Of a DNA stretch of 64,000 bases, positions 1 through 64,000 are shown in pieces (position 1 is the first letter of the stretch; each line of letters starts with the position of its first letter). This DNA is from Zygnema cylindricum (taxonomy: Eukaryota; Streptophyta; Zygnematophyceae; Zygnematales; Zygnemataceae), in contig JBBHKE010002729.1 in assembly GCA_037447655.1 (NCBI GenBank), forward strand, positions 290,858 to 354,857, in the 5' to 3' direction. The notes beneath the pieces are model-generated. The model had not been told where the DNA came from. It was given only the letters and a program-made list of their open reading frames with translations, and did no database searches. A program made the position numbers and the translations under genes.

Positions 1-943
1 CACTGAGAAATTGGAGAGGAAGCTAGAGCCATGGCTACCTAGGCTATCCTGAGGTTTACGTGGAATTTATATTAGTTAGGGTTTATTTATTTAAAAGGTA
101 TGTGCTGGCGACAGGAATTGATCCTTGTACCTACCTGCCGGCGGACAGGAAATAGCCGGTAGCCTTAGCCGTTAAGTCTAGGATTCATGTTACGTAGTAT
201 ATAGTTTGATAATTAATTAAATATGTATACGTACGATTATTTATTTAACTATAATAGATTACGTGATACATAGATCCGCTAATATATAAAGTACGGATTA
301 CGGTATGGACTAAAAATCAATACCGCGCATTTGTTTTGTAAGTGAAACAAATACCGCACATGTATTAATTACAACTACAATTAAATTAGATTTTCATCGG
401 ACGGCCGCATTAAACGCCGAGATCACGGAGGAAGATTTCGGCGGTTTGTGCCCCTCCCCACATCGGATGACGCGTGGCAAAATTACGTTGGATCGTGGAA
501 TCTCTGGAGATTATAGCACCGAATCCGGATATGACATGTGTCGACATTTAGGCCTTGTTCTACAATGTTCGTACCTAAAGTACACCGGCAGCTGTACTTT
601 TGCGTACGGAACTCAATTCTGATTGGTTCCGTACATCAGTAGATAGAGTTTGTGAGAGAGATAGGACTTAGAAAAATTAGAAGATAGGACCCCCTCTCCT
701 AGAGAGCTTCTGTACAAAAGGTCAACTTTGACCCTCCATAACTTACTGCTCAGGGGAGCAAATTCAGAGATTCTTTTTGCTATCGACTCAGGGGAGTCTT
801 GCATTCAAAGAAGTGCAGGGGTCAAGGTTTTTTGTCTACCAGGGTGGCAGTTATTTTTGCTGAAACACAAAGGGGTCAGGATTATCCTAGAGGCTTCTTG
901 GAAGCTGTCTACTCTGAGGATTTATGGAGGTCTCAGAGTTACA
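1..943 (+). repeat. Copia LTR, 5'-truncated
   Basis: This is the 3' part of an LTR of the copia family that recurs through the window. It shares the block around 'gagccatggctacct' near its left edge and the CA-rich end with the LTRs at 2589, 15386, 42714 and 43697. An ATG at 924 matches the gag start of the other copies and lies about 20 nt before the LTR end. The LTR stops in CA at 943, directly against gypsy sequence, so it is the right end of an insertion into gypsy-0. The left end is outside the window. Confidence 0.7.
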
Positions 944-2588
944 TCATAGACCCTCAATCCCTCTCTTTTGTCTTAGGCCTCGGATGTGCAGCAGGTCGAT
1001 ACGCACAAACCCATCCGTCTCTACCTGCTGGGGGGGGGATGCATCATCAATTTCTAAACACATACCTACACGATCTCCAGTCACCCTTAGAGGGACAACT
1101 TCTCATTTTTTCCTCTTTCTATCCCTTATAAAACCTTCTCCAGATGTCACAATCTACAATTTCTTAAACCCTAGCTACATGTCATGGTCCATTTCGGCAT
1201 ATACTGCAGCCCAATCAACTCCCTCTATTCATATATCAACACCTTTTCACTAGACCGCAACTTTTTCTACTCGTAGCTGGCACCATTAGACAAACTGCTT
1301 ACAGGAAACACCGGTTGTTTATTCATTAGGTCAGTCACTTATTGCATATAAACAGCTAGCTTTTGCATAAGCCATGGAAGCAATGACCATTAAAGGTTTG
1401 GAAACTCCTAAATGGAAATTTGGCTCTAATCTCTCTCAATCTGAACATAATCTAAAAAAAAAAGTGATTCTGCGAAATATCGACGCTTTTGCTTTCTCTA
1501 TGAATGATCTTGGTAGCCATACCACGTATAAAATGTTTATAGATCTGGAAGACGATCGTCCCATTTTCAAGGCGAAACATCGCTTATCTGAAACGGAATG
1601 GGAACTAGTGGACCAACGCTGCGCTGAATTGGAGGAAGTTGGCCTTATTTATCAGGTCGGATTCTACATTTGCAGCACCCACTGTCATGCCCAGGAAAAA
1701 ATATGCCGAAGGAAACTTTACCGATCGCGGGATGTGCAGCGATTACCGTGAACTTACCGTGAATTATGCTAGAACGATACAAGATCGACATCCAATTCCT
1801 TTGGCCGAAGAAATATTTGATCATGTAGGAGGTGCTAAATATTTCAGTATTTTGGATCTACAACAAGGCTTTAACAAGATTGAAATAGAGGAGAAAGATA
1901 GACATAAAACCACCTTTTTGGGTAGTGATGGTCGTTGGGAGTGGTCGGTCATGCCTTTTGGACTTAAGAACACCCCCAAAGTTTTTCAAAAAGTAATAGA
2001 TTTAGTTTTAGTTGGTTGCAAGTTTGCACGATGTTATATTGACGATTTGATTTTCGCCTCGGCCACAATTGAAGATCACGCAGCTCATATCGAATGGGTC
2101 CTAATTGAACTGAAAAAGGTTGGATTAAAATGTCATCCAACTAAATGTAGTTTTGGGTCCAAGGGTGTTTCTTACCTTGGACATTTCATTTCCTCCGAGG
2201 GGATCACACGACTTGAAGCAAAAATTGAGGATATCAACAAACTGCCAAGCCGCGTTGATCTAACGAGTCTTCGAGCCTTCTTAGGATTAGCTAATTATAA
2301 TCGCAGATTTGTCCCCCTAGTTTCAGCACTGTCGCTTCACCATTGAACAATCTACTCAAAAAAGAGGTCCCTTTTGTATGGGGTCCTTGTCAGATTTCGG
2401 TCTTTCAGAAGTTTAAAGATGCCCTCTCTAGTGCTCCCATCCTCCGACTTCCTAATCACAAATTACCATTTTTGCCTAAAAACAGACGTTGGAAAGCTTG
2501 GCATTGCGGCCATCTTTACTCAGCGTGAATTGACAAGAGAAGAATACGTGGTCGCTTACGCAATCAAAAGTAATAATCATGAGGAGTC
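944..2588 (+). pseudogene. Ty3/gypsy pol fragment (gypsy-0): methyltransferase C-terminus, RT, start of RNase H
   Basis: The fragment begins with the residues DPQSLSFVLGLG, which match the last motif of the methyltransferase domain in gypsy-1 and gypsy-2, so this copy once carried that domain too. A spacer follows, then the RT approach (FSMNDLG, LEDDRPIFK) from about 1490, and RT proper from about 1640 to 2340 with the catalytic YIDD box at 2035-2046 and the thumb motif LRAFLGLANY. RNase H begins (FTQRELTREEYVVAYA) but is cut at 2588 by a copia LTR. Frameshifts near 1660 and 2340 break the frame. It is closer to gypsy-2 than to gypsy-1 in the spacer (for example SISKHIPTRSPV versus its own remnants). 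Confidence 0.85.
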
Positions 2589-3540
2589 TGCTGATATTTG
2601 GGTATTTTCTAGTTCTTTACTAGATAGAAAAAAAGTAGAGGCAGTCTGCCTCTGACTCCTTTCTCCAAGCCCCCACACTTTTTGTAGTCACTGAAGGCTG
2701 GATAGGGTGATAGAGCCATGGCTACCTAAATCTTTGTAGCAGACAAGTAGCAAAAAATAGATGGGTTTACCAAAAGTATTAACGGACCAAGGAATTGATC
2801 GTATAACCTGCCATCCGTCAATGTAGCCATTAGCTTTGTCCGTTTAGTCTAGGACTAGTGCTAGGACATATAGGGTTTGATAATTATATAAAGATGTACG
2901 CGTAGACGAATTCATTTAACGGCGTGAATAGGTCTTTAGTACATAGAAACAATTTAGAGTATTACGGTTAAAGCGAAACTAATACCGCGCATTTGTTTCG
3001 ACGGCGAAACAAATACCGCGCACATATTTTCGACGCGTAAGAATGAATACCGGATTTAATCGATGGCCGTGGTGGTAGCCGAGATTCCGGAATGGCCGCC
3101 TTGACGTTTTCTAACGCAGCCATTGCGGATGACACGTGGAAACGCGCTAGAGGATTGCAGAATCTCCGAAGCGCAAGATAACAAGTTTGGATGTGACATT
3201 TGCCACTCGTATGGTCATGCCGTACATTTGCCGTACACAAAGTACTCTGGCGCCTGTACTTTTATGTACGGTACAGTCTTGTGATTCGCGCCATACTTCA
3301 GTAAAAGGGATTAAGAGTGGGACCTTGACTTAGAATATTTCTGGTAGGTAGCTGACTCTCCCAAAGAGCACCTTGTATAAATGACAAACTTTGGCCAGCC
3401 ATAACAATCAATTCAGTTTACCAATTTCAATGATTCTTTTTGTTGTGGACTCAACGGAGTCCAGGATACAAAAAGGTCTAGTTGGTTACAAACTTTGCCT
3501 GCCTAGGTGGCTGCATTTCTAAGGGAAAGTCAAAGTGGTG
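2589..3540 (+). repeat. Copia LTR, inserted in gypsy-0 RNase H
   Basis: It starts TGCTGATATTTGGG, which matches TGTTGATATTTGGG at 15386, and shares long blocks with that LTR (AGAGGCAGTCTGCCT, GGATAGGGTGATA). Gypsy-0 stops exactly where it starts. Similarity runs to about 3540 (AAGGGAAAGTCAAAGTGG also occurs at 16290), where the CpG-rich array begins. No gag follows, so it is a solo or truncated LTR. The right boundary is approximate. Confidence 0.75.
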
Positions 3541-3544
3541 TCAT

Positions 3545-3860
3545 GCCGCATGGTATCGGATGCATGCGCGCACAACATTTTGCATGCGTACACGATATCG
3601 CGCACGCACGCACAATATTGTGCTCGCGCGCGCGATATTCTGCATGCGTGCACAATACGGTGCACGCACGCGCAATATTGTGTCCACGGGCACGATATCG
3701 TGCACGCGCGCGCGATATTCGGCGCGCGCGTGATTTCATTCACGCGCGCACGATATCATTCTCGCACGCACGATATTTCGGCGTGCGTGTATGATTTTCG
3801 GTCGCACGTGCGACCGCGATTTATTTATGTTTGACGTGTACGCGATTCGCGTACACGTCT
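3545..3860 (+). repeat. CpG-rich alternating purine-pyrimidine array, 20-bp period, with palindromes
   Basis: About a dozen degenerate 20-bp units have the form GCRCGCRCGCGATATYNTGC, each with a short AT palindrome (GATATC or AATATT) set in runs of CG/CA/TG. Open frames on both strands here arise only because the repeat lacks stop codons. The array ends in two perfect palindromes, GTCGCACGTGCGAC at 3801-3814 and a 27-nt inverted repeat at 3833-3859 (13-bp arms, 1-nt loop). I read it as LTR or satellite-type sequence with Z-DNA and cruciform potential, not as genes. Confidence 0.8.
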
Positions 3861-4553
3861 AATAGAACAAATACTAATTTCGTGCGTGGTACCATGTCGT
3901 TTCGTGCGCAGGTACACATTTTTCAAGTATTTCGTGCGATACCATATATTTCGTGCGATATGTTTCGTTTTGTGCATACGCACGCGATTTGGGGAGTATC
4001 GACGTGAAGTATTGTTTGGAGGCGTATCGCGATTTCTGGGCGACGCTTCAATACATATGTTTATTTAAGTCGCGAACCCATGTAGGTTCGCGCATACATG
4101 TAGTTAGGGAGGGTTTTTACCCTCGGACAGTGGATTATGCGGAACGTGCGGCAGACAATGTTGGCCGCCTATTGGCCAACATTCTAAGTAGTTCTTTCAT
4201 GTGAACTAGCCTAGACTTAGGTTAGGGTTTGCGTAGGCGTAGCGTAGCTAATACTTAGTCTATTTTCAGACTTAGAATTTCTAGCTTTTGGACAAGAGTT
4301 TTCTCTTGGCGGCAGAGCTTTCTCTTGCTCTCTCTCGCTCACCGATTGCTCAAGTTTCTTCCTTTCTTTTGCTAAGCTAGTTGTAGAGGCTAGATAGTTT
4401 ATGCACATTCTCCCTTGTAATTGTGCCCACGCTTTTAATCCACGCGGCCCAAAGCCAAGTCCGGAAGGGTTCCCTCCAACTTGTGTCATTTTTGGGAAGT
4501 GGTGGATTGGAGTTCGTGTGGGGAAGCATCCGGATCCGGCTGCCCTTCCCACG
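3861..4553. other. No gene seen; LTR-like or leader sequence
   Basis: The first 150 bases repeat TTTCGTGCG motifs, related in style to the LTR ends near 28290-28340 and 21964-22140. The rest (4210-4550) is unique within the window and holds a CT-rich tract. I see no coding frame. It may be the end of another LTR lying just left of gypsy-1. Confidence 0.4.
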
Positions 4554-4755
4554 GACAGCTAGACGGTTTGGGTGTTTATTTTGTGTTGTTTGTATTTTCG
4601 GTTGGGAATGGAAGGGTGAATTTTGGCTGAATTTTGAGTTTTCCTTGTTTTTGGTTGGAATTATTTATTTTGCATCGTTGCTTTCGTACGAGATAACTCT
4701 TGTAAAGAATACGTTGAAGACCCAAGAGCCTAGTGGCTACCTTGTGGCTGAGTAT
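4554..4755 (+). repeat. Gypsy-1 terminal repeat block, 5' copy
   Basis: It matches 12887-13088 without gaps over 202 bp, beginning GACAGCTAGACGG and ending GTGGCTGAGTAT. It is the shared part of the two LTRs. The LTR does not begin with the usual TG at the edge of homology, so the true terminus is uncertain. Confidence 0.8.
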
Positions 4756-5515
4756 TCTTGTCGAAAAGAAAATGAAAATAAAAAATCTATTAAAAATATA
4801 AATTTTATTTTATAAAAAAAAAAAAAAAACATTTGTTTTTGTTTTCCGCTATTTCTTTCTTTCAATCTTTGTCTCTTATTTTGCTGCCACTGTATTTCTT
4901 GGCTTTGGTGTTGAACCTAAAGTTTGTATCGAATTTAGGGTTAATCTGCAAAATTAGGGTTAATCTGCAGAATTAGAGTTCGGAGGCAGAATTAGGGTTT
5001 TGGCTGCAAAATTAGGGTTGCACCATATTTAGGGTTTATTCCTTTTGATTCCAGTCCCTAGGTCGGTATCCTTTTATTCTTTGGCTGCAGATTTGGAGTC
5101 TTGGCCGTCTAGAATTAGGGTTTGGCTTTGGAATTAGGGTTTCCCAAGTGGAATTAGGGTTGGCTGCTGGCTTTGGATTATTGTGGTCACAAGTTTGTCT
5201 GTATATCTGGAGTTTGAGCGGCCTCTTACTTTATTCTAACACACTTCCCCTATCTATCGTATTTGTGTGTCTTATTGTTTATTTTTCTTCCACCGAACTC
5301 TTTCTTCCCTTCCTCCCATTCATCCCCTAACATTCTACGGCATACATCTTCACAGTACGGACGGGTCTTGTCGGCGGGTTATTTTGGAGACGTTGCTCGG
5401 AGGGAATTTCGTGGAGCGAATTTTATCACAGGGAGCTCTGCAAAACCCGACTTGTTTCGAACAAGTTCGGTTCACCCTTAGTGCTCACCAGAGCACTAAA
5501 GGTGTATGTAAGTAG
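4756..5515 (+). repeat. Probable remainder of gypsy-1 5' LTR, with A16 tract and TTAGGGTT motifs
   Basis: No coding frame is evident. A run of about 16 A follows TTTTATTTTAT near 4815. Between about 4935 and 5165 the motif ATTAGGGTT or close variants occurs about nine times at roughly 20-30-nt intervals. A block conserved with gypsy-2 (CGATGCCTTGCGGGTGCAGG) starts at about 5517 and marks the start of the shared internal leader, so the LTR is assumed to end just before it. Confidence 0.5.
4935..5165 (+). promoter_or_regulatory. Cluster of telobox-like motifs (AACCCTAAT on the minus strand)
   Basis: About nine copies of (A/T)TTAGGGTT are interspersed with CTGCAAAATT or GGCTTTGGAATT words. The reverse complement AACCCTAA is the plant telobox, a known binding site for telobox factors in promoters. 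Its place in a retrotransposon LTR or leader suggests a regulatory role. That role is inferred from the motif alone. Confidence 0.4.
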
Positions 5516-5997
5516 CCGATGCCTTGCGGGTGCAGGAGCGTTTTGATTTAGTGTGGACACTCGTGTAGGGGATCACTGTGGAAGGGTTCCATCGTGAACC
5601 TTTCTTATTCAGCATTTGCATTTTCTGGCTTTCCCTGCATGCTATCTGGCCCTAAGTGACCTTGGATTTTCTTGTGACTATCTGGAGTGGGATTTCTTGC
5701 TAGATCTTGCCGTGGGTGGCACTGTGTAGATCTTTTCCCGGCTGTGTTGTTTTAGATCTGCACCCTAGGGTGCCTGGATAGCAATTTTCTTGTTTTTATA
5801 GATCTGGCCCTTTGGCCTTGCCAACTGTTTGCGGGGTAGAGGTTTTGGTAAACCGGCTTCCTGCTAGATACGACCATCGGGTCTTGATAGTGACTGAGTG
5901 TGTTGACTGGACGAGTGGATTGGTTTGACACGTGTTGCATCTCGCTTAGATCGTGCCAAACATATCATTATTGTAGTCAGGGTTTTCCCCTTTGTTT
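5516..5997 (+). other. Gypsy-1 internal leader
   Basis: It begins with CGATGCCTTGCGGGTGCAGG, conserved at 52598 in gypsy-2, and shares further words with that leader (TAGATCTGGCCCTTTGGCCTTGCC, cited here only as a region near 5803). No canonical TGG-starting primer-binding site is seen at its left end; the conserved block may be where priming occurs. The gag start follows at 5998. Confidence 0.5.
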
Positions 5998-7788
5998 ATG
6001 CCCATAGATTGGGATAACCTTCATTATTTATCCGGGTCCACCCGAGGAGGTACACTGTATTGTCCTCCACAGATAAAACCTTCGGATTTTCCTGAATCGT
6101 GGACCACATCCGATCCGATTACGGATCGGAGATCGCCGTTAGTGCGGTCTGGTCTCATATCTACGTCGTCTCTGTCCTCGGTTTCATCTAGGTCACAACT
6201 AGAGGGGACCAAAGAAGACTTCCTAGAGGAAACCTTTCCTACTCCTCACACTCGTAGGTCCTCTACCAGCCCAGCTTTGGCACAACCAGCCCATCCTTCC
6301 CTTTACGACATGGCTTCCTCTTTAGAGGGATCCATAAGAAGGATGCAATTATGCTTTTCCGGATTAAAGGACACCATGTCCTTGTCGCATTTCCGTATGT
6401 TATACGATACGGAAATGAGGGATTTAGCATTTAGATATTAGGATAGGTTTGACCTTCGTGTCGCTTTTTCCCTTCTCGGTCGATACCTTCGTGGTACGAC
6501 ACTCACACTCTACACTCGCAAGTACGAGGATGTGTTTGCGATGACAGAGTACGTGGCTCCCTTTGGGAGGTTACCAGAAGTCTTAGGCCAAGTGGATATC
6601 CCATATCAGGCACCAAGACCAGCGGTATTAGATGCCAATGGGGACGAGTTGTATCCAGCTATCTCCGAAATTCCTCGTCGGTATGCAGTGGCTGCCCGAG
6701 CGGCGGTCTCGGCTAGAGCGGGGGGCACCATTCCGTTACGTGACCCTCTCTCAGTCATGTTTGACATACTCCAAGAGGAGTACCGGATGCAAAACCCGGA
6801 TCAGATCAAAGAGTTAATGAACTTCGAGCGTAGGCCAGTTGAAACTGCCCCTGCCTTGCGAGCTCGGATGGAAACTCTGCGGGAAGCATTACCGGACCTC
6901 ATGTCCGATGCGGAGGCTGTCCAAAAATTTGTGGGACAGTTTCCAGGTCCATCAAAGAGGTTTATCCAAAACCACCTCAGTCAGATGTATGGACTGAAAT
7001 TCACCTTTGAGCAAGCGGCTCAATACGCGGTAGAGTATGAGATGCAGACATCGTGGTGGGACGCCCATGAGCGTTCCAAACCTCCTCACAGAGAACCGGT
7101 CAATCCATCTCCTCCTCCACCTAAAAACCCATGGCCTCCTAATAGGCCCCAGAAGAAGCCGGCCATGGGAACTCCACCCGTTGGTCCCGGAAACCGAATG
7201 TGTTTCCGATGTGGAAAAACCGGGCACGATGCCCGCATGTGTCCAGACAAGGCGGCCACTTGTACTCATTGCCACCAAAAGGGACATTATGTCCATCGGT
7301 GCCACATCAAGGACCCTAATTTCACCTATCAAAATCAGATAAAGAACGGTGGAATTCCGGCCCGTTCCGCGAAACCAGTCACTCCGTCTAAGGAGACCGA
7401 GAAAGAGGAAGCTCCCCCTAAGGTCTCTCGTAGAGAGAGAGAAAAGGCCGAGCTACAAGTCACAATGGCGGCCATGATGAAAGAGCAATTCGCAGCTTTC
7501 ATGGCGGAAATGAAACCCCAGTTTACTGGGATGGCTAGGACCGTTGTCCACATGCCGTCGTTGGCCGGGCGAACCCTTCGGGATTCCACCGTTCAACAAC
7601 GGGTTGCCACATTTGAAAAGGGCTCAGTAGACCATAACCGAGTGGGCAAATTAAAAAATTATCGTGTCCCACTCTCATTTGGAAAAGAGCCTTTGCCTTC
7701 CCTACCGGACATAGTTCATACCATCGCGGCAGAGGCACTGACCATATTGGATGGCACTATTAATGATGCTCATCGGGTAAAGGATCGA
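5998..7788 (+). pseudogene. Gypsy-1 gag (capsid and nucleocapsid), interrupted
   Basis: The ATG at 5998 (MPIDWDNL) is chosen because gypsy-2 has the matching MPTDWENL at 53083. A TAG at 6439-6441 splits the frame after LAFRY where gypsy-2 reads Q. The capsid-like part continues through FSLLGRYL and a conserved stretch around RMETLREALPDLMSDAE. Two CCHC zinc knuckles follow, CFRCGKTGHDARMC and CTHCHQKGHYVHRC, at about 7201-7300, typical of nucleocapsid. A basic or glutamate-rich linker leads into the protease. TAA at 7789 replaces a leucine codon present in gypsy-2. Apart from these two stops the frame is well preserved. Confidence 0.88.
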
Positions 7789-9620
7789 TAAAGTATTCTT
7801 TCCGCAATGTTGGACAATGTACCGAAAGCCCTTCCCCTCGTTGATGAGGTCGCAGCAGCAGCCGCTTTGAGGGCTCTGCAGTTGAACCGCAGTCTCTCGG
7901 CGGTTCAACCCGTGACTACGGAAGAGCGTCGTAATCTCGATCCCCATATCAGTTTCCTTGATAACTCACGGGGATCATTCTTGGTGAATGGTGTTCACCC
8001 CACTCTTCCTCTTATGGACACCGGGGCCAAACCCGTGATCCTCGGATCCGGATTTGCGCTCAAGCTTTATTTATGTTGATTATTCCATGAAACCCTAAAT
8101 GTTGTTTGTTGCGTCTGTGTACGTATATGGAGGATGCATTTCATATGATTGTTCGTCGACCTATTTTTGCTTAGCTTCTTGCATGATAGTTTGGGTCGCT
8201 TCTGCGGTCTATTTTAGACCAAAGAACAACAGTAACGACTATGAGTGTTTGGTGGGTCAAGACGTTATATTCCGAATTGGCGGTGGTGTGGACATGCACG
8301 ACCAAACATTTTCTTACCGACCAACACACTTTCCGGAGCGCAAAATATGCCTCCCTCTCATTTCAGCCCGCCGACCTTTGCCCTCTATGGCCCACTCGGC
8401 TACGACTCTTCCCGCATTTTTGGGGAACTCCGTTGGAGAGGAAATTTTCCACTCTCTTTCGGCCGAAGAAATTATACCGGATAGTTCTCCCTTACCCGAG
8501 ATCTTTGCGGAACCGGGTTTTTTAATTAATTCTCACACCTTTGACAATATTTATAAGTCCGCATTATCTATTCCATTAACGACCATCCCTCCTATACCGA
8601 CGGTTGCAACCGATCCTTCGGGTTTCCTTCCAATCAGTTGGAAGCCCGTACAGCTGAGTCCTCATACGGACGGGGTCGTTATTCTAGACCTATTTGCTGG
8701 GATCGGAACTTCACTATTGTCATGTTTACGGAATGGTCTCCTCATCCGTCACTACTACGCCGTAGAAATTGATGCATTAGCTAGAAAAGCACAACTGCAC
8801 CACTGTAATCTCCTGCATTCACAGTATCCACACTTGTTTCCAAAGTCAACCTTTCTACACATGCACACTGCTCTGCCACAAGACATCCGCATCCTTAGTA
8901 ATCATCATCTTCGGGATGTCGAACCGATAGACCTTGTTTTTGGAGGGTGGGAGTGTCAAGGCATGTCTCGGGCCGGCAAAGGTCTTGGTTTGGCGGATCC
9001 CCGTACCAAATTGTTTTTTCAGCTTTTGAGGGTCCTTCATTTTCTTCAAACCACGGCGAAGCCTGTCGGATACATTTTAGAGAACGTCGCTGCTTATAAT
9101 GATCCTCGGCCAACAATTTTGGACGACTATAAGCGCATAGAACACCTTATCGGACCCTTACTAATTATTGATGCCGCTCGGCATGGGTCCTTGGCACATC
9201 GCGTTCGCTCCAAATGGACGAACCTAATCGTTGTTGGTCGTCTTCATGAGGCTAATTTGTTGGTACGACCTCCCACTATAGATATTACGAACGCTTTGCT
9301 TCCCTTCCACCAAGTCCAATCATGTGTCCAATATGACTACCCTCCAAATTACAACATTAATGCACCGAGCCACCCCCTCAAGGTCCTTCCTACTTTAGTG
9401 TCTTACCCTAATTCCCATGCGTACTCCTATAACGGTCCAGGCATGCTCCGGAATAATGTCACTGGAGAGTTAGAGGAGCCTACGGCCACAGAACAGGAGC
9501 ATCCAGGCACTACTGCGGCCCCCGGCCTTACATATAGATAGCGTTGCACTTTGTTGGGTAGGGTCATGGATCCTCAATCTTTATCATTTGTCTTAGGTAT
9601 AGGCCTTGCAGCTGGTCGCT
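7789..9620 (+). pseudogene. Gypsy-1 protease plus DNMT3-type cytosine-5 methyltransferase domain
   Basis: The protease motif LMDTGAKPVILG lies near 8010-8045. The next stretch, about 8063-8236, has no similarity to gypsy-2 and carries stops. The frame resumes at VGQDVIFRIGG. From about 8670 a C5-methyltransferase fold appears in canonical order: motif I LDLFAGIGTSLL (8681-8715), motif II around YYAVEID, motif IV GGWECQGMSRAGKG (about 8944-8985) with the catalytic-position Cys, LADPRTKLFF, motif VI ILENVAAY (about 9073-9096), SLAHRVRSKW (like the AHRAR segment of DNMT3), and motif X RCTLLGRVMDPQSLSF across a TAG at 9539. I infer S-adenosylmethionine-dependent DNA cytosine methylation. The usual PC dipeptide is EC here, so activity is uncertain. 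Confidence 0.85.
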
Positions 9621-11360
9621 ACGCACAAAATCACCCCGTGCAACGAGCTGGGGGGGGGAATACGGCGGCTCCTTCACGTCTTGTTTCCTCTCGCACCTCT
9701 CCTAGTTTTAAGGGAAATCCATTTCAGTTTTTTCTCTTCCCTTCTCTCACACCGGCGGTTAAGGACATCTCCATCTATGATTTCCTCAACCCCAGTCATA
9801 TGTCTTGGGAAATCCCGGCCTATACAGCTGTTCAATCCACAATTTCATCATTTTCTGGTCCGCCACCGCACTGGACAACTGCATTTCTGACGCGTAGCTG
9901 GCACCATTGGGTGGACTGCTTACAGCAAACTCTAGTAAAATACGAGTTAGGCCACTCACTCATCGCCGATGAGCAAATTGCACATGCTCAGGCCATGGAA
10001 GCTTTCACCATTAAGAGTCCCGAGACGCCCTAGTGGAAGTTCGGTTCCAGTCTCACAAAGGCAGAACATGCACTATTAAGTGACACAGTCACCTGTCATA
10101 TAGATGCGTTTGCTTTCTCCATGAATGACCTTGGACGTCATTCTACTTACAAAATGTCAATCGACCTTGAAGACGATCGACCTATCTTTAAGCCGAAACA
10201 CCGTCTCTCTGAAATGGAATGGGAGATGGTGGACAAAAGATGCGCACAATTGGAAGAAGTCGGTCTAATCTATCGGTCAGATTCCACCTTTGCCGCCCCC
10301 ACAGTCATGCCTAGGAAGAAAGATTCCGACGGAAATTTTACTGAGCGAAGAATGTGTGGGGACTATTGAGAGCTCAATGCTCGGACCGTTCAAGACCGCC
10401 ACCCTATGCCTCTAGCGAAGGAAATATTTGACCATGTAGGTGATGCAAAGTTCTTTAGCATTCTTGACTTGCGTCAAGGGTTTAACCAGATTGAAATAGA
10501 GGAAAGAGATCGGCATAAAACTGCATTTTGGGGCAGTGATGGTCGGTGGGAATGGGCAGTCATGCCTTTCGGTCTTAAGAACGCACCCGCCGTGTTTCAA
10601 AAAGTCATGGATTTGGTGCTGGGTGGATGTAAATTTGCCCGGTGCTACATCGATGACTTGATAATCGCATCCGCCACGGTTGAGGAGCACGCCTTCCATA
10701 TTGAGTGGGTTCTCACCGAGTTAAAGAAAGTCGGGCTGAAGTGTCACCCAGCCAAGTGTACTTTCGGTGCGGAGGGAGTGCCTTATCTCGGTGATTTTTT
10801 TTCGGCTGAGGGCATCACCCCCTTGGAAGCTAAGGTAGAGGCGATCACCAAACTGCCGCCCCCCACGGATCTCACGAGTCTGAGGGCTTTTCTCGGACTA
10901 GCCAATTATTACCGTCGGTTTGTACTAAGTTTTAGTACGATTGCTTCTCCCCTCAATGACCTTCTCAAAAAAGAAATGCCTTTTGTTTGGGGACCCGCCC
11001 AAGTAGAAGCGTTTCAAAAACTGAAAACCGCCCTCTCGAGCGCTCCCATTCTTCGACCTCCTAATCACAAGCTTCCCTTTTGCCTACAAACCGATTTCGG
11101 GAAGCCAGGCATTGCGGCTATTTTAACGCAAAGAGAGTTGAATGGAGAAGAATACGTAGTGGCATACGCTAGCTGGAGCAATAACCGAGCTGAATCTAAT
11201 TACAGTCGTTACGAGGGTGAATGTCTCGCCGCGGTATGGGGTATTGTTCATTTTCGACATTATCTTTACGGCAAGCCATTCACGCTCCTAACTGACCATC
11301 AACCCCTTCATTGGTTGATGACCAACGATAAGCTTTCAGGGAAGCTTGCCCGATAGGCTT
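9621..11360 (+). pseudogene. Gypsy-1 reverse transcriptase and RNase H
   Basis: A spacer (YDFLNPSHMSW) connects the methyltransferase to RT. RT covers about 10110-10930 with the fingers motif FAAPTVMPRKK, palm LDLRQGFNQI, FGLKNAPAVFQ, the catalytic YIDD box near 10645, and LRAFLGLANYYRRF. RNase H follows with TDFGKPGIAA, YEGECLAAVWG and TDHQPLHW. Stops are TAG at 10031 (Lys in gypsy-0), TGA at 10367 (Arg in gypsy-2), TAG at 11354 and TAA six bases later. The RT active site itself is intact. Confidence 0.92.
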
Positions 11361-12895
11361 AAATTTTACAAGAGTACGACGTTGAGATCATCCATCGGCC
11401 CGGTTTGTTAAGCTTGAACGCCGACGGGATTTCTCGGAATCCACTACCCTGGACCACCGATAACGGTGTTCGGCAAGATTTCGACGAGGACGAGGTACCG
11501 GCCATGTCGGCTGGTTCCTATATCACTTACTGTCTTTCTTCTATTCCTCATCCTCGGCCGGCCACGGATCCGTGGCGCGACGGCCCATTAATCCTCTTCC
11601 TCTCCTCTCAAACCTTTCGGTCCAGTACAACCGCCGAGGAAGAAGACAGAGTAAAGAAACGAGCCAAAAACTATCTATGGCTCGGCGGATCTTTAGTTCG
11701 ATTGTTGGCGGACAGCAGTCATCGGCATGTCCCCCGGCCAACCGAGCGCTTGTCTTTGATTGAGCAAATACATACCGAGCTTGGCCATTACGGGACCAAG
11801 CGTACTTTGAGCCTTGTACGGGCACGCTATTGGTGGTCCGGAATGCAAGCGGATGTGGCGGCCATTCTCCACAAATGCGCCACATGCGACCGGTTACGCA
11901 CCTCTTTCTCTAATCGGCAGGTGTTTCTACAGCCATTGCCCATCAGAGGATTGTTTTATCGCTGGTCCGTGGATCTCGCCGGACCGTTTCCCTTATCTCG
12001 AAAAGGGAAACAATACATCATGATAATGATTGAAAATTTTAGCAAATGGGTAGAGGTGGTCGCTCTTCCCCACAAGACCGCTAAATTGACCACTGCTGCT
12101 TTTAAAGAGCACGTCCTCATGCGTTATGGAGCTCCTGCGGAGGTTCTAAAGGACGAGGGTACGGAGTTCCGCGGGGAATTTCAAGAGATGTTGCATGAAG
12201 CTTTAATTGATCATCGCCGGACGAGTCGTGATCATCCACAAGCCGATGGCTTGGCGGAACGAGCAGTCCAAACTTTCAAGCGGGCCCTCCGAAAGCATTG
12301 TTTGGAGAAACACATCTCCGTCTGGGACAAATCCTTGGGCTATATCACTATGGGATACCGGATGTCCGTACAAGCTAGCTTGGCTAATTTCAGCCCGTAC
12401 TATATTCTCTTCGGTCGAGCACCCTTGCTCGGTCGGAATATTCACAAAGCACCAAGTTTACCTTTGCCTCTAATGTCTGAGACCATATTCTTGGAAGAAC
12501 TAACTCGCCGTGCTTTGCTTTTCGCTCGTGAGATGCCCATGGCTTTTGATAATTTGCAGATTGCCCAACATCGGGATACTTTGCGTTTCGCCACCACGCG
12601 AAGTGGCAGTTACAAGCCTCAACAGAAATCTTACCAAGTCGGGGATTACGTGTACCTTCGACGACAATCTTTCGACACTTTGGACACTGATGTTTCACCA
12701 CACATTCTTTGTGTGGTGGAAATGGATGCTAATAGGATGTTGGGTTTGCAGGGTGCGGATACAAGGATAATTCGAGAGCATTCGAAGAACTATGCACCTT
12801 GTTACTTACCGGATTTGTCACAGAATATGGATTCGATGAGAATGCCAATCACAGAGGCGACGGAATGTACTATTTGCAGGCGAGCAGACAGCTAG
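11361..12895 (+). pseudogene. Gypsy-1 integrase (nearly intact)
   Basis: The frame is open from 11405 to 12895. The HHCC zinc-binding region reads HTELGHYGTKRTL then CATC (about 11772-11890). The catalytic core has the DDE triad in WSVDLAGPF, LKDEGTEFRG and DGLAERAVQTF (about 11965-12270). A C-terminal region follows (VGDYVYLRR), ending in a conserved-looking Cys pair (CTIC) just before the stop. Typical gypsy integrases continue the RT-RNase H frame. Here two stops upstream separate them, so this part would not be made as a normal polyprotein. Confidence 0.9.
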
Positions 12896-13088
12896 ACGGT
12901 TTGGGTGTTTGTTTTGTGTTGTTTGTATTTTCGGTTGGGAATGGAAGGGTGAATTTTGGCTGAATTTTGAGTTTTCCTTGTTTTTGGTTGGAATTATTTA
13001 TTTTGCTTCGTTGCTTTCGTACGAGATAACTCTTGTAAAGAATACGTTGAAGACCCAAGAGCCTAGTGGCTACCTTGTGGCTGAGTAT
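12887..13088 (+). repeat. Gypsy-1 terminal repeat block, 3' copy (truncated LTR)
   Basis: It matches 4554-4755 over its full 202 bp. The integrase stop lies inside it. Homology ends at 13088 against unrelated sequence, so the rest of the 3' LTR has been lost. Confidence 0.8.
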
Positions 13089-13498
13089 CGAATTATAGGG
13101 GTCACTTCATGCTAGGGGAGTATTCTTCCCTTTTATTCATTTGGTCATCTTCACCTTTATTCTTTTGCATGTTGTATATACATTTTTCCCTTCTCATTCT
13201 TTTTCGTTTGTATATATGTTTGGAGCATGACTTTGCTGGTAGGGATGCATGTTTGCTCTTTCTAGTCCCTCATGCACGACAGTGGGTGAATGTGTCCAAA
13301 TCTCATATTCTAACTTTGCATTCTGTGGTGGAATTGAGCACACAGAAAGTCTTATTTCACTGGGGTGAAGTTGTAATAGGGTTCTGATTCTCAAAGGGTC
13401 AATCATTTGGGTTTATATCAAGTTGGAGTCGGCACTATGTAGATTAGATTCTTTTGATCTGCGAATTCTGTGTGGCAATGGAGCCCATAGAATTTCAG
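13089..13498 (+). repeat. 5'-truncated copia LTR of element I
   Basis: From about 13295 it matches the end of the LTR at 15386-16520 (TTTGCATTCTGTGG, GAGCACACAGAA, AGTTGGAGTCGGCACTAT). It ends TTCA at 13498 directly before the primer-binding site GGTTATGGGCACACC. The first 200 bases match nothing else I can identify here. Confidence 0.6.
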
Positions 13499-14806
13499 GT
13501 TATGGGCACACCATCTAGGGAGCCTATGTTCGATGGAACAGACTTCACTTATTGGGAGTTTACGATGGAGGGATTGCTTTTCGAGAAGCACTTATGGGGA
13601 ATTGTTTCGGGTTAATTGAGTTGTTTGCCACCGGGCTTTGGAGGAGCTCACTATAGAGAATCATCTGGGGCTGCCCAAAAAACCAACCAGAGTTCAGATG
13701 CAACGGAAGGTGAAGGGAAAATCATTACCATGGAAGAGGAAATAGGGGAGAAGGATAAAGGGACACCTATGGTGAGGGGAGCTAGGCTCTCAGCGATGGT
13801 TCCACTTGTGGGGGGTAGAACTGAACCAAAAACTGAAGAAAATGATAGGAAAATTTGGGAATATAAAAACACTATAGCTAAACATCTCATACTTAAATAT
13901 GTGTCTAAGTCCATAGCTATCAATCTTTTAAGTCTAACTTAGTCTTCGGAATTTTGGGAAACACTAATTCAGATTTATAAGAGTGAGACTATACAGAGGC
14001 AGCAATTAGTAAAATAGGAAATAGAGGCCTATGTTTATAAAGCCGGTAGCACGATAGAGTTTTGCAATGATATTGTTGTCTTATATGTCGAGCTTGCTAG
14101 CGCGGAATATGTAGAATCTGAGGAGAGGAAGATTAATACATTAATCATGAAGCTCCCAGATGAGTACGAAGACATCATTTAGCATATGCCGGGAATGGAT
14201 GTCTCCTCATAAACTTGGAGCATTTTCATGGGGATAATTCTTGTGAGGGAAAGCACTCTAGAGCTTTGTAGGGGAAGTGAAAGGGTGATTGCATTTACAG
14301 CTGGTGGTGACTGGCGAACGCATGATGTGAGGAACGGCGGTGACGAGCGGAAGCGTGATGAGGGGAAGAAAGACAAAGGTAAACCTTATCAGAACTTTGT
14401 TGGAAAGAGAGGGAGAGGAAAAGAAAGGGAAGCTTTGAAAAAAGGGGTTTGCTTTGCTTGTAGGAAACCGGGTCACTATATGGAGGAGTGTCCTTGTTTG
14501 GAAAAACTTAGAAGTTGGTATATGAATGAGAAAGATGAAGGGGAAGAGGAGAAAGAGGATGAAGAAATCTTGGAGCTTCTTCATATTGGTAGAATGGAGA
14601 AGAGAGAAAAGTACACAGAAATTCCACGAAGGCAACAATGTGCTTTTGGAGGTTTAAGGGAAGTAAAGAGAGGGGAGGCACTTGAGGATGTCAAGGAGTG
14701 TAGAGTGGATGACTTAGAAATTCGAAAGTCAGGTCTAGGATCCATAAGTGAAAATGAAAAAGGTAAAATTAATGAGGATACTTTTATAGATAATTGGGAA
14801 ACATAA
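13478..14806 (+). pseudogene. Copia-type gag of element I, with zinc knuckle
   Basis: Translation starts at the ATG at 13478, inside the LTR end, and reads through the primer-binding site as VMGTPSR. The UBN2/copia gag core follows (KLPDEYEDII), broken by about six stops (for example after GIVSG and LLSLT), then a basic stretch and one CCHC knuckle, CFACRKPGHYMEEC, near 14450. After EIPRRQQCAFGG the sequence leaves the normal copia path. No protease, integrase or RT follows before the LTR at 15386. The tail is acidic and unlike the other copies. This is a gag-only, non-autonomous type of element. Confidence 0.75.
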
Positions 14807-15385
14807 ATCTGGTCGGAAAGGGAGACTTCAACGGATTCTGAGGAAAGGGGAGAAGTGAAACTAGAAGGTGTTTTAAAGGATAAGGGAGAAGAGGAATATT
14901 TAATTAAAGGTTTAGGGGAGGAAAAATATTTATTGCGAATAAATTTAGAAAAGTGGGAGTGGAAAGAAATTCATGGGAGAGAGTGAGGAAAGTTTATTTT
15001 TTGGGGGTAATGGGTTTGACATCACTAAAGGAAGTGATGGTATTTATGGAGGTGTGCTTGTAAAAGGGTTAGCATCTGGGTGTATGTTGCAAATTGGAGA
15101 CGAGGCTGGCTGTTTAAATCCCAAGAGGGAAATCGGTTTGTGTGTGGATGGAAAAGTGATGAGGTGGATACAATCTTTGCTCAGAATTTATGATAAGTGG
15201 GATGCTAAATAAAATGTGTGATATAATTATTATTTCATTTCATCTAATGCATTGTCTTAAATACGAGAGCATTTTTCTAAAGTTATATAAAAGGAAAAAG
15301 AAAAGAAAAAGAAAAAAGGGGAGGGAGTGTTTTATTTATATTGTTTGTAAGAGTTAAAAGGTTGTAGACTAGAAAATAAGGGGAG
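14807..15385 (+). other. Non-coding tail of element I, ending in a polypurine tract
   Basis: A purine-rich stretch with short broken frames runs to AAAATAAGGGGAG immediately before the LTR start at 15386, which is a plausible polypurine tract. I see no pol sequence. Confidence 0.6.
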
Positions 15386-16520
15386 TGTTGATATTTGGGA
15401 ACTTTCTAGGTCTTTACTAGATAGAAAAAGAGTAGAGGCAGTCTGCCTGTGACTCCCTTCTCTAAGCCCCCACACTTGTTCTAGTCACTGAAGGTTGGAT
15501 AGGGTGATAAAGCCATGGCTGCTTAGGCCTTCCACAAAGAGAGACAAAGAGTAGCTTTGGTAGATTTACCAAAAAGGAGATTGACGGACCCAAGATTTGA
15601 TCTTGGTACATACCGTCTATCACTCTAACTGCAACCGTTAGCTTTGTCCTATAAATTTGAACCAATGCTGAGCTATATAGGGTACGATAAATATTTAAAT
15701 GTTTAATTGAAAAGAATTCCATTTAATGATATAAATAGATTTTCAGCACATAGATATAGTTAGATTTAGTAAGAATTAGGGTACCGCTCGAAACAAATGT
15801 GCGGCATATTATTTTCGACGGCTAGAATCAAAAATCGACCTTGATCGACGCCCATGGTGCGAGCCGAGATTCTCGAATGGTCGCCTTGGCGGTTTTGGAT
15901 ATGCCACTCCAGATGACACGTGGCAATATATCATTTGCTTGCGGCATCTATGGAGAATACGAGAAGAAATCCGGATGTGACTGGCCCGACATTTTAGCCA
16001 TGACATACAATGACCATACAGAAAGTACTTCAACACCTGTACCTTTCAGCACAATACAGTATTTATTTGGTGCCATACCTCACAGTAGAAGTTTAGAGAG
16101 GGGGTTGACTTAAAATACAGGTAACCGCCTTCCCAAAGTGCTTCTATATTTATAGGTATGCGTAGCTATAACTAATTACTCAGGAGCGGAGCAAATTCAG
16201 TGATTTTTTAACATCGCACTCAAAGGAGTTCACGCTACATAGGGTTTTAGTCGGATATATTTTTTTCTTGCCAGGGTGGCAGAATTTATAAGGGAAAGTC
16301 AAAGTGGCGGAATATGTCGAAATAATCATATTTTAACTTTGCATTCTGTGGGGGAACTGAGCACACAGAAATTCATTTTTCACAAGGGTGAAGCTATATT
16401 GGGGTTATGGCTGTCAAGGTGTCAGTCATTTGGGTTTGTATCAACTTGGAGTCGGCACTATCTAGATACGCTTCTTTGGACATGCGAATTCAGTGGGGGA
16501 ATGGACCCCACAAAATTTGA
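15386..16520 (+). repeat. Copia LTR shared between element I (3') and copia H (5')
   Basis: It starts TGTTGATATTTGGG after a polypurine tract and ends at about 16520, directly before GGTTATGGGCCCACC, which fits an LTR of about 1135 bp. It serves as the 3' LTR of element I and the 5' LTR of the gag at 16501. This tandem arrangement can arise by LTR recombination or adjacent insertion. A degenerate antisense tRNA-like block lies near 15590-15665. Confidence 0.75.
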
Positions 16521-17263
16521 GGTTATGGGCCCACCATCTAGGGCGTGTATGTTTGGTGGAACAACCTTCACTTACTCAGAAATTTACGATAGAGGGATTC
16601 TTTTCCGAAAAGCACTTATGTGGAATTCTTTCAGGACAACTGATGTGTCCGCCACCTGACTTCGATAGAACTCTTTATGGAGATTCATCTTGGGCTTACC
16701 ACAAAACCAACCGGAGTTCAGATGCAACGAAAGGTGAAAGGGAAATTATTGTTATTGAAGACAGAAATAGGGAGAAGGGTAAAAAAACACATGTGGTGAA
16801 GTGAGCTAGGCTCTCGCTTATTGTTCCACTTGTAGGGTTTATAGTTAAACGAAAATTGAAAAAAATGACAGTTAAATTTGGGTGTATAAAAACACTATAG
16901 CAAAACATCTTATTGTTAGAAACGTGTCTGAGTCCATAAGTATCACTCTTATACACCTAACCAAGTCTTCAAAAATTTGGGATACACAAATTCAGATTTA
17001 TGAAAGTGAGACTATAGAGCAGCAACAATTAGTAAAAAGAGAAATAGAGGCCTATGTTTATAAAGGCGATAGCATGATAGAGTTTTGCAATGATATTGCT
17101 TCGTTATATGTTGAGCTTGCTAGTGCGAGATATTTAGAAATCGAGGAGAGAAAAATTGATACACTAATCATGAAACTTCCAGATGAGTATGAAAATATCA
17201 TTAACTGTATACAGGAAATGGATTGCTCCCCATGGACTCGAAGCATTACCATGGGGATGATTG
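16501..17263 (+). pseudogene. Copia H gag, interrupted by another LTR
   Basis: The ATG at 16501 (MDPTKFEVMGPPSR) lies in the LTR end and the frame crosses the primer-binding site. Frameshifts and stops occur between 16650 and 16870. The core is well kept from 16882 (YKNTIAKHL to KLPDEYENIINC). At 17263, in the codons for MGMIV, the frame is cut by a new LTR beginning TGTTGAAAAAATGG, with GATTG as the candidate target-site duplication. No zinc knuckle or pol is reached. Confidence 0.75.
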
Positions 17264-17895
17264 TGTTGAAAAAATGGTATTTTTGTATTCTATCTCTAGT
17301 TAAGTCTTTGGTCATCCTACAATTCTCATACTTGTCCTAGTCATTGAGAACTAGAAGGCATGGCAGCCATGGCTGTCTCAGGCAGATAAAAAAGAAGACA
17401 GGCAGAAGACACAACCTTTGCAAAAAAAGTTCTGCCAAGGTGAGGATTTGATCCTTTGACCTCCAAATAATAGCCGTCCCCTTTAACCAGTAGGTCTTGA
17501 TGAATGAATGCCCATATAGTACTTGATGAATACTTAAAGATATACGTGGCGACACATTTCATTTAGCGGCTTACGGAACGAAATGAAACATTGAAACATA
17601 TAGTACCGTACGAAATACTGTACCGCACGAAATGAACGAAACGAGATTTAGTTTCAACTAACGAAATCAAATGTCGATTCGCGATCGACATTTTGTAGAG
17701 TAGCCAGAATTTCAACGGTCAACATACGACGACGACGGTAGAATTTCAACGGTCAATATTATTCGGCACGCCGTCAAGATCGAACAGCCGACATTGATCA
17801 CCGAATTACGAACGGACGGCACACGTGAGTTTCGCCTTGCCGCAAAGACTTTTTGGCAGCACTTTGCCAAAGTGGAGAAACTACCATGTGGCACC
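17264..17895 (+). repeat. 5' part of a copia LTR (F type), first copy
   Basis: It starts TGTTGAAAAAATGG inside the gag of copia H and carries the shared GGCAGCCATGGCTG block. It includes an antisense tRNA-like block (AGGATTTGATCCTTTGACCTCC near 17440-17463). It stops at 17895 where the minus-strand E-type LTR begins. The segment from 17358 is nearly repeated at 25062-25591. Confidence 0.7.
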
Positions 17896-18713
17896 TGTTG
17901 AATTAAGGCAACCAGTGACCTAGTGGAAGAAGAACAAGCACCAGCAATTGCCATAATATTCAGATTACAAAAGAGGAAACTTTGACAAAGACCACAAAAA
18001 GACCCACTTCACAATGAAGCCCCAAGCAAACTAGACACACACTAGGTCTGCAAATTTGCCACAATATAAATAGAATAATAAGGAAACCACATGCACAATT
18101 TCACAAGGTTTGCCAAAATATCACAATGATCTTGCAATTCAAAAAGTGCACAAAAACTGCTTCGCAGTTTTTCCATACAATGAATTCCTTACACTAAAAT
18201 ATTCTAGGTCGTACATATACAAAGTGAACCTACAACTGATCTACATCGTACTACAATTACCGTGGTCTGTCGGTACTTTTAAAGATTTATCAAACTAAAC
18301 CCCGCCGTCTACCATACAAGTATTTACATTAATCCTTAACCTTAGCCGCCGCTAAAGTACGCAGTCAAAGTTCGTCTGCTGAAACGACGGCTCGGTCAAT
18401 ATTTCTCTTCCAAAAATGACGGCGAACTCTGTCCGCCGTCTGCGCATTCATTCATCACCGAAGATAAACCTCCACGTGTAAATTTGGTCCCTCAAGTAAA
18501 TCTGTACTTTGTCAACAAACTCAACCTAGCTTGACTTCCCTATTGACCGACACGTGTACATGGAGTGTACCGAATTTGTGAACTCCTTTTGGAGTTACAT
18601 ACCACACCAAATCTTGTCTATGTCGACTCAATCTGTACACAAAACCGACTAAGTCTAGAATCTCTTTCTCACACACGAGATATATAGAGGACTAAAGGTT
18701 TCCAAAACCAACA
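17896..18713 (-). repeat. E-type copia 3' LTR, first copy
   Basis: On the minus strand it runs TGTTGGTTTTGG ... AATTCAACA (818 bp). It matches 25592-26408 and 31883-32699 (817 bp each). The polypurine tract (minus-strand GGTTTAGGGGAG) lies just beyond its right end, so it is a 3' LTR. Confidence 0.85.
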
Positions 18714-19215
18714 CTCCCCTAAACCTTTAGACTCTCTCAACAACTACGTCCTCATGCCTCCCTACAAAAATTCAACTTAGGTGTAGGTAATGGCTTAGTC
18801 ATTGTATCTGCTATCATCATCTCATTCGGCAAATATATTAGTTTTAAAATTCTGTTCACCACCTTTTCTGTTACAAAATGCAACTTGATATCAATGTGTT
18901 TGCTTTTGAAGTGATGACTTGGGTTAGATAAAATCGCTATAGCTGTCTGGTTGTCACACCACACTATTTGAGGCCCATATTGCATAAAGTGAAGTTTTTA
19001 AAAGAGAGACTTTACCCAAAGTAACTCCGTGACAGTTGAGCTGGCTGCCATGTATTCAGCCTATTTTGTAGATTGAGTTGTGACCTTTTGAAGCTTGCTG
19101 CTCTAGCAGCATTTTCCACTTCCGATCTTGAGAATGAATCTGGTAGTGGAGCGACAGCTTGGCATGTCTTCGTAGCTCGCATCGCTCGAAGTCTGAATCT
19201 TGACCCCTTCTCCAC
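18714..19215 (-). pseudogene. Copia RNase H fragment (E type), first copy
   Basis: Read from right to left it encodes the C-terminal half of a copia RNase H: SSDASYEDMPSCRST, SSKLQKVTTQST, AEYMAAS, WCDNQTAIA, KSKHIDIKLHFVTEKV and NEMMIADTMTKPLP. A stop replaces the residue before AEYMA and the W of the SW-SS motif. It ends at the 10-N gap. It is almost identical to 26409-26920. Confidence 0.85.
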
Positions 19216-19225
19216 NNNNNNNNNN
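19216..19225. other. Assembly gap (10 N)
   Basis: Ten N. The sequence on its left is a near-copy of 26440-26927, which raises the possibility of a contig join problem. Confidence 0.99.
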
Positions 19226-19920
19226 CCTTCAAAAGTCTTACAGACCCTATTTCAGTCTCCTCACACACCCTTACTCTTCTCCCCTAAACACCCTAAACTC
19301 AGCTTGTTCACGCACCATAACTCAAATCTCTTACACACCCTAACTCAACCTGCTTACACATCCTATCTCAGTTTCCTTACACAACTTGACTTAACTTTCC
19401 TACACACCCTATCTCAAAATCTTCGTACACCCTAACTCAACCTTCTTAAACACCCTAACTCACCCTTCCTAACTTCACCTGAAACACACTAACACCATCT
19501 AACAACTCTAAAAGCCAGAGAGTCCTTTACCTCAATCCTATACGTTTAAAATACTCTAAGCCAGACATTCCTTAACTCAATCACACAAAGTCCACTTCAA
19601 TCCTTCCCACTCAATCCCACAAATTCTTCCAACTCAATCCCACATGCTTCTAAAACTCTATCCCACACATCCTTTCAATTCAGTTCAACACATTCCTTTG
19701 ACTCTATCCTACACATTCGTCCAACTCAATCCCACACATTCTCTAAACTCAATACCACGCACTTGTTCGACTCAAATCCCACAAATCCCCTCTTCTCATT
19801 CCCACACACTCCTCTGACTTTATCCCAGACATTCTGAAAACTTCCTTTCAACTCAATCCCACACGTTTCAATAACTTTAAAGTTGTACATTCCTTCAACT
19901 CAATCAAGCCCTGTGCACAT
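19226..19920 (+). repeat. Degenerate C/T/A-rich tandem array
   Basis: Units of about 21-25 nt have the form CTTACACACCCTAACTCAACC in the left half and CAACTCAATCCCACACATTC in the right half, changing gradually from one to the other. They contain scattered CCCTAA words but no regular telomere repeat. G is very scarce on this strand. No coding sequence is seen. Confidence 0.75.
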
Positions 19921-21660
19921 GAAGATGCCTGTTCATCCGAACGGTCATATATAAGCAGTTTTGACTGTCTCGTTAAGATACCTTGAGAAACCACAAATAT
20001 TAGTTTGTCTCACATCATTAATGCCTAGTGTTTAGTTTGACCACTGGCATCAAAATGTCCTACGTTAACAATGTTTTTCTTATCTTTTCAAATCCTAGTC
20101 TTGTGAATATCGAGCTTGTTCAGTTTTCTCCATCACTCTTTCAACGTCTCGTTACAGCAGAAATGTCAATCTACATTCTTTAACAAATGAGACCGCAAGG
20201 TTTTTTATTTTCTAATGCATACCTTTTTACGAACACGTGGTGAAACACTTCCAACTATTAGAGAAAGTAACATCGACTAAGAGAACTTCCTGTTTGGTAA
20301 TTCAGGTGGCACCATCGTAAATGGAAAGCCAATAGTTGAAAAAAAATTAAGAAGAACAGAATTTCACTCGTCAATAACCACTCCGTTTCCTGTTCTTTGA
20401 CTAAGGCATTGACGTTGAGGATAGAGGGCTGGAGAGCGGGATTGAGCAAGTGCGAAACAGAGGGAAGAAAACAAGAAAGAGCGTCAAAGTTGGAAAAATA
20501 AATGCACACGTGGCAAGTTTGAAAAAGATCACACAAGATAATCAGGCATATATTCTCCTCCTCCATGCTTCCAACTCATAGGGGAATTACACTATCAAAT
20601 TTACCCTCGATTTGATAAACATCAAAATTCATAAGCGACAGATTTTACAAGCCCTTACAAAAAAGTAAAAGATTGTGTCTTTGAGCTGCCATTAGATGGT
20701 AAGAATCAATAGCATCATTATTCCCACACAGTCTCCATACTGACAAGACAATTTTCTCTGAGTTTGTTCTTAACTGCACCCAAGCATTTCTATGTCAAAT
20801 TAAGGCAAAATGGAAATTTTCAATGTAAACCAATCGGACTCTGTATAACTCTTTTTTACCTCCAAAGGTGTTTTGAGGTAATGAACGAGTACGACCGTGC
20901 ACCTGCAATGCGTACACAACTTAGATTTTATCAATAGTTCAATGCTTTATATGTATGAACAAAAGATTGCCTTCAATATGAAATGGCTTTTCATAAAATC
21001 TTGATCAGTTTATTTACAAGAAAATATCGGAAAACAAAATGTGTGGCTCATAATCTTCACACGTTTTCCCTTCTTTCCTACAATCCCTACTTTCCTTTTT
21101 GTCATCACCTATCCGATTGTTGACTCTACTATTTCACGTCAAGCTTTCTTTGAATTTGAAATATTTTTCTAGTTCACAGTACCTATTCTTTTCTACTGCA
21201 ACAAACTTCTTGTTTTACCACCATTGTGATTCTGGTGCCATCCATAATCCTCCTTCCTGATCTTCTCAGCTTGTTATTTTGATACATTTTTAAGAGGACA
21301 TTGTTGATACCATAAATTGTTCACAAACCTTGTCGAAAAGTTATATCCAAATTTGGAGAAGAAACATCATCAGTAAACAAACAAAAAAAACCATGCGTAA
21401 CACGTTATTTCACACATACTCTCCAGTTGAATTATCTGCCGGCAACCAGAATTGATATTGTTGGTGCAACCAGCCATCATTTCTTTTCCGTTCCATAAAA
21501 CAGCTTTCAATCACTTTTGTTCCAAAGATCTGACCAGCAAAAAAACCAACAAGAAACAACAATTAAAAGACCAGTATTCGCGCATTATCAACTGGAAATA
21601 ACTACACTGCCCTTGAATAATTGCTGACAACTCAATAGAACGGCCAAGTGCGATTTAGAT
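19921..21660. other. No feature recognised
   Basis: AT-rich sequence with short open frames only. The longest, minus strand 20258-20566 (about 102 residues), has no motif I recognise and looks fortuitous. It may be old transposon or intergenic sequence. Confidence 0.5.
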
Positions 21661-21963
21661 TAAGGAGATGTTACGTGAGTTAAGCATTCCTATTGGTTGT
21701 ATGACGATTTATTCTGACCGCATGAGTTCGATGGCGTTGGCGAAAAATCCAGTGTTTCACAAGAGGACGAAACACATCAGGATCTAATGGCATTTTGTAA
21801 GAGATTTGGTTACGGCAAACGAGATTGTAGTTTCGTACGTACCGACAAAAAAGGAGGTAGCAGATTTGCTGACAAAAGCAGCTACGCATGATGTATTTGA
21901 GAGAGGGCGACCAAAATTGGATTATTTTGAAGAATTTGGCGATTCCGACAATAAGAGGGGGAT
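21661..21963 (+). pseudogene. Copia RNase H C-terminal fragment, a different copia lineage
   Basis: The frame reads MTIYSDRMSSMALAKNP, VFHKRTKHIRI, WHFVRDLV, then VVSYVPTKKEVADLLTKA. This is the copia RNase H C-terminus, in which the usual DN of the catalytic motif is DR here and one stop lies before WHF. A purine tract (AATAAGAGGGGGAT) precedes the LTR at 21964. The 5' part of this element is absent from the window. Confidence 0.85.
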
Positions 21964-22620
21964 TGTTGGGTTATTGTCGTTTTCGCGATATTTCGCGAAG
22001 CGTCATACCAACATTCGTTTGCTTGACGCGAAATGTCGCGTCATCATACAAAAAGTACTACGTTGTTTCGCGACGGTACTTTTGATATCCGCGAACGAAG
22101 TCTTCTATTTTGTTTCGCGTCATTTTTTGTTTTCGTGCGCATGTGTTTCAATTTGCATGCAGGTGTGTTCGTGAAGTGACAAGTGTAAAGTCAATGTTTC
22201 GAGTTAGATGTTTTGAAGGAAGAAAGCGCGTGCGCCTTCCTTCGTGGAACTTTCATTGAAGAGTGCACAGTCAGCGAGGGACAGACTTCGTCGCTACGCT
22301 AAGTTCTGCTTGTCTTACCTTGTTGTCTCTTAGTGCAGAGTAACGAGTATATAGGCAGCAATGTACATGTGCAGAGTATTCGATATTGAATCTTATATAA
22401 TTGAATCATAGAGGATTAATCTTGGTGTAAGAGATTATTTAAAGAGGAGAGAGAAGAGAGAGAAGAGAGAAGAGATATGATGTAAAGAGGCTTCGGCCAA
22501 GAACACTTATAAATCTTTTTGGCTAAATATTCCTTTTGTCTTTTATAAGTTTCCGCTGTGTAAATGATTAATGTTTTGTGAATTATATCGAGTGAATGTC
22601 TTTTGCTCAAGATCCTACAA
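21964..22620 (+). repeat. Copia 3' LTR (third family)
   Basis: It starts TGTTGGGTTATTGTCG directly after the polypurine tract and is rich in TTTCGCG words over the first 180 bp. The end is placed provisionally at ...GATCCTACA near 22620. It differs from the E and F/A/B LTR families. Confidence 0.65.
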
Positions 22621-22661
22621 GAAATACCTGCAATCGCACGTTTTGGACATTACGTCAGGCT

Positions 22662-22871
22662 TCAAAGTCTTGCTACAAAGCCGCCGTCAAACAAGGTTAC
22701 AGCTCGGACATAGTTAGGGTATGACCATATGTAGTTGTGATTTAATGACTTTCCTTTGTATTGTAGCGAAGATTCTCCGTACACGGTTTTGTGATTATCC
22801 CGATGCGTGACACCGATATTGTTAGGTGGGACCGATTGTAGGTCGACAAGGCCCTTGATGGTTGTCAACAT
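22662..22871 (-). CDS. Unrecognised short open frame
   Basis: A 69-codon minus-strand frame begins MLTTIKGLVDLQSVPP. I recognise no domain. It lies beside an LTR and a duplicated segment, has no visible splice context, and may be a retroelement remnant or chance. Confidence 0.2.
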   Translation of the reverse strand: MLTTIKGLVDLQSVPPNNIGVTHRDNHKTVYGESSLQYKGKSLNHNYIWSYPNYVRAVTLFDGGFVARL

Positions 22872-23249
22872 CTATAATATGTCATAACGCACCTTCTTTT
22901 TTGAAACTTTTTTGTACGTCGCAAGACGCATCGTATTTTCTAGAACGTTTTGGCATGTCAAATGTCTTCGCGTGACATGGACTGACCTACAGTTCCAGCC
23001 TGTATTGTTCATCGCTGAACAAGATGCTTTTGCGTTTGCCTCTCCTTTCCGGTCGCCATCAATGGACCTACAGTTCCAGCCTGTATTGTTCATCGCTGAA
23101 CAAGATGCTTTTGCGTTTGCCTCTCCTTTCCGGTCGCCATCAATGGACCTGAAATTCTTGAGGTCCTTCCGTGTATATATATATACATAGATGTCCTGTA
23201 CGAATAATACGCACAAAGCGAACACGCAAATACTACGAACGATACGCAT
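22872..23249 (-). CDS. Unrecognised open frame with a perfect 27-residue tandem repeat
   Basis: A 125-codon minus-strand frame holds two identical 27-residue units (each running from RSIDGDRKGEANAK to NNTGWNC) encoded by an exact 81-bp duplication. The start lies in hydrophobic residues (IVRSICVFALCVLFVQ) that could be a signal anchor. I recognise no family. The exact repeat at DNA level means the duplication is recent, so preservation of the frame is weak evidence for coding. Confidence 0.3.
   Translation of the reverse strand: MRIVRSICVFALCVLFVQDIYVYIYTRKDLKNFRSIDGDRKGEANAKASCSAMNNTGWNCRSIDGDRKGEANAKASCSAMNNTGWNCRSVHVTRRHLTCQNVLENTMRLATYKKVSKKKVRYDIL
22984..23145. repeat. Perfect 81-bp tandem duplication
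   Basis: The unit beginning GACCTACAGTTCCAGCCTG at 22984 recurs at 23065 with no difference that I can see. The period of 81 is a multiple of three. Confidence 0.95.
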
Positions 23250-23279
23250 TTAACAATGATGAAAATGTAATAAAATTAG

Positions 23280-23810
23280 TACCAAACTACATACGCCTAT
23301 TTTTTCGTACATTTGCGTACTCTCTTTGTACATTTCATTACTTTTAGGGTTATTAAGGGGAGTTTGAAGAATTTTAGGGTACATTCTCGTGCATTTTCAT
23401 ATATTTCTATTAAAAACCAGCTTTTTTTCGTACATTTACATACAGTGTCCGTGTTTTTTCGTACTTTTGACAGTTATTACTTTGAGTGTTTTTAGGGTAC
23501 ATTTCGTATGCTTCGGTTTATATCATTTATACGGACTTACATATTTTATACATTTTCATATAGTGTCCGTATATTTCAGTACTTTTAGGGTTATTGAAGA
23601 GGGGAATTTAAGGTACTTCTCGTGCAGTTCGTACATTATAGTATATTACAATACAAATGCCTTGCATTATCCGTACTTTTAGGTTTTTTAGGGTGCACCT
23701 TTCACACAATGCCAACATTTCCCTATGTTTCTCTTACCTTCTAATATTTTTAAATGATATTTTAGGGTTAAGGGGATGATTTCCGTACGTTTTTGTACAT
23801 CTTGCAGCAA
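23280..23810 (+). repeat. Degenerate repeats with CGTACATTT and TTTTAGGGTTATT words
   Basis: Words such as TTTTAGGGTTATTAAGGGGA (three variants) and TTCGTACATTTACATACAGT (several variants) recur irregularly at about 100-130 bp. No coding sequence is recognised. Confidence 0.5.
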
Positions 23811-23894
23811 AAACTAACGAACGATATGAAAGTAACGAATACTACATAAAAATCATAATAAAGTTGAAATACGTACGATTAGGACAACTAGGTT

Positions 23895-23997
23895 TATATA
23901 TACATATAAACATATATAAATATATAGATGTATATACATAAACATATATAAATATATAGATGTATATACATAAACATATATAAATATATACATAAAA

Positions 23998-24046
<49 letters not shown>
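23895..24046 (+). repeat. AT-rich minisatellite and (GA)n microsatellite
   Basis: A unit of about 32 bp (ATACATAAACATATATAAAT ...) is repeated about three times from 23920, followed by (AT)n and then about 17 GA units near 24013-24046. Translated frames here are artefacts of the repeat. Confidence 0.85.
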
Positions 24047-24050
<4 letters not shown>

Positions 24051-24109
24051 GAGAGAGGGAGGGTAAAGAGAGAGGGAGAGATCAAGCAGCAAAATTGTCA
24101 ATTTTAGGC

Positions 24110-24735
24110 TGTCATGGTTTAAAGAAAATTACTAGGTCATTATATAATTATTATTTTTAATTTGTTTTTCGTTGTGTATCCTAAAAAATCCTACGAAACT
24201 AAGGAAATCCTTCGGAAGAGAGGAGGAGAGGCAGCCATAGAGCGCACAAAAATGAGAATTGGGCGCGAATTATGAAGGTAGAAAGAGCAGGAGGAGGAAG
24301 AAGAAGGAGAAGGAGAAGGAGAAATATAGGGAGAGGAAGAGTATAAATGTTATGTATAAATGTACATACAACTTTTTGAACAAATTCAGGGCGAGCATTT
24401 CACTCAAAGTAAACACTGAGAAAGAGAATAGACTGCGTATCTACATAAAGTGCGAAACACTTACCGCGTTCTACGGCAGAATTGGAAAGAGGAAACAGGA
24501 GGGAAGGGGACAGCTCTCAATATGGACCAGATTTCATACACCATATATTAGTGCGTTCTCCGTATCGTACGCATTGCATTGTTTTAATGTACGAAAAGGT
24601 ATAGAAACACTAAATGATGATACTCCATACTATAAGCGTATTATTAGGTAAATGTTCTTATTGCGTATAACACGATATAGAGCTCCTAACCGTTTTGCGT
24701 TTTACTATGAATATTGTACGGTACACCGTGTATCT
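24110..24735. other. No gene recognised; purine-rich tract
   Basis: An AGG/GAA-rich stretch (24210-24340) sits inside an open frame at 24259-24651 that shows no domain. I treat it as non-coding. Confidence 0.4.
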
Positions 24736-24739
24736 TTGC

Positions 24740-24975
24740 CGTGTTTATTGGCATGTATTGTACGGTACACTGTGTAAATTTGCCGTGTTTATTGGCACGT
24801 ATTGTAGGATAGTTCTTCCATCTCTACCGTTGCCGTGTTTATTGGCACGTATTGTACGATAATTTTTCCATCTCTGCCGTGTATATTGGCACGTATTGTA
24901 CGGTACTTCGTGTATCTCTGCCGTGTATATTGGCACGTATTGTACGGTACTTCGTGTGTCTCTCCCGTGTATTTT
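24740..24975. repeat. Minisatellite of about 40-bp units
   Basis: Six or so units contain TGCCGTGT(T/A)TATTGGCACG then TATTGTACGGTACTTCGTG, with spacer length variation. They produce a fortuitous minus-strand open frame. Confidence 0.85.
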
Positions 24976-25061
24976 TGCCAATAACGCTGTTAGCGATACA
25001 GGCTATATCGTACTGGGATTCTCGTCTTCGACTACAATTCCGTAAATAGTTTATACGTTAT

Positions 25062-25591
25062 CATGGCAGCCATGGCTTTCTCAGACATATAAAGAAGAAG
25101 ACATGTAGAAGACACAACCTTTGCAAAAAAAGTTCTGCCAAGGTGAGGATTTGATCCTTTGACCTCCAAATAACAGCCGTCCCCTTTAACCAGTAGGTCT
25201 TAATCGAACATATAGTACTTGATGAATACTTAAAGATATACGTGGCGACACATTTTATTTAGCGGCTTACAGAACGAAATGAAACATTGAAACATATAGT
25301 ACCGTACGAAATACTGTACCGCACGAAATGAACGAAACGAGATTTAGTTTCAACTAACGAAATCAAATGTCCATTCGCGATTTACATTTTGTAGAGTAGC
25401 CAAAATTTCAACGGTCAACATATGACGACGACGGTAGAATTTCAACGGTCAATATTATTCGGCGCGCCTTCAGGATCGAACGTCCGACATTGATCACCGA
25501 ATTACGAACGGACGGCACGCGTGAGTTCCGCCTTGCCGCAAAGACTTTTTGGCAGCACTTTGCCAAAGTGGAGAAACTACCATGTGGCACC
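25062..25591 (+). repeat. Left part of copia F 5' LTR
   Basis: It matches 17358-17895, starting at CATGGCAGCCATGGCT, and lacks about 94 bp of the LTR start. It is split at 25591 by the insertion of copia E and continues at 32700. The sequence flanking E is GCACC on the left and GCATT on the right, an imperfect target-site duplication. Joined conceptually, the parts align with other family LTRs around the GTGGCAC word. Confidence 0.75.
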
Positions 25592-26408
25592 TGTTGAATT
25601 AAGGCAACCAGTGACCTAGAGGAAGAAGAACAAGCACCAGCAGTTGCCATAAAATTCAGATTACAAAAGAGGAAACTCTGACAAAGACCACAAAAAGACC
25701 CACTTCACAATGAAGCCCCAAGCAAACTAGACACACACTAGGTCTGCAAATTCGCCACAATATAAATAGAATAATAAGGAAACCACATGCACAATTTCAC
25801 AAGGTTTGCCAAAATATCACAATGATCTTGCAATTCAAAAAGTGCACAAAACTGCTTCGCAGTTTTTCCATACAATGAATTCCTTACACTAAAATATTCT
25901 AGGTCGTACATATACAAAGTGAACCTACAGCTGATCTACATCGTACTACAATTACCGTGGTATGTTGGTACTTTTAAATATTAATCAAACTAAACCCCGC
26001 CGTCTACCATACAAGTATTTACATCAATCCTTAACCCTAGACGCCGCTAAAGTACGCAGTCAAAGTTCGTCTGCTGAAACGACGGCTCGGTCAATATTTC
26101 TTTTCCAAAAATGACGGCGAACTCTGTCCGCCGTCTGCGCATTCATTCATCACCGAAGATGAACCTCCACGTGTAAATTTGGTCCCTCAAGTAAATCTGT
26201 ACTTTGTCAACAAACTCAACCAAGCTTGACTTCCCTATTGACTGACACGTGTACATGGAGTGTACCGAATTTGTGAACTCCTTTTGGAGTTACATACCAC
26301 ACCAAATCTTGTCTACGTCGACTCAATCTGTACACAAAAGCGACTAAGTCTAGAATCTCTTTCTCACACACGAGATATATAGAGGACTAAAGGTTTCCAA
26401 AACCAACA
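25592..26408 (-). repeat. Copia E 3' LTR
   Basis: 817 bp, equal in length to the 5' LTR, with a polypurine tract (minus strand GGTTTAGGGGAG) at 26409-26420. Confidence 0.88.
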
Positions 26409-27043
26409 CTCCCCTAAACCTTTAGACTCTCTCAGCAACTACGTCCTCATGCCTCTCTACAAAAATTCAACTTAGGTGCAGGTAATGGCTTAGTCATTAT
26501 ATCTGGTATCATCATCTCATTCGGCAAATATATTAGTTTTAAAATTCTGTTCACCACCTTTTCTGTTACAAAATGCAACTTGATATCAATGTGTTTGCTT
26601 TTGAAGTGATGACTTAGGTTAGATGAAATCGCTATAGCTGCCTCTTTGTCACACCACACTATTTAAGGCCCATATTGCATAAAGTGAAGTTCTTAAAAGA
26701 GAGACTTTACCCAAAGTAACTCCTTGACAGTTGAGCTGGCTGCCATGTATTCAGCCTATTTTGTAGATTGAGTTGTGACCTTTTGAAGCTTGCTGCTCTA
26801 GCAGCATTTTCCATTTCCGATCTTGAGAATGAATCTGGTAGTGGAGCGACAGCTTGGCATGTCTTCGTAGCTCGCATCGCTCGAAGTCTGAATCTTGGCC
26901 CCTTCTCCACCGAGAGCAAGTCGTAGATTCTGTGTCCCTGTTAGATACAGGATACCGAAGCACCCTCTTTGCTGCCTCCCAATCCTATCTCCTCGGATTT
27001 TGTAAATTCTGGCTTAGAGCACCAACTGCTGCCGGAATGTCTG
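26409..27043 (-). pseudogene. Copia E RNase H
   Basis: Read right to left: IPAAVGALSQNLQN at the junction with the insert, then AAKRVLRY, LALGGEGAK, SDASYEDMPSC, SSKLQKVTTQST, AEYMAASSTVKELLWVK, WCDKEAAIA and NEMMIPDIMTKPLP. This is the C-terminal RNase H of copia. Stops occur before AEYMA and within the SW-SS motif, and the catalytic DNQ is DKE. Confidence 0.85.
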
Positions 27044-28354
27044 TGTTGTCTATAGCCATTTTCAGCCATGGATTTACCCTCGGAAGCACCACAGACTACC
27101 CAAAAACAGCCTACTTTGAATCAACACAGAATTCTACAGAAATAACAAGACAACCTGAAAATACAATCACAAATATTTTCTAGGCTATAGAATAACCTTA
27201 CAAAGTTTCAGACAAAAATAATATAGAGAGTGATCACATCATCTAGTCAAAGTTGCAGAAAAACAGTCTGCCAGAACTTTGATAAAACCGGCCAACTTCA
27301 CAATGAAGTAAAACACAGACCAGAATTACAATAGACCTGAAAATCTGTGGAAATGTAAAAAATACAAGGAGAAACATACATGCAAAATTTCACATAATTT
27401 TGCCTGCAGATCTGAGAGCAATCCTCAGATAAAATTTCCAAAAATCACCATAAACAGTTTTGGTCCAGAAAAGTTCCTAAGACTAAAAATGACTAAGTCC
27501 TACAAATATACACGAGCTCATTACTGAGTGTACGGAGGCATACCAGCCGTACGCAATCTACTAGCTACCTCTATTAATGTTAGTATACCGGAATACTTCG
27601 AGGTATGTCAAAATGAGTAAATCTACATTAATAACTAATACATTTAAAGACAAACCATTGTTGTAAATATTTACAAAGTACACACAATCTTACAAAATCG
27701 TATGCTCAGTCATGCCGAGTCACTCAATGGAACACTTCGAATTTCGTCAAACAATCCAAGACGTCCAAAATAAACATCGTGTGATTGACGCGATTTCGCG
27801 TCCCCACTACTTGAAAAATATCGGCGGCCTATATCCGCCGTCCGTCGATCTTATTCGGCACCCTTGATGTCGCGCCACGTGGTCACAAAAATCTAAACGA
27901 AATCCACGCGAGTCGTCAAATATCCCACGACGTCGCGAAGCGAATTCAGTCATTCACGTCCACTTGTTAAAATAATAATCGTACAACCGAAGTCTTTTCC
28001 GTACCGCAACCACGTCCTTTGCAATAAATGCGGCAAATAAAGTACACTTCATTTGTCATAAACGTCGCTTGTTGCATATAAATTACATTTGTTCAAATTA
28101 TATGTTCCGTACCGGCGACGTACATTTCGTAAACTTCTCATCGGATCGCGTCGCGATCCGCCGTCCATTTCTTAACGCATTCCGCGCCACTCAATTACTA
28201 CCTCACGTTCCTTTAATTTTACTCGTACATTTACTCCCCCAATTCGCAAATCCATTCGAACAACCACATTACTTTCGATAATATATTACGCACGCGAAAC
28301 GTCGCGTACGCACAAAATGTCGAGTACGCACGAAACCAACATTTCAAAAACAAT
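27044..28354. mobile_element. 1.3-kb LTR-like insert in copia E RT
   Basis: It begins TGTTGTCTATAGCC and interrupts the RT frame between TRLD and IPAAVG, the conserved TR-DIA-AVG region. Flanking pentamers are GTCTG (27039-27043) and GTCCA (28355-28359), a decayed target-site duplication. The first 550 bp resemble 51725-52300, the proposed 5' LTR of gypsy-2. No coding region lies inside, so a solo LTR is likely. Orientation is not certain, because the far end (minus-strand TGTTGGTTTCGTGCG) also looks like an LTR start. Confidence 0.65.
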
Positions 28355-31300
28355 AGTCCAGGCGTGTGTAGTTCATGAAGTAGATTAGACTGTCGACAAT
28401 CTGAAGATATGGAATGGCATCTATAGAATGTGCCTCCCCTGATTCCAAGGTGTCATCAAAAATGACTCCTCCTTCGGTCTCCATGCCTTCCACCTTTTGC
28501 TTGAATTCCATGGGAGTGGCACTTCCCTTTACCTCTGCCATGCCAAACTTCTCTAGCATATTCCCAATCGCTTCCCGCTGTGTTAGATAGATTATTCTCC
28601 TATCTCTATCCCTTTCTACCTGAATCTCGAGAATATACTTTGCCTCCCTTAAATCTTTCATCTCAAATCTCGAAATCAAGGCTGCCTTTATTTTGTTAAT
28701 CTCATTTAATGACTTACTCAGTAGCAGCAAATCATCTACATAGACAGCAATGTAAAAAATCTCATCTTCCCCTTTCATAACCTAGATTCAGTGATCTAAA
28801 CTAATCCTCACAAAACCGAGACCAGTGAGAAACTCATCTAGACCAGTGAGAAACTCATCTAGTTTCAGATTCCACTAACGTGGAGCCTGCTTTAGACCGT
28901 ACAAAGATTTTAACAGTTTACAGATCAAATTATTTTTTCCGGTCTCTGTATACATTTCAGGCTGCTTCATATAGACCACTTCCTTTAAATCTCCATGCAA
29001 GAAAGTTGTCTTAACATCCATTTGATGTAATTCCATATTCTTAATTGCTGCTAAAAACAAAAGAATTATAACAGTTGGAAACTGACAACCGGAGAGAAAG
29101 TCTCCTCATAGTCAATTCCCTTCTTCTGACTATAGCCCTTTGCAACAAGCCTAGCCTTATGTATTTCAATAGAATTATCTTGATTTAGCTTAACTTTGAA
29201 GACCCACTTACAACCGATGGCCTTTCGATCAAGCGGAAGCTCCACAAGCTCCTAAGTTTGAGCTTCCATTATCGATCGCATTTCATCATTCGCCGCGGAG
29301 ATCCATTGATCCCTTTTCCAGGGCTGAAAAAGCTCCTTGTATGGTGACCGGCTCCATTGTGATTGCAAAAAAAAAACATGTTCCACCGGTTCACCTCGCA
29401 GCCTGCTGCTTTGCCTTCTTCCCCCGAAAAATCTGAGGCTCGAACTGTTGGATCCGTACGTTGTCATGGAGGAGGAGGAGTAGAAGGTTGAAGAGGAGGA
29501 GGAGGAGTAGGAGGTGGAGGAGGAGGAGGAGCTTGATGTATAGGTTGAATGACCGGAAATACTGGAGTAGGAATAGAGGAAGGACTTGTGAATGAGGAAA
29601 GAGGAACATTTTCAAAAATTACATATTCTTGATTTTTGGCATTTTTCTCAAAATCTGTCATGCCAAAAACATCGACCGATTGACTTTCTTCCTTAACCTA
29701 AATATTCCTAACAACCCACAGAGTTTTCCTATTGTAAACTCTATAGCCTGGTGACACATCATCATAGCCTATAAAAATTCCCGGAACAAATTTTTGATGA
29801 AGCTTAGAAATTGGAAGTTTATCCAAAATAAAACATTTGCTACCAAAAACCCGGAAGTGACTTACATTGGGTTTCTTTCCGGTCCACATTTCATAGGGTG
29901 TCTTCCCTTTTACCGCCTTAGTTTCTATTATATTCCTAATATAAGATGCGCAAGAGAAAGCCTCCCCCCAAATTTTAAAATCTATTCCTTTATCCAACAT
30001 CATAGATTTTGCACTCTGCGTTAAAGTCTGGTTAAGTCTTTCAGATACTTTGTTTTGCTCCGGAGTATAAGGAACTGTAAATTGACGAGAGATGTCGTGT
30101 TCCCTTAAATAGTCTGAGAATGCATTCGAAATATATTCTTCCCCGTTGTCGGACCGAAGAGAGAATTGGCTTCCCGTGAAGCTTTTCCGCCCACGTCCGT
30201 AAATGCTTGAAGTGAGTGAACACTTCACTCTTCTCCTTCATGAAGTAAACTTTAATGAACCGCGAGAAGTCATCCGTAAAAGGAACTAGAAACCGGCTGC
30301 CACTTAGGGAAAGGACTTTTGACGGTCCCCACACGTCTGAATGAATAATTTGCAGCAAATTTGTGGCTCGGTTATCTGCGGTCTGTGGTAGGGGTAGCTT
30401 ATGAAGCTTTCTTAAAGCACAACCATCACATACATAAGACTATTTTTTTCCTAACTTTACACCATCTATGATATTTTGTTTCACCATTTTATCAAGTTTG
30501 TCATGATGAATATGACCGAGCCTCTTATGCCACAAAACATTTTCGGAAAGACATTGGAGTATGCAAAGTCAATTTCATTAGCCAAGTCCATCCGGTACAA
30601 CACGTTTGGGCCTCTGGTTCCTACCAAGGCTACTCTCCCATCTTTGCTTACTACCTTTTTCCCATTCTTTTGCAAAATTTCAAATCCTTTCATTTCAGCC
30701 ACCGAAGTGCAAAACAATTTTTTCTTAAATTTTGGAATATACAGATTATCATGTAAGGTTCTCTTTACAATCTGACCATTGATATCACATGCTAACTCCA
30801 CGCTTCCCTTTGCCGTAGCCTCCACACCGTTGTCATCCGCGTAATAAATTCGACGAGTTGGAATCGGAGTAAGGGTTTTGAAGTAAGCTCGTTGCCGCAC
30901 ACGTGGGAAGCGCACCCAGAGGCCATAATCCATCCATTCTCTTGAGACCCCTCCATGAGATCTTTTCATGGGCAAAGAACTCATGGTCCTCCAATTGCAG
31001 AAATGTGACCACATCATCCTTTTCCCCCAACGGTTCATCTTGTGGCGTCTCATCAAATGCAAAGAACGTCGCATTTTTCACCGACAGTTTTGACGCCGAG
31101 CCATTTGAAGGTGGTTGCTCCGATCGCACCTTCCATCCCGCATGGTAAATTCCTGTCTCACACGATTTTATAAATGTCAGGCACAACTGGAAAACATGAC
31201 CTTGACCGAAGCAATAGACACACCTATCATATTGCCTATAATTAGGATTAGGGGTGAATTTCCTATTCCCCGAAAATCCAGCCGACCTATATGTCTGAGC

Positions 31301-31882
31301 ATTGTACGCTACCGCTGATTTTCCACCATTTAATACTATCTGAGTTGCCTCTTCCTCTAGAATGTAAGCTTCAGCTACAGCTATATTCCATCTAGCCTCC
31401 TCCGACCTTTTTAATTGTTCTGCGGCTCCTTTATATTCAGTAAATAACCTTCTCATTAGAAACATAACTTGATAATAGGGAGAAAAATTCACCCCGGAAC
31501 ATGCAATTTCAGACAACAAAAGCTTCAAGCCATTACAATAGGAGTTCATATCACCCCGGAATAGATATAATCCCAAATTTTCGCAGCAGTTATAACCTCA
31601 TTCTGCTCACTAACTAGGACATAAGACTCCAACAATGCGTTCCATATATCAGATGCTTTAAAGATATCGATATATGTCATGTTCAAATCTTCGAACAATA
31701 GTAATTTAAGAACATGCAAAGAATCTTCATTTTTCTTTTCAAAATTTTGATATGCATCCGGAAAAACACCAGAAATCACATCATACAATCTCACTTGCTT
31801 AAGGTAAGACTTAAACAAATCTGCCCAATATAAATATTTTTGGCTATTAAACACCGGGATGCGTGAGGGTGGGCCCGTAACA
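28355..31882 (-). pseudogene. Copia E gag, protease, integrase and RT
   Basis: Gag begins just after the primer-binding site, whose minus-strand sequence TGTTACGGGCCCACC reads VTGPPSR in the gag frame. The core LYWADLFKSYL is at about 31830, and the zinc knuckle CVYCFGQGHVFQLC near 31195. The protease motif is degraded to WIMASGCASH near 30940. The integrase core has SDNGEEY and PYTPEQN near 30130-30060. RT has [29 protein letters not shown] and the catalytic YVDD at about 28735. Frameshifts separate the parts, and RT stops at 28355 where the LTR-like insert lies. Confidence 0.88.
31867..31882 (-). other. Copia E primer-binding site (half initiator tRNA-Met type)
   Basis: Minus strand TGTTACGGGCCCACCC follows the LTR end directly. 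It differs at one position from the GTTATGGGCCCACC seen in the plus-strand copia elements. Confidence 0.65.
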
Positions 31883-32699
31883 TGTTAAATTTAGGAAATC
31901 GGTGACCCAGAAGAAGAAGAAAAACCACCAGCAATTGCTATAATATTCAGATTACAAAAGAGGAAACTCTGACAAAGACCACAAAAAGACCCACTTCACA
32001 ATGAAGCCCCAAGCAAACTAGACACACACTAGGTCTGCGAATTCGCCACAATATAAATAGAATAATAAGGAACCACATGCACAATTTCACAAGGTTTGCC
32101 AAAATATCACAATGATCTTGCAATTCAAAAAGTGCACAAAAACTGCTTCGCAGTTTTTCCATACAATGAATTCCTTACACTAAAATATTCTAGGTCGTAC
32201 ATATACAAAGTGAACCTACAGCTGATCTACACTGTACTACAATTACCGTGGTCTGTCGGTACTTTTAAACATTAATCAAACTAAACCTCGCCGTCTACCA
32301 TACAAGTATTTACATCAATACTTAACCCTAGCCGCCGCTAAAGTACGCAGTCAAAGTTTGTTTGCTGAAATGACGGTTTGGTTAATATTTCTCTTCCAAA
32401 AATGACGGCCAACTCCCTCTGCCGTCCGCGCATTCATTTATCACCAAAGATGAACCTCCACGTGTAAATTTGATCCCTCAAGTAAATCTGTACTTTGTCA
32501 ACCAACTCAACAAAGCTTGACTTCCCCATTGACCGACACGTGTACATGGAGTGTACCAAATCTGTGAACTCCCTTTGGAGTTACATACCACACCAAATCT
32601 TGTCTACGTCGACTCAGTCTGTACACGAAACCGACTAAGTCTATAATCTCTTTCTCACACACGAGATATAGAGAGGAATACAGGTTTCCATAACCAACA
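31883..32699 (-). repeat. Copia E 5' LTR
   Basis: 817 bp, TGTTGGTTATGG ... TTTAACA on the minus strand, similar throughout to 25592-26408 with visible divergence. Confidence 0.88.
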
Positions 32700-33160
32700 G
32701 CATTATCCAATTCGATGCTGGAGAGGAAATAGGCAGAACGGCGATGACTTATTTGCCACGTGGCAGACCGAGAGTGGTGCCGAATATTTCTGTATATAAA
32801 GTACGACGGCTACCGTACTTTATATGTTTATTATATAGTGTATGGTAATCTCATTATTCTAGAAGGGCTATGAGTAAGTTCTTAGGACTTAGACATATTT
32901 GAAAGCCCTCTCTCCCAAAGGCAATCTGTATAAATTCCTTGTCTTTCAACAACCATTAGTTAATGCTCAGGTGAGATATTTGAGTGATTCATTTTGATGC
33001 GCACTCAGAGGAGTCTATGCTACACAGACGTGTTGTCCGTCAGAGTTTTTGCGTGTAAGGGTGGCACTTATTCATTGCCAAAGTAAATAGTGCGAATACT
33101 ATCCTAGAGGCTTCATATAAGCTAAACACTCTGTGTACCAATGGAGGTCACAAAATTATT
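32700..33160 (+). repeat. Right part of copia F 5' LTR
   Basis: It continues the LTR broken at 25591. It holds a TATATAAAGTA box-like word (32812-32822), the CAGGGTGGCA-type block as AAGGGTGGCAC, and ends next to the primer-binding site at 33161. Confidence 0.7.
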
Positions 33161-35863
33161 GGTTATAGGTCCACCCTCTAGAGTGTCGATTATCAATTAA
33201 ATAGGGTTAATTTATTGGGAAACCATGATGAGGGGTGCATTGTTTAAAATACGGCTATAGGGCATTGTGAATGGTCGTGTGCGTCGGCCATTTGCAAAAT
33301 TGGGAGTTCCACCAGGGTTTAGAGGATCTCAATTCACACGAGGATCAAGGTGAAGCATCGTGTAGAACACAGGGAAGGAGAAGAGGAAGAAGAAAATCAC
33401 ACCGATCGCTACTGGATCGGTTCCGGTAGCAAATGTTTAGAAAAGTGAGGCATATGATAGTGAAATATGGGATTTCAACAACACTGTGGCGAGCGTCTCA
33501 CTCAAGCAGTGGCTACACCTCATCTTCATGTGAAAAAGGCGGACGAGTTATGGGAGGCTCTTGTCAACATTTATAAGATTGGTACGATCTAGCAGCAGAA
33601 GCTAGCTGATCAGAAGGTACATGCATATGTGTACAAAGGGGGAAGATTTTAGACTTTTGTAATTACTTGGCCAGGTTATTCATGGAGTTGGAGAGTGTAG
33701 AGAAATAAGAGACCGAGAAAGAGAAGGTGAATACTTTGTTGATGCAGGATTTGCAAGATCATTGATGGATCAGGAACTCCGTTGCGGGGATGATTTTGGT
33801 TCGGGAAAGCAAAATTGAGATTCGAAGAGGAGGAAAGAGTGTCCAAGCATTGGCTGCTGGAACTAACTGGGGGGATAAGGATTCTATGAAACCTTATGGA
33901 AACTTTGGTAGTGGAGAAAGAGGAAACCAATCGGACGGATGTGGATCGAGGCCTCCGAAGGGACTCTATCACTTTTGTATGAAGTAGGGGCATTACATAC
34001 CACAGTGTAGTAAATTGACAGAGATGAGATTGAAGGAGGAACCATCCATAGGAAAGAAGAAGGCATTTGTGGCAACACAAGTCATGGGAGAGGATTTTTA
34101 TGAGGACGATGGAGAAATCCTACTCAACGAGAAGCAGGAGGTGAAAGGTGAGCCAAAGATTCCAAGGAGGCAAAAGTGTGCTTTCGGAGGAGGAGGAGAA
34201 GCTCCAGAAGAATGATGGATTATTGATTCAGAAGCCTTTATGCATATGTGTAAAGATAAACCATTGTTTACCTAAATGAGAAAGATCCCTACTGTAGAGA
34301 TAGAGTATGGGGATGGGAGAATAGTATCCACTAATTTAGTGGGATCTGTGGATCCGAGAGTCTTAGTCGATGGAAAGACATCCATAGTCATTTTCTCTGA
34401 TGATCTTTTTATTCCAAAGTTGAAGAACAACCTTATCTCTACGTTGGTCTTAGATGATAAGGGTTTTGAGACTAGTACTAAGAAATGAGTCTTTGTTGCT
34501 AGCTATGAGAATGAAGTGTACTTCACAGCTGAAAAAGGTAGCCAATGTATGTTTAGGCTGAATATGAGTAATGGAAAGACGGGAGTTTCCTATGCTGGTG
34601 TAAGTGATTTGATGATGTGGCATAAAAGATTAGGACATGTGCATCTAGATAGATTGAAGTAAATGAAGAAAATGGGTGTAGTTGAGGGAATACATTTTGG
34701 GGACAATGAGACTTTGGATGATTGTAGCGGATGTGCTCTAGGTAAGGCCCACAAATTTCCTATTCCAAAAACCGCAACATATAAGGGTGAAAAGGTCTTA
34801 GATCTGGTTCATAATGACATATGGGGACTGGCCAAAGTGCCATCAGTTGGAGGAAAAAGATTTATGCTTAGTATCATTGATGATTGGTCTACATACTCTG
34901 GAGTATATTTTTTGAAAAACAAATCTGAGGCTTCGGCTTATTTTAGAGAGTATAAAGCATGGAGTGAAAAGCTTTATGAGATACCTATAAAGAGAGTGAG
35001 AAGTGATAATGGGGGGGATACACTTCTAATGAGTTTCAGGATTTCTTGAAAGAGGATGGGGTTCAACACCAACAGACTGTTCCAAAAAACCTGGAACAAA
35101 ATGGTGTAGTAAGAGACTAAATTGGACATTAAGTGATAATGCCCGTAGTATGTTGTCGAATAAAAAGATAAGAAAAAGTTTTTGGGCTCAAGCTATGAAT
35201 TGTGCCGACTATCTCAAAAAAGAGTCCTTACCTCGACGGTAAAAGGACAAACACCTTATAAAAGATGGACCGGGGGAAAACCTAATATTTCACACTTAGA
35301 GGTGTTTGGAAGTCAAGTATTTAGTCTAAACACAAAAAATCTGATTTGAAGTTAGATGCAAGGGGGAAGCCGGGATACCTACTTGGGTATGAAAATGTAA
35401 AGGGATATAGAGTTTATGATCTCGGAAGAGAAGACATCATTCTAGTAAAACACTTGGTAGTCATGGATGAAGGAAAGTCCATTGATCCCTTTAAATACAC
35501 TAAACCGATTAGAATTAGAATTTAATCCGAAAATGAGTTAGATTTAAATTCTTCTAACCGGACTCCGGTTCAGCCTGACCTTGCAAAGGAAGAGAAAAAT
35601 CTGATCGAGAGTGACCCTCTCTTGGAATCACAGCTTCCGATTCACACTGAAGAAGAAAGCGAGGAAAGAACGGAAATGGATGATGAATGTCCGGAGATGG
35701 TCTCCACGGATAAGGGAGAAGATGAAGTCGTTCGCAAAAATCCGAGATTACCCTCCATTCCAGCATCAGAGTTTGAAGGAAGAAGGAGAAGGAGCAAGAG
35801 ACTTCAAGAGAGACAAGTGAACAACAAGGTAACTAAGCTGTCACACTTGATTGAACCCCAAAC
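33141..35863 (+). pseudogene. Copia F gag, protease and integrase
   Basis: The gag ATG at 33141 (MEVTKLLVIGPPSR) lies in the LTR end, and the reading frame crosses the primer-binding site GGTTATAGGTCCACC (33161-33175). Many stops follow. The zinc knuckle near 33970 has lost its first Cys (YHFC). The protease motif WIIDSEAFMHMC near 34215 has Glu in place of Gly. Integrase shows MWHKRLGHVHLDRL, CSGCALGKAHKFP, a core HNDIWG and RSDNGG (34616-35010), then GKPNISHLEVFGS-type and LSHLIEPQT sequence. The frame stops at 35863 where a PIF/Harbinger transposon is inserted, and resumes at 42538. Confidence 0.88.
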
Positions 35864-35866
35864 TTA

Positions 35867-35882
35867 GGGTGCGTCCCCATGT
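35867..35882 (+). repeat. Harbinger left terminal inverted repeat
   Basis: GGGTGCGTCCCCATGT, preceded by the TTA duplication. A related subterminal word (GCGTCCCTATGTGCGAAT) occurs at 35944. Confidence 0.85.
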
Positions 35883-35999
35883 AATTGATACTTTGGCAAA
35901 GTATTTTGGACTGTAGTATAGATTCTCCATCCTACTTTGAAGAGCGTCCCTATGTGCGAATATGAAATCAAAACTTTGAAATGTGACGGTTGTAGACGT

Positions 36000-36240
36000 A
36001 GGTACTACTGATAACAACTGAAGACGACGTCGAAACTACTACGAAAGATGACGAACTCAAAAACCACGACGGTTGTACACGTCTACAATACACGCAACTA
36101 TTTGTGACGACTCGAAACCTAACGACGGTTGTACATGTCTACAACGAGAAACAGTGTGACAACACCCGTGACATCATGTGACATCGTAATGTTGCATATG
36201 ACATACATCATGTGACATCATAATGTTGCATATGACATTG
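36000..36240 (+). repeat. Subterminal short repeats
   Basis: ACGACGGTTGTACACGTCTACAA recurs with variation near 36068 and 36122 (region cited by position). CATCATGTGACATC(G/A)TAATG then TTGCATATGACAT is duplicated at 36171-36238. Subterminal repeats are common transposase-binding sites in this superfamily. The role here is inferred. Confidence 0.5.
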
Positions 36241-36275
36241 TAGACATCAGACCTCCAACGCTGTTGAACAAACTC

Positions 36276-36476
36276 CTACACTCCTACCACATTGCTGACC
36301 CCTTTTCGAGAGCATGTCAACAAATAACCACGCAATTCGATTCTCACAATTTCTTCCGTTTCCACACCTACCACAAAACGACCAATTTCAATAGCTTTAC
36401 ATTGTTTGAGGGTTGTGTAAGTGGCACGACCAGCTTTATCTAGCACACTTTGGATCTCAAAAGGTGCATCTACCAT
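36276..36476 (-). CDS. Unrecognised open frame inside the Harbinger element
   Basis: A 66-codon frame begins MVDAPFEIQSVLDKAG and continues with ordinary, non-repetitive composition (IEIGRFVVGVETEEIVRIEL). I do not recognise the family. Its amino-acid balance looks protein-like compared with the AT-rich surroundings. It could be an exon of a captured host gene or a third element-encoded peptide. Confidence 0.3.
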   Translation of the reverse strand: MVDAPFEIQSVLDKAGRATYTTLKQCKAIEIGRFVVGVETEEIVRIELRGYLLTCSRKGVSNVVGV

Positions 36477-36479
36477 TTA

Positions 36480-37138
36480 ACGAATACCTTAATAGCAAGT
36501 AAGTTTAGAGTGACATAACCGAATTACATATGGTGTGATTGATAATAAATACCAATTAGGGGGGAATTCAAACATCAAATTGAAATTTGGCAATCATTGA
36601 AGCCGACCATCTTTGTCTTTCACACCAAAATGGTGAGGTAAGAAAAAATCAAAATCAATATAAAGATTAAAAAAAATATGGATTGGTAAAATTGATATAA
36701 AATAATCAGAACCTGGAATTAAAATTGATATTGTAATTGAAATGCCACTTAAAAAATGAAAAATGTAACAAAAGGTAATATTTGTAAAAAGAAATAACCT
36801 ACTAAAGTTTATCATGTAATTTGGAAATCAACCTTCAAATTTTATTTTGAAATTAGAGTAAATTTTTATTTCACTTTTGAAAGTGAGGATGCAACTAAAT
36901 ATACAAAGGTAAAATTGGTGAATTGAAAAACAAATGGGGACTAAAATAAAGCATTGAAGGGTGGGAATTGTTTTCTAGGATGACACCAAAACAAGAAAAA
37001 AGATACGTGTCATTGATGATTCAAAATGTTACATTTGCATTGATGACGATCTTACAAATGATTTTGAGAACCTTATTGCCTCCTATATTTTACAAGCATC
37101 ACGACCACCAATTGGTTTAAACTGCTATTGCTAAGGTT
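36480..37138. other. AT-rich sequence upstream of the transposase; no gene seen
   Basis: Only short frames occur. It contains TTAGGGGGGAATTC at 36557, which resembles a Harbinger-type end, but I found no partner. Confidence 0.4.
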
Positions 37139-37453
37139 ATGCCTCGAATTTCAGCAAACTGCATCCATCAAAATACCAATTTCCAAGGTGATTTGAATGA
37201 AGACTACTACATTAGACCAAGAAGTATACATTGGGTGGACAAAGAGTTACCACGCTACAATGACAAACAATTTCGACAATTATTTCGACTAAAAAAAGAC
37301 ACGGTCCAATTTTTGGTAAATGAATTAAAAGATAAGTTAGAAACCAAACCCCCTCCAAGACTTCGTAATATTTCCAATAAGAAATTAAGCGTGGAAAAAC
37401 AAATTTTAATAGCATTGATGCGTTTGGGACATCAAGGCGGGATCACACGTACT
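37139..37453 (+). CDS. PIF/Harbinger transposase, N-terminal part (runs into gap)
   Basis: The ATG at 37139 (MPRISANCIH) opens a frame of 105 codons up to the N gap. The sequence FRQLFRLKKDTVQFLVNEL followed by KLSVEKQILIALMRLGHQGG is characteristic of the N-terminal helix-turn-helix region of PIF/Harbinger (HARBI1-like) transposases. The DDE catalytic residues should lie in the 991-base gap and cannot be checked. After the gap the sequence at 38445 is a (TC)n tract and not recognisable as transposase, so the 3' end is unknown. Confidence 0.85.
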
Positions 37454-38444
37454 NNNNNNNNNNNNNNNNNNNNNNNNNNNNNNNNNNNNNNNNNNNNNNN
37501 NNNNNNNNNNNNNNNNNNNNNNNNNNNNNNNNNNNNNNNNNNNNNNNNNNNNNNNNNNNNNNNNNNNNNNNNNNNNNNNNNNNNNNNNNNNNNNNNNNNN
37601 NNNNNNNNNNNNNNNNNNNNNNNNNNNNNNNNNNNNNNNNNNNNNNNNNNNNNNNNNNNNNNNNNNNNNNNNNNNNNNNNNNNNNNNNNNNNNNNNNNNN
37701 NNNNNNNNNNNNNNNNNNNNNNNNNNNNNNNNNNNNNNNNNNNNNNNNNNNNNNNNNNNNNNNNNNNNNNNNNNNNNNNNNNNNNNNNNNNNNNNNNNNN
37801 NNNNNNNNNNNNNNNNNNNNNNNNNNNNNNNNNNNNNNNNNNNNNNNNNNNNNNNNNNNNNNNNNNNNNNNNNNNNNNNNNNNNNNNNNNNNNNNNNNNN
37901 NNNNNNNNNNNNNNNNNNNNNNNNNNNNNNNNNNNNNNNNNNNNNNNNNNNNNNNNNNNNNNNNNNNNNNNNNNNNNNNNNNNNNNNNNNNNNNNNNNNN
38001 NNNNNNNNNNNNNNNNNNNNNNNNNNNNNNNNNNNNNNNNNNNNNNNNNNNNNNNNNNNNNNNNNNNNNNNNNNNNNNNNNNNNNNNNNNNNNNNNNNNN
38101 NNNNNNNNNNNNNNNNNNNNNNNNNNNNNNNNNNNNNNNNNNNNNNNNNNNNNNNNNNNNNNNNNNNNNNNNNNNNNNNNNNNNNNNNNNNNNNNNNNNN
38201 NNNNNNNNNNNNNNNNNNNNNNNNNNNNNNNNNNNNNNNNNNNNNNNNNNNNNNNNNNNNNNNNNNNNNNNNNNNNNNNNNNNNNNNNNNNNNNNNNNNN
38301 NNNNNNNNNNNNNNNNNNNNNNNNNNNNNNNNNNNNNNNNNNNNNNNNNNNNNNNNNNNNNNNNNNNNNNNNNNNNNNNNNNNNNNNNNNNNNNNNNNNN
38401 NNNNNNNNNNNNNNNNNNNNNNNNNNNNNNNNNNNNNNNNNNNN
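37454..38444. other. Assembly gap (991 N)
   Basis: The gap covers the catalytic part of the Harbinger transposase. Open frames across it consist of unknown residues and carry no information. Confidence 0.99.
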
Positions 38445-38976
38445 CAACTACCCATCTCTCTCTCTCTCTCTCGCTCGCGGTTTTAATCGTAATTTGTTTT
38501 TGTTTACATGTATTTTTTAAGCTCTTTTAAAATTTTTTCCTTATTGCTTTCATGTGTCTTTGAAATTTCTCACCCTCTCCCTCCCCATGCTTTTCTTGGA
38601 ACCCCAAAATGGCAACATTGATGCGAATATTTTCACAAAACTTACAAAAAAAAATAATCATTTTTTCTTTAATCTAACAACAAATATATTATGCAAATGA
38701 AATCATACATAAAATGAACAAACATTAAATATGATAAGTTAATCGCTTATGTGAAATCAACATAATAAATAAACTTGTTTTCTTAATGGTTTGATGTTGT
38801 ACCCATCAACATATCAAGACCGGTCAACTCTATGCTTGGGATCAAAAGAAACAAACTAAAAGTGTTTGAAAATGGTTTTTTATGACGTTCCAACCAAATA
38901 TTGTGCACAACCAAATGAATACTAACCATTCTTTCCCTTTCAAAAAAGTGACCAGAACACAACTCACTAGAATTTG
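38445..38976. other. No gene seen; intergenic space of the Harbinger element
   Basis: A (TC)n stretch adjoins the gap, then AT-rich sequence between the transposase and the convergent second gene. Confidence 0.5.
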
Positions 38977-40149
38977 CTATTGAATGTCAGGATTTCTATC
39001 CAATGCCAACACCATTTTGTTGACGACTTTATCAAGAAAATTTTCAAGCCGGTCTATTTGCTTGTCAGATAGTTTTTCTTGTCGATCAAAATGCTCATTG
39101 TTCACCTTTCCCATACTTGTTTCCAACATTTCACCTAATTTTTATGACATGTGTATAGAGTTCTCTTGCTTAACCTTGCGTACTTCTCGTTTTCTTTTCC
39201 TTGATGTTGTGAACTTATCTTTATGCACAAGGAATTGAAATCCATCATCTTTCGCTTCACTTACTCTTTTTCCTTCACCCCCTTCATCTTTTTCTTATTT
39301 TTTTATGTTCTCCTCACTTACACCGTTTGTACATCCATTCTCGTCTTTATAATCGCCACTCGCATTTGGTTCTTGTACATTACTTGTTTGGCTTATTTGA
39401 TTACCTTCCAACATCACTGTATCTTGTTCTTCTTCAAGAGTGTTGTTCCTCGTCGGCGGATTGTCCCTGGTGTTCCATGTGACTTTTGGATGCACTAACT
39501 CCCTTTTAAAAAGCCAAAAATCCATCTTTTCGAATAAATCCTTTGAAAAGAAGGGAGGCAAGCCTATGTTTGTTTTGACTTTTTTTGCATGGTAAAATTA
39601 AGGGCTACGCCGCTTCTAAACCATGGTCCCTAATTCTTTTAAAGTCATTTGTTAAATTATTCCATTTCTTCTTACATTCATTCCATTCTCGCTTAACCCC
39701 TTTCTTTTTTATTACACTAAAAATCTCCCCCCATTTTCAACATTACTCCCAAATTTAGTTTTTACACTTGCCTCTGGTTGATGTATTGTTCTTCTTCTTT
39801 TGCTTCACTTCACGCGTCCATCTCGTACAATCCCTACTAACGTTTTGGGTTTTAGGCGTACAATTTTTTTTCTTAGAGTTCCCTTGTTTTCTGTCGTTTT
39901 CCACGTTGTTAGAGAATGATGTGGAGGTGTGGTTTGAATAGAGATAAAAATGGGAAATGTTGGTTGAATTTGAGGTGTGTTCATTGAAGTAGGTGGAGTC
40001 GCAGTGTAATTTGTGTTGTTGACACGCTCGTTCCTGTTATTGGTGTTATTGGTGTGTAGAGGCCAGAAATTTCGCATTTTATTTCTTGAGATATTACTTG
40101 TCAGGGATGTTATAGAGACGAAAAGTGATTTTTTAGGCTCTTTATTCAT
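38977..40149 (-). pseudogene. Harbinger second protein, Myb/SANT (trihelix)-like, degraded
   Basis: The minus-strand start at 40149 (MNKEPKKSLF) is provisional. A candidate SANT start TRWTRE lies near 39820. The helix KREWNECKKKWNNLTNDF near 39690-39640 matches the 'CKKKWNNL' core of Myb/SANT-like proteins that assist PIF/Harbinger transposases in nuclear import and DNA binding. LPPFFSKDLFEKMDFWLF follows, then a polar linker, a basic nuclear-localisation-like SRKRKREVRKVK near 39195, and a C-terminal coiled coil ending LALDRNPDIQ with the stop at 38977. Two TAA stops (near 39295 and 39150) and frame changes upstream make it a pseudogene. Confidence 0.72.
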
Positions 40150-40329
40150 TTCGTCTTACAAATCGACAATACTTTGCATCAGAAAGCATATAAAGCTGCA
40201 AATAATCCTACAACTAGCACGAAGCAATCTGTCATTTGCAAGTTATACAACTACACAATCCACCACATGTACAACAATACATACATATCAGCCAACTACA
40301 TATCTGCCACCTACACATTTCTACATTTT

Positions 40330-40550
40330 AGATACACATTTGTGCACATTACTGCACACGTTTCTGCACGTTCGTACTCACATTTTTGCACATTTTGGCA
40401 CATTTTTGCACATTTGTGCACACATTTTTGCAAACATTTTTGCACATTTTTGCTTACATTTTAGCACGTTTCTGCACATTTTTGCACACATTTTTGCACA
40501 TTTTTGCAAAGATATCTGCTAATTTGTGCACATTTCCTGTTGTACAGGTA
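40330..40550 (+). repeat. Array of CACATTTTTGCA words
   Basis: About fifteen variants of a 12-20-nt unit (CACATTTTTGCA, CACACATTTTTGCA) occur in tandem. Open frames rich in His, Phe and Ala are repeat artefacts. Confidence 0.85.
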
Positions 40551-40559
40551 TATATTTTT

Positions 40560-42518
40560 ACCATCTAAATGAAGCATTACATTTTTGGCAATTTATTATT
40601 TGCTGAATGAAGCAACAACTATAGATGTAGATGTAGCAATAGCAGTAGCAGGATGTAGCAATAGCAGTAGCAGGTGCTTGCTGAACAGTAGGACCGTATA
40701 GTTTTTTGAGTAGAAAATGTAGAGAATAATGAAGAAACGTCGGTTTACTTCAATAGAAAGAGAATAAAGAGAAAAAATGACTAAAAGTGAAATAGAAAAA
40801 ATGACTATATACGAATACTAAATAATTATTATTATGTATTGTTTAGTATATAAATGGGAAAAAATGTTATATATACCTTTCTTCACTTCTCGAGCTCCTG
40901 AATTGCTATGGCCACACATGCCAAAAAAAGTCGAATTCGTCCAATTCCTTCTAACTGCTGTCCCAAAAAAACGAAAAGAAAGGTCATTATACACAATCTC
41001 TATCATATTTAAGAAGAAAACATAATTAGGAGCGAATATTAGTCGCATTCCTCAATGAAATTTAGGCCAAAAAACATAAACACACGAGGGAATTAGTGTC
41101 GTTACTCTACCAATTTTTTAAAAAAAAACATAAAATAAAAGCGTTTTTGAATGCTTTTTTTGTACTGTGGAATTGAAAACTGCATCAGAGATTGCACAAA
41201 TTACTTAGAGGAAAAAAAATGCAAAATAATAAATCAATGGAAAGAAAAAGTATAAGAAAAAATTAGAAAATTAAATGAAACTTAAGACGATACCGAATAA
41301 AGAAAAAATGGCAAAAAAATTATTAGACGCGAAATGTTAATTACGCCTCTTAAGGCTTTGAAAATTGGAGATTAGGGCAGTTGACTTTAGGAAATTGCAC
41401 AGTTTAGAGAGTAGTTTTAACAAATATGATAAAACAAAAGATTAAAAGGAAAAAATTGGACAAAAAAGAGAGAAAAATTACAAGATTTTGCGAGAAAAAT
41501 CAATGAGACAATGAGGGGATTAAAGGAAAAAAACACGAAGAGGAAATAATCAATGGACAAAAAAGGAATAATAAAGAAAAAAATAAAAAAACGCTAACGG
41601 GAGAAAGTTAAAAATAAAGAAAAAATAAAAGTAAAAGAACCTAAAATGTAAAAAATGACATTTCAGCTCATAAATTTAGGTTTCAGGGTGAATTCGCCTA
41701 GGTTAGAGAGTAGTTTTGTGAAAAAATGGTGAAACGAGAAATAGAAAGAGAATTATTGAACATTAAAAAAAGATAAAGATAAGATTTTGCGGCAAAAAGG
41801 ACGACCAAAAAAATGAGGAGGAAATGAATGAATGAAAAAAACTAAAGAAATAAAGAAGAACAAAAAAAAATAACATGCAGGAATAATAAACAAAGAATTA
41901 AAAAAATAATAAGACACTTAATATAAATAACAAATAAAGACCTTTTTCTGTCGATCAAAAAACCGCTCTTGTTATATTATCTCCTAGCAAGCGCTACGCC
42001 AACTCCATATATTGCTTGTGAGAATACATGAGTTATAAAGTGCGGGGTACCGTGACAGTGGAAGTGGGAGACAGCGTGCAATAGTGGGAGAGAAACTACT
42101 CGCGGGATTTCACCTTGGGCAAAATGACTGGCTACAAAATACCCCTAGAAAAAAAAAATCGACGTACGGGTCACAACGCGACAAAATATGTTTTTTCTGT
42201 TCTCCCAAAAAAATTCACACTCGTGTGGCGCGTGCGTGGTTCATTTTGAATTTGCTGTTTGGGCGGTACTTGAACTAAAATCACCCCCTCGAGGTGATTT
42301 TGGATGAAGTTTTTTTTTGGGCTGGATTCTCTTGCCCGAGGGTCGAAAAGGGGAAAACGCCAAAATGCGTTCACATGACGACAAACACGGCGTACATCCA
42401 AAGTATGAATTGACGTTTACATTAATTTGGTGAAAATGTTTTTTTCATACTGCTAAAGTTTTTTTCACAGTTCTTTGAATTTTAGGGCAAAAAGATAGAG
42501 AAAAGTAGATACTTTAAT
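40560..42518. other. A-rich right part of the Harbinger element; no gene seen
   Basis: Long A-rich tracts (41090-41940) with GAAAAAATG words. Short frames only. A short GTAGCA-AGCAATA duplication lies at 40626-40672. It ends at the right TIR. Confidence 0.5.
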
Positions 42519-42534
42519 ACATGAGGACGTACCC
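42519..42534 (-). repeat. Harbinger right terminal inverted repeat
   Basis: ACATGAGGACGTACCC on the plus strand, followed by TTA. It matches the left TIR at 14 of 16 positions. Confidence 0.85.
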
Positions 42535-42537
42535 TTA

Positions 42538-42713
42538 CTCAAAAGTAGTTAATAGTCTGGAACGTAGTATATGGATGACAACCATTAATGATGAGATGGC
42601 TTCCATTATAAAAACAAACACATTGGAGCTGGTGCATTGTCCTCCGGACAAAAAGCCGATATGATGCAAGTGGGTATTTAAGTTCAAACTCAATCCGGAT
42701 ATTACTATCGAGG
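42538..42713 (+). pseudogene. Copia F pol, continuation after the Harbinger insertion
   Basis: The frame continues YSKVVNSLERSIW, MTTINDEMASIIKTNTLEL, then CKWVFKFKLNPDI, matching the start of RT in copia B (47434-47600). It breaks off at about 42713 against LTR sequence, so the RT core, RNase H and the start of the 3' LTR of F have been deleted or replaced. Confidence 0.88.
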
Positions 42714-43364
42714 AGTGTACGCTACCCCACATACAGAATACCGCGCATTTGTTTCGACGGCGAAACCAATACCAAGCAATTATTTTCGACGGCTAGAATT
42801 AAAAGTCGATCTTGATAGAATAGCGGCGATAGATGTCAAGATCCCGGAATGGATGTTTTGGCATTTTTTGGTCATCGCCATGACAAGTGGCACGTGGCAC
42901 AACCGCATTGGCTTGCGGCATCTCCGGACTATACGGGAACAAATCCGGATATGGCAAGCGTCGACATTTTCCTCATGCCGTACAATGGCCGTATAGAAAG
43001 TACTTCGACACTTGTACTTTACGCTTCGACACAATAATCTGATTAGTGCCGTACCCTAGTAGTATAGGGTTTAGAGAGGGAATTATGACTTCAAAAATTT
43101 GGTAGGTAGACCCTCTCTCCCAGAGAGCTTGTGTACAAAAGGTCAACTTTGACCATTCATAGCTTACTGCTCAAGGGAGCAAATTCAGAGATTCTTTTTG
43201 CTATTGACTCAGAGGAGTTTTGTCTTCACAAGGGTCATGTTGCTCAAATTTTTCATCTAACAGGGTGGCATTTATTCTTGTGGAAACTCAAAGGGGTCAG
43301 GGTTATAATAAGGGCTTCGTTTCAACTACCTACTATGAGGACCAATGAAGGTCTCAGAGTTGCA
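42714..43364 (+). repeat. Copia A 5' LTR, 5'-truncated (possibly also the F 3' LTR)
   Basis: It resembles the LTR at 2589 (CGCGCATTTGTTTCGACGGCGAAAC) and that at 1 (TCAACTTTGACC, GGGAGCAAATTCAGAGATTC). It ends TTGCA at 43364 before the primer-binding site. The deletion junction at 42713 may reflect recombination inside F. Confidence 0.75.
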
Positions 43365-43691
43365 CGTTATAGGCCCACCCTCTAGGGTGCCCATATTTAA
43401 TGGAATAGGCTTCATATATTGGGAAAGTATGATGACAATGGCTCTATTTCAAAAGAGGTTTTGGGGGATAGATAGTAGACGAGTGAGGTGTCTATCTAAC
43501 TCAGCCATTCCTCCTAGGTTTCGGGGAAGCACGTCTACAAAAAAAGCAGATCCAGCTCCACCACAGCATTCGGAAGACAAGGAGAGCATTGTGATGGAAA
43601 AAGAGAAAGACAAGGAGACAGTTACACAAATAGCAAAATTTATCGCAACCAGTTTAACGTTCATGTCACCTATTTCGAGGAATGAGGAGAA
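43345..43691 (+). pseudogene. Copia A gag, N-terminal part
   Basis: The ATG at 43345 (MKVSELHVIGPPSR) lies in the LTR end, and the frame crosses the primer-binding site CGTTATAGGCCCACC (43365-43379). It reads on through YWESMMTMALFQKRFWGI to RNEEND without a stop, then is cut by copia B at 43697. The frame resumes at 50013 and is recognisable as HFILRHLTQ. Confidence 0.85.
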
Positions 43692-43696
43692 TGATG

Positions 43697-44669
43697 TGTT
43701 GAAATCAATAGATTTAGAGGGTATTTTCTAAGTCTAAATAAATTAAGTAAATGCGCAAGCAGTGTGCCTCGACTTTCTCTCTTTAGCCCCCATACTTGTT
43801 GTAGTCACTGAAGGTGAGAGAGAGTGGTGGAGCCATGGCTACCTTAGCTACACAGGTACAATTGTAGGGTGATATAAGTCACTCTTAACAAAAAGATTGA
43901 GTCCAACAGGACTCGATCTTCAACTGGCAACGCTAGGCGTAGCCGTCAACTTTAACCGGCCAGTTAATGAAGTTCGTTAGAGTATATAGGGTTTGATTGT
44001 TATTTAAACATTGTTAACGAACCTTTATCCAATTAACCTAATTAGAGATAAAAAGCATAAAGACTTGTTGTAACATAGTGCAAACAAAGACCCGCACAAA
44101 ACAAATGTACCGGACATTTGTTTTAACGACTAATATTTAAAGTTCTTTTAAATCCGACAGCACGCATCATCCCCGATACCCAAGAATGGCCGCTTTGGTG
44201 GTTTTTAGGCGTGACATGGCCTTGCACCATAATTGCACGATATAATTGTAGAGGAGGAATCCCGGAAAGCATGAGAACAAGTCTAGAGGAGACAGACGTC
44301 TACTCCATGACCTTGCCATACACAGGCCGTACGGAAAGGACATTGGCCATAGTACCTTTTTGTACTGTACAGTTCTATGATTGGTTCGTACATCACTAGA
44401 TAGGGGTTGTGAGAGGGGTTTGGAACTTTGAGGATTAAGGAGGTAGGCGCCTCTCTCTTAATGAACTTGTATAAATATTGATATCTTTGCCATTTGATAA
44501 TTAATCACCTAGTTAGGCATTTTAAGTGATTCTTCTTGGTGCGGACTCAGGGGAGTCCAGACTGCACAAGGGTGCAGTCAAATTGTCTATTTGCTTGCTT
44601 GGGTAGCAGGGGTCGTAGTTGAAGAAGACCTTCTAAATTTTGCTGTCCAATGGGGGACTTAAAATTGCA
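43697..44669 (+). repeat. Copia B 5' LTR
   Basis: It runs TGTTGAAATC to AAATTGCA. The gag ATG is at 44650, 20 nt before its end. An antisense tRNA-like block lies near 43905-43970 (ACTCGATCTTC ... TTTAACCGGCC). Confidence 0.92.
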
Positions 44670-45755
44670 AGTTATGGGCCCACCATCTGCGGTGCCCATC
44701 TTGAATGGATATTGGTCATTTATTGGGAAGCCATGATGGTAAGGACTTTGTGTGAAAAACGATACTGGGGTATTGTCAATGGACAAGTGAAACGTCTATC
44801 TCAAGAAATCCCACCAAGGTTTAGTGGTGTGAGGTTTTTAACAGCACCATCTGCCCCAACGGAGGAGGTAGACGACGGGGACAACAGTGTGTTCAAAAAG
44901 GGGAAAGGGAAGGAGACACCTCTCACTCCTATCGCCACGGCATCAAGAGCGCTGGCCGTGAAGACTGAGGAAACTGATATTCAAACTTGGGAATGAAAAA
45001 ACATGGTTGCCTGGCATTTCATTTTGAGGCACCTCACTCAAGCTTTAGCAACCTCTCATCTTCATATTCTTAAGGCCGAGGAGTTGTGGGTGACTTTAGT
45101 GGAGATCTATAGAATTTGTACTATTCAACAGCTTGAGTTGGCCGAGCAAAGGCTAGGGGATTACGCTTACATAAGGGGAAAAATGTTGGATTACTGTAAT
45201 AACCTCTCTTGTTTGTATATAAAGATGGAAAGTGCCGCATGGACAAGTACAATGAAGATGAAAGTCAACACTCTCATCATAATGTTGCTAGATGAATATG
45301 AGAACATAGTGTACCGAGTGTAGGGAATGGATGACAGTTCTTTGAAGTGGAAAATAATGCTTAAGATGATACTCGTGCAGGAGAACACTATTGAGATTCA
45401 CAGAGGAGGAAAGAGCGTTCAAGCTCTAGTTGCCAGAACAGACCAGTGGGTGAACGAGTCGAGGAAGCTGTACGGTAACATCAAAGGAGAGAAAGATCAA
45501 TCTGGAGGACGAAAGCCCCCAAAGGGTCTTTGTCATTTCTACAAAAAATTGGGACACTTCATAGCAGATTGCACTAAGGTGTCGGAGTTGAGGCTCCAAG
45601 AGAACCGTGGAGGGGGCTCTTCCAGAGGAAAGAAGAAAAAACTTGTGGTCACACAAGTGAACGGGGAGACCAGCGAGGACGTGGTCTTTGAGGAGGAGAA
45701 TGGGGAGCTATTTTTTGACGAAAATTTGGAGGAGAGGGAGATCCCTCAAAAATAG
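44650..45755 (+). pseudogene. Copia B gag
   Basis: It starts MGDLKLQVMGPPS in the LTR and crosses the primer-binding site. A frameshift near 44710 and stops at about 44996 and 45321 follow. The core is well kept: HFILRHLTQALATSHLH, LEIYRICTIQQLEL-type helix, LDYCNNLSCLY and LLDEYENI. The nucleocapsid knuckle CHFYKKLGHFIADC has Tyr in place of the second Cys. The acidic C-terminal tail (DVVFEEENGEL) ends at 45755. Confidence 0.85.
44670..44684 (+). other. Copia B primer-binding site (half initiator tRNA-Met type)
   Basis: AGTTATGGGCCCACC adjoins the LTR end. It is complementary to the anticodon arm of plant initiator tRNA-Met (CAU within GGGCCCAUAACC), the primer region used by Drosophila copia. 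It is inside the gag frame as QVMGPP. Confidence 0.75.
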
Positions 45756-48700
45756 AAGCGTGTTATTGAAGCCATTTAGGAAGCTCCATAAGAAGGATAG
45801 ATCATCGATTTACGTGCATCCATGCATATGTGTCGTGATAAGCATCTCTTTACCAAACTAAAAAAGATCCATAATGTAGAGATAGAGTATGGGGTTTGGA
45901 GAGTAGTTACTACAAATCTAGTGGATCCGATAGATTTGAAAGTCTTATTGAAGGGTAAAACTTCTATATTCACTTTCTCACATGTAATCCACATTCCTTC
46001 GCTGAGAAAAAATCTTATCTCTACCTTTATGTTAGATGATAAGGAGTTTGATACCTTTACTAGAAATGGAGTTTTCACAATTAAGTATGGGGATGAAGTC
46101 TACTTCACAGCAGATAACGGTAGCGAATGAATGTTTGGGATTAACCTGAGTAATGAAAAGAAGAATGCATATTATATTGGTGTCCCGAACTTGATGATGT
46201 GGCATAAGAGGTTGGGGCATGTGCATTTTGATAGGCTGAGGGAAATGAAAAAGCTTCGTGTAGTAGACAGCATTCAGTTTGAGGATAATGAAATTATAGA
46301 TGATTGAAGTGGTTGTGCTCAAGGTAAGGCTCACAAACTACCCTTCCCCAAAAGTGCCACATATAGAGGTTAGAAAGTACTAGATCTGGTCCACACAGAT
46401 ATCTGCTGACTGGCAAAAGTACCTTGCGTCAAAGGGAAAAGGTTTATGTAGACATTCACTGATAATTGGTCCAAATACTCTACATTCTACTTTCTAAAAA
46501 CAAAGCTTAAAACACAAACTTACTTCAAAGAATATAAATCCTGGAGTGAGAAATTGCATGGAACCCCAATTAAGAGAATAAGAAGTGATAATGGGGGAGA
46601 ATATACCTCTAACCAGTTGAACGAATACTTCAGGGATGAGGGAGTTCAGCATCACAAAACAGTACCGAAAAATCCAGAATAAAATTGGGTAGCTGAGAGG
46701 TTGAACCTGACTCTAGGAGATAGTGTACAAAGTATGTTAGCCGACAAGAAGATAGGAAAAAGGTTTTGGGCAAAAGCCATAAACTTTGCTAACTACATTA
46801 AGAATAGAGTCCTTACTACAGCCGTGAAAGGAATGATACCTTATGAGAGATGTGTTGGAAGGAAACCAAATATTTCTCACCTTAAAGTATTTGGCAGTCA
46901 ATTTTACAGCCTTGACACAGATAAGAAAAATTGGAAACTAGATGCTAAAGGGAAACTAGGGTATTTTGTGGGATATGATGAAGATGTTAAGGGATATAGA
47001 GTGTATGACATAGTTAAATAATATATCATTCTGGTAAAGCACCTAGTTGTCATGGATGAACGAAAGTCATTTGATCCCTTCAACTATACCAAGAAGATAA
47101 AAATCAGTTTTGAGTCCGAGAGTGAGAAGGACTCGGATCTTCTCAAAGGGGACATGAGGGAAAACGTGATTGCAGATTCAAGGGAGATCCAAGATAGAAC
47201 AGATACACCGGAATCTTCTCATATTCCTATACACTCCGAGTAGACAGAGGAGGAGGAGCTACAACCAACTTCCATAGATAAGCGAGCCTATGACACAGTG
47301 AGGAGGAACCCGAGACTTCCTTTCATTCCTACTTCGGACTTGGAGGGAGGACAAAAAATCAGCAAAAGACTACAGGAAAAGAAGGCTACTCACGAGGTAA
47401 CTAAGCTATCTCATCCTAATGAGCCTCACTCATACTCAAAGGCAATGAACAGTCCTAAGAAAGATAGATGGGCTAGAGCCATAAATGATAAGATGGCCTC
47501 CATCCTAGAAGAAAATACTTAGGAGCTAGTGGACTGTCCTCCGCACCGACAAACCGATTGGGTACAAATGGGTGTTTAAACTAAAGCTCAACCCAGATAA
47601 TACCATAGAGAGATATAAGGCTCGGTTGGTAGCAAAGGGGTTCACCCAAAAAGAAGGGATAGATTATGAGGAGACTTTTGCTACATTGGTTTCGTTCCCA
47701 TCACTAAGAATTCTCCTCAGTCTAGGGACAGCGGAAGACATGCAAATACATCAAATGGATATAAAGACCACTTTCCTCAATGGTGATCTAGAGGAAGAAA
47801 TCTTTATGCGGCAACCAGAGGGGTTTGTAGAGGAAGGAGAGGAGAGCAAAGTCTGCAGACTCATAAAGTCTTTATATGGTCCAAAGCAGGCTCCCAGACA
47901 ATGGAATAAGAAACTAGATGAGTTTCTCACCAGTCTCCGATATATTCAGATCTGTTCTAACCATTCTATTTATATGTTTGAATATGAGAATGGTGTTATT
48001 TTCATTGCAATTTATGTGGATGATTTGTTGGTGTTAAGTAAATCCATGGAAAATATCAATAAGTTAAAGAAAGATCTTAGAAGCATATTTGACATGAAGG
48101 ATTTAGGGGAGGCAAAATATATTCTAGGAATTCAAATGGAAAGAGATAGAGGAAAAAGGATTATCAAACTTACTCAGAAAGAAGCTATAAGAAATATGCT
48201 TGAGAAATTCCAAATGGAAAAGGCAAATTGTTGTACCACTCCCATGGACTTGAATAAAGTAAGTGATGGGAGTGTAGAAGGAGGATTCATAATCTTAGAT
48301 GATTAGATGAGTCTAGAAAAGAGACAATTTATGAATTCTATTCCTTACGGGCAAGTTGTAGGAAGCTTAATCTATTTTATGAATGTACTAGACCAAACAT
48401 AGCGGTAGCAGTTGGAGTCCTCAGTAGAAGTCTTAATGATCGTAGGAAGAGAGATTCGGAGGCAACCAAGAGAGTCATGAGATATCTCGTGGGAACAAGG
48501 GATTTATGGTTGCATTTAGGAGGGGAGCACAATGACATCACTACTTTGAGTGATGTTAGTTATGGAGATGCCCCTATGAGAAGATGCACTTCAGGGTATG
48601 TGTTGTATGTGGGAAAATGTGCTTGCTGTTGGAGTAGCAAGCAACAAAAGGTGGTCGCTCAGTCCACTATAGAGGCTGAGTATATGGCCTCTTTCTCAAC

Positions 48701-49013
48701 TGTGAAAGAATGTATGTGGGTCAAATCTTCGTTACAAGAAGTGATGTATATGAAAGAGGGAGTGCATGAAGTGTTCTGTGATAATCAAGCTGCCATTGCA
48801 ATAAAAGCCAATCCAAAAAATCAATTTAATGCTAAATATATGGACATAAGATTAAGTTTTGTGAGGGAAAAGATTGAAAAAATAATAATGAATCTTGTGT
48901 ATACAGCTGAAAGGGAAATGGTGGCTGATATGATGACCAAACTTGTGCCATCTCCCACGTTAAAATATTGTACAGAAAAATGTGGACTAAAAGAGAAACT
49001 AAAATTAGCCTAG
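45756..49013 (+). pseudogene. Copia B pol: protease, integrase, RT, RNase H
   Basis: Protease is degraded (IIDLRASMHMC for the usual DSGAS, near 45800). Integrase has MWHKRLGHVHFDRL, GCAQGKAHK, HTDIC, RSDNGGEYTSNQ and WVAERLNLTLG (46197-46720), with stops at about six places. RT is nearly clean from 47572: [46 protein letters not shown] and the catalytic YVDD (about 48016). RNase H (48340-49013) has SDVSYGDAPMRRCTSGYV, CCWSSKQQKVVAQST, EAEYMA and FCDNQAAIA. The RT-RNase H part is the best-preserved copia pol in the window. Confidence 0.92.
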
Positions 49014-49026
49014 AAAATAAAAGGAG

Positions 49027-50007
49027 TGTTGAAATCAATAGATTTAGAGGGTATTTTCTAGGTCTCAATAGATTAAGTAAAAGCGCCAGCTTCTCTCTCT
49101 AGCCCCCATACTTGTTGTAGACATTGAAAGTTAGAGAGAGTGGTGGAGCCATCGCTGCCTTAGCTACACAGACAAGACTGTAGAGTGATGTAAGTCCCTC
49201 TTAACAAAAAGGTTGAGTCTGGCAGGACTCGAACCTTCAACCGGCAGAGCTAGACGTAGCCGTTAGCTCTAACCAGTCTGTCGTAGAAGTTCATTAGAGT
49301 ATATAGGGTTTTATTGTTATTTAAACATTGCTAAAGAACCTTAATCCAATAAACGGAATTAGAGATAACAAGCATAGAGACTCGTTGTAATATAGTGTGA
49401 ACAAAGACCGGCTCGAAACAAATGTACCATACATTTGTTTTAACGACTAATATTAAAAGGCACTTTAGATCCGATGGGACGCATCAACGCCGACACCTTG
49501 GAATGGCCACTTTGGCAGTTTTTGGGCATGACATGACTTCGCGCCACGTGGCACGATAGAATTGGAAAGCAAGAATCTCCGTAAGCATGGGAACATATCC
49601 AAAGGAGACAGACGTCTACTCCATGGCCCTGTCATACATAGGCCGTACGGAAAGTACATCAGCCATAGTACCTTTTTGTACTATACAGTTTTCTGATTGG
49701 TTCATACACTAGTAGATAAGGGTTGTGAGAGGGGTTTAGGACTTAGAGGATTGACGAGGTAGCCGCCTCTCTCCCAATGAGCTTGTAAAAATATTGGCAT
49801 CTTTGCCACTTGATAATTAATCGCATGGTTGGGCGTATTCAGTGATTCTTCTTGCTGCGCACTCAAGCGAGTCTTGACTGCAGACGGGTGCAGTCACATT
49901 GTCTATTTGCCTGCTTGGGTTGTACCGGTTGTAGTTGAAGAAGGGTAAGTCAAAAAATATCTAAAGCTTTTTGAATTTTGTAATCTAATGGGGGACATAG
50001 AATTCTA
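49027..50007 (+). repeat. Copia B 3' LTR
   Basis: It starts TGTTGAAATC after the polypurine tract and ends TTCTA before TGATG. It holds a well-preserved antisense tRNA-like block: B-box complement GGACTCGAACC at 49225-49235 and A-box-like complement GCTCTAACCAG at 49266-49276. Confidence 0.92.
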
Positions 50008-50012
50008 TGATG

Positions 50013-51724
50013 TTAGTACTAACTACAACAATACGGCGGCATAACACTTCATTCTCCGCCATCTTACTCAAGGACTTTCATCTCCTTTCGCAGGTGGAAA
50101 GGGCATCCAATTTGTGGATTGTCCTCATAGAGATGTATCTGAGTGGTAGTATTCAGCAACAACATTTGGCTGATTAAAAGAAAGATGCATATGCATACAA
50201 AGGGAGGAAAATGCTAGACTTTTGTAATGAGCTTGCAACCCTTTTCATGAAACTAGAGACTGTTGGTCACGTCGAAACAGAAAAGATGACGGTTAACTTC
50301 CTGCTCATAAAGTTAGCCGATGACTATGAAAACATAGTTAACCGTGTGGAAGATTTGCTCGACTCTAAGTGAATTTGGAATTCTGTGGTAAGGATGATTC
50401 TCATTGAGAGAATACAATAGAGATGTGGAGGCGAGGGAAGAGAGGACAAGCTTTGGCAACAAGAACTGATTTGAGGAGCAAGGATCGTAGATAAATCAGT
50501 AGGAAACTATAGAGGAGGAGGACAAAAAACTTTGTCAAATGAATCTGGACCGAGGGTCTTAAAGGGGTTATGTCACTTTTTCAACAAATCAGAACACTAT
50601 ATGGCAGAATGTAATAAGCTAATCGAACTTCGGTTAAAAGAAGGGCAAACAAATGGACCCCCGAGAGGAAAGAAAAAGGCCCTTGTGACACAGGTACATG
50701 AGGCGGAATCCGAGGACGAGGACAATGAGCTCCAATTGGATGAGGAGTTGGAGGCGAAAAACGAGGTCGAAATTCCACGAAAGCAAAAATGTACTTTTAG
50801 TGGATTTAAAGGTGAAGCAAGCTAGATTGTAGATTCAGGTGCCTCCATGCACATATGTTAAGATAAACACCTGTTCACTATGATAAGAAATATTCCCACC
50901 GTAGAGATAGAGTATGGGGATGGGAGGATAGTCATTGCTACTCTTGTAGGATCGGTATATCAAAAGTATAAGTAGAAGGAAAGACATCCATAGTTATATT
51001 CTCTGATGTATTGTTTATTCCGGAGCTGAACAAAAACCTCATCTCTACATCTATATTATATGATAATGGTTTTGATACTACCACTAGGAAAGGCGTCTTT
51101 AATGCTAGTTTTGAGGAGGAATTTTATTTCACTGCTGAAAAAGGTAGCCAAAGTGATGTTTAGCCAAAAGGATGTTTAAGCTGATTTTAAGCAAAGGAAA
51201 CAAGAAAATTTATTATGTTGGTGTTCATGATACAATGTTGTGGCATAAGAGGCTTAGGCATGTGAATCTAGATTTGTTAAGAGAGATGAAAAAAAATGGG
51301 AGTAGTGGACTGGATTCAGTTCAATGAGAGTGAGAATCTAGGTGATTGTAATGGATTTGCTCAAGGTAAAGCACACAGGTCACCCTTCCCAAAAATTGCC
51401 ACCTATAAAAGAGAAAAGATTCTAGATTTAGTACACACAGATATTTGGGGACCGCCCAAAGTGCCTTTACTGGGGGAAGATATTTATGATGACTATCACC
51501 GATGATTGGTCTCGTTATTCCACGGTGAATTTTTAGAAAAATAAGTCAGAGGCTTAGGAATGTTTTAGACAATATAAGGCATGGAGTGAAAAACTCCATG
51601 AAACCCCAATCAATAAAGTAAAGAGTGACAATGGTGTAGAGTATACCTCTAACCAGTTTGAGGATTTTCTGAGGGACGATGGAGTACAACACAAAAATTC
51701 AGTTCAAAAAAACGCGGAACAAAA
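50013..51724 (+). pseudogene. Copia A gag to integrase, continuation after copia B
   Basis: Gag resumes with HFILRHLTQ. The knuckle CHFFNKSEHYMAEC has Phe for the second Cys. The protease motif IVDSGASMHIC near 50830 is intact. Integrase has WHKRLRHVNLDLL, CNGFAQGKAHRSPF (one Cys lost), HTDIWGPP, KSDNGVEYTSNQF and KNAEQN. Several stops and shifts interrupt it. It ends at 51724, within the codons after AEQN, where gypsy-2 is inserted. RT and RNase H of this copy are not in the window. Confidence 0.87.
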
Positions 51725-52594
51725 TGTTGTCCATAGCCTATTTCAGCCATGGATTACTCAAGGAAAACACCCACAGACTACCCCAAAACAGTTGTGTTTA
51801 AGACAACATAGATTACTCCACAATATATAAAAGCACCTCAAACTGCTCCAGTATGTAGAATGTACTCAACACTATAACCTCCCAAAGGTAGAGCCTGATC
51901 CACAAATGAATTTAAAAGATATGAGCTCCAAAGTTTCCTAAAAACTTCTGACAGCTTATCAAACAAACCAAGTAAATCTCTCACACAATTCTACAAAAAC
52001 AGCAGAACAAAATGAAACTACACAACCATATAGTTTCTATATCCTAAAACATCCACACAAAGTTTCATATCAAGATATCAATCAGAGTGATCACACTGAC
52101 AGGTCAAAGATGCAAAAAAACAGTCTGCCATTACTTTGATAAACTCAGCTGATACTAAAAAATAAATTAAGTCCTACATTTTATGCTTACATAGCTATCT
52201 ACTGAGCCTTGCACTAATCAAGGTACTACACCTGTAACTAAGTACTGTACCCTAATAAAATCACTGTACGTCAACGGTACGTCTACTCTACCGGAAGTAC
52301 GTCCATAACCCTAATTGTAACTTTTATCATATTTCAACAATGTAACACTAAAAACTAGATAACTACATACAAATTAATGTTGTTTCAGATATTTACAGAT
52401 AGTGGCCGTACATACATTGTGCCGCTTGCTTGGTAAGCAATTGGCGAATCTGTCCAAATTACTGTAACCGTCCGTACTAGTCAATTCTGAATTCACGGAT
52501 CGTCGTAAGATGTAAAGTAAATCTTCGTGATGGACGACACGCGTCTGTTCACCCTTGGCAATCACTTGATCGCTAAGAGTGGTTTGTAAGTTCA
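51725..52594 (+). repeat. Proposed gypsy-2 5' LTR
   Basis: The first 550 bp resemble the LTR-like insert at 27044 (GTGATCACA, AACAGTCTGCCA and ACTTTGATAAA words). It is assigned to gypsy-2 because it lies between the copia break and the leader block conserved with gypsy-1 (52598). It ends near TAAGTTCA. The assignment is tentative. Confidence 0.55.
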
Positions 52595-53082
52595 CGATGC
52601 CTTGCGGGTGCAGGCGCGTTTCAGGATAGTTGTTGATCGTTTAGAGGCTACGTGAGTGGATTGGGTTCACCTGGACCTAATTGTATTGAGCATTTGCACT
52701 GTCCACGCTTTCTATGCTTGCCATCTGGCCGTGAGTGGCCTTGTGTTTTTCTTGTTGTCTGTTTGGCGTGGAATTTTATTGTTAGATCTGGCCGTTGGTG
52801 GCCTTGGATAGAACTATTTTCTGCCTGTGGAGCTTTAGATCTGCACCTCCGGGTGTTTGTTTAGCAAGTTTCTGCCTTTATAGATCTGGCCCTTTGGCCT
52901 TGCCCACTCGTTTGCAGGGTAGAGGTTTCGGTAAAAGCGGCCTCTTGACTAGATCTGGCCATCGTGGCCTTGTTAGAGACTGTTTGAGATTGTTGCTTAT
53001 GTATGTGGTATGGTTTAGCATTTGTTACACCTCGTATAGGGCGTATCCATTAGCAAATTAGCTTGTTATCTCAGTCATTTTT
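52595..53082 (+). other. Gypsy-2 internal leader
   Basis: It begins with the block CGATGCCTTGCGGGTGCAGG shared with gypsy-1 at 5517 and ends at the conserved gag ATG at 53083. No long frame is present. Confidence 0.6.
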
Positions 53083-54830
53083 ATGCCCACTGATTGGGAG
53101 AATCTTGACCACTCATACTGATCTACACGTAGTGGTGGAACTTTCCGTTCATCAAATTTTGATCAATTGAATTTATCAAATTTGGTTCCTTTAACGTTAA
53201 GTCCTTTAATCAAATCTAGAGCGTCTTCTACTCGTTCAGATTTAACCACTCTCTCATCTTTGTCATCCATTATTTCCACGCTATTTGTGGAAGAGGTTGA
53301 TAACCAAAGGGAACCCTATTTAGATTTTCTTTCTTTTTGGTCTCCGTTAGCACCGATTCAGGCTTTGAATTTGACTAACTCGTCTCTTTTGATGGCCTCC
53401 ACATCGGAGGGTACTCTTGGTAAAATTCAATTATGCTTTTCCGGAATGAAAGATACCATGAGTTTATCTCATTTTCGAAAGCTATTCAACACCGAAATGC
53501 GAGATCTAGCTTTCCGTTATCAAGATTGATTTGACATGCGTGTCGTTTTCTCCCTTCTCGGGCGTTACCTTCACGGGTTCGCCCTTACTTTATATTCCCG
53601 CTTGTATGATGGCATACTTGCGATGACCGAATATTCTCCACAGTTTGCTGGAATGCCTGAGGTAATAGGTCAAGCAGAAATCCCTTATCAAGCTGTTATT
53701 CTCGAGGTCTTAGATGCGCTTGGCAATGTTCTTTGCCCAGCTGTGGCGGAGGTTCCCCAACAATATGCTATTGCAGCCCAAGCCGCCGTCCCGGCACGAC
53801 CCGGGATGACTATTCCGTTACGAGACCCTCTCATCATAATGTTTAATTTGTTACAAGAGGAGTACCGCATGCAAAATCTTGACCAAGTTAAAAAATTAAT
53901 GAATTTTGAGCGTAAACCGAGCGAAACTGCCCCCGCTTTACGAGCTCGCATGGAGACCTTACGGGAAGCATTACCCGATCTGATATCAGATGCCGAAGCT
54001 GTCCAGAAGTTTGTTGGACAGTTTCCTTTCCAGTCAAATAAATTTATTCAAAGCCATCTTACCCAAACATACGGTCTCCAATTTACGTTTGAACATGCAG
54101 CTCGATACGCTGTAGAATACGAGATGACGAATTGTTGGTGGGAGGCCCACAATCGACCAAAAGCCCCTCAAAGAGAACCTAACCCTTTCAATTCACCAAA
54201 TCCTCGTAACTTGGGGCCGAATAATCGGCCACCAAGGGTCCCAGCTATGGGAACCCCACCAAATTAACCATCTAATCGGATTTGTTTCCGATGTGGCAAG
54301 ACCGGGCATGATGCTCGGATGTGCCCGGATAGATCTGCGACCTGTACACAGTGCAAACAGACTGGCCACTTTGTGTATCGTTGTCACATCAAAAACCCTG
54401 AATTTTCATATCAAAATCAGATTCGAAATGGTGGCATACCGGCTAGATCTGCCAAAATAGTCCAACCTGTTAAAGAGTCAGAGAAAAACTCTCCACCTAA
54501 AGTGTCTCGGAGAGAAAAAGAGAGAGAGGAAATGCAAACTCAAATGGCCGCTATGATCAAAGACCAATTTGCAGCCTTTATGGCTCAAATGAAACCGCCT
54601 ACTCACCTAACTGGTATGGCTCGTACAGTTGTCCATCTTCCCACGCTAGCAGGTCGAGTTTTACGAGATTCAACCATTCAAAAGCGGGCAACCACGTTTG
54701 ACAAGGGGACAGTTGATCACAATCGCAAGGGTAAACAGTCTAGCACACGTCTACCATTATCATTTTCCAAAGAAACCGCGACCAATTTGCCCGAAACAGC
54801 TTCCACCATCACGGCGGAAGCACTCACTAT
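53083..54830 (+). pseudogene. Gypsy-2 gag
   Basis: The start MPTDWENL matches gypsy-1. The capsid-like region includes IQLCFSGMKDTMSLSHFRK and AVQKFVGQFP. Two CCHC knuckles, CFRCGKTGHDARMC and CTQCKQTGHFVYRC, lie near 54283-54380. Stops occur at about 53125, 53527 (TGA) and 54265 (TAA, just before the first knuckle). From 54319 the frame is open for 631 codons through protease and into the methyltransferase, showing that gag and pol are one continuous frame in this family. Confidence 0.88.
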
Positions 54831-56960
54831 TCTTGACCGCTCCATTCAAGACAGCCATAGGGTTAAGGAAAGATTATGCATTTTGTCTACTATGATTTCC
54901 GATTCACCCAACCTAAAATCTACGGTGACATCCATCCCATTTGCAGCATTACTGGCTTTACAAATGAACCGTAATTTTGATGCTCTTAGGCCTATCTCTA
55001 CCGACGAGCGCAATTTACTTGACCCACACATCAATTTTTTAGATAATGGGAAGGGTGCATTTTCAGTCAATGGTGTCCTACCGTCATTACCACTTATGGA
55101 CACGAGTGCAAAACCAGTTATTTTGGGGTCATCTTTTGCACTGAAACTAGGTCTGACAGCTGATAAACTTCAGTCCACTTCCACACGTTTAGTCACCTCA
55201 GCGGGAACAACCGAACCAGTTTTGGGCATTACGAAGGATCCACCCTGTTTTAGGTTTCAAAATGGTACAGAATCTGATTTTGCGGAAGTTCGTGTACACG
55301 CATTGGTCACCAAATGTAGTGATTACGTGTGTTTAGTAGGGCAAGATGTGATTTTCAGAGTAGGAGGCGACGTTGATATGTACGATCAGACTTTTTCCTA
55401 CCGTCCTACCAATTATCCGGAAAAGAAAATTTGTCTCCCTCTAATTTCAGCACGCCAATCCATGCCCATTATGGCTCACGCAGCCCAATCTGTCCCTGCT
55501 TATTCCGGTAATTCGGTAGGATTTGAAATTTTTCATTATCTTTCCGCAGAGGAAATTCTGCCCGATAGTCCTTCTTTGCCTGAAATTTTTGATAATCTAG
55601 GTTTTGTTATCGATTCTCACGAGTTCGATCACATCTACAAACACACAATTCAGATTCCTTTATCGCGGGTTCCACCTCTGCCTCTTATTTCTATAGATCT
55701 TTCTGGATTTTTTCCCATTAATTGGAAACCAATTCAGGTAAAACCTCATCAAGATGGTCTAGTCATTTTAGACCTATTCGCAGGCATAGGTACCTCTCTA
55801 CTCTCATGCCTTCGCAACGAATTACCTATCAAGCACTACTACTCAGTTGACACTGACCCTTTAGCTCGGAAAGCCCAAACACATCACTCTAATCTTTTAC
55901 ACGGACAATATCCACATCTTTTCCCTAAATCTGCCTTTGCTCACATGCATACAGCACTACCTCAAGATATTCGTTTGATAGGAAACCAACACCTTCTCGA
56001 TGTGGAACCAATCGATCTTCTCTTTGCCGGTTGGGAGTGTCAGGAATGTCGGTTGGGAGTGTCAGGAATGTCACGAGCAGGCAAAGGTCTCGGCTTAGCT
56101 GATCCCCGCACAAAATTATTCTTTGAATTACTTCGTATCAAGCATTTTTTGCAATCTTTCGATCGCCCATTGGGATCTATTCTGGAAAACGTGGCAGCCT
56201 ATGACGATCCTTGACCTACAGTGTTAGCTGATTACAAGCAGATAGAAGCATTAATTGGTCCTCCACTTATCATTGATGCCGCTTGTCACAGGTCGTTAGC
56301 TCATCGGGTTCGATCTAAATGGACCAACTTGATTGATATTGGACGCCTTAGAGAAGGAAATCTTTTTGTCAAACCTCCTTTTACAGATATTCAGACTGCA
56401 CTTCTTCCTTTTCACAAAGTCCAAACCTCTTCCTTTTCACAAAGTCCAAACCTGTCTGCAGCCTGATCACCCACCGAATTACAACATTAACGTCTCAGGC
56501 CAACCACTCAAAGTTCTCCCCACGGGTTCGATCTAAATGGACCAACTTGATTGATATTGGACGCCTTAGAGAAGGAAATATTTTTGTCAAACCTCCTTTT
56601 ACAGATATTCATACTGCACTTCTTCCTTTTCACAAAGTCCAAACCTGTCTGCAGCCTGATCACCCACCGAATTACAACATTAACGTCTCAGGCCAACCAC
56701 TCAAAGTTCTCCCCACTCCAAAGTTCTCCCCACTCCAGTGTCTTATCCACACTCTCACGCTTTCTCTGGTGATGGGCCCGGCCTGCTCAGAAATATTCAC
56801 ACAGGCGGCCTAGATGAACGTAGAGCCATAGAACGAGAACACCTTATGCATTTCCTTCCCAACACTACGGCTGCCCATGGTCTCACAGAACGACAGCGCT
56901 GCATCCTTTTAGGTCGTGTCATGGACCCTCAATCCCTCTCATTTGTCTTAGGCATCTGAT
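54831..56960 (+). pseudogene. Gypsy-2 protease plus DNMT3-type cytosine-5 methyltransferase domain
   Basis: The protease motif is LMDTSAKPVILG near 55093 (Ser in place of the Gly of DTG). The protease to methyltransferase linker is intact here, unlike gypsy-1. Methyltransferase motifs are I LDLFAGIGTSLL (about 55768), YYSVDTDPLARKA, motif IV AGWECQ (about 56024-56042) followed by a 7-residue insertion and SGMSRAGKG, LADPRTKLFFELL, motif VI ILENVAAY (about 56179), then TGA at 56212, SLAHRVRSKW, and motif X RCILLGRVMDPQSLSF (about 56895-56950). Several tandem duplications lie between 56029 and 56730. Catalytic-position Cys and ENV Glu are present. PC is again EC. Confidence 0.86.
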
Positions 56961-57975
56961 TTGCAACAGGTCGTTACGCACAAACCCATCCGTCTCAACC
57001 AGCTCAGGGGGGGGAATGCATCATCAATTTCTAAACACATACCTACACGATCTCCGGTCACCCTTAGGGGGACACCTTCTCAATTTCCCCTCTTTCCATC
57101 CCCTATAAAACCTTCTCTAGATGTCACAATCTACGATTTCTTGAACCCTAGCCACATGTCATGGTCCATTCCGGCATATACTGCTGCCCAATCTGCTCCC
57201 TCTAGTCGTATGTCAACACCTCCTCACAGGACTCCTTTCTTACTCGCAGGTGGCACCATTGGACAAACTGCTTACAGGAAACACCGGTTGGTTACTCATT
57301 AGGTCAGTCACTTATCGCGGATGAACAGCTAGCTTTTTCACAAGCCATGGAAGCAATGACGATTAAAGGTTCGGAATCTCCTAAATGGAAATTTGGCTCT
57401 AATCTCTCTCAATCTGAACATGATCTACTGAACGAAGCGATTCTCTAGAATATCGACGCTTTTGCTTTCTCTATGAATGATCTTGGTCGCCATACCACCT
57501 ATAAAATGTCTATAGATCCGTAAGACGATCGTCCCATTTTCAAGCTGAAACACCGCTTATCTGAAACGGAATGGGAATTAGTGGATCAACGCTGCGCTGA
57601 ATTAGAGGAAGCTGGCCTTATTTATCGGTCGGATTCTACTTTTGCCGCACCCACTGTCATGCCCAGAAAAAAAGATGCCGAAGGAAACTTTACTGATCGC
57701 AGGATGTGCGGCGATTACCGTGAACTCAATGCTAGAACGATACAAGATCGACATCCAATGCCATTGGCCGAAGAAATATTTGATCATGTAGGAGGCGCTA
57801 AATATTTCAGTATTCTGGATTTACGACAAGGCTTTAACCAGATTGAAATAGAGGAGAAGGATAGGCATAAAACCGCCTTTTGGGGTAGTGATGGTCGTTA
57901 GGAGTGGTGTGTCATGCCTTTTGGACTTAAGAACGCCCCCGCAGTTTTTCAAAAAGTAATGGATTCAGTTTTAGG
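56961..57975 (+). pseudogene. Gypsy-2 spacer and N-terminal RT, truncated
   Basis: The spacer includes YDFLNPSHMSW. RT begins FSMNDLGRHTTYKM near 57470 and covers FAAPTVMPRKKDAEGNF, LDLRQGFNQIEI and FGLKNAPAVFQKVM. A TAG at 57899 replaces the Trp of the GRWEW motif. The copy ends before the YIDD box. Its sequence is closer to gypsy-0 than to gypsy-1 (for example GNFTDRRMCGDY and SISKHIPTRSPV). Confidence 0.9.
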
Positions 57976-59920
57976 TGCCCCCACACCGAATATAGTGTGG
58001 AGGATATCCATTTGGCGATACATCGAAAGCGGAGACAGATGAGACACAAGCAGGGTAGGGAGGGGAGGAGAGGATGATAGGAGGGGCACCGGTGGGTAAA
58101 ACATTGTTAGTGTTGAGTACCAGTGGCCTCAATTATCGCCATAAACGTAAAAAAAAATCGATTTTTTTTCGCCCTTCCCCCCCCACCCCACCTCTTCTTC
58201 CTATTGCGATAACTCTATACTTTTCTGTACTTTTTATGTACTTTAGTCGTACTGCAGTACCGTACGGCCCCTCCCACCACCCCAAATTTGTTGGTCCTGG
58301 AGAAGTATATCTGCCCCCCTCACCGTTCTATAACATTTATTCGATAATATATTTAACAATATCGGATTTATATATATTAAAGCTCTATTTTGGTACTTCA
58401 CTTGCATGGAATATGGGAGAAGGGTGTGGCAAAAGGGCAGGAGGGGAGGGAAAGGGGAGGGAGAGGGGAGAAGGGAGAGGGGGGAGAAGAGAGGGGAGAG
58501 GGAAGCCCATAACCGATCAATCATACCCTTGATAGTTTTTTCTTTCTTCCAAAAAAAAACGAATCCAATTGAAGGTGAAATTTATAAATCTAAATATAAA
58601 TATGAATGTGCAATACAAATTTATACATGAATCTGAATTTATTGCACATAAATTTATGCAATAGTTATGAATCGAAAACACAACTTTATTGGTGTAGATC
58701 TCTACTTTTCCACATATTCAAATCATTTCTCAAGTTTCAAAAACTCGATTAAATTAGGATACTATTTAAATTATTTTCCGAGTTACAAAAACTTAATTAA
58801 ATTAGGATGCTATGGGTTGTTATTGCCAAATCTCATAAGAAGCACCAATTTTACAATACGAAGTAAAAAAAAAAATCTCTTTGTTTTTGTTTCATTTGCT
58901 CTCTTTTCCCTTTTTAGGTTTTTTTTAGTTGCTTCTATCTACATTCGGTTTTTCACTTTCGCTTATTCCTTTCATTTTTTGTTCCCAATGTGTATATTTA
59001 TAAAGTATTTAAATATAATAATCTAATATGTTATAAAATGGTTTACCTCCGTGCTTTCTTATTGAAGTCTTATTACTATATATGATCCAACAGGTGCTTA
59101 CAGGTAATCGATGCGAAGGTGCTTTTTTAGCAAAATAACTAGTTAAAAGGAAAAAGAAAAAGGAAAAATAACAAACAAAAGTGAGTGAAAAACTGGATGG
59201 TTTTTCATTAAAATAAGAAAGAAAGTGGAAAATAAGTGATTTTAGGGAAGGTCCAGTGAGACATTGTACAAATAGTGTGTGAAAAAAATATAAAATTTCA
59301 GAATTCCTGAGAATATTACACTTTTGTTAAGCATTCCCATCGAGAATTTCAGGCGTCGTTCTTTCTATTTTTCCTTTTTTTTTCGAAGTACTAAAATGAA
59401 GGAAAAAGGTAAACTATGTATACAGCAAAAAATACCTTAAACATTGTATGAAAATTTAACGACTTTCCATAACCCTTTTCCTCTCCCTCTTCCTCTCCCT
59501 CTCCCTCCCTCGCCCACTCCCTCTCCCTCTCCGATGTCCTTTTTTCTGTATTCCTTTTTCACCTAAGCACTAAATGAAGGAAAGCAGGGTAGACTACATA
59601 GCAAAAGCTATAGTATACACAGTACAAAAAAAAAGTGTATAGTTTAATTTCGTAATTTAAAACAATTGCACAAAATCAGTCGCTAACTTTTTAGACGACT
59701 GTGAAACAAGAAAAAACTTTTTATCAGATGGATTAATTATACAAAACTGTAACTTTTTCCTACCTTTCAATTCACCTCTCTCTATCTTTCTACTTTTGCA
59801 CATGTGAAATTTATACTTAATCAGCTAATTAATTCATCACAACCATATAGCTTTATTCTACCTCTCTACCTTTTTTCCGTTTTCTGACGCGTTTTTGATA
59901 AAGCTTATGATCATTACCTT
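57976..59920. other. Intergenic region between gypsy-2 and the aquaporin gene
   Basis: No gene is recognised. It contains a G-rich tract on the plus strand at 58405-58505 (repeated GGGGAGGG and GAGGGGAG words), AT-rich sequence, and a CTCCCT-rich tract at 59480-59532 that is G-rich on the strand of the downstream gene. Short frames show no domain. Confidence 0.6.
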
Positions 59921-60233
59921 CTAAGATGTTTTCTTTTTGCCACTGTTCTCTTCTTCCTTAGGTTTAGTTGTCTCCTTTTCTAATTTTTCACCAGTCTTAG
60001 GCTTAATTTCTGCCGGTTTCTCCTTTGTCGCAGGTCGAATAAAATTTCCGAAAACAATAGCCGCGAGAATCGTACCGATTACGGGAGCCAACCAGTACAC
60101 ATAGAAATGCTCCGGATTCGAGTGCTCATTTCTCAAATACGCCCAAGCAAATGCCTGCAAGCCAACGAAAACTCAAGCATCTTGATTCAACACACATTAT
60201 TTGCCCTTCACTGCCTCTCTGTCCATCTCTATC

Positions 60234-60305
<72 letters not shown>

Positions 60306-63300
60306 TCTCTGCCCGGCTTATTTGCATATGCAACTGCTATTTCCGTTGCTTCTCTACCTCCAAAACAGACAAAGGCTTCCATTCTTTTCACAAGTCTTAA
60401 ACACGTTGGTAATGATTAGCGATACTATAGTCAGCAAAGTCAGGTGATCATACGATCGGAAATTTCTCACGTTTTACTCACAAACATGTGAGCAATTCTA
60501 CACTTTGTACAGATTTTTTGAGTAATTGGGTGCGTACTGTTACTCAAAACTGGACTTCGCTCAAAACATGAATTTTTTTTAATACTGTAATCACCCTCTT
60601 TAATTTGTTCTCCCTCTCCCTCTCCCATTGTATCAAAATCCTTACCATGGTTGGGTTCATAGCTGGGCCAGTATATGGGGCTCCAACCACTATACAGGAA
60701 AGAACTCCTGTAATAAGAAGAGCTGACCGAAGTGCAAAACTTTTTGGTCCGGCAAGAATGCACCATAAAACCACTACATTGACGGCAAAAGTAAGCAAAA
60801 TTTCTGCGATTATCGCTGTTTGTAAATCGACTCCGTGACCTATTTTCGGTCCTCCAAGAGTATGTTTATAAGCTTCTGGCATCACCTCTGTAATTGCCCG
60901 GGCACCTAAAATCGAACCAGCTACCTGGTTGTTGCACACAGAAACACAAAAAACACACAGGACCATCCATAAAACACAAAAAAACACTATAGTTGTCAAA
61001 CCTTGTTAAAGCTTTTTGTCCTTTGTTGTTTAAATTCAAACTGGTTTAAGAAATACCCATGCTGATGGATTGGTTCAGCTTTACTGATCAATATTTTTTT
61101 GTTTTAAGATCTCGTGTTTCTGTTATGACATACACACTGCATTTTGATTTTATATTTTCGTCTTATATGATTAAGATCAGAACATGTTTCTATAAATTTA
61201 TGAACATATGTGGGTCGGTTTCTAAACCAATTACCATTGAAATATAAATTTACGTTTCATTGATTCCATATTTGAGTCGTTTTAAATGAGGATATATCAA
61301 AACTAGCATACAAACTATTTTGATTTACTTCTTGTGTGATTATTTGAATTAAGTTATTTTGAAATCGTTCAATCTGTTTACCAAGTGCGATATTAATTGT
61401 ATGCAACGAGGATTCATTTAGACGTTGAAAAGCTAGCTCAAAAGTGTCAGATTTATTAATTGTTTGTGGGTAATCATTAACGGATCTGGTTTCAGCTAAG
61501 TTTCAATAGTGGTCACAATTAGAAGACATCAGTTCATTTATATACAATAGTTTTATTTGAAAGGATAAATATCCCATGTTTTATGTACAGTATCTGTAGA
61601 CATAAAGATAACAAGCAGCTAAAAGTAAACTGTAAAGAACTCAAATTGCAAATTGAAAATCTCAAGAAATTGCAAAAAACATTAACATATTCCAGTAGAC
61701 GCACAAAGGATATTCGACTTGCATTAGTTTGCCACGTTTCTGGTCATGTTACGTGATATTTGACCGAAACATGACTAAAAACATGCAAGTGAGAATATGT
61801 GTCCTGATATTTTAATTGCAAGGAAAATTACGAACAAAATGACATACTCTGGTAGATACACTGATATTTTACATGAATTGAAATTACGAACAAAAGCATA
61901 CCTTCTCTCCCTTCCCTCCCTCCCTTAATTACCTGCACCGGAATCGTGATATCCATGGCAAGGTTTAACTCATTGCCTTCTCCCAGTCCCTCTCTCTCTC
62001 CCTCCCTCCCTCCCCTTCCTTCCTTCCTCAAGCACTTGAATCGGAATCATAATTCCCTCGCTCATCCCTCCCTCTCCTCTCTTCCTCCCTCAAGCACTTG
62101 CATCAAAATCTTTATTCCCTCTCTCCCTCCCTCTCCCTCCCTCCTTCCCTTCCCTCCCCCCCTCTCCCTCCCTTATGTACCTGCACCGGAATCTTGATTC
62201 CCATGGCAAGAATGGACTCATTGCCTTCTCCCAGCCAATAGTTGGCAAGATTTGAAGTCGGATTGAAAGAAGCGCCTCCCATGGCATCTGTCAGAGCTCC
62301 AAACACCATAAGGTGTACTGCTATTACAGACTGCAGGAGAAAAAAAGCGAAAAATACGTTAAGAAAAAAAGAAGAAAAAGTGCAAAAAAAGTGAGAAAAA
62401 AGCGGAAAGTTAAGGAAGTTAAATTATGCTTGAAGATGAAACGATGCCATAATGGACCGCAAGAGAAAAAACAGTGATGAAAAAAGTTGAAAGGAAAGTG
62501 AAAAAAAGAAAAACTATGAAATTATGTTTGGAGATGAAGACAATGCTATTACGGACTGCAAGAGAAAAAAGTGAAAAAACAGTGAAAAAAAAGCTGAAAG
62601 AAAAGTGAAAAAAAAAGCTGAAAGAAAAGTGAAAAAAAAAAGCTAGATGTTCGGAGATGAAGACAATGCCACTACAGAGTGCAAGAAAAAAAAAATAATA
62701 AGAAAGTGAAAAAAAAAGTTCACAAGCAAGTATGAAATTGTGTTTGGAGACGAAGACAATGCTATTACGGACTGCGAAAGAAAAGAAAGTGGAAAAAAAA
62801 GTGAAAAAAAAGAGTGAAAAAAAAGAGTGAAAAATAATGTGGAAAACAAAAAATGGAAAGAATTGTGAAAAACAAGCAAGTATGAACTTATGGCTGGAGA
62901 TGGAGTCAATGGTGTTACAGACTGCGAGAGAAAAAAACGAAAAAAGTGAAAAACTAAAGCAAGTAGGGAATTATGTTCGTAGATGAAAACACTGCTATCA
63001 CAGATTGCAAAATGAAAGAGGAAGTGAAAAAAACGGAAAAAAAATGAAAGAAAAAACGGTGAAAATAGTGATAAAAGTGAAGAAAAAAAAATGAAAAAAA
63101 AGTGAAAAAAAAGCGAAAGGAAATGAACTACTGATATTACAGACTGAAAAAAAAAATGGAAAAAAGGTAAAAAAAAAAAAAGTGAAAACATTGCTATTGC
63201 AGACTGGAAGAAAATAATTGAAATGTGAAAAAAAAAAAAAGACGTGAAGAAATACAACTGCAATAGCTTCTTTGATGCCAAAAAAAGCCTCCAAAAAAAT

Positions 63301-63704
63301 TGCGTCCAAAAACATTCCACGAAAACGAGTTTTGAAGTAACACTGAAAAACTTCTACTTATACTTTTCTAGTGATAAATAAACAAACATTCAATTGGATG
63401 GACCTTCACTGCAGGTTGGCAGAAACTTTGAAGATTCAACCGTTTAGATCCCTCCATTTTTTCAGAAAATTCACAAGAAGAGAAAATTAAATAACAGAGC
63501 TTAAACAATTTAAAAAAAAACTTCATACGATATTTTCTAATTTTAATATTTTACGAAAAATCAGGAGGTATCTTGTGCGTTCATTTTTGCTTCCGGAAAC
63601 TGACCAGAAGCAAGAAAAGATTTAAAGAGTCGTCTCCACCAAAATAAGGACCTAAAATCATTGCTGTTGCTCCAGCAGTAGATCCAATAAACATAAAAAG
63701 GAAA
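59921..63704 (-). CDS. SIP: SIP-type aquaporin (small basic intrinsic protein), 5' end beyond the window
   Basis: Four minus-strand exons with GT-AG borders fit together in frame: 63605-63704 (enters with one base of a split codon), 62181-62330, 60646-60924 and 59921-60154, giving 253 residues plus a missing first exon. Exon 1 shown encodes a membrane segment (FLFMFIGSTAGATAMILG). Exon 2 holds the first pore motif GGASFNPTSN; NPT here is normal for SIP1. Exon 3 encodes KHTLGGPKIGHGVDLQTA, two membrane segments and TGPAMNPTM. Exon 4 begins AFAWAYLRNEH and has FYVYWLAPVIGT and a lysine-rich tail ending GKKKTS. SIPs are MIP-family channels mostly of the ER, with basic C-termini. The second pore motif is NPT instead of NPA. 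Introns are about 1.27, 1.26 and 0.49 kb. Confidence 0.9.
60193..60316. repeat. (CT)n tract in the last aquaporin intron
   Basis: About 80 bases of CT dinucleotides with CCCT interruptions, GA-rich on the coding strand. Open frames of Leu-Ser or Arg-Glu are artefacts. Confidence 0.9.
60925..61900. other. Aquaporin intron (between 60924 and 62181), unique part
   Basis: AT-rich intron sequence without recognisable genes. The splice acceptor AACCAG on the coding strand precedes exon 3 at 60925. Confidence 0.65.
61910..62180 (-). repeat. Tandem partial copies of aquaporin exon 2's 3' end with donor sites, set in G-rich sequence
   Basis: On the coding strand, three copies of the exon 2 end follow the true donor at 62180: one near 62095-62112 (AAGATTTTGATGCAAGTGC), one near 62037-62056 (ATGATTCCGATTCAAGTGC), and a longer one at about 61931-61985 that preserves LGEGNELNLAMDITIPVQ followed by a GT donor. 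GGGAGGGAGGG-type runs separate them. Confidence 0.85.
62331..63240 (-). repeat. Tandem copies of aquaporin exon 2's acceptor and first codons
   Basis: The true acceptor reads CTCCTGCAG then TCTGTAATAGCAG on the coding strand. Upstream in the intron about eight variants of the same polypyrimidine plus CAG plus TC(T/C)GTAATAGCA word occur, at about 62443, 62544, 62667, 62760, 62910, 62992, 63131 and 63191. Five keep AG at the splice position (62544, 62760, 62910, 63131, 63191). Spacing is 60-150 bp. The Phe/Ser-rich open frame across this region is a by-product. Confidence 0.85.
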
Positions 63705-64000
63705 CTGCAAAAAAAAAAAATAGAGAAAAAGATGGAGTCAGTGGCTGAAGGCAATCCAGATAAAAAACTCAACCACATTAAATAAAACTTGACTGCAATA
63801 AATAAAACTAAAACAAAACTTAACCGGAATACATAATACTTAAATGCAATACATAAATTAAGCTAAAAATTTAATCATAGTACATAAAAATTGACTGCAA
63901 TAGATAAAACTTAAGTGCATTGTATAAAATTTGACCAGAAATTAACCACAACACATAAAACTTAACCGTAATCCATAATATTTTGTTGCCAGAAACTGTG
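63705..64000. other. Upstream aquaporin intron, partial
   Basis: The acceptor TTTTTTTTTTTTGCAG on the coding strand adjoins exon 63704. The remainder is AT-rich with repeated CATAAAACTT(A/G)A words. No first exon is recognised before the window ends. Confidence 0.55.

What the first reader, a model, noticed from the sequence alone, without database searches (positions are those of the whole stretch)
7789..9620. Ty3/gypsy retrotransposon with a DNMT3-type cytosine methyltransferase between protease and RT
Seen: motif I LDLFAGIGTSLL, motif IV ECQGMSRAGKG, motif VI LENVAAY, an AHRVR segment and motif X LLGRVMDPQSL occur in that order inside a gag-pol frame, downstream of the protease DTG and upstream of RT. 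Gypsy-2 has the same layout in one 631-codon frame, and gypsy-0 keeps the motif X remnant, so the domain belongs to the family and is not a chance capture in one copy. Known: C5-methyltransferases use these motifs, and the AHRAR and LLGRSW-like segments are features of DNMT3. Retrotransposon-borne DNMTs have been reported, from memory, in a charophyte and in dinoflagellates. Inferred: the element may methylate its own DNA or its target, perhaps to tune host silencing.
Basis: partly seen in the sequence, partly recalled or inferred. Interest (0 to 1): 0.93.

Follow-up and report, generated by a model that had tools for sequence, protein, structure and literature searches.

The report
Retrotransposons carrying a DNA-methylating enzyme domain
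Copies of a jumping gene carry, between their protease and reverse transcriptase, a domain built like the enzymes that put methyl marks on DNA; it belongs to a larger family with an unusual change beside the catalytic residue, and may let the element mark its own DNA.

Summary
A Ty3/gypsy element (4554-13088, LTR pair 99% identical) encodes a C5-cytosine methyltransferase domain between protease and RT (PF00145, E 2.2e-11). A diverged second copy (about 52.5-58.0 kb) has the same layout; a third keeps motif X and RT. AlphaFold models (pLDDT 86-87) match DNMT3A/B best.

(1) The domain belongs to a clade of about 70 database proteins, nearly all without organism name, two from the alga Closterium; several are fused to a retroviral-type protease or RT. 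(2) The proline before the catalytic cysteine is mostly replaced: of 58 family rows covering it, Glu 41, Gln 9, Pro 7, Lys 1; Pro in 44 of 44 other relatives. Catalytic Cys, Glu and Arg are nearly always kept, and the two window copies show purifying selection.

The principle is published (KnitGypsy-Dnmt3 of Klebsormidium, PMC5890265), so: a new variant of a known kind. 'DNMT3-type' fits the fold; ancestry is open. Most likely it methylates the element's own cDNA; that is inferred. Host and genome-wide copy number remain unknown, because the genome search did not complete.

The parts
4554..13088 (+). gypsy-1: Ty3/gypsy retrotransposon, 8535 bp, LTR to LTR
   Evidence: direct-repeat pair; domains
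4554..4755 (+). 5' LTR of gypsy-1 (202 nt); no TG...CA ends and no clear target-site duplication seen by eye
   Evidence: 99% identical to 12887-13088; ends printed
12887..13088 (+). 3' LTR of gypsy-1
6442..7788 (+). gag frame with two CCHC zinc knuckles (7201-7242, 7261-7302)
   Evidence: zf-CCHC E 0.0028, below Pfam cut-off
7807..8079 (+). aspartic protease remnant, MDTG at 8014-8046
   Evidence: no Pfam hit for this short piece; gypsy-2 counterpart matches Asp_protease_2 with E 0.014, below cut-off
8600..9538 (+). C5-cytosine methyltransferase domain, motifs I-VIII and target-recognition part, ECQ in motif IV (8942-8983)
   Evidence: PF00145 E 2.2e-11 for ORF 8099-9538; DNMT3A E 1.6e-8; model pLDDT 86.6 matching DNMT3A
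9542..9640 (+). motif X segment of the methyltransferase (LLGRVMDPQSL 9551-9583), after an in-frame stop
10370..11353 (+). reverse transcriptase and RNase H
   Evidence: RVT_1, RT_RNaseH; best PDB match Ty3 RT 4ol8, E 1.8e-64
11363..12892 (+). integrase (H2C2 zinc-binding and rve core); no chromodomain hit
52544..57974 (+). gypsy-2: second, diverged and truncated copy of the family
   Evidence: similarity to gypsy-1 and gypsy-0
54268..56211 (+). gypsy-2 frame: zinc knuckles, protease (DTS) and methyltransferase motifs I-VI (ECQ followed by 7 extra residues)
56221..56941 (+). gypsy-2: broken rest of the methyltransferase, AHRVRSKWTNL 56299-56331, tandem duplication, motif X about 56909-56941
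940..2561 (+). gypsy-0: third copy, motif X remnant (949-978) followed by RT
   Evidence: 944-2011 is 89% identical to 56919-57974; RVT_1 E 1.2e-23

Best explanation
The element is a Ty3/gypsy retrotransposon whose polyprotein includes a C5-cytosine methyltransferase of DNMT3 fold between protease and reverse transcriptase. Shown: the domain, its position, its predicted fold, its conservation in a wider retroelement clade, purifying selection between the two window copies, and retention of the catalytic Cys, Glu and Arg with a clade-typical Pro-to-Glu change in motif IV. Inferred: the domain is carried into the particle as part of the gag-pro(-pol) polyprotein, is cut out or kept next to RT, and methylates cytosines of the newly made cDNA (or RNA:DNA hybrid) de novo before or at integration. 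A pre-marked copy would look like ordinary methylated host repeat DNA, avoiding harsher responses to naked foreign DNA and limiting damage to the host.
For: PF00145 hits. DNMT3A/B best by sequence and by fold. Position between protease and RT in both window copies and in relatives: of 10 relatives scanned, RVT_1 follows PF00145 in P0012 and P0023; the gag-asp protease is above Pfam cut-off in P0110, P0112 and P0113 and below cut-off in P0010, P0013 and P0015. Of the family rows covering each site: Cys 57 of 58, motif VI Glu 54 of 55, motif VIII first Arg 52 of 53. Between gypsy-1 and gypsy-2, motifs I-VI keep 76% amino-acid identity over 168 codons (dN 0.184) while synonymous sites are saturated (102.7 of 122.1 differ); after motif VI 68% over 77 codons (dN/dS 0.13); gag dN 0.22-0.23. 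Precedent: SymbioDIRS-Dnmt3 domains methylate CG de novo in yeast (PMC5890265).
Against: Pro before the catalytic Cys is present in 44 of 44 non-family relatives, so its replacement may weaken or change catalysis. The KnitGypsy-Dnmt3 domain showed no activity in yeast, which its authors call inconclusive. The gypsy copies show no methylation-like footprint beyond that of methyltransferase-free repeats. The segment around motif X is less conserved (52% over 79 codons). No expression, cDNA or methylation data. The window copies are decayed.
Confidence: 0.5

Rival explanations
1. The domain is an inactive or nearly inactive methyltransferase kept as a nucleic-acid-binding or assembly module, in the way DNMT3L helps DNMT3A. 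The Pro-to-Glu change would be the mark of lost or reduced catalysis.
For: Pro replaced by Glu, Gln or Lys in 51 of 58 rows; motif VI Asn replaced by Met (6) or His (2) in 8 of 55 rows, both Closterium proteins included; in one row (P0046) the motif VI Glu is lost too.
Against: The catalytic Cys, motif VI Glu and motif VIII Arg are retained in 57 of 58, 54 of 55 and 52 of 53 rows; motif I Phe and Gly in 46 of 46. An idle enzyme usually loses these first (recalled: DNMT3L has lost catalytic residues).
Confidence: 0.2
2. The enzyme methylates RNA (the element's genomic RNA, or the RNA strand of the RNA:DNA hybrid), for packaging, stability or escape from host RNA surveillance.
For: Its place in gag-pro upstream of RT would put it in the particle with genomic RNA. 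A C5-methyltransferase fold can act on RNA (DNMT2, recalled). The authors of PMC5890265 raise RNA methylation for SymbioLINE.
Against: Closest in fold to DNMT3, whose members methylate DNA. No DNMT2 was in the trees, so a link to it is untested.
Confidence: 0.15
3. The domain acts in trans on host chromatin at or near the target site, steering integration or host silencing.
For: C-to-T differences between gypsy-0 and gypsy-2 are more frequent at CG (20 of 81) than at CHH (33 of 317.5), so these repeats were probably methylated.
Against: The same tendency is seen in four repeat pairs without the domain, so host enzymes suffice; nothing points to trans action.
Confidence: 0.1
4. Chance capture in one copy, assembly chimera or a spurious motif match.
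For: Window copies are decayed.
Against: Two copies with the domain and one with its remnant in one window, about 70 relatives elsewhere, several with the same layout, and a confident predicted fold.
Confidence: 0.01

Closest known systems
KnitGypsy-Dnmt3 of Klebsormidium nitens (de Mendoza et al. 2018, PMC5890265; abstract, introduction, results, discussion and start of the methods read; passages)
   Same: LTR Gypsy element of a green alga with a Dnmt3-related methyltransferase in the Pol polyprotein, purifying selection on the domain.
   Different: The main text gives no motif sequence, so motif IV cannot be compared; its supplement was not available. Its repeats are described as DIRS-like, while gypsy-1 shows one plain direct-repeat pair.
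SymbioDIRS-Dnmt3 and SymbioLINE-Dnmt of Symbiodinium (same paper)
   Same: Retroelement-borne C5-methyltransferases, the first with shown CG activity in yeast.
   Different: DIRS and LINE elements, not Ty3/gypsy; described as independent acquisitions.
Animal DNMT3A/DNMT3B catalytic domain
   Same: Best fold and PDB sequence match, linear motif order, AHRxR segment.
   Different: PCN instead of ECQ; separate branch in the trees; no PWWP or ADD domain seen in the element.
Phage cytosine methyltransferases (PHROG 116/363; e.g. Cellulophaga phi18:3, Vibrio 1.275.O)
   Same: Same supergroup in the trees; phrog_116 E 3e-17.
   Different: Pro in motif IV and no His before the motif VIII Arg in the six examined.
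Ty3 (Saccharomyces) retrotransposon
   Same: RT/RNase H best PDB match, 4ol8, E 1.8e-64.
   Different: Ty3 lacks a methyltransferase (recalled).

Membership tests
Ty3/gypsy LTR retrotransposon | RT and RNase H followed by integrase, RT most like Ty3 | tested here: met
Ty3/gypsy LTR retrotransposon | LTR pair | tested here: met
   4554-4755 and 12887-13088, 99% identical
Ty3/gypsy LTR retrotransposon | TG...CA LTR ends and target-site duplication | tested here: inconclusive
   read by eye; not seen at the repeat borders, which may be misplaced
C5-cytosine methyltransferase (PF00145) | Rossmann methyltransferase core | tested here: met
   PF00145; models and PDB matches
C5-cytosine methyltransferase (PF00145) | catalytic Cys, motif VI Glu, motif VIII Arg | tested here: met
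   present in gypsy-1; 57 of 58, 54 of 55, 52 of 53 family rows
C5-cytosine methyltransferase (PF00145) | Pro before the catalytic Cys (PC motif) | tested here: not met
   Glu in both window copies; Pro in 7 of 58 family rows, 44 of 44 other relatives
DNMT3 | fold closest to DNMT3 | tested here: met
DNMT3 | clade with DNMT3 to the exclusion of phage and bacterial enzymes | tested here: inconclusive
   not recovered; not rejected, p-AU 0.321; only two vertebrate DNMT3B sequences as references
DNMT3 | PCN motif IV | tested here: not met
   ECQ in both window copies
DNMT3 | de novo methyltransferase activity | not testable with these tools
   needs an assay
KnitGypsy-Dnmt3 | homology to the Klebsormidium element | not tested
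   its sequence was not obtainable here; no Klebsormidium name
KnitGypsy-Dnmt3 | DIRS-like repeat arrangement | tested here: not met
   only one direct-repeat pair found in gypsy-1

The most novel reading that the evidence does not exclude
One ancient capture of a DNMT3/phage-like methyltransferase founded a retrotransposon-specific enzyme family, passed on with gypsy elements through green algae (Closterium, perhaps the window host) and other unnamed eukaryotes. Its Pro-to-Glu catalytic-loop change retuned it to a new substrate, such as the RNA:DNA hybrid or single-stranded cDNA inside the particle: a self-marking retroelement.
Probability: 0.2. Interest if true: 0.85.

Novelty: new variant of a known kind. 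Interest (0 to 1): 0.57.

Why it matters
Silencing enzymes are usually the host's weapon against transposons. An element lineage that keeps its own methyltransferase under purifying selection turns this round. Precedents exist in Klebsormidium and Symbiodinium, but here the domain marks a whole retroelement clade with a shared, unusual catalytic loop. That makes two questions testable: why a retrotransposon should methylate itself, and whether a C5-methyltransferase works with Glu in place of the PC proline.

Tried and rejected
Origin from phage, virus or prokaryote: phage tblastn gave 230 records, none covering 80% of the query; the six fetched carry Pro in motif IV. Two IMG/VR scans and one GTDB scan matched patterns at 37, 31 and 35 places, and none was confirmed as a relative by tblastn. 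These scans are pattern-limited, so absence is weak evidence.

Element-specific methylation footprint: C-to-T differences are commoner at CG than at CHH in gypsy-0/gypsy-2 (0.247 against 0.104), but four other repeat pairs show the same tendency (0.076/0.034, 0.303/0.198, 0.415/0.245, 0.607/0.373) and gypsy-1/gypsy-2 RT shows none (0.252 against 0.273). A six-frame scan of the window with the family profile matched only gypsy-1 and gypsy-2, so those four pairs carry no recognisable copy of the domain. CpG observed/expected is 0.78-0.89 in the gypsy copies, within the 0.35-0.95 of seven other stretches. So no special footprint.

Programmed frameshift between protease and methyltransferase in gypsy-1: rejected, because gypsy-2 has them in one frame.

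Host identity: no tRNA, no Rfam hit; an aquaporin fragment looks to me like a plant SIP aquaporin (recalled, not tested). Host left open. Genome-wide copy number: not obtained.

Literature: nine searches listed no report of an ECQ motif IV or of this family beyond PMC5890265 and its mention in PMC12344493 (passages; it names LTR Copia and DIRS, not Gypsy). One search asked for ECQ itself with motif IV and found no paper. The library holds open-licence papers only; of the listings I opened four papers. Passages seen in PMC8226279 and PMC6453930 held nothing on it.

Full report
Observation. ORF lists and motif positions confirm the finding. In gypsy-1 the order is gag with two zinc knuckles (7201-7302), protease MDTG (8014), methyltransferase motifs I (8684), IV (8942), VI (9077), AHRVR (9194) and X (9551), RT/RNase H (10370-11353) and integrase (11363-12892), inside a 202-nt direct-repeat pair 99% identical (4554-4755, 12887-13088). 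PF00145 hits with E 2.2e-11 in gypsy-1 and 1.5e-5 in gypsy-2. The RT is closest to Ty3 RT among solved structures (E 1.8e-64). The copies are decayed: gypsy-1 has a frame change between protease and methyltransferase and several in-frame stops; gypsy-2 has a DTS protease, an insert in the catalytic loop, a stop and a tandem duplication; of the domain gypsy-0 keeps only motif X. A six-frame scan of the window with the family profile matched gypsy-1 and gypsy-2 only.

The wider family. A single-sequence search gave 9 hits. An alignment search gave 105 at E <= 0.001, the 7992 candidates sharing most words being scored. I count 64 of the 105 as family (P0001-P0003, P0010-P0069, P0071) and leave out 41 ordinary PF00145 proteins. 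P0071 (E 2.7e-8) is weaker than the excluded P0070 (9.6e-10); I kept it because it carries the protease-like part and motif I of the family. A third search (P0012, residues 150-520) gave 11 hits, 6 of them new (P0109-P0114). Two of the 70 bear an organism name, both Closterium (P0023, P0032); many are fragments. Of 10 proteins scanned with Pfam, P0012 and P0023 have RVT_1 after the methyltransferase; P0110, P0112 and P0113 have the retroviral-type protease above cut-off, P0010, P0013 and P0015 below it; P0001, P0012, P0023 and P0030 gave no protease hit; PF00145 was below cut-off in P0030 and not reported in P0113. Most clusters hold one to three sequences, some 9-23, which may reflect repeated copies.

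The catalytic loop. On a profile alignment of the 70 proteins plus two window copies, 58 of 72 rows cover the residue before the Cys: Glu 41, Gln 9, Pro 7, Lys 1. Cys 57 of 58, the next Gln 56 of 57, motif VI Glu 54 of 55 (the next residue Asn 47, Met 6, His 2), motif VIII Arg 52 of 53. In 44 of 44 non-family relatives the residue is Pro, as in both DNMT3B sequences and the six phage enzymes. On the 52-row tree the residue needs at least three changes (its own column left in the tree). I read them as Pro to Glu, Glu to Gln and one return to Pro; the direction rests on the rooting.

Ancestry. Two trees were built from part of the set: with 30 of the 64 family proteins then known, two window copies, 16 of the 44 others, six phage enzymes and two DNMT3B (56 rows, LG+G4); after dropping nine long-branched, short or redundant rows, gypsy-2 among them, and adding five (52 rows, mixture model). 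Both recover the retroelement rows as one clade (100/99 and 98/98), beside phage enzymes plus DNMT3B (92/88 and 92/73). Holding retroelement and DNMT3 rows together costs 2.26 log units (p-AU 0.321). So 'DNMT3-like' is fair and 'descended from DNMT3' is open. Only two vertebrate DNMT3B sequences were at hand, both lacking part of the target-recognition region.

Selection and age. Gypsy-1 and gypsy-2 keep 76% identity in motifs I-VI over 168 codons with synonymous sites saturated, 68% after motif VI (77 codons) and 52% in the stretch from motif X on (79 codons); two RT pieces keep 86% and 92%, gag 68-70%, protease 59%. The two lineages are old, and the domain was under purifying selection before these copies decayed. 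RT identity of gypsy-1 to Closterium P0023 and to P0012 is 53-54%.

Mechanism. The layout puts the enzyme in the gag-pro(-pol) precursor, hence probably in the particle. With catalytic residues kept, the simplest reading is de novo methylation of the element's own cDNA. This is inference. SymbioDIRS-Dnmt3 domains methylate CG in yeast, while the KnitGypsy domain gave no activity, which its authors call inconclusive (PMC5890265). The clade-typical Pro-to-Glu change warns that substrate or rate may differ. C-to-T excess at CG occurs between gypsy-0 and gypsy-2 but equally in repeats without the domain, so nothing in the window shows self-methylation.

Novelty. Retrotransposon-borne C5-methyltransferases, including one in a charophyte Gypsy element, are published. 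New here, as far as nine searches of an open-licence library show, are the breadth of the clade, its presence in Closterium and this host, and the conserved ECQ. I file it as a new variant of a known kind.

Noticed in passing
window 56305-56716: Tandem duplication of about 218 nt inside the methyltransferase part of gypsy-2 (124-nt stretches 98% alike).
   Followed up: partly
window 56026-56088: Seven extra residues in gypsy-2 directly after ECQ in the catalytic loop; this copy's enzyme is probably dead.
   Followed up: partly
P0030, P0033, P0037, P0039, P0046, P0057 and Closterium P0023, P0032: Family members whose motif VI Asn is Met or His (8 of 55 rows); the catalytic Glu before it stays except in P0046, which has Lys (sequences).
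   Followed up: partly
window 3561-3778: Tandem array of about 20-nt units of alternating purine and pyrimidine, palindromic and CpG-rich.
   Followed up: no
window 60547-61005, - strand: Aquaporin (MIP, E 7.7e-8) exon-like piece resembling plant SIP aquaporins (recalled); the only host-gene trace I found in the frames scanned.
   Followed up: partly
window 28347-31884 (-), 34198-35491, 45324-49010: Decayed Copia-type elements (RVT_2 and SH3_retrovirus hits, weak rve); CpG observed/expected 0.35-0.70.
   Followed up: partly
window pairs 13281-14239/16303-17262 and 43696-44627/49026-49943: Repeat copies differ by C-to-T at CHG as often as at CG, which would fit plant-type CG plus CHG methylation in the host.
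   Followed up: partly
window 62319-63114: Diverged tandem repeats around a 66-nt unit.
   Followed up: no
window 37454-38444: Run of N, an assembly gap, just after a frame at 37121-37440 that looks transposase-like to me (recalled; no Pfam hit).
   Followed up: no
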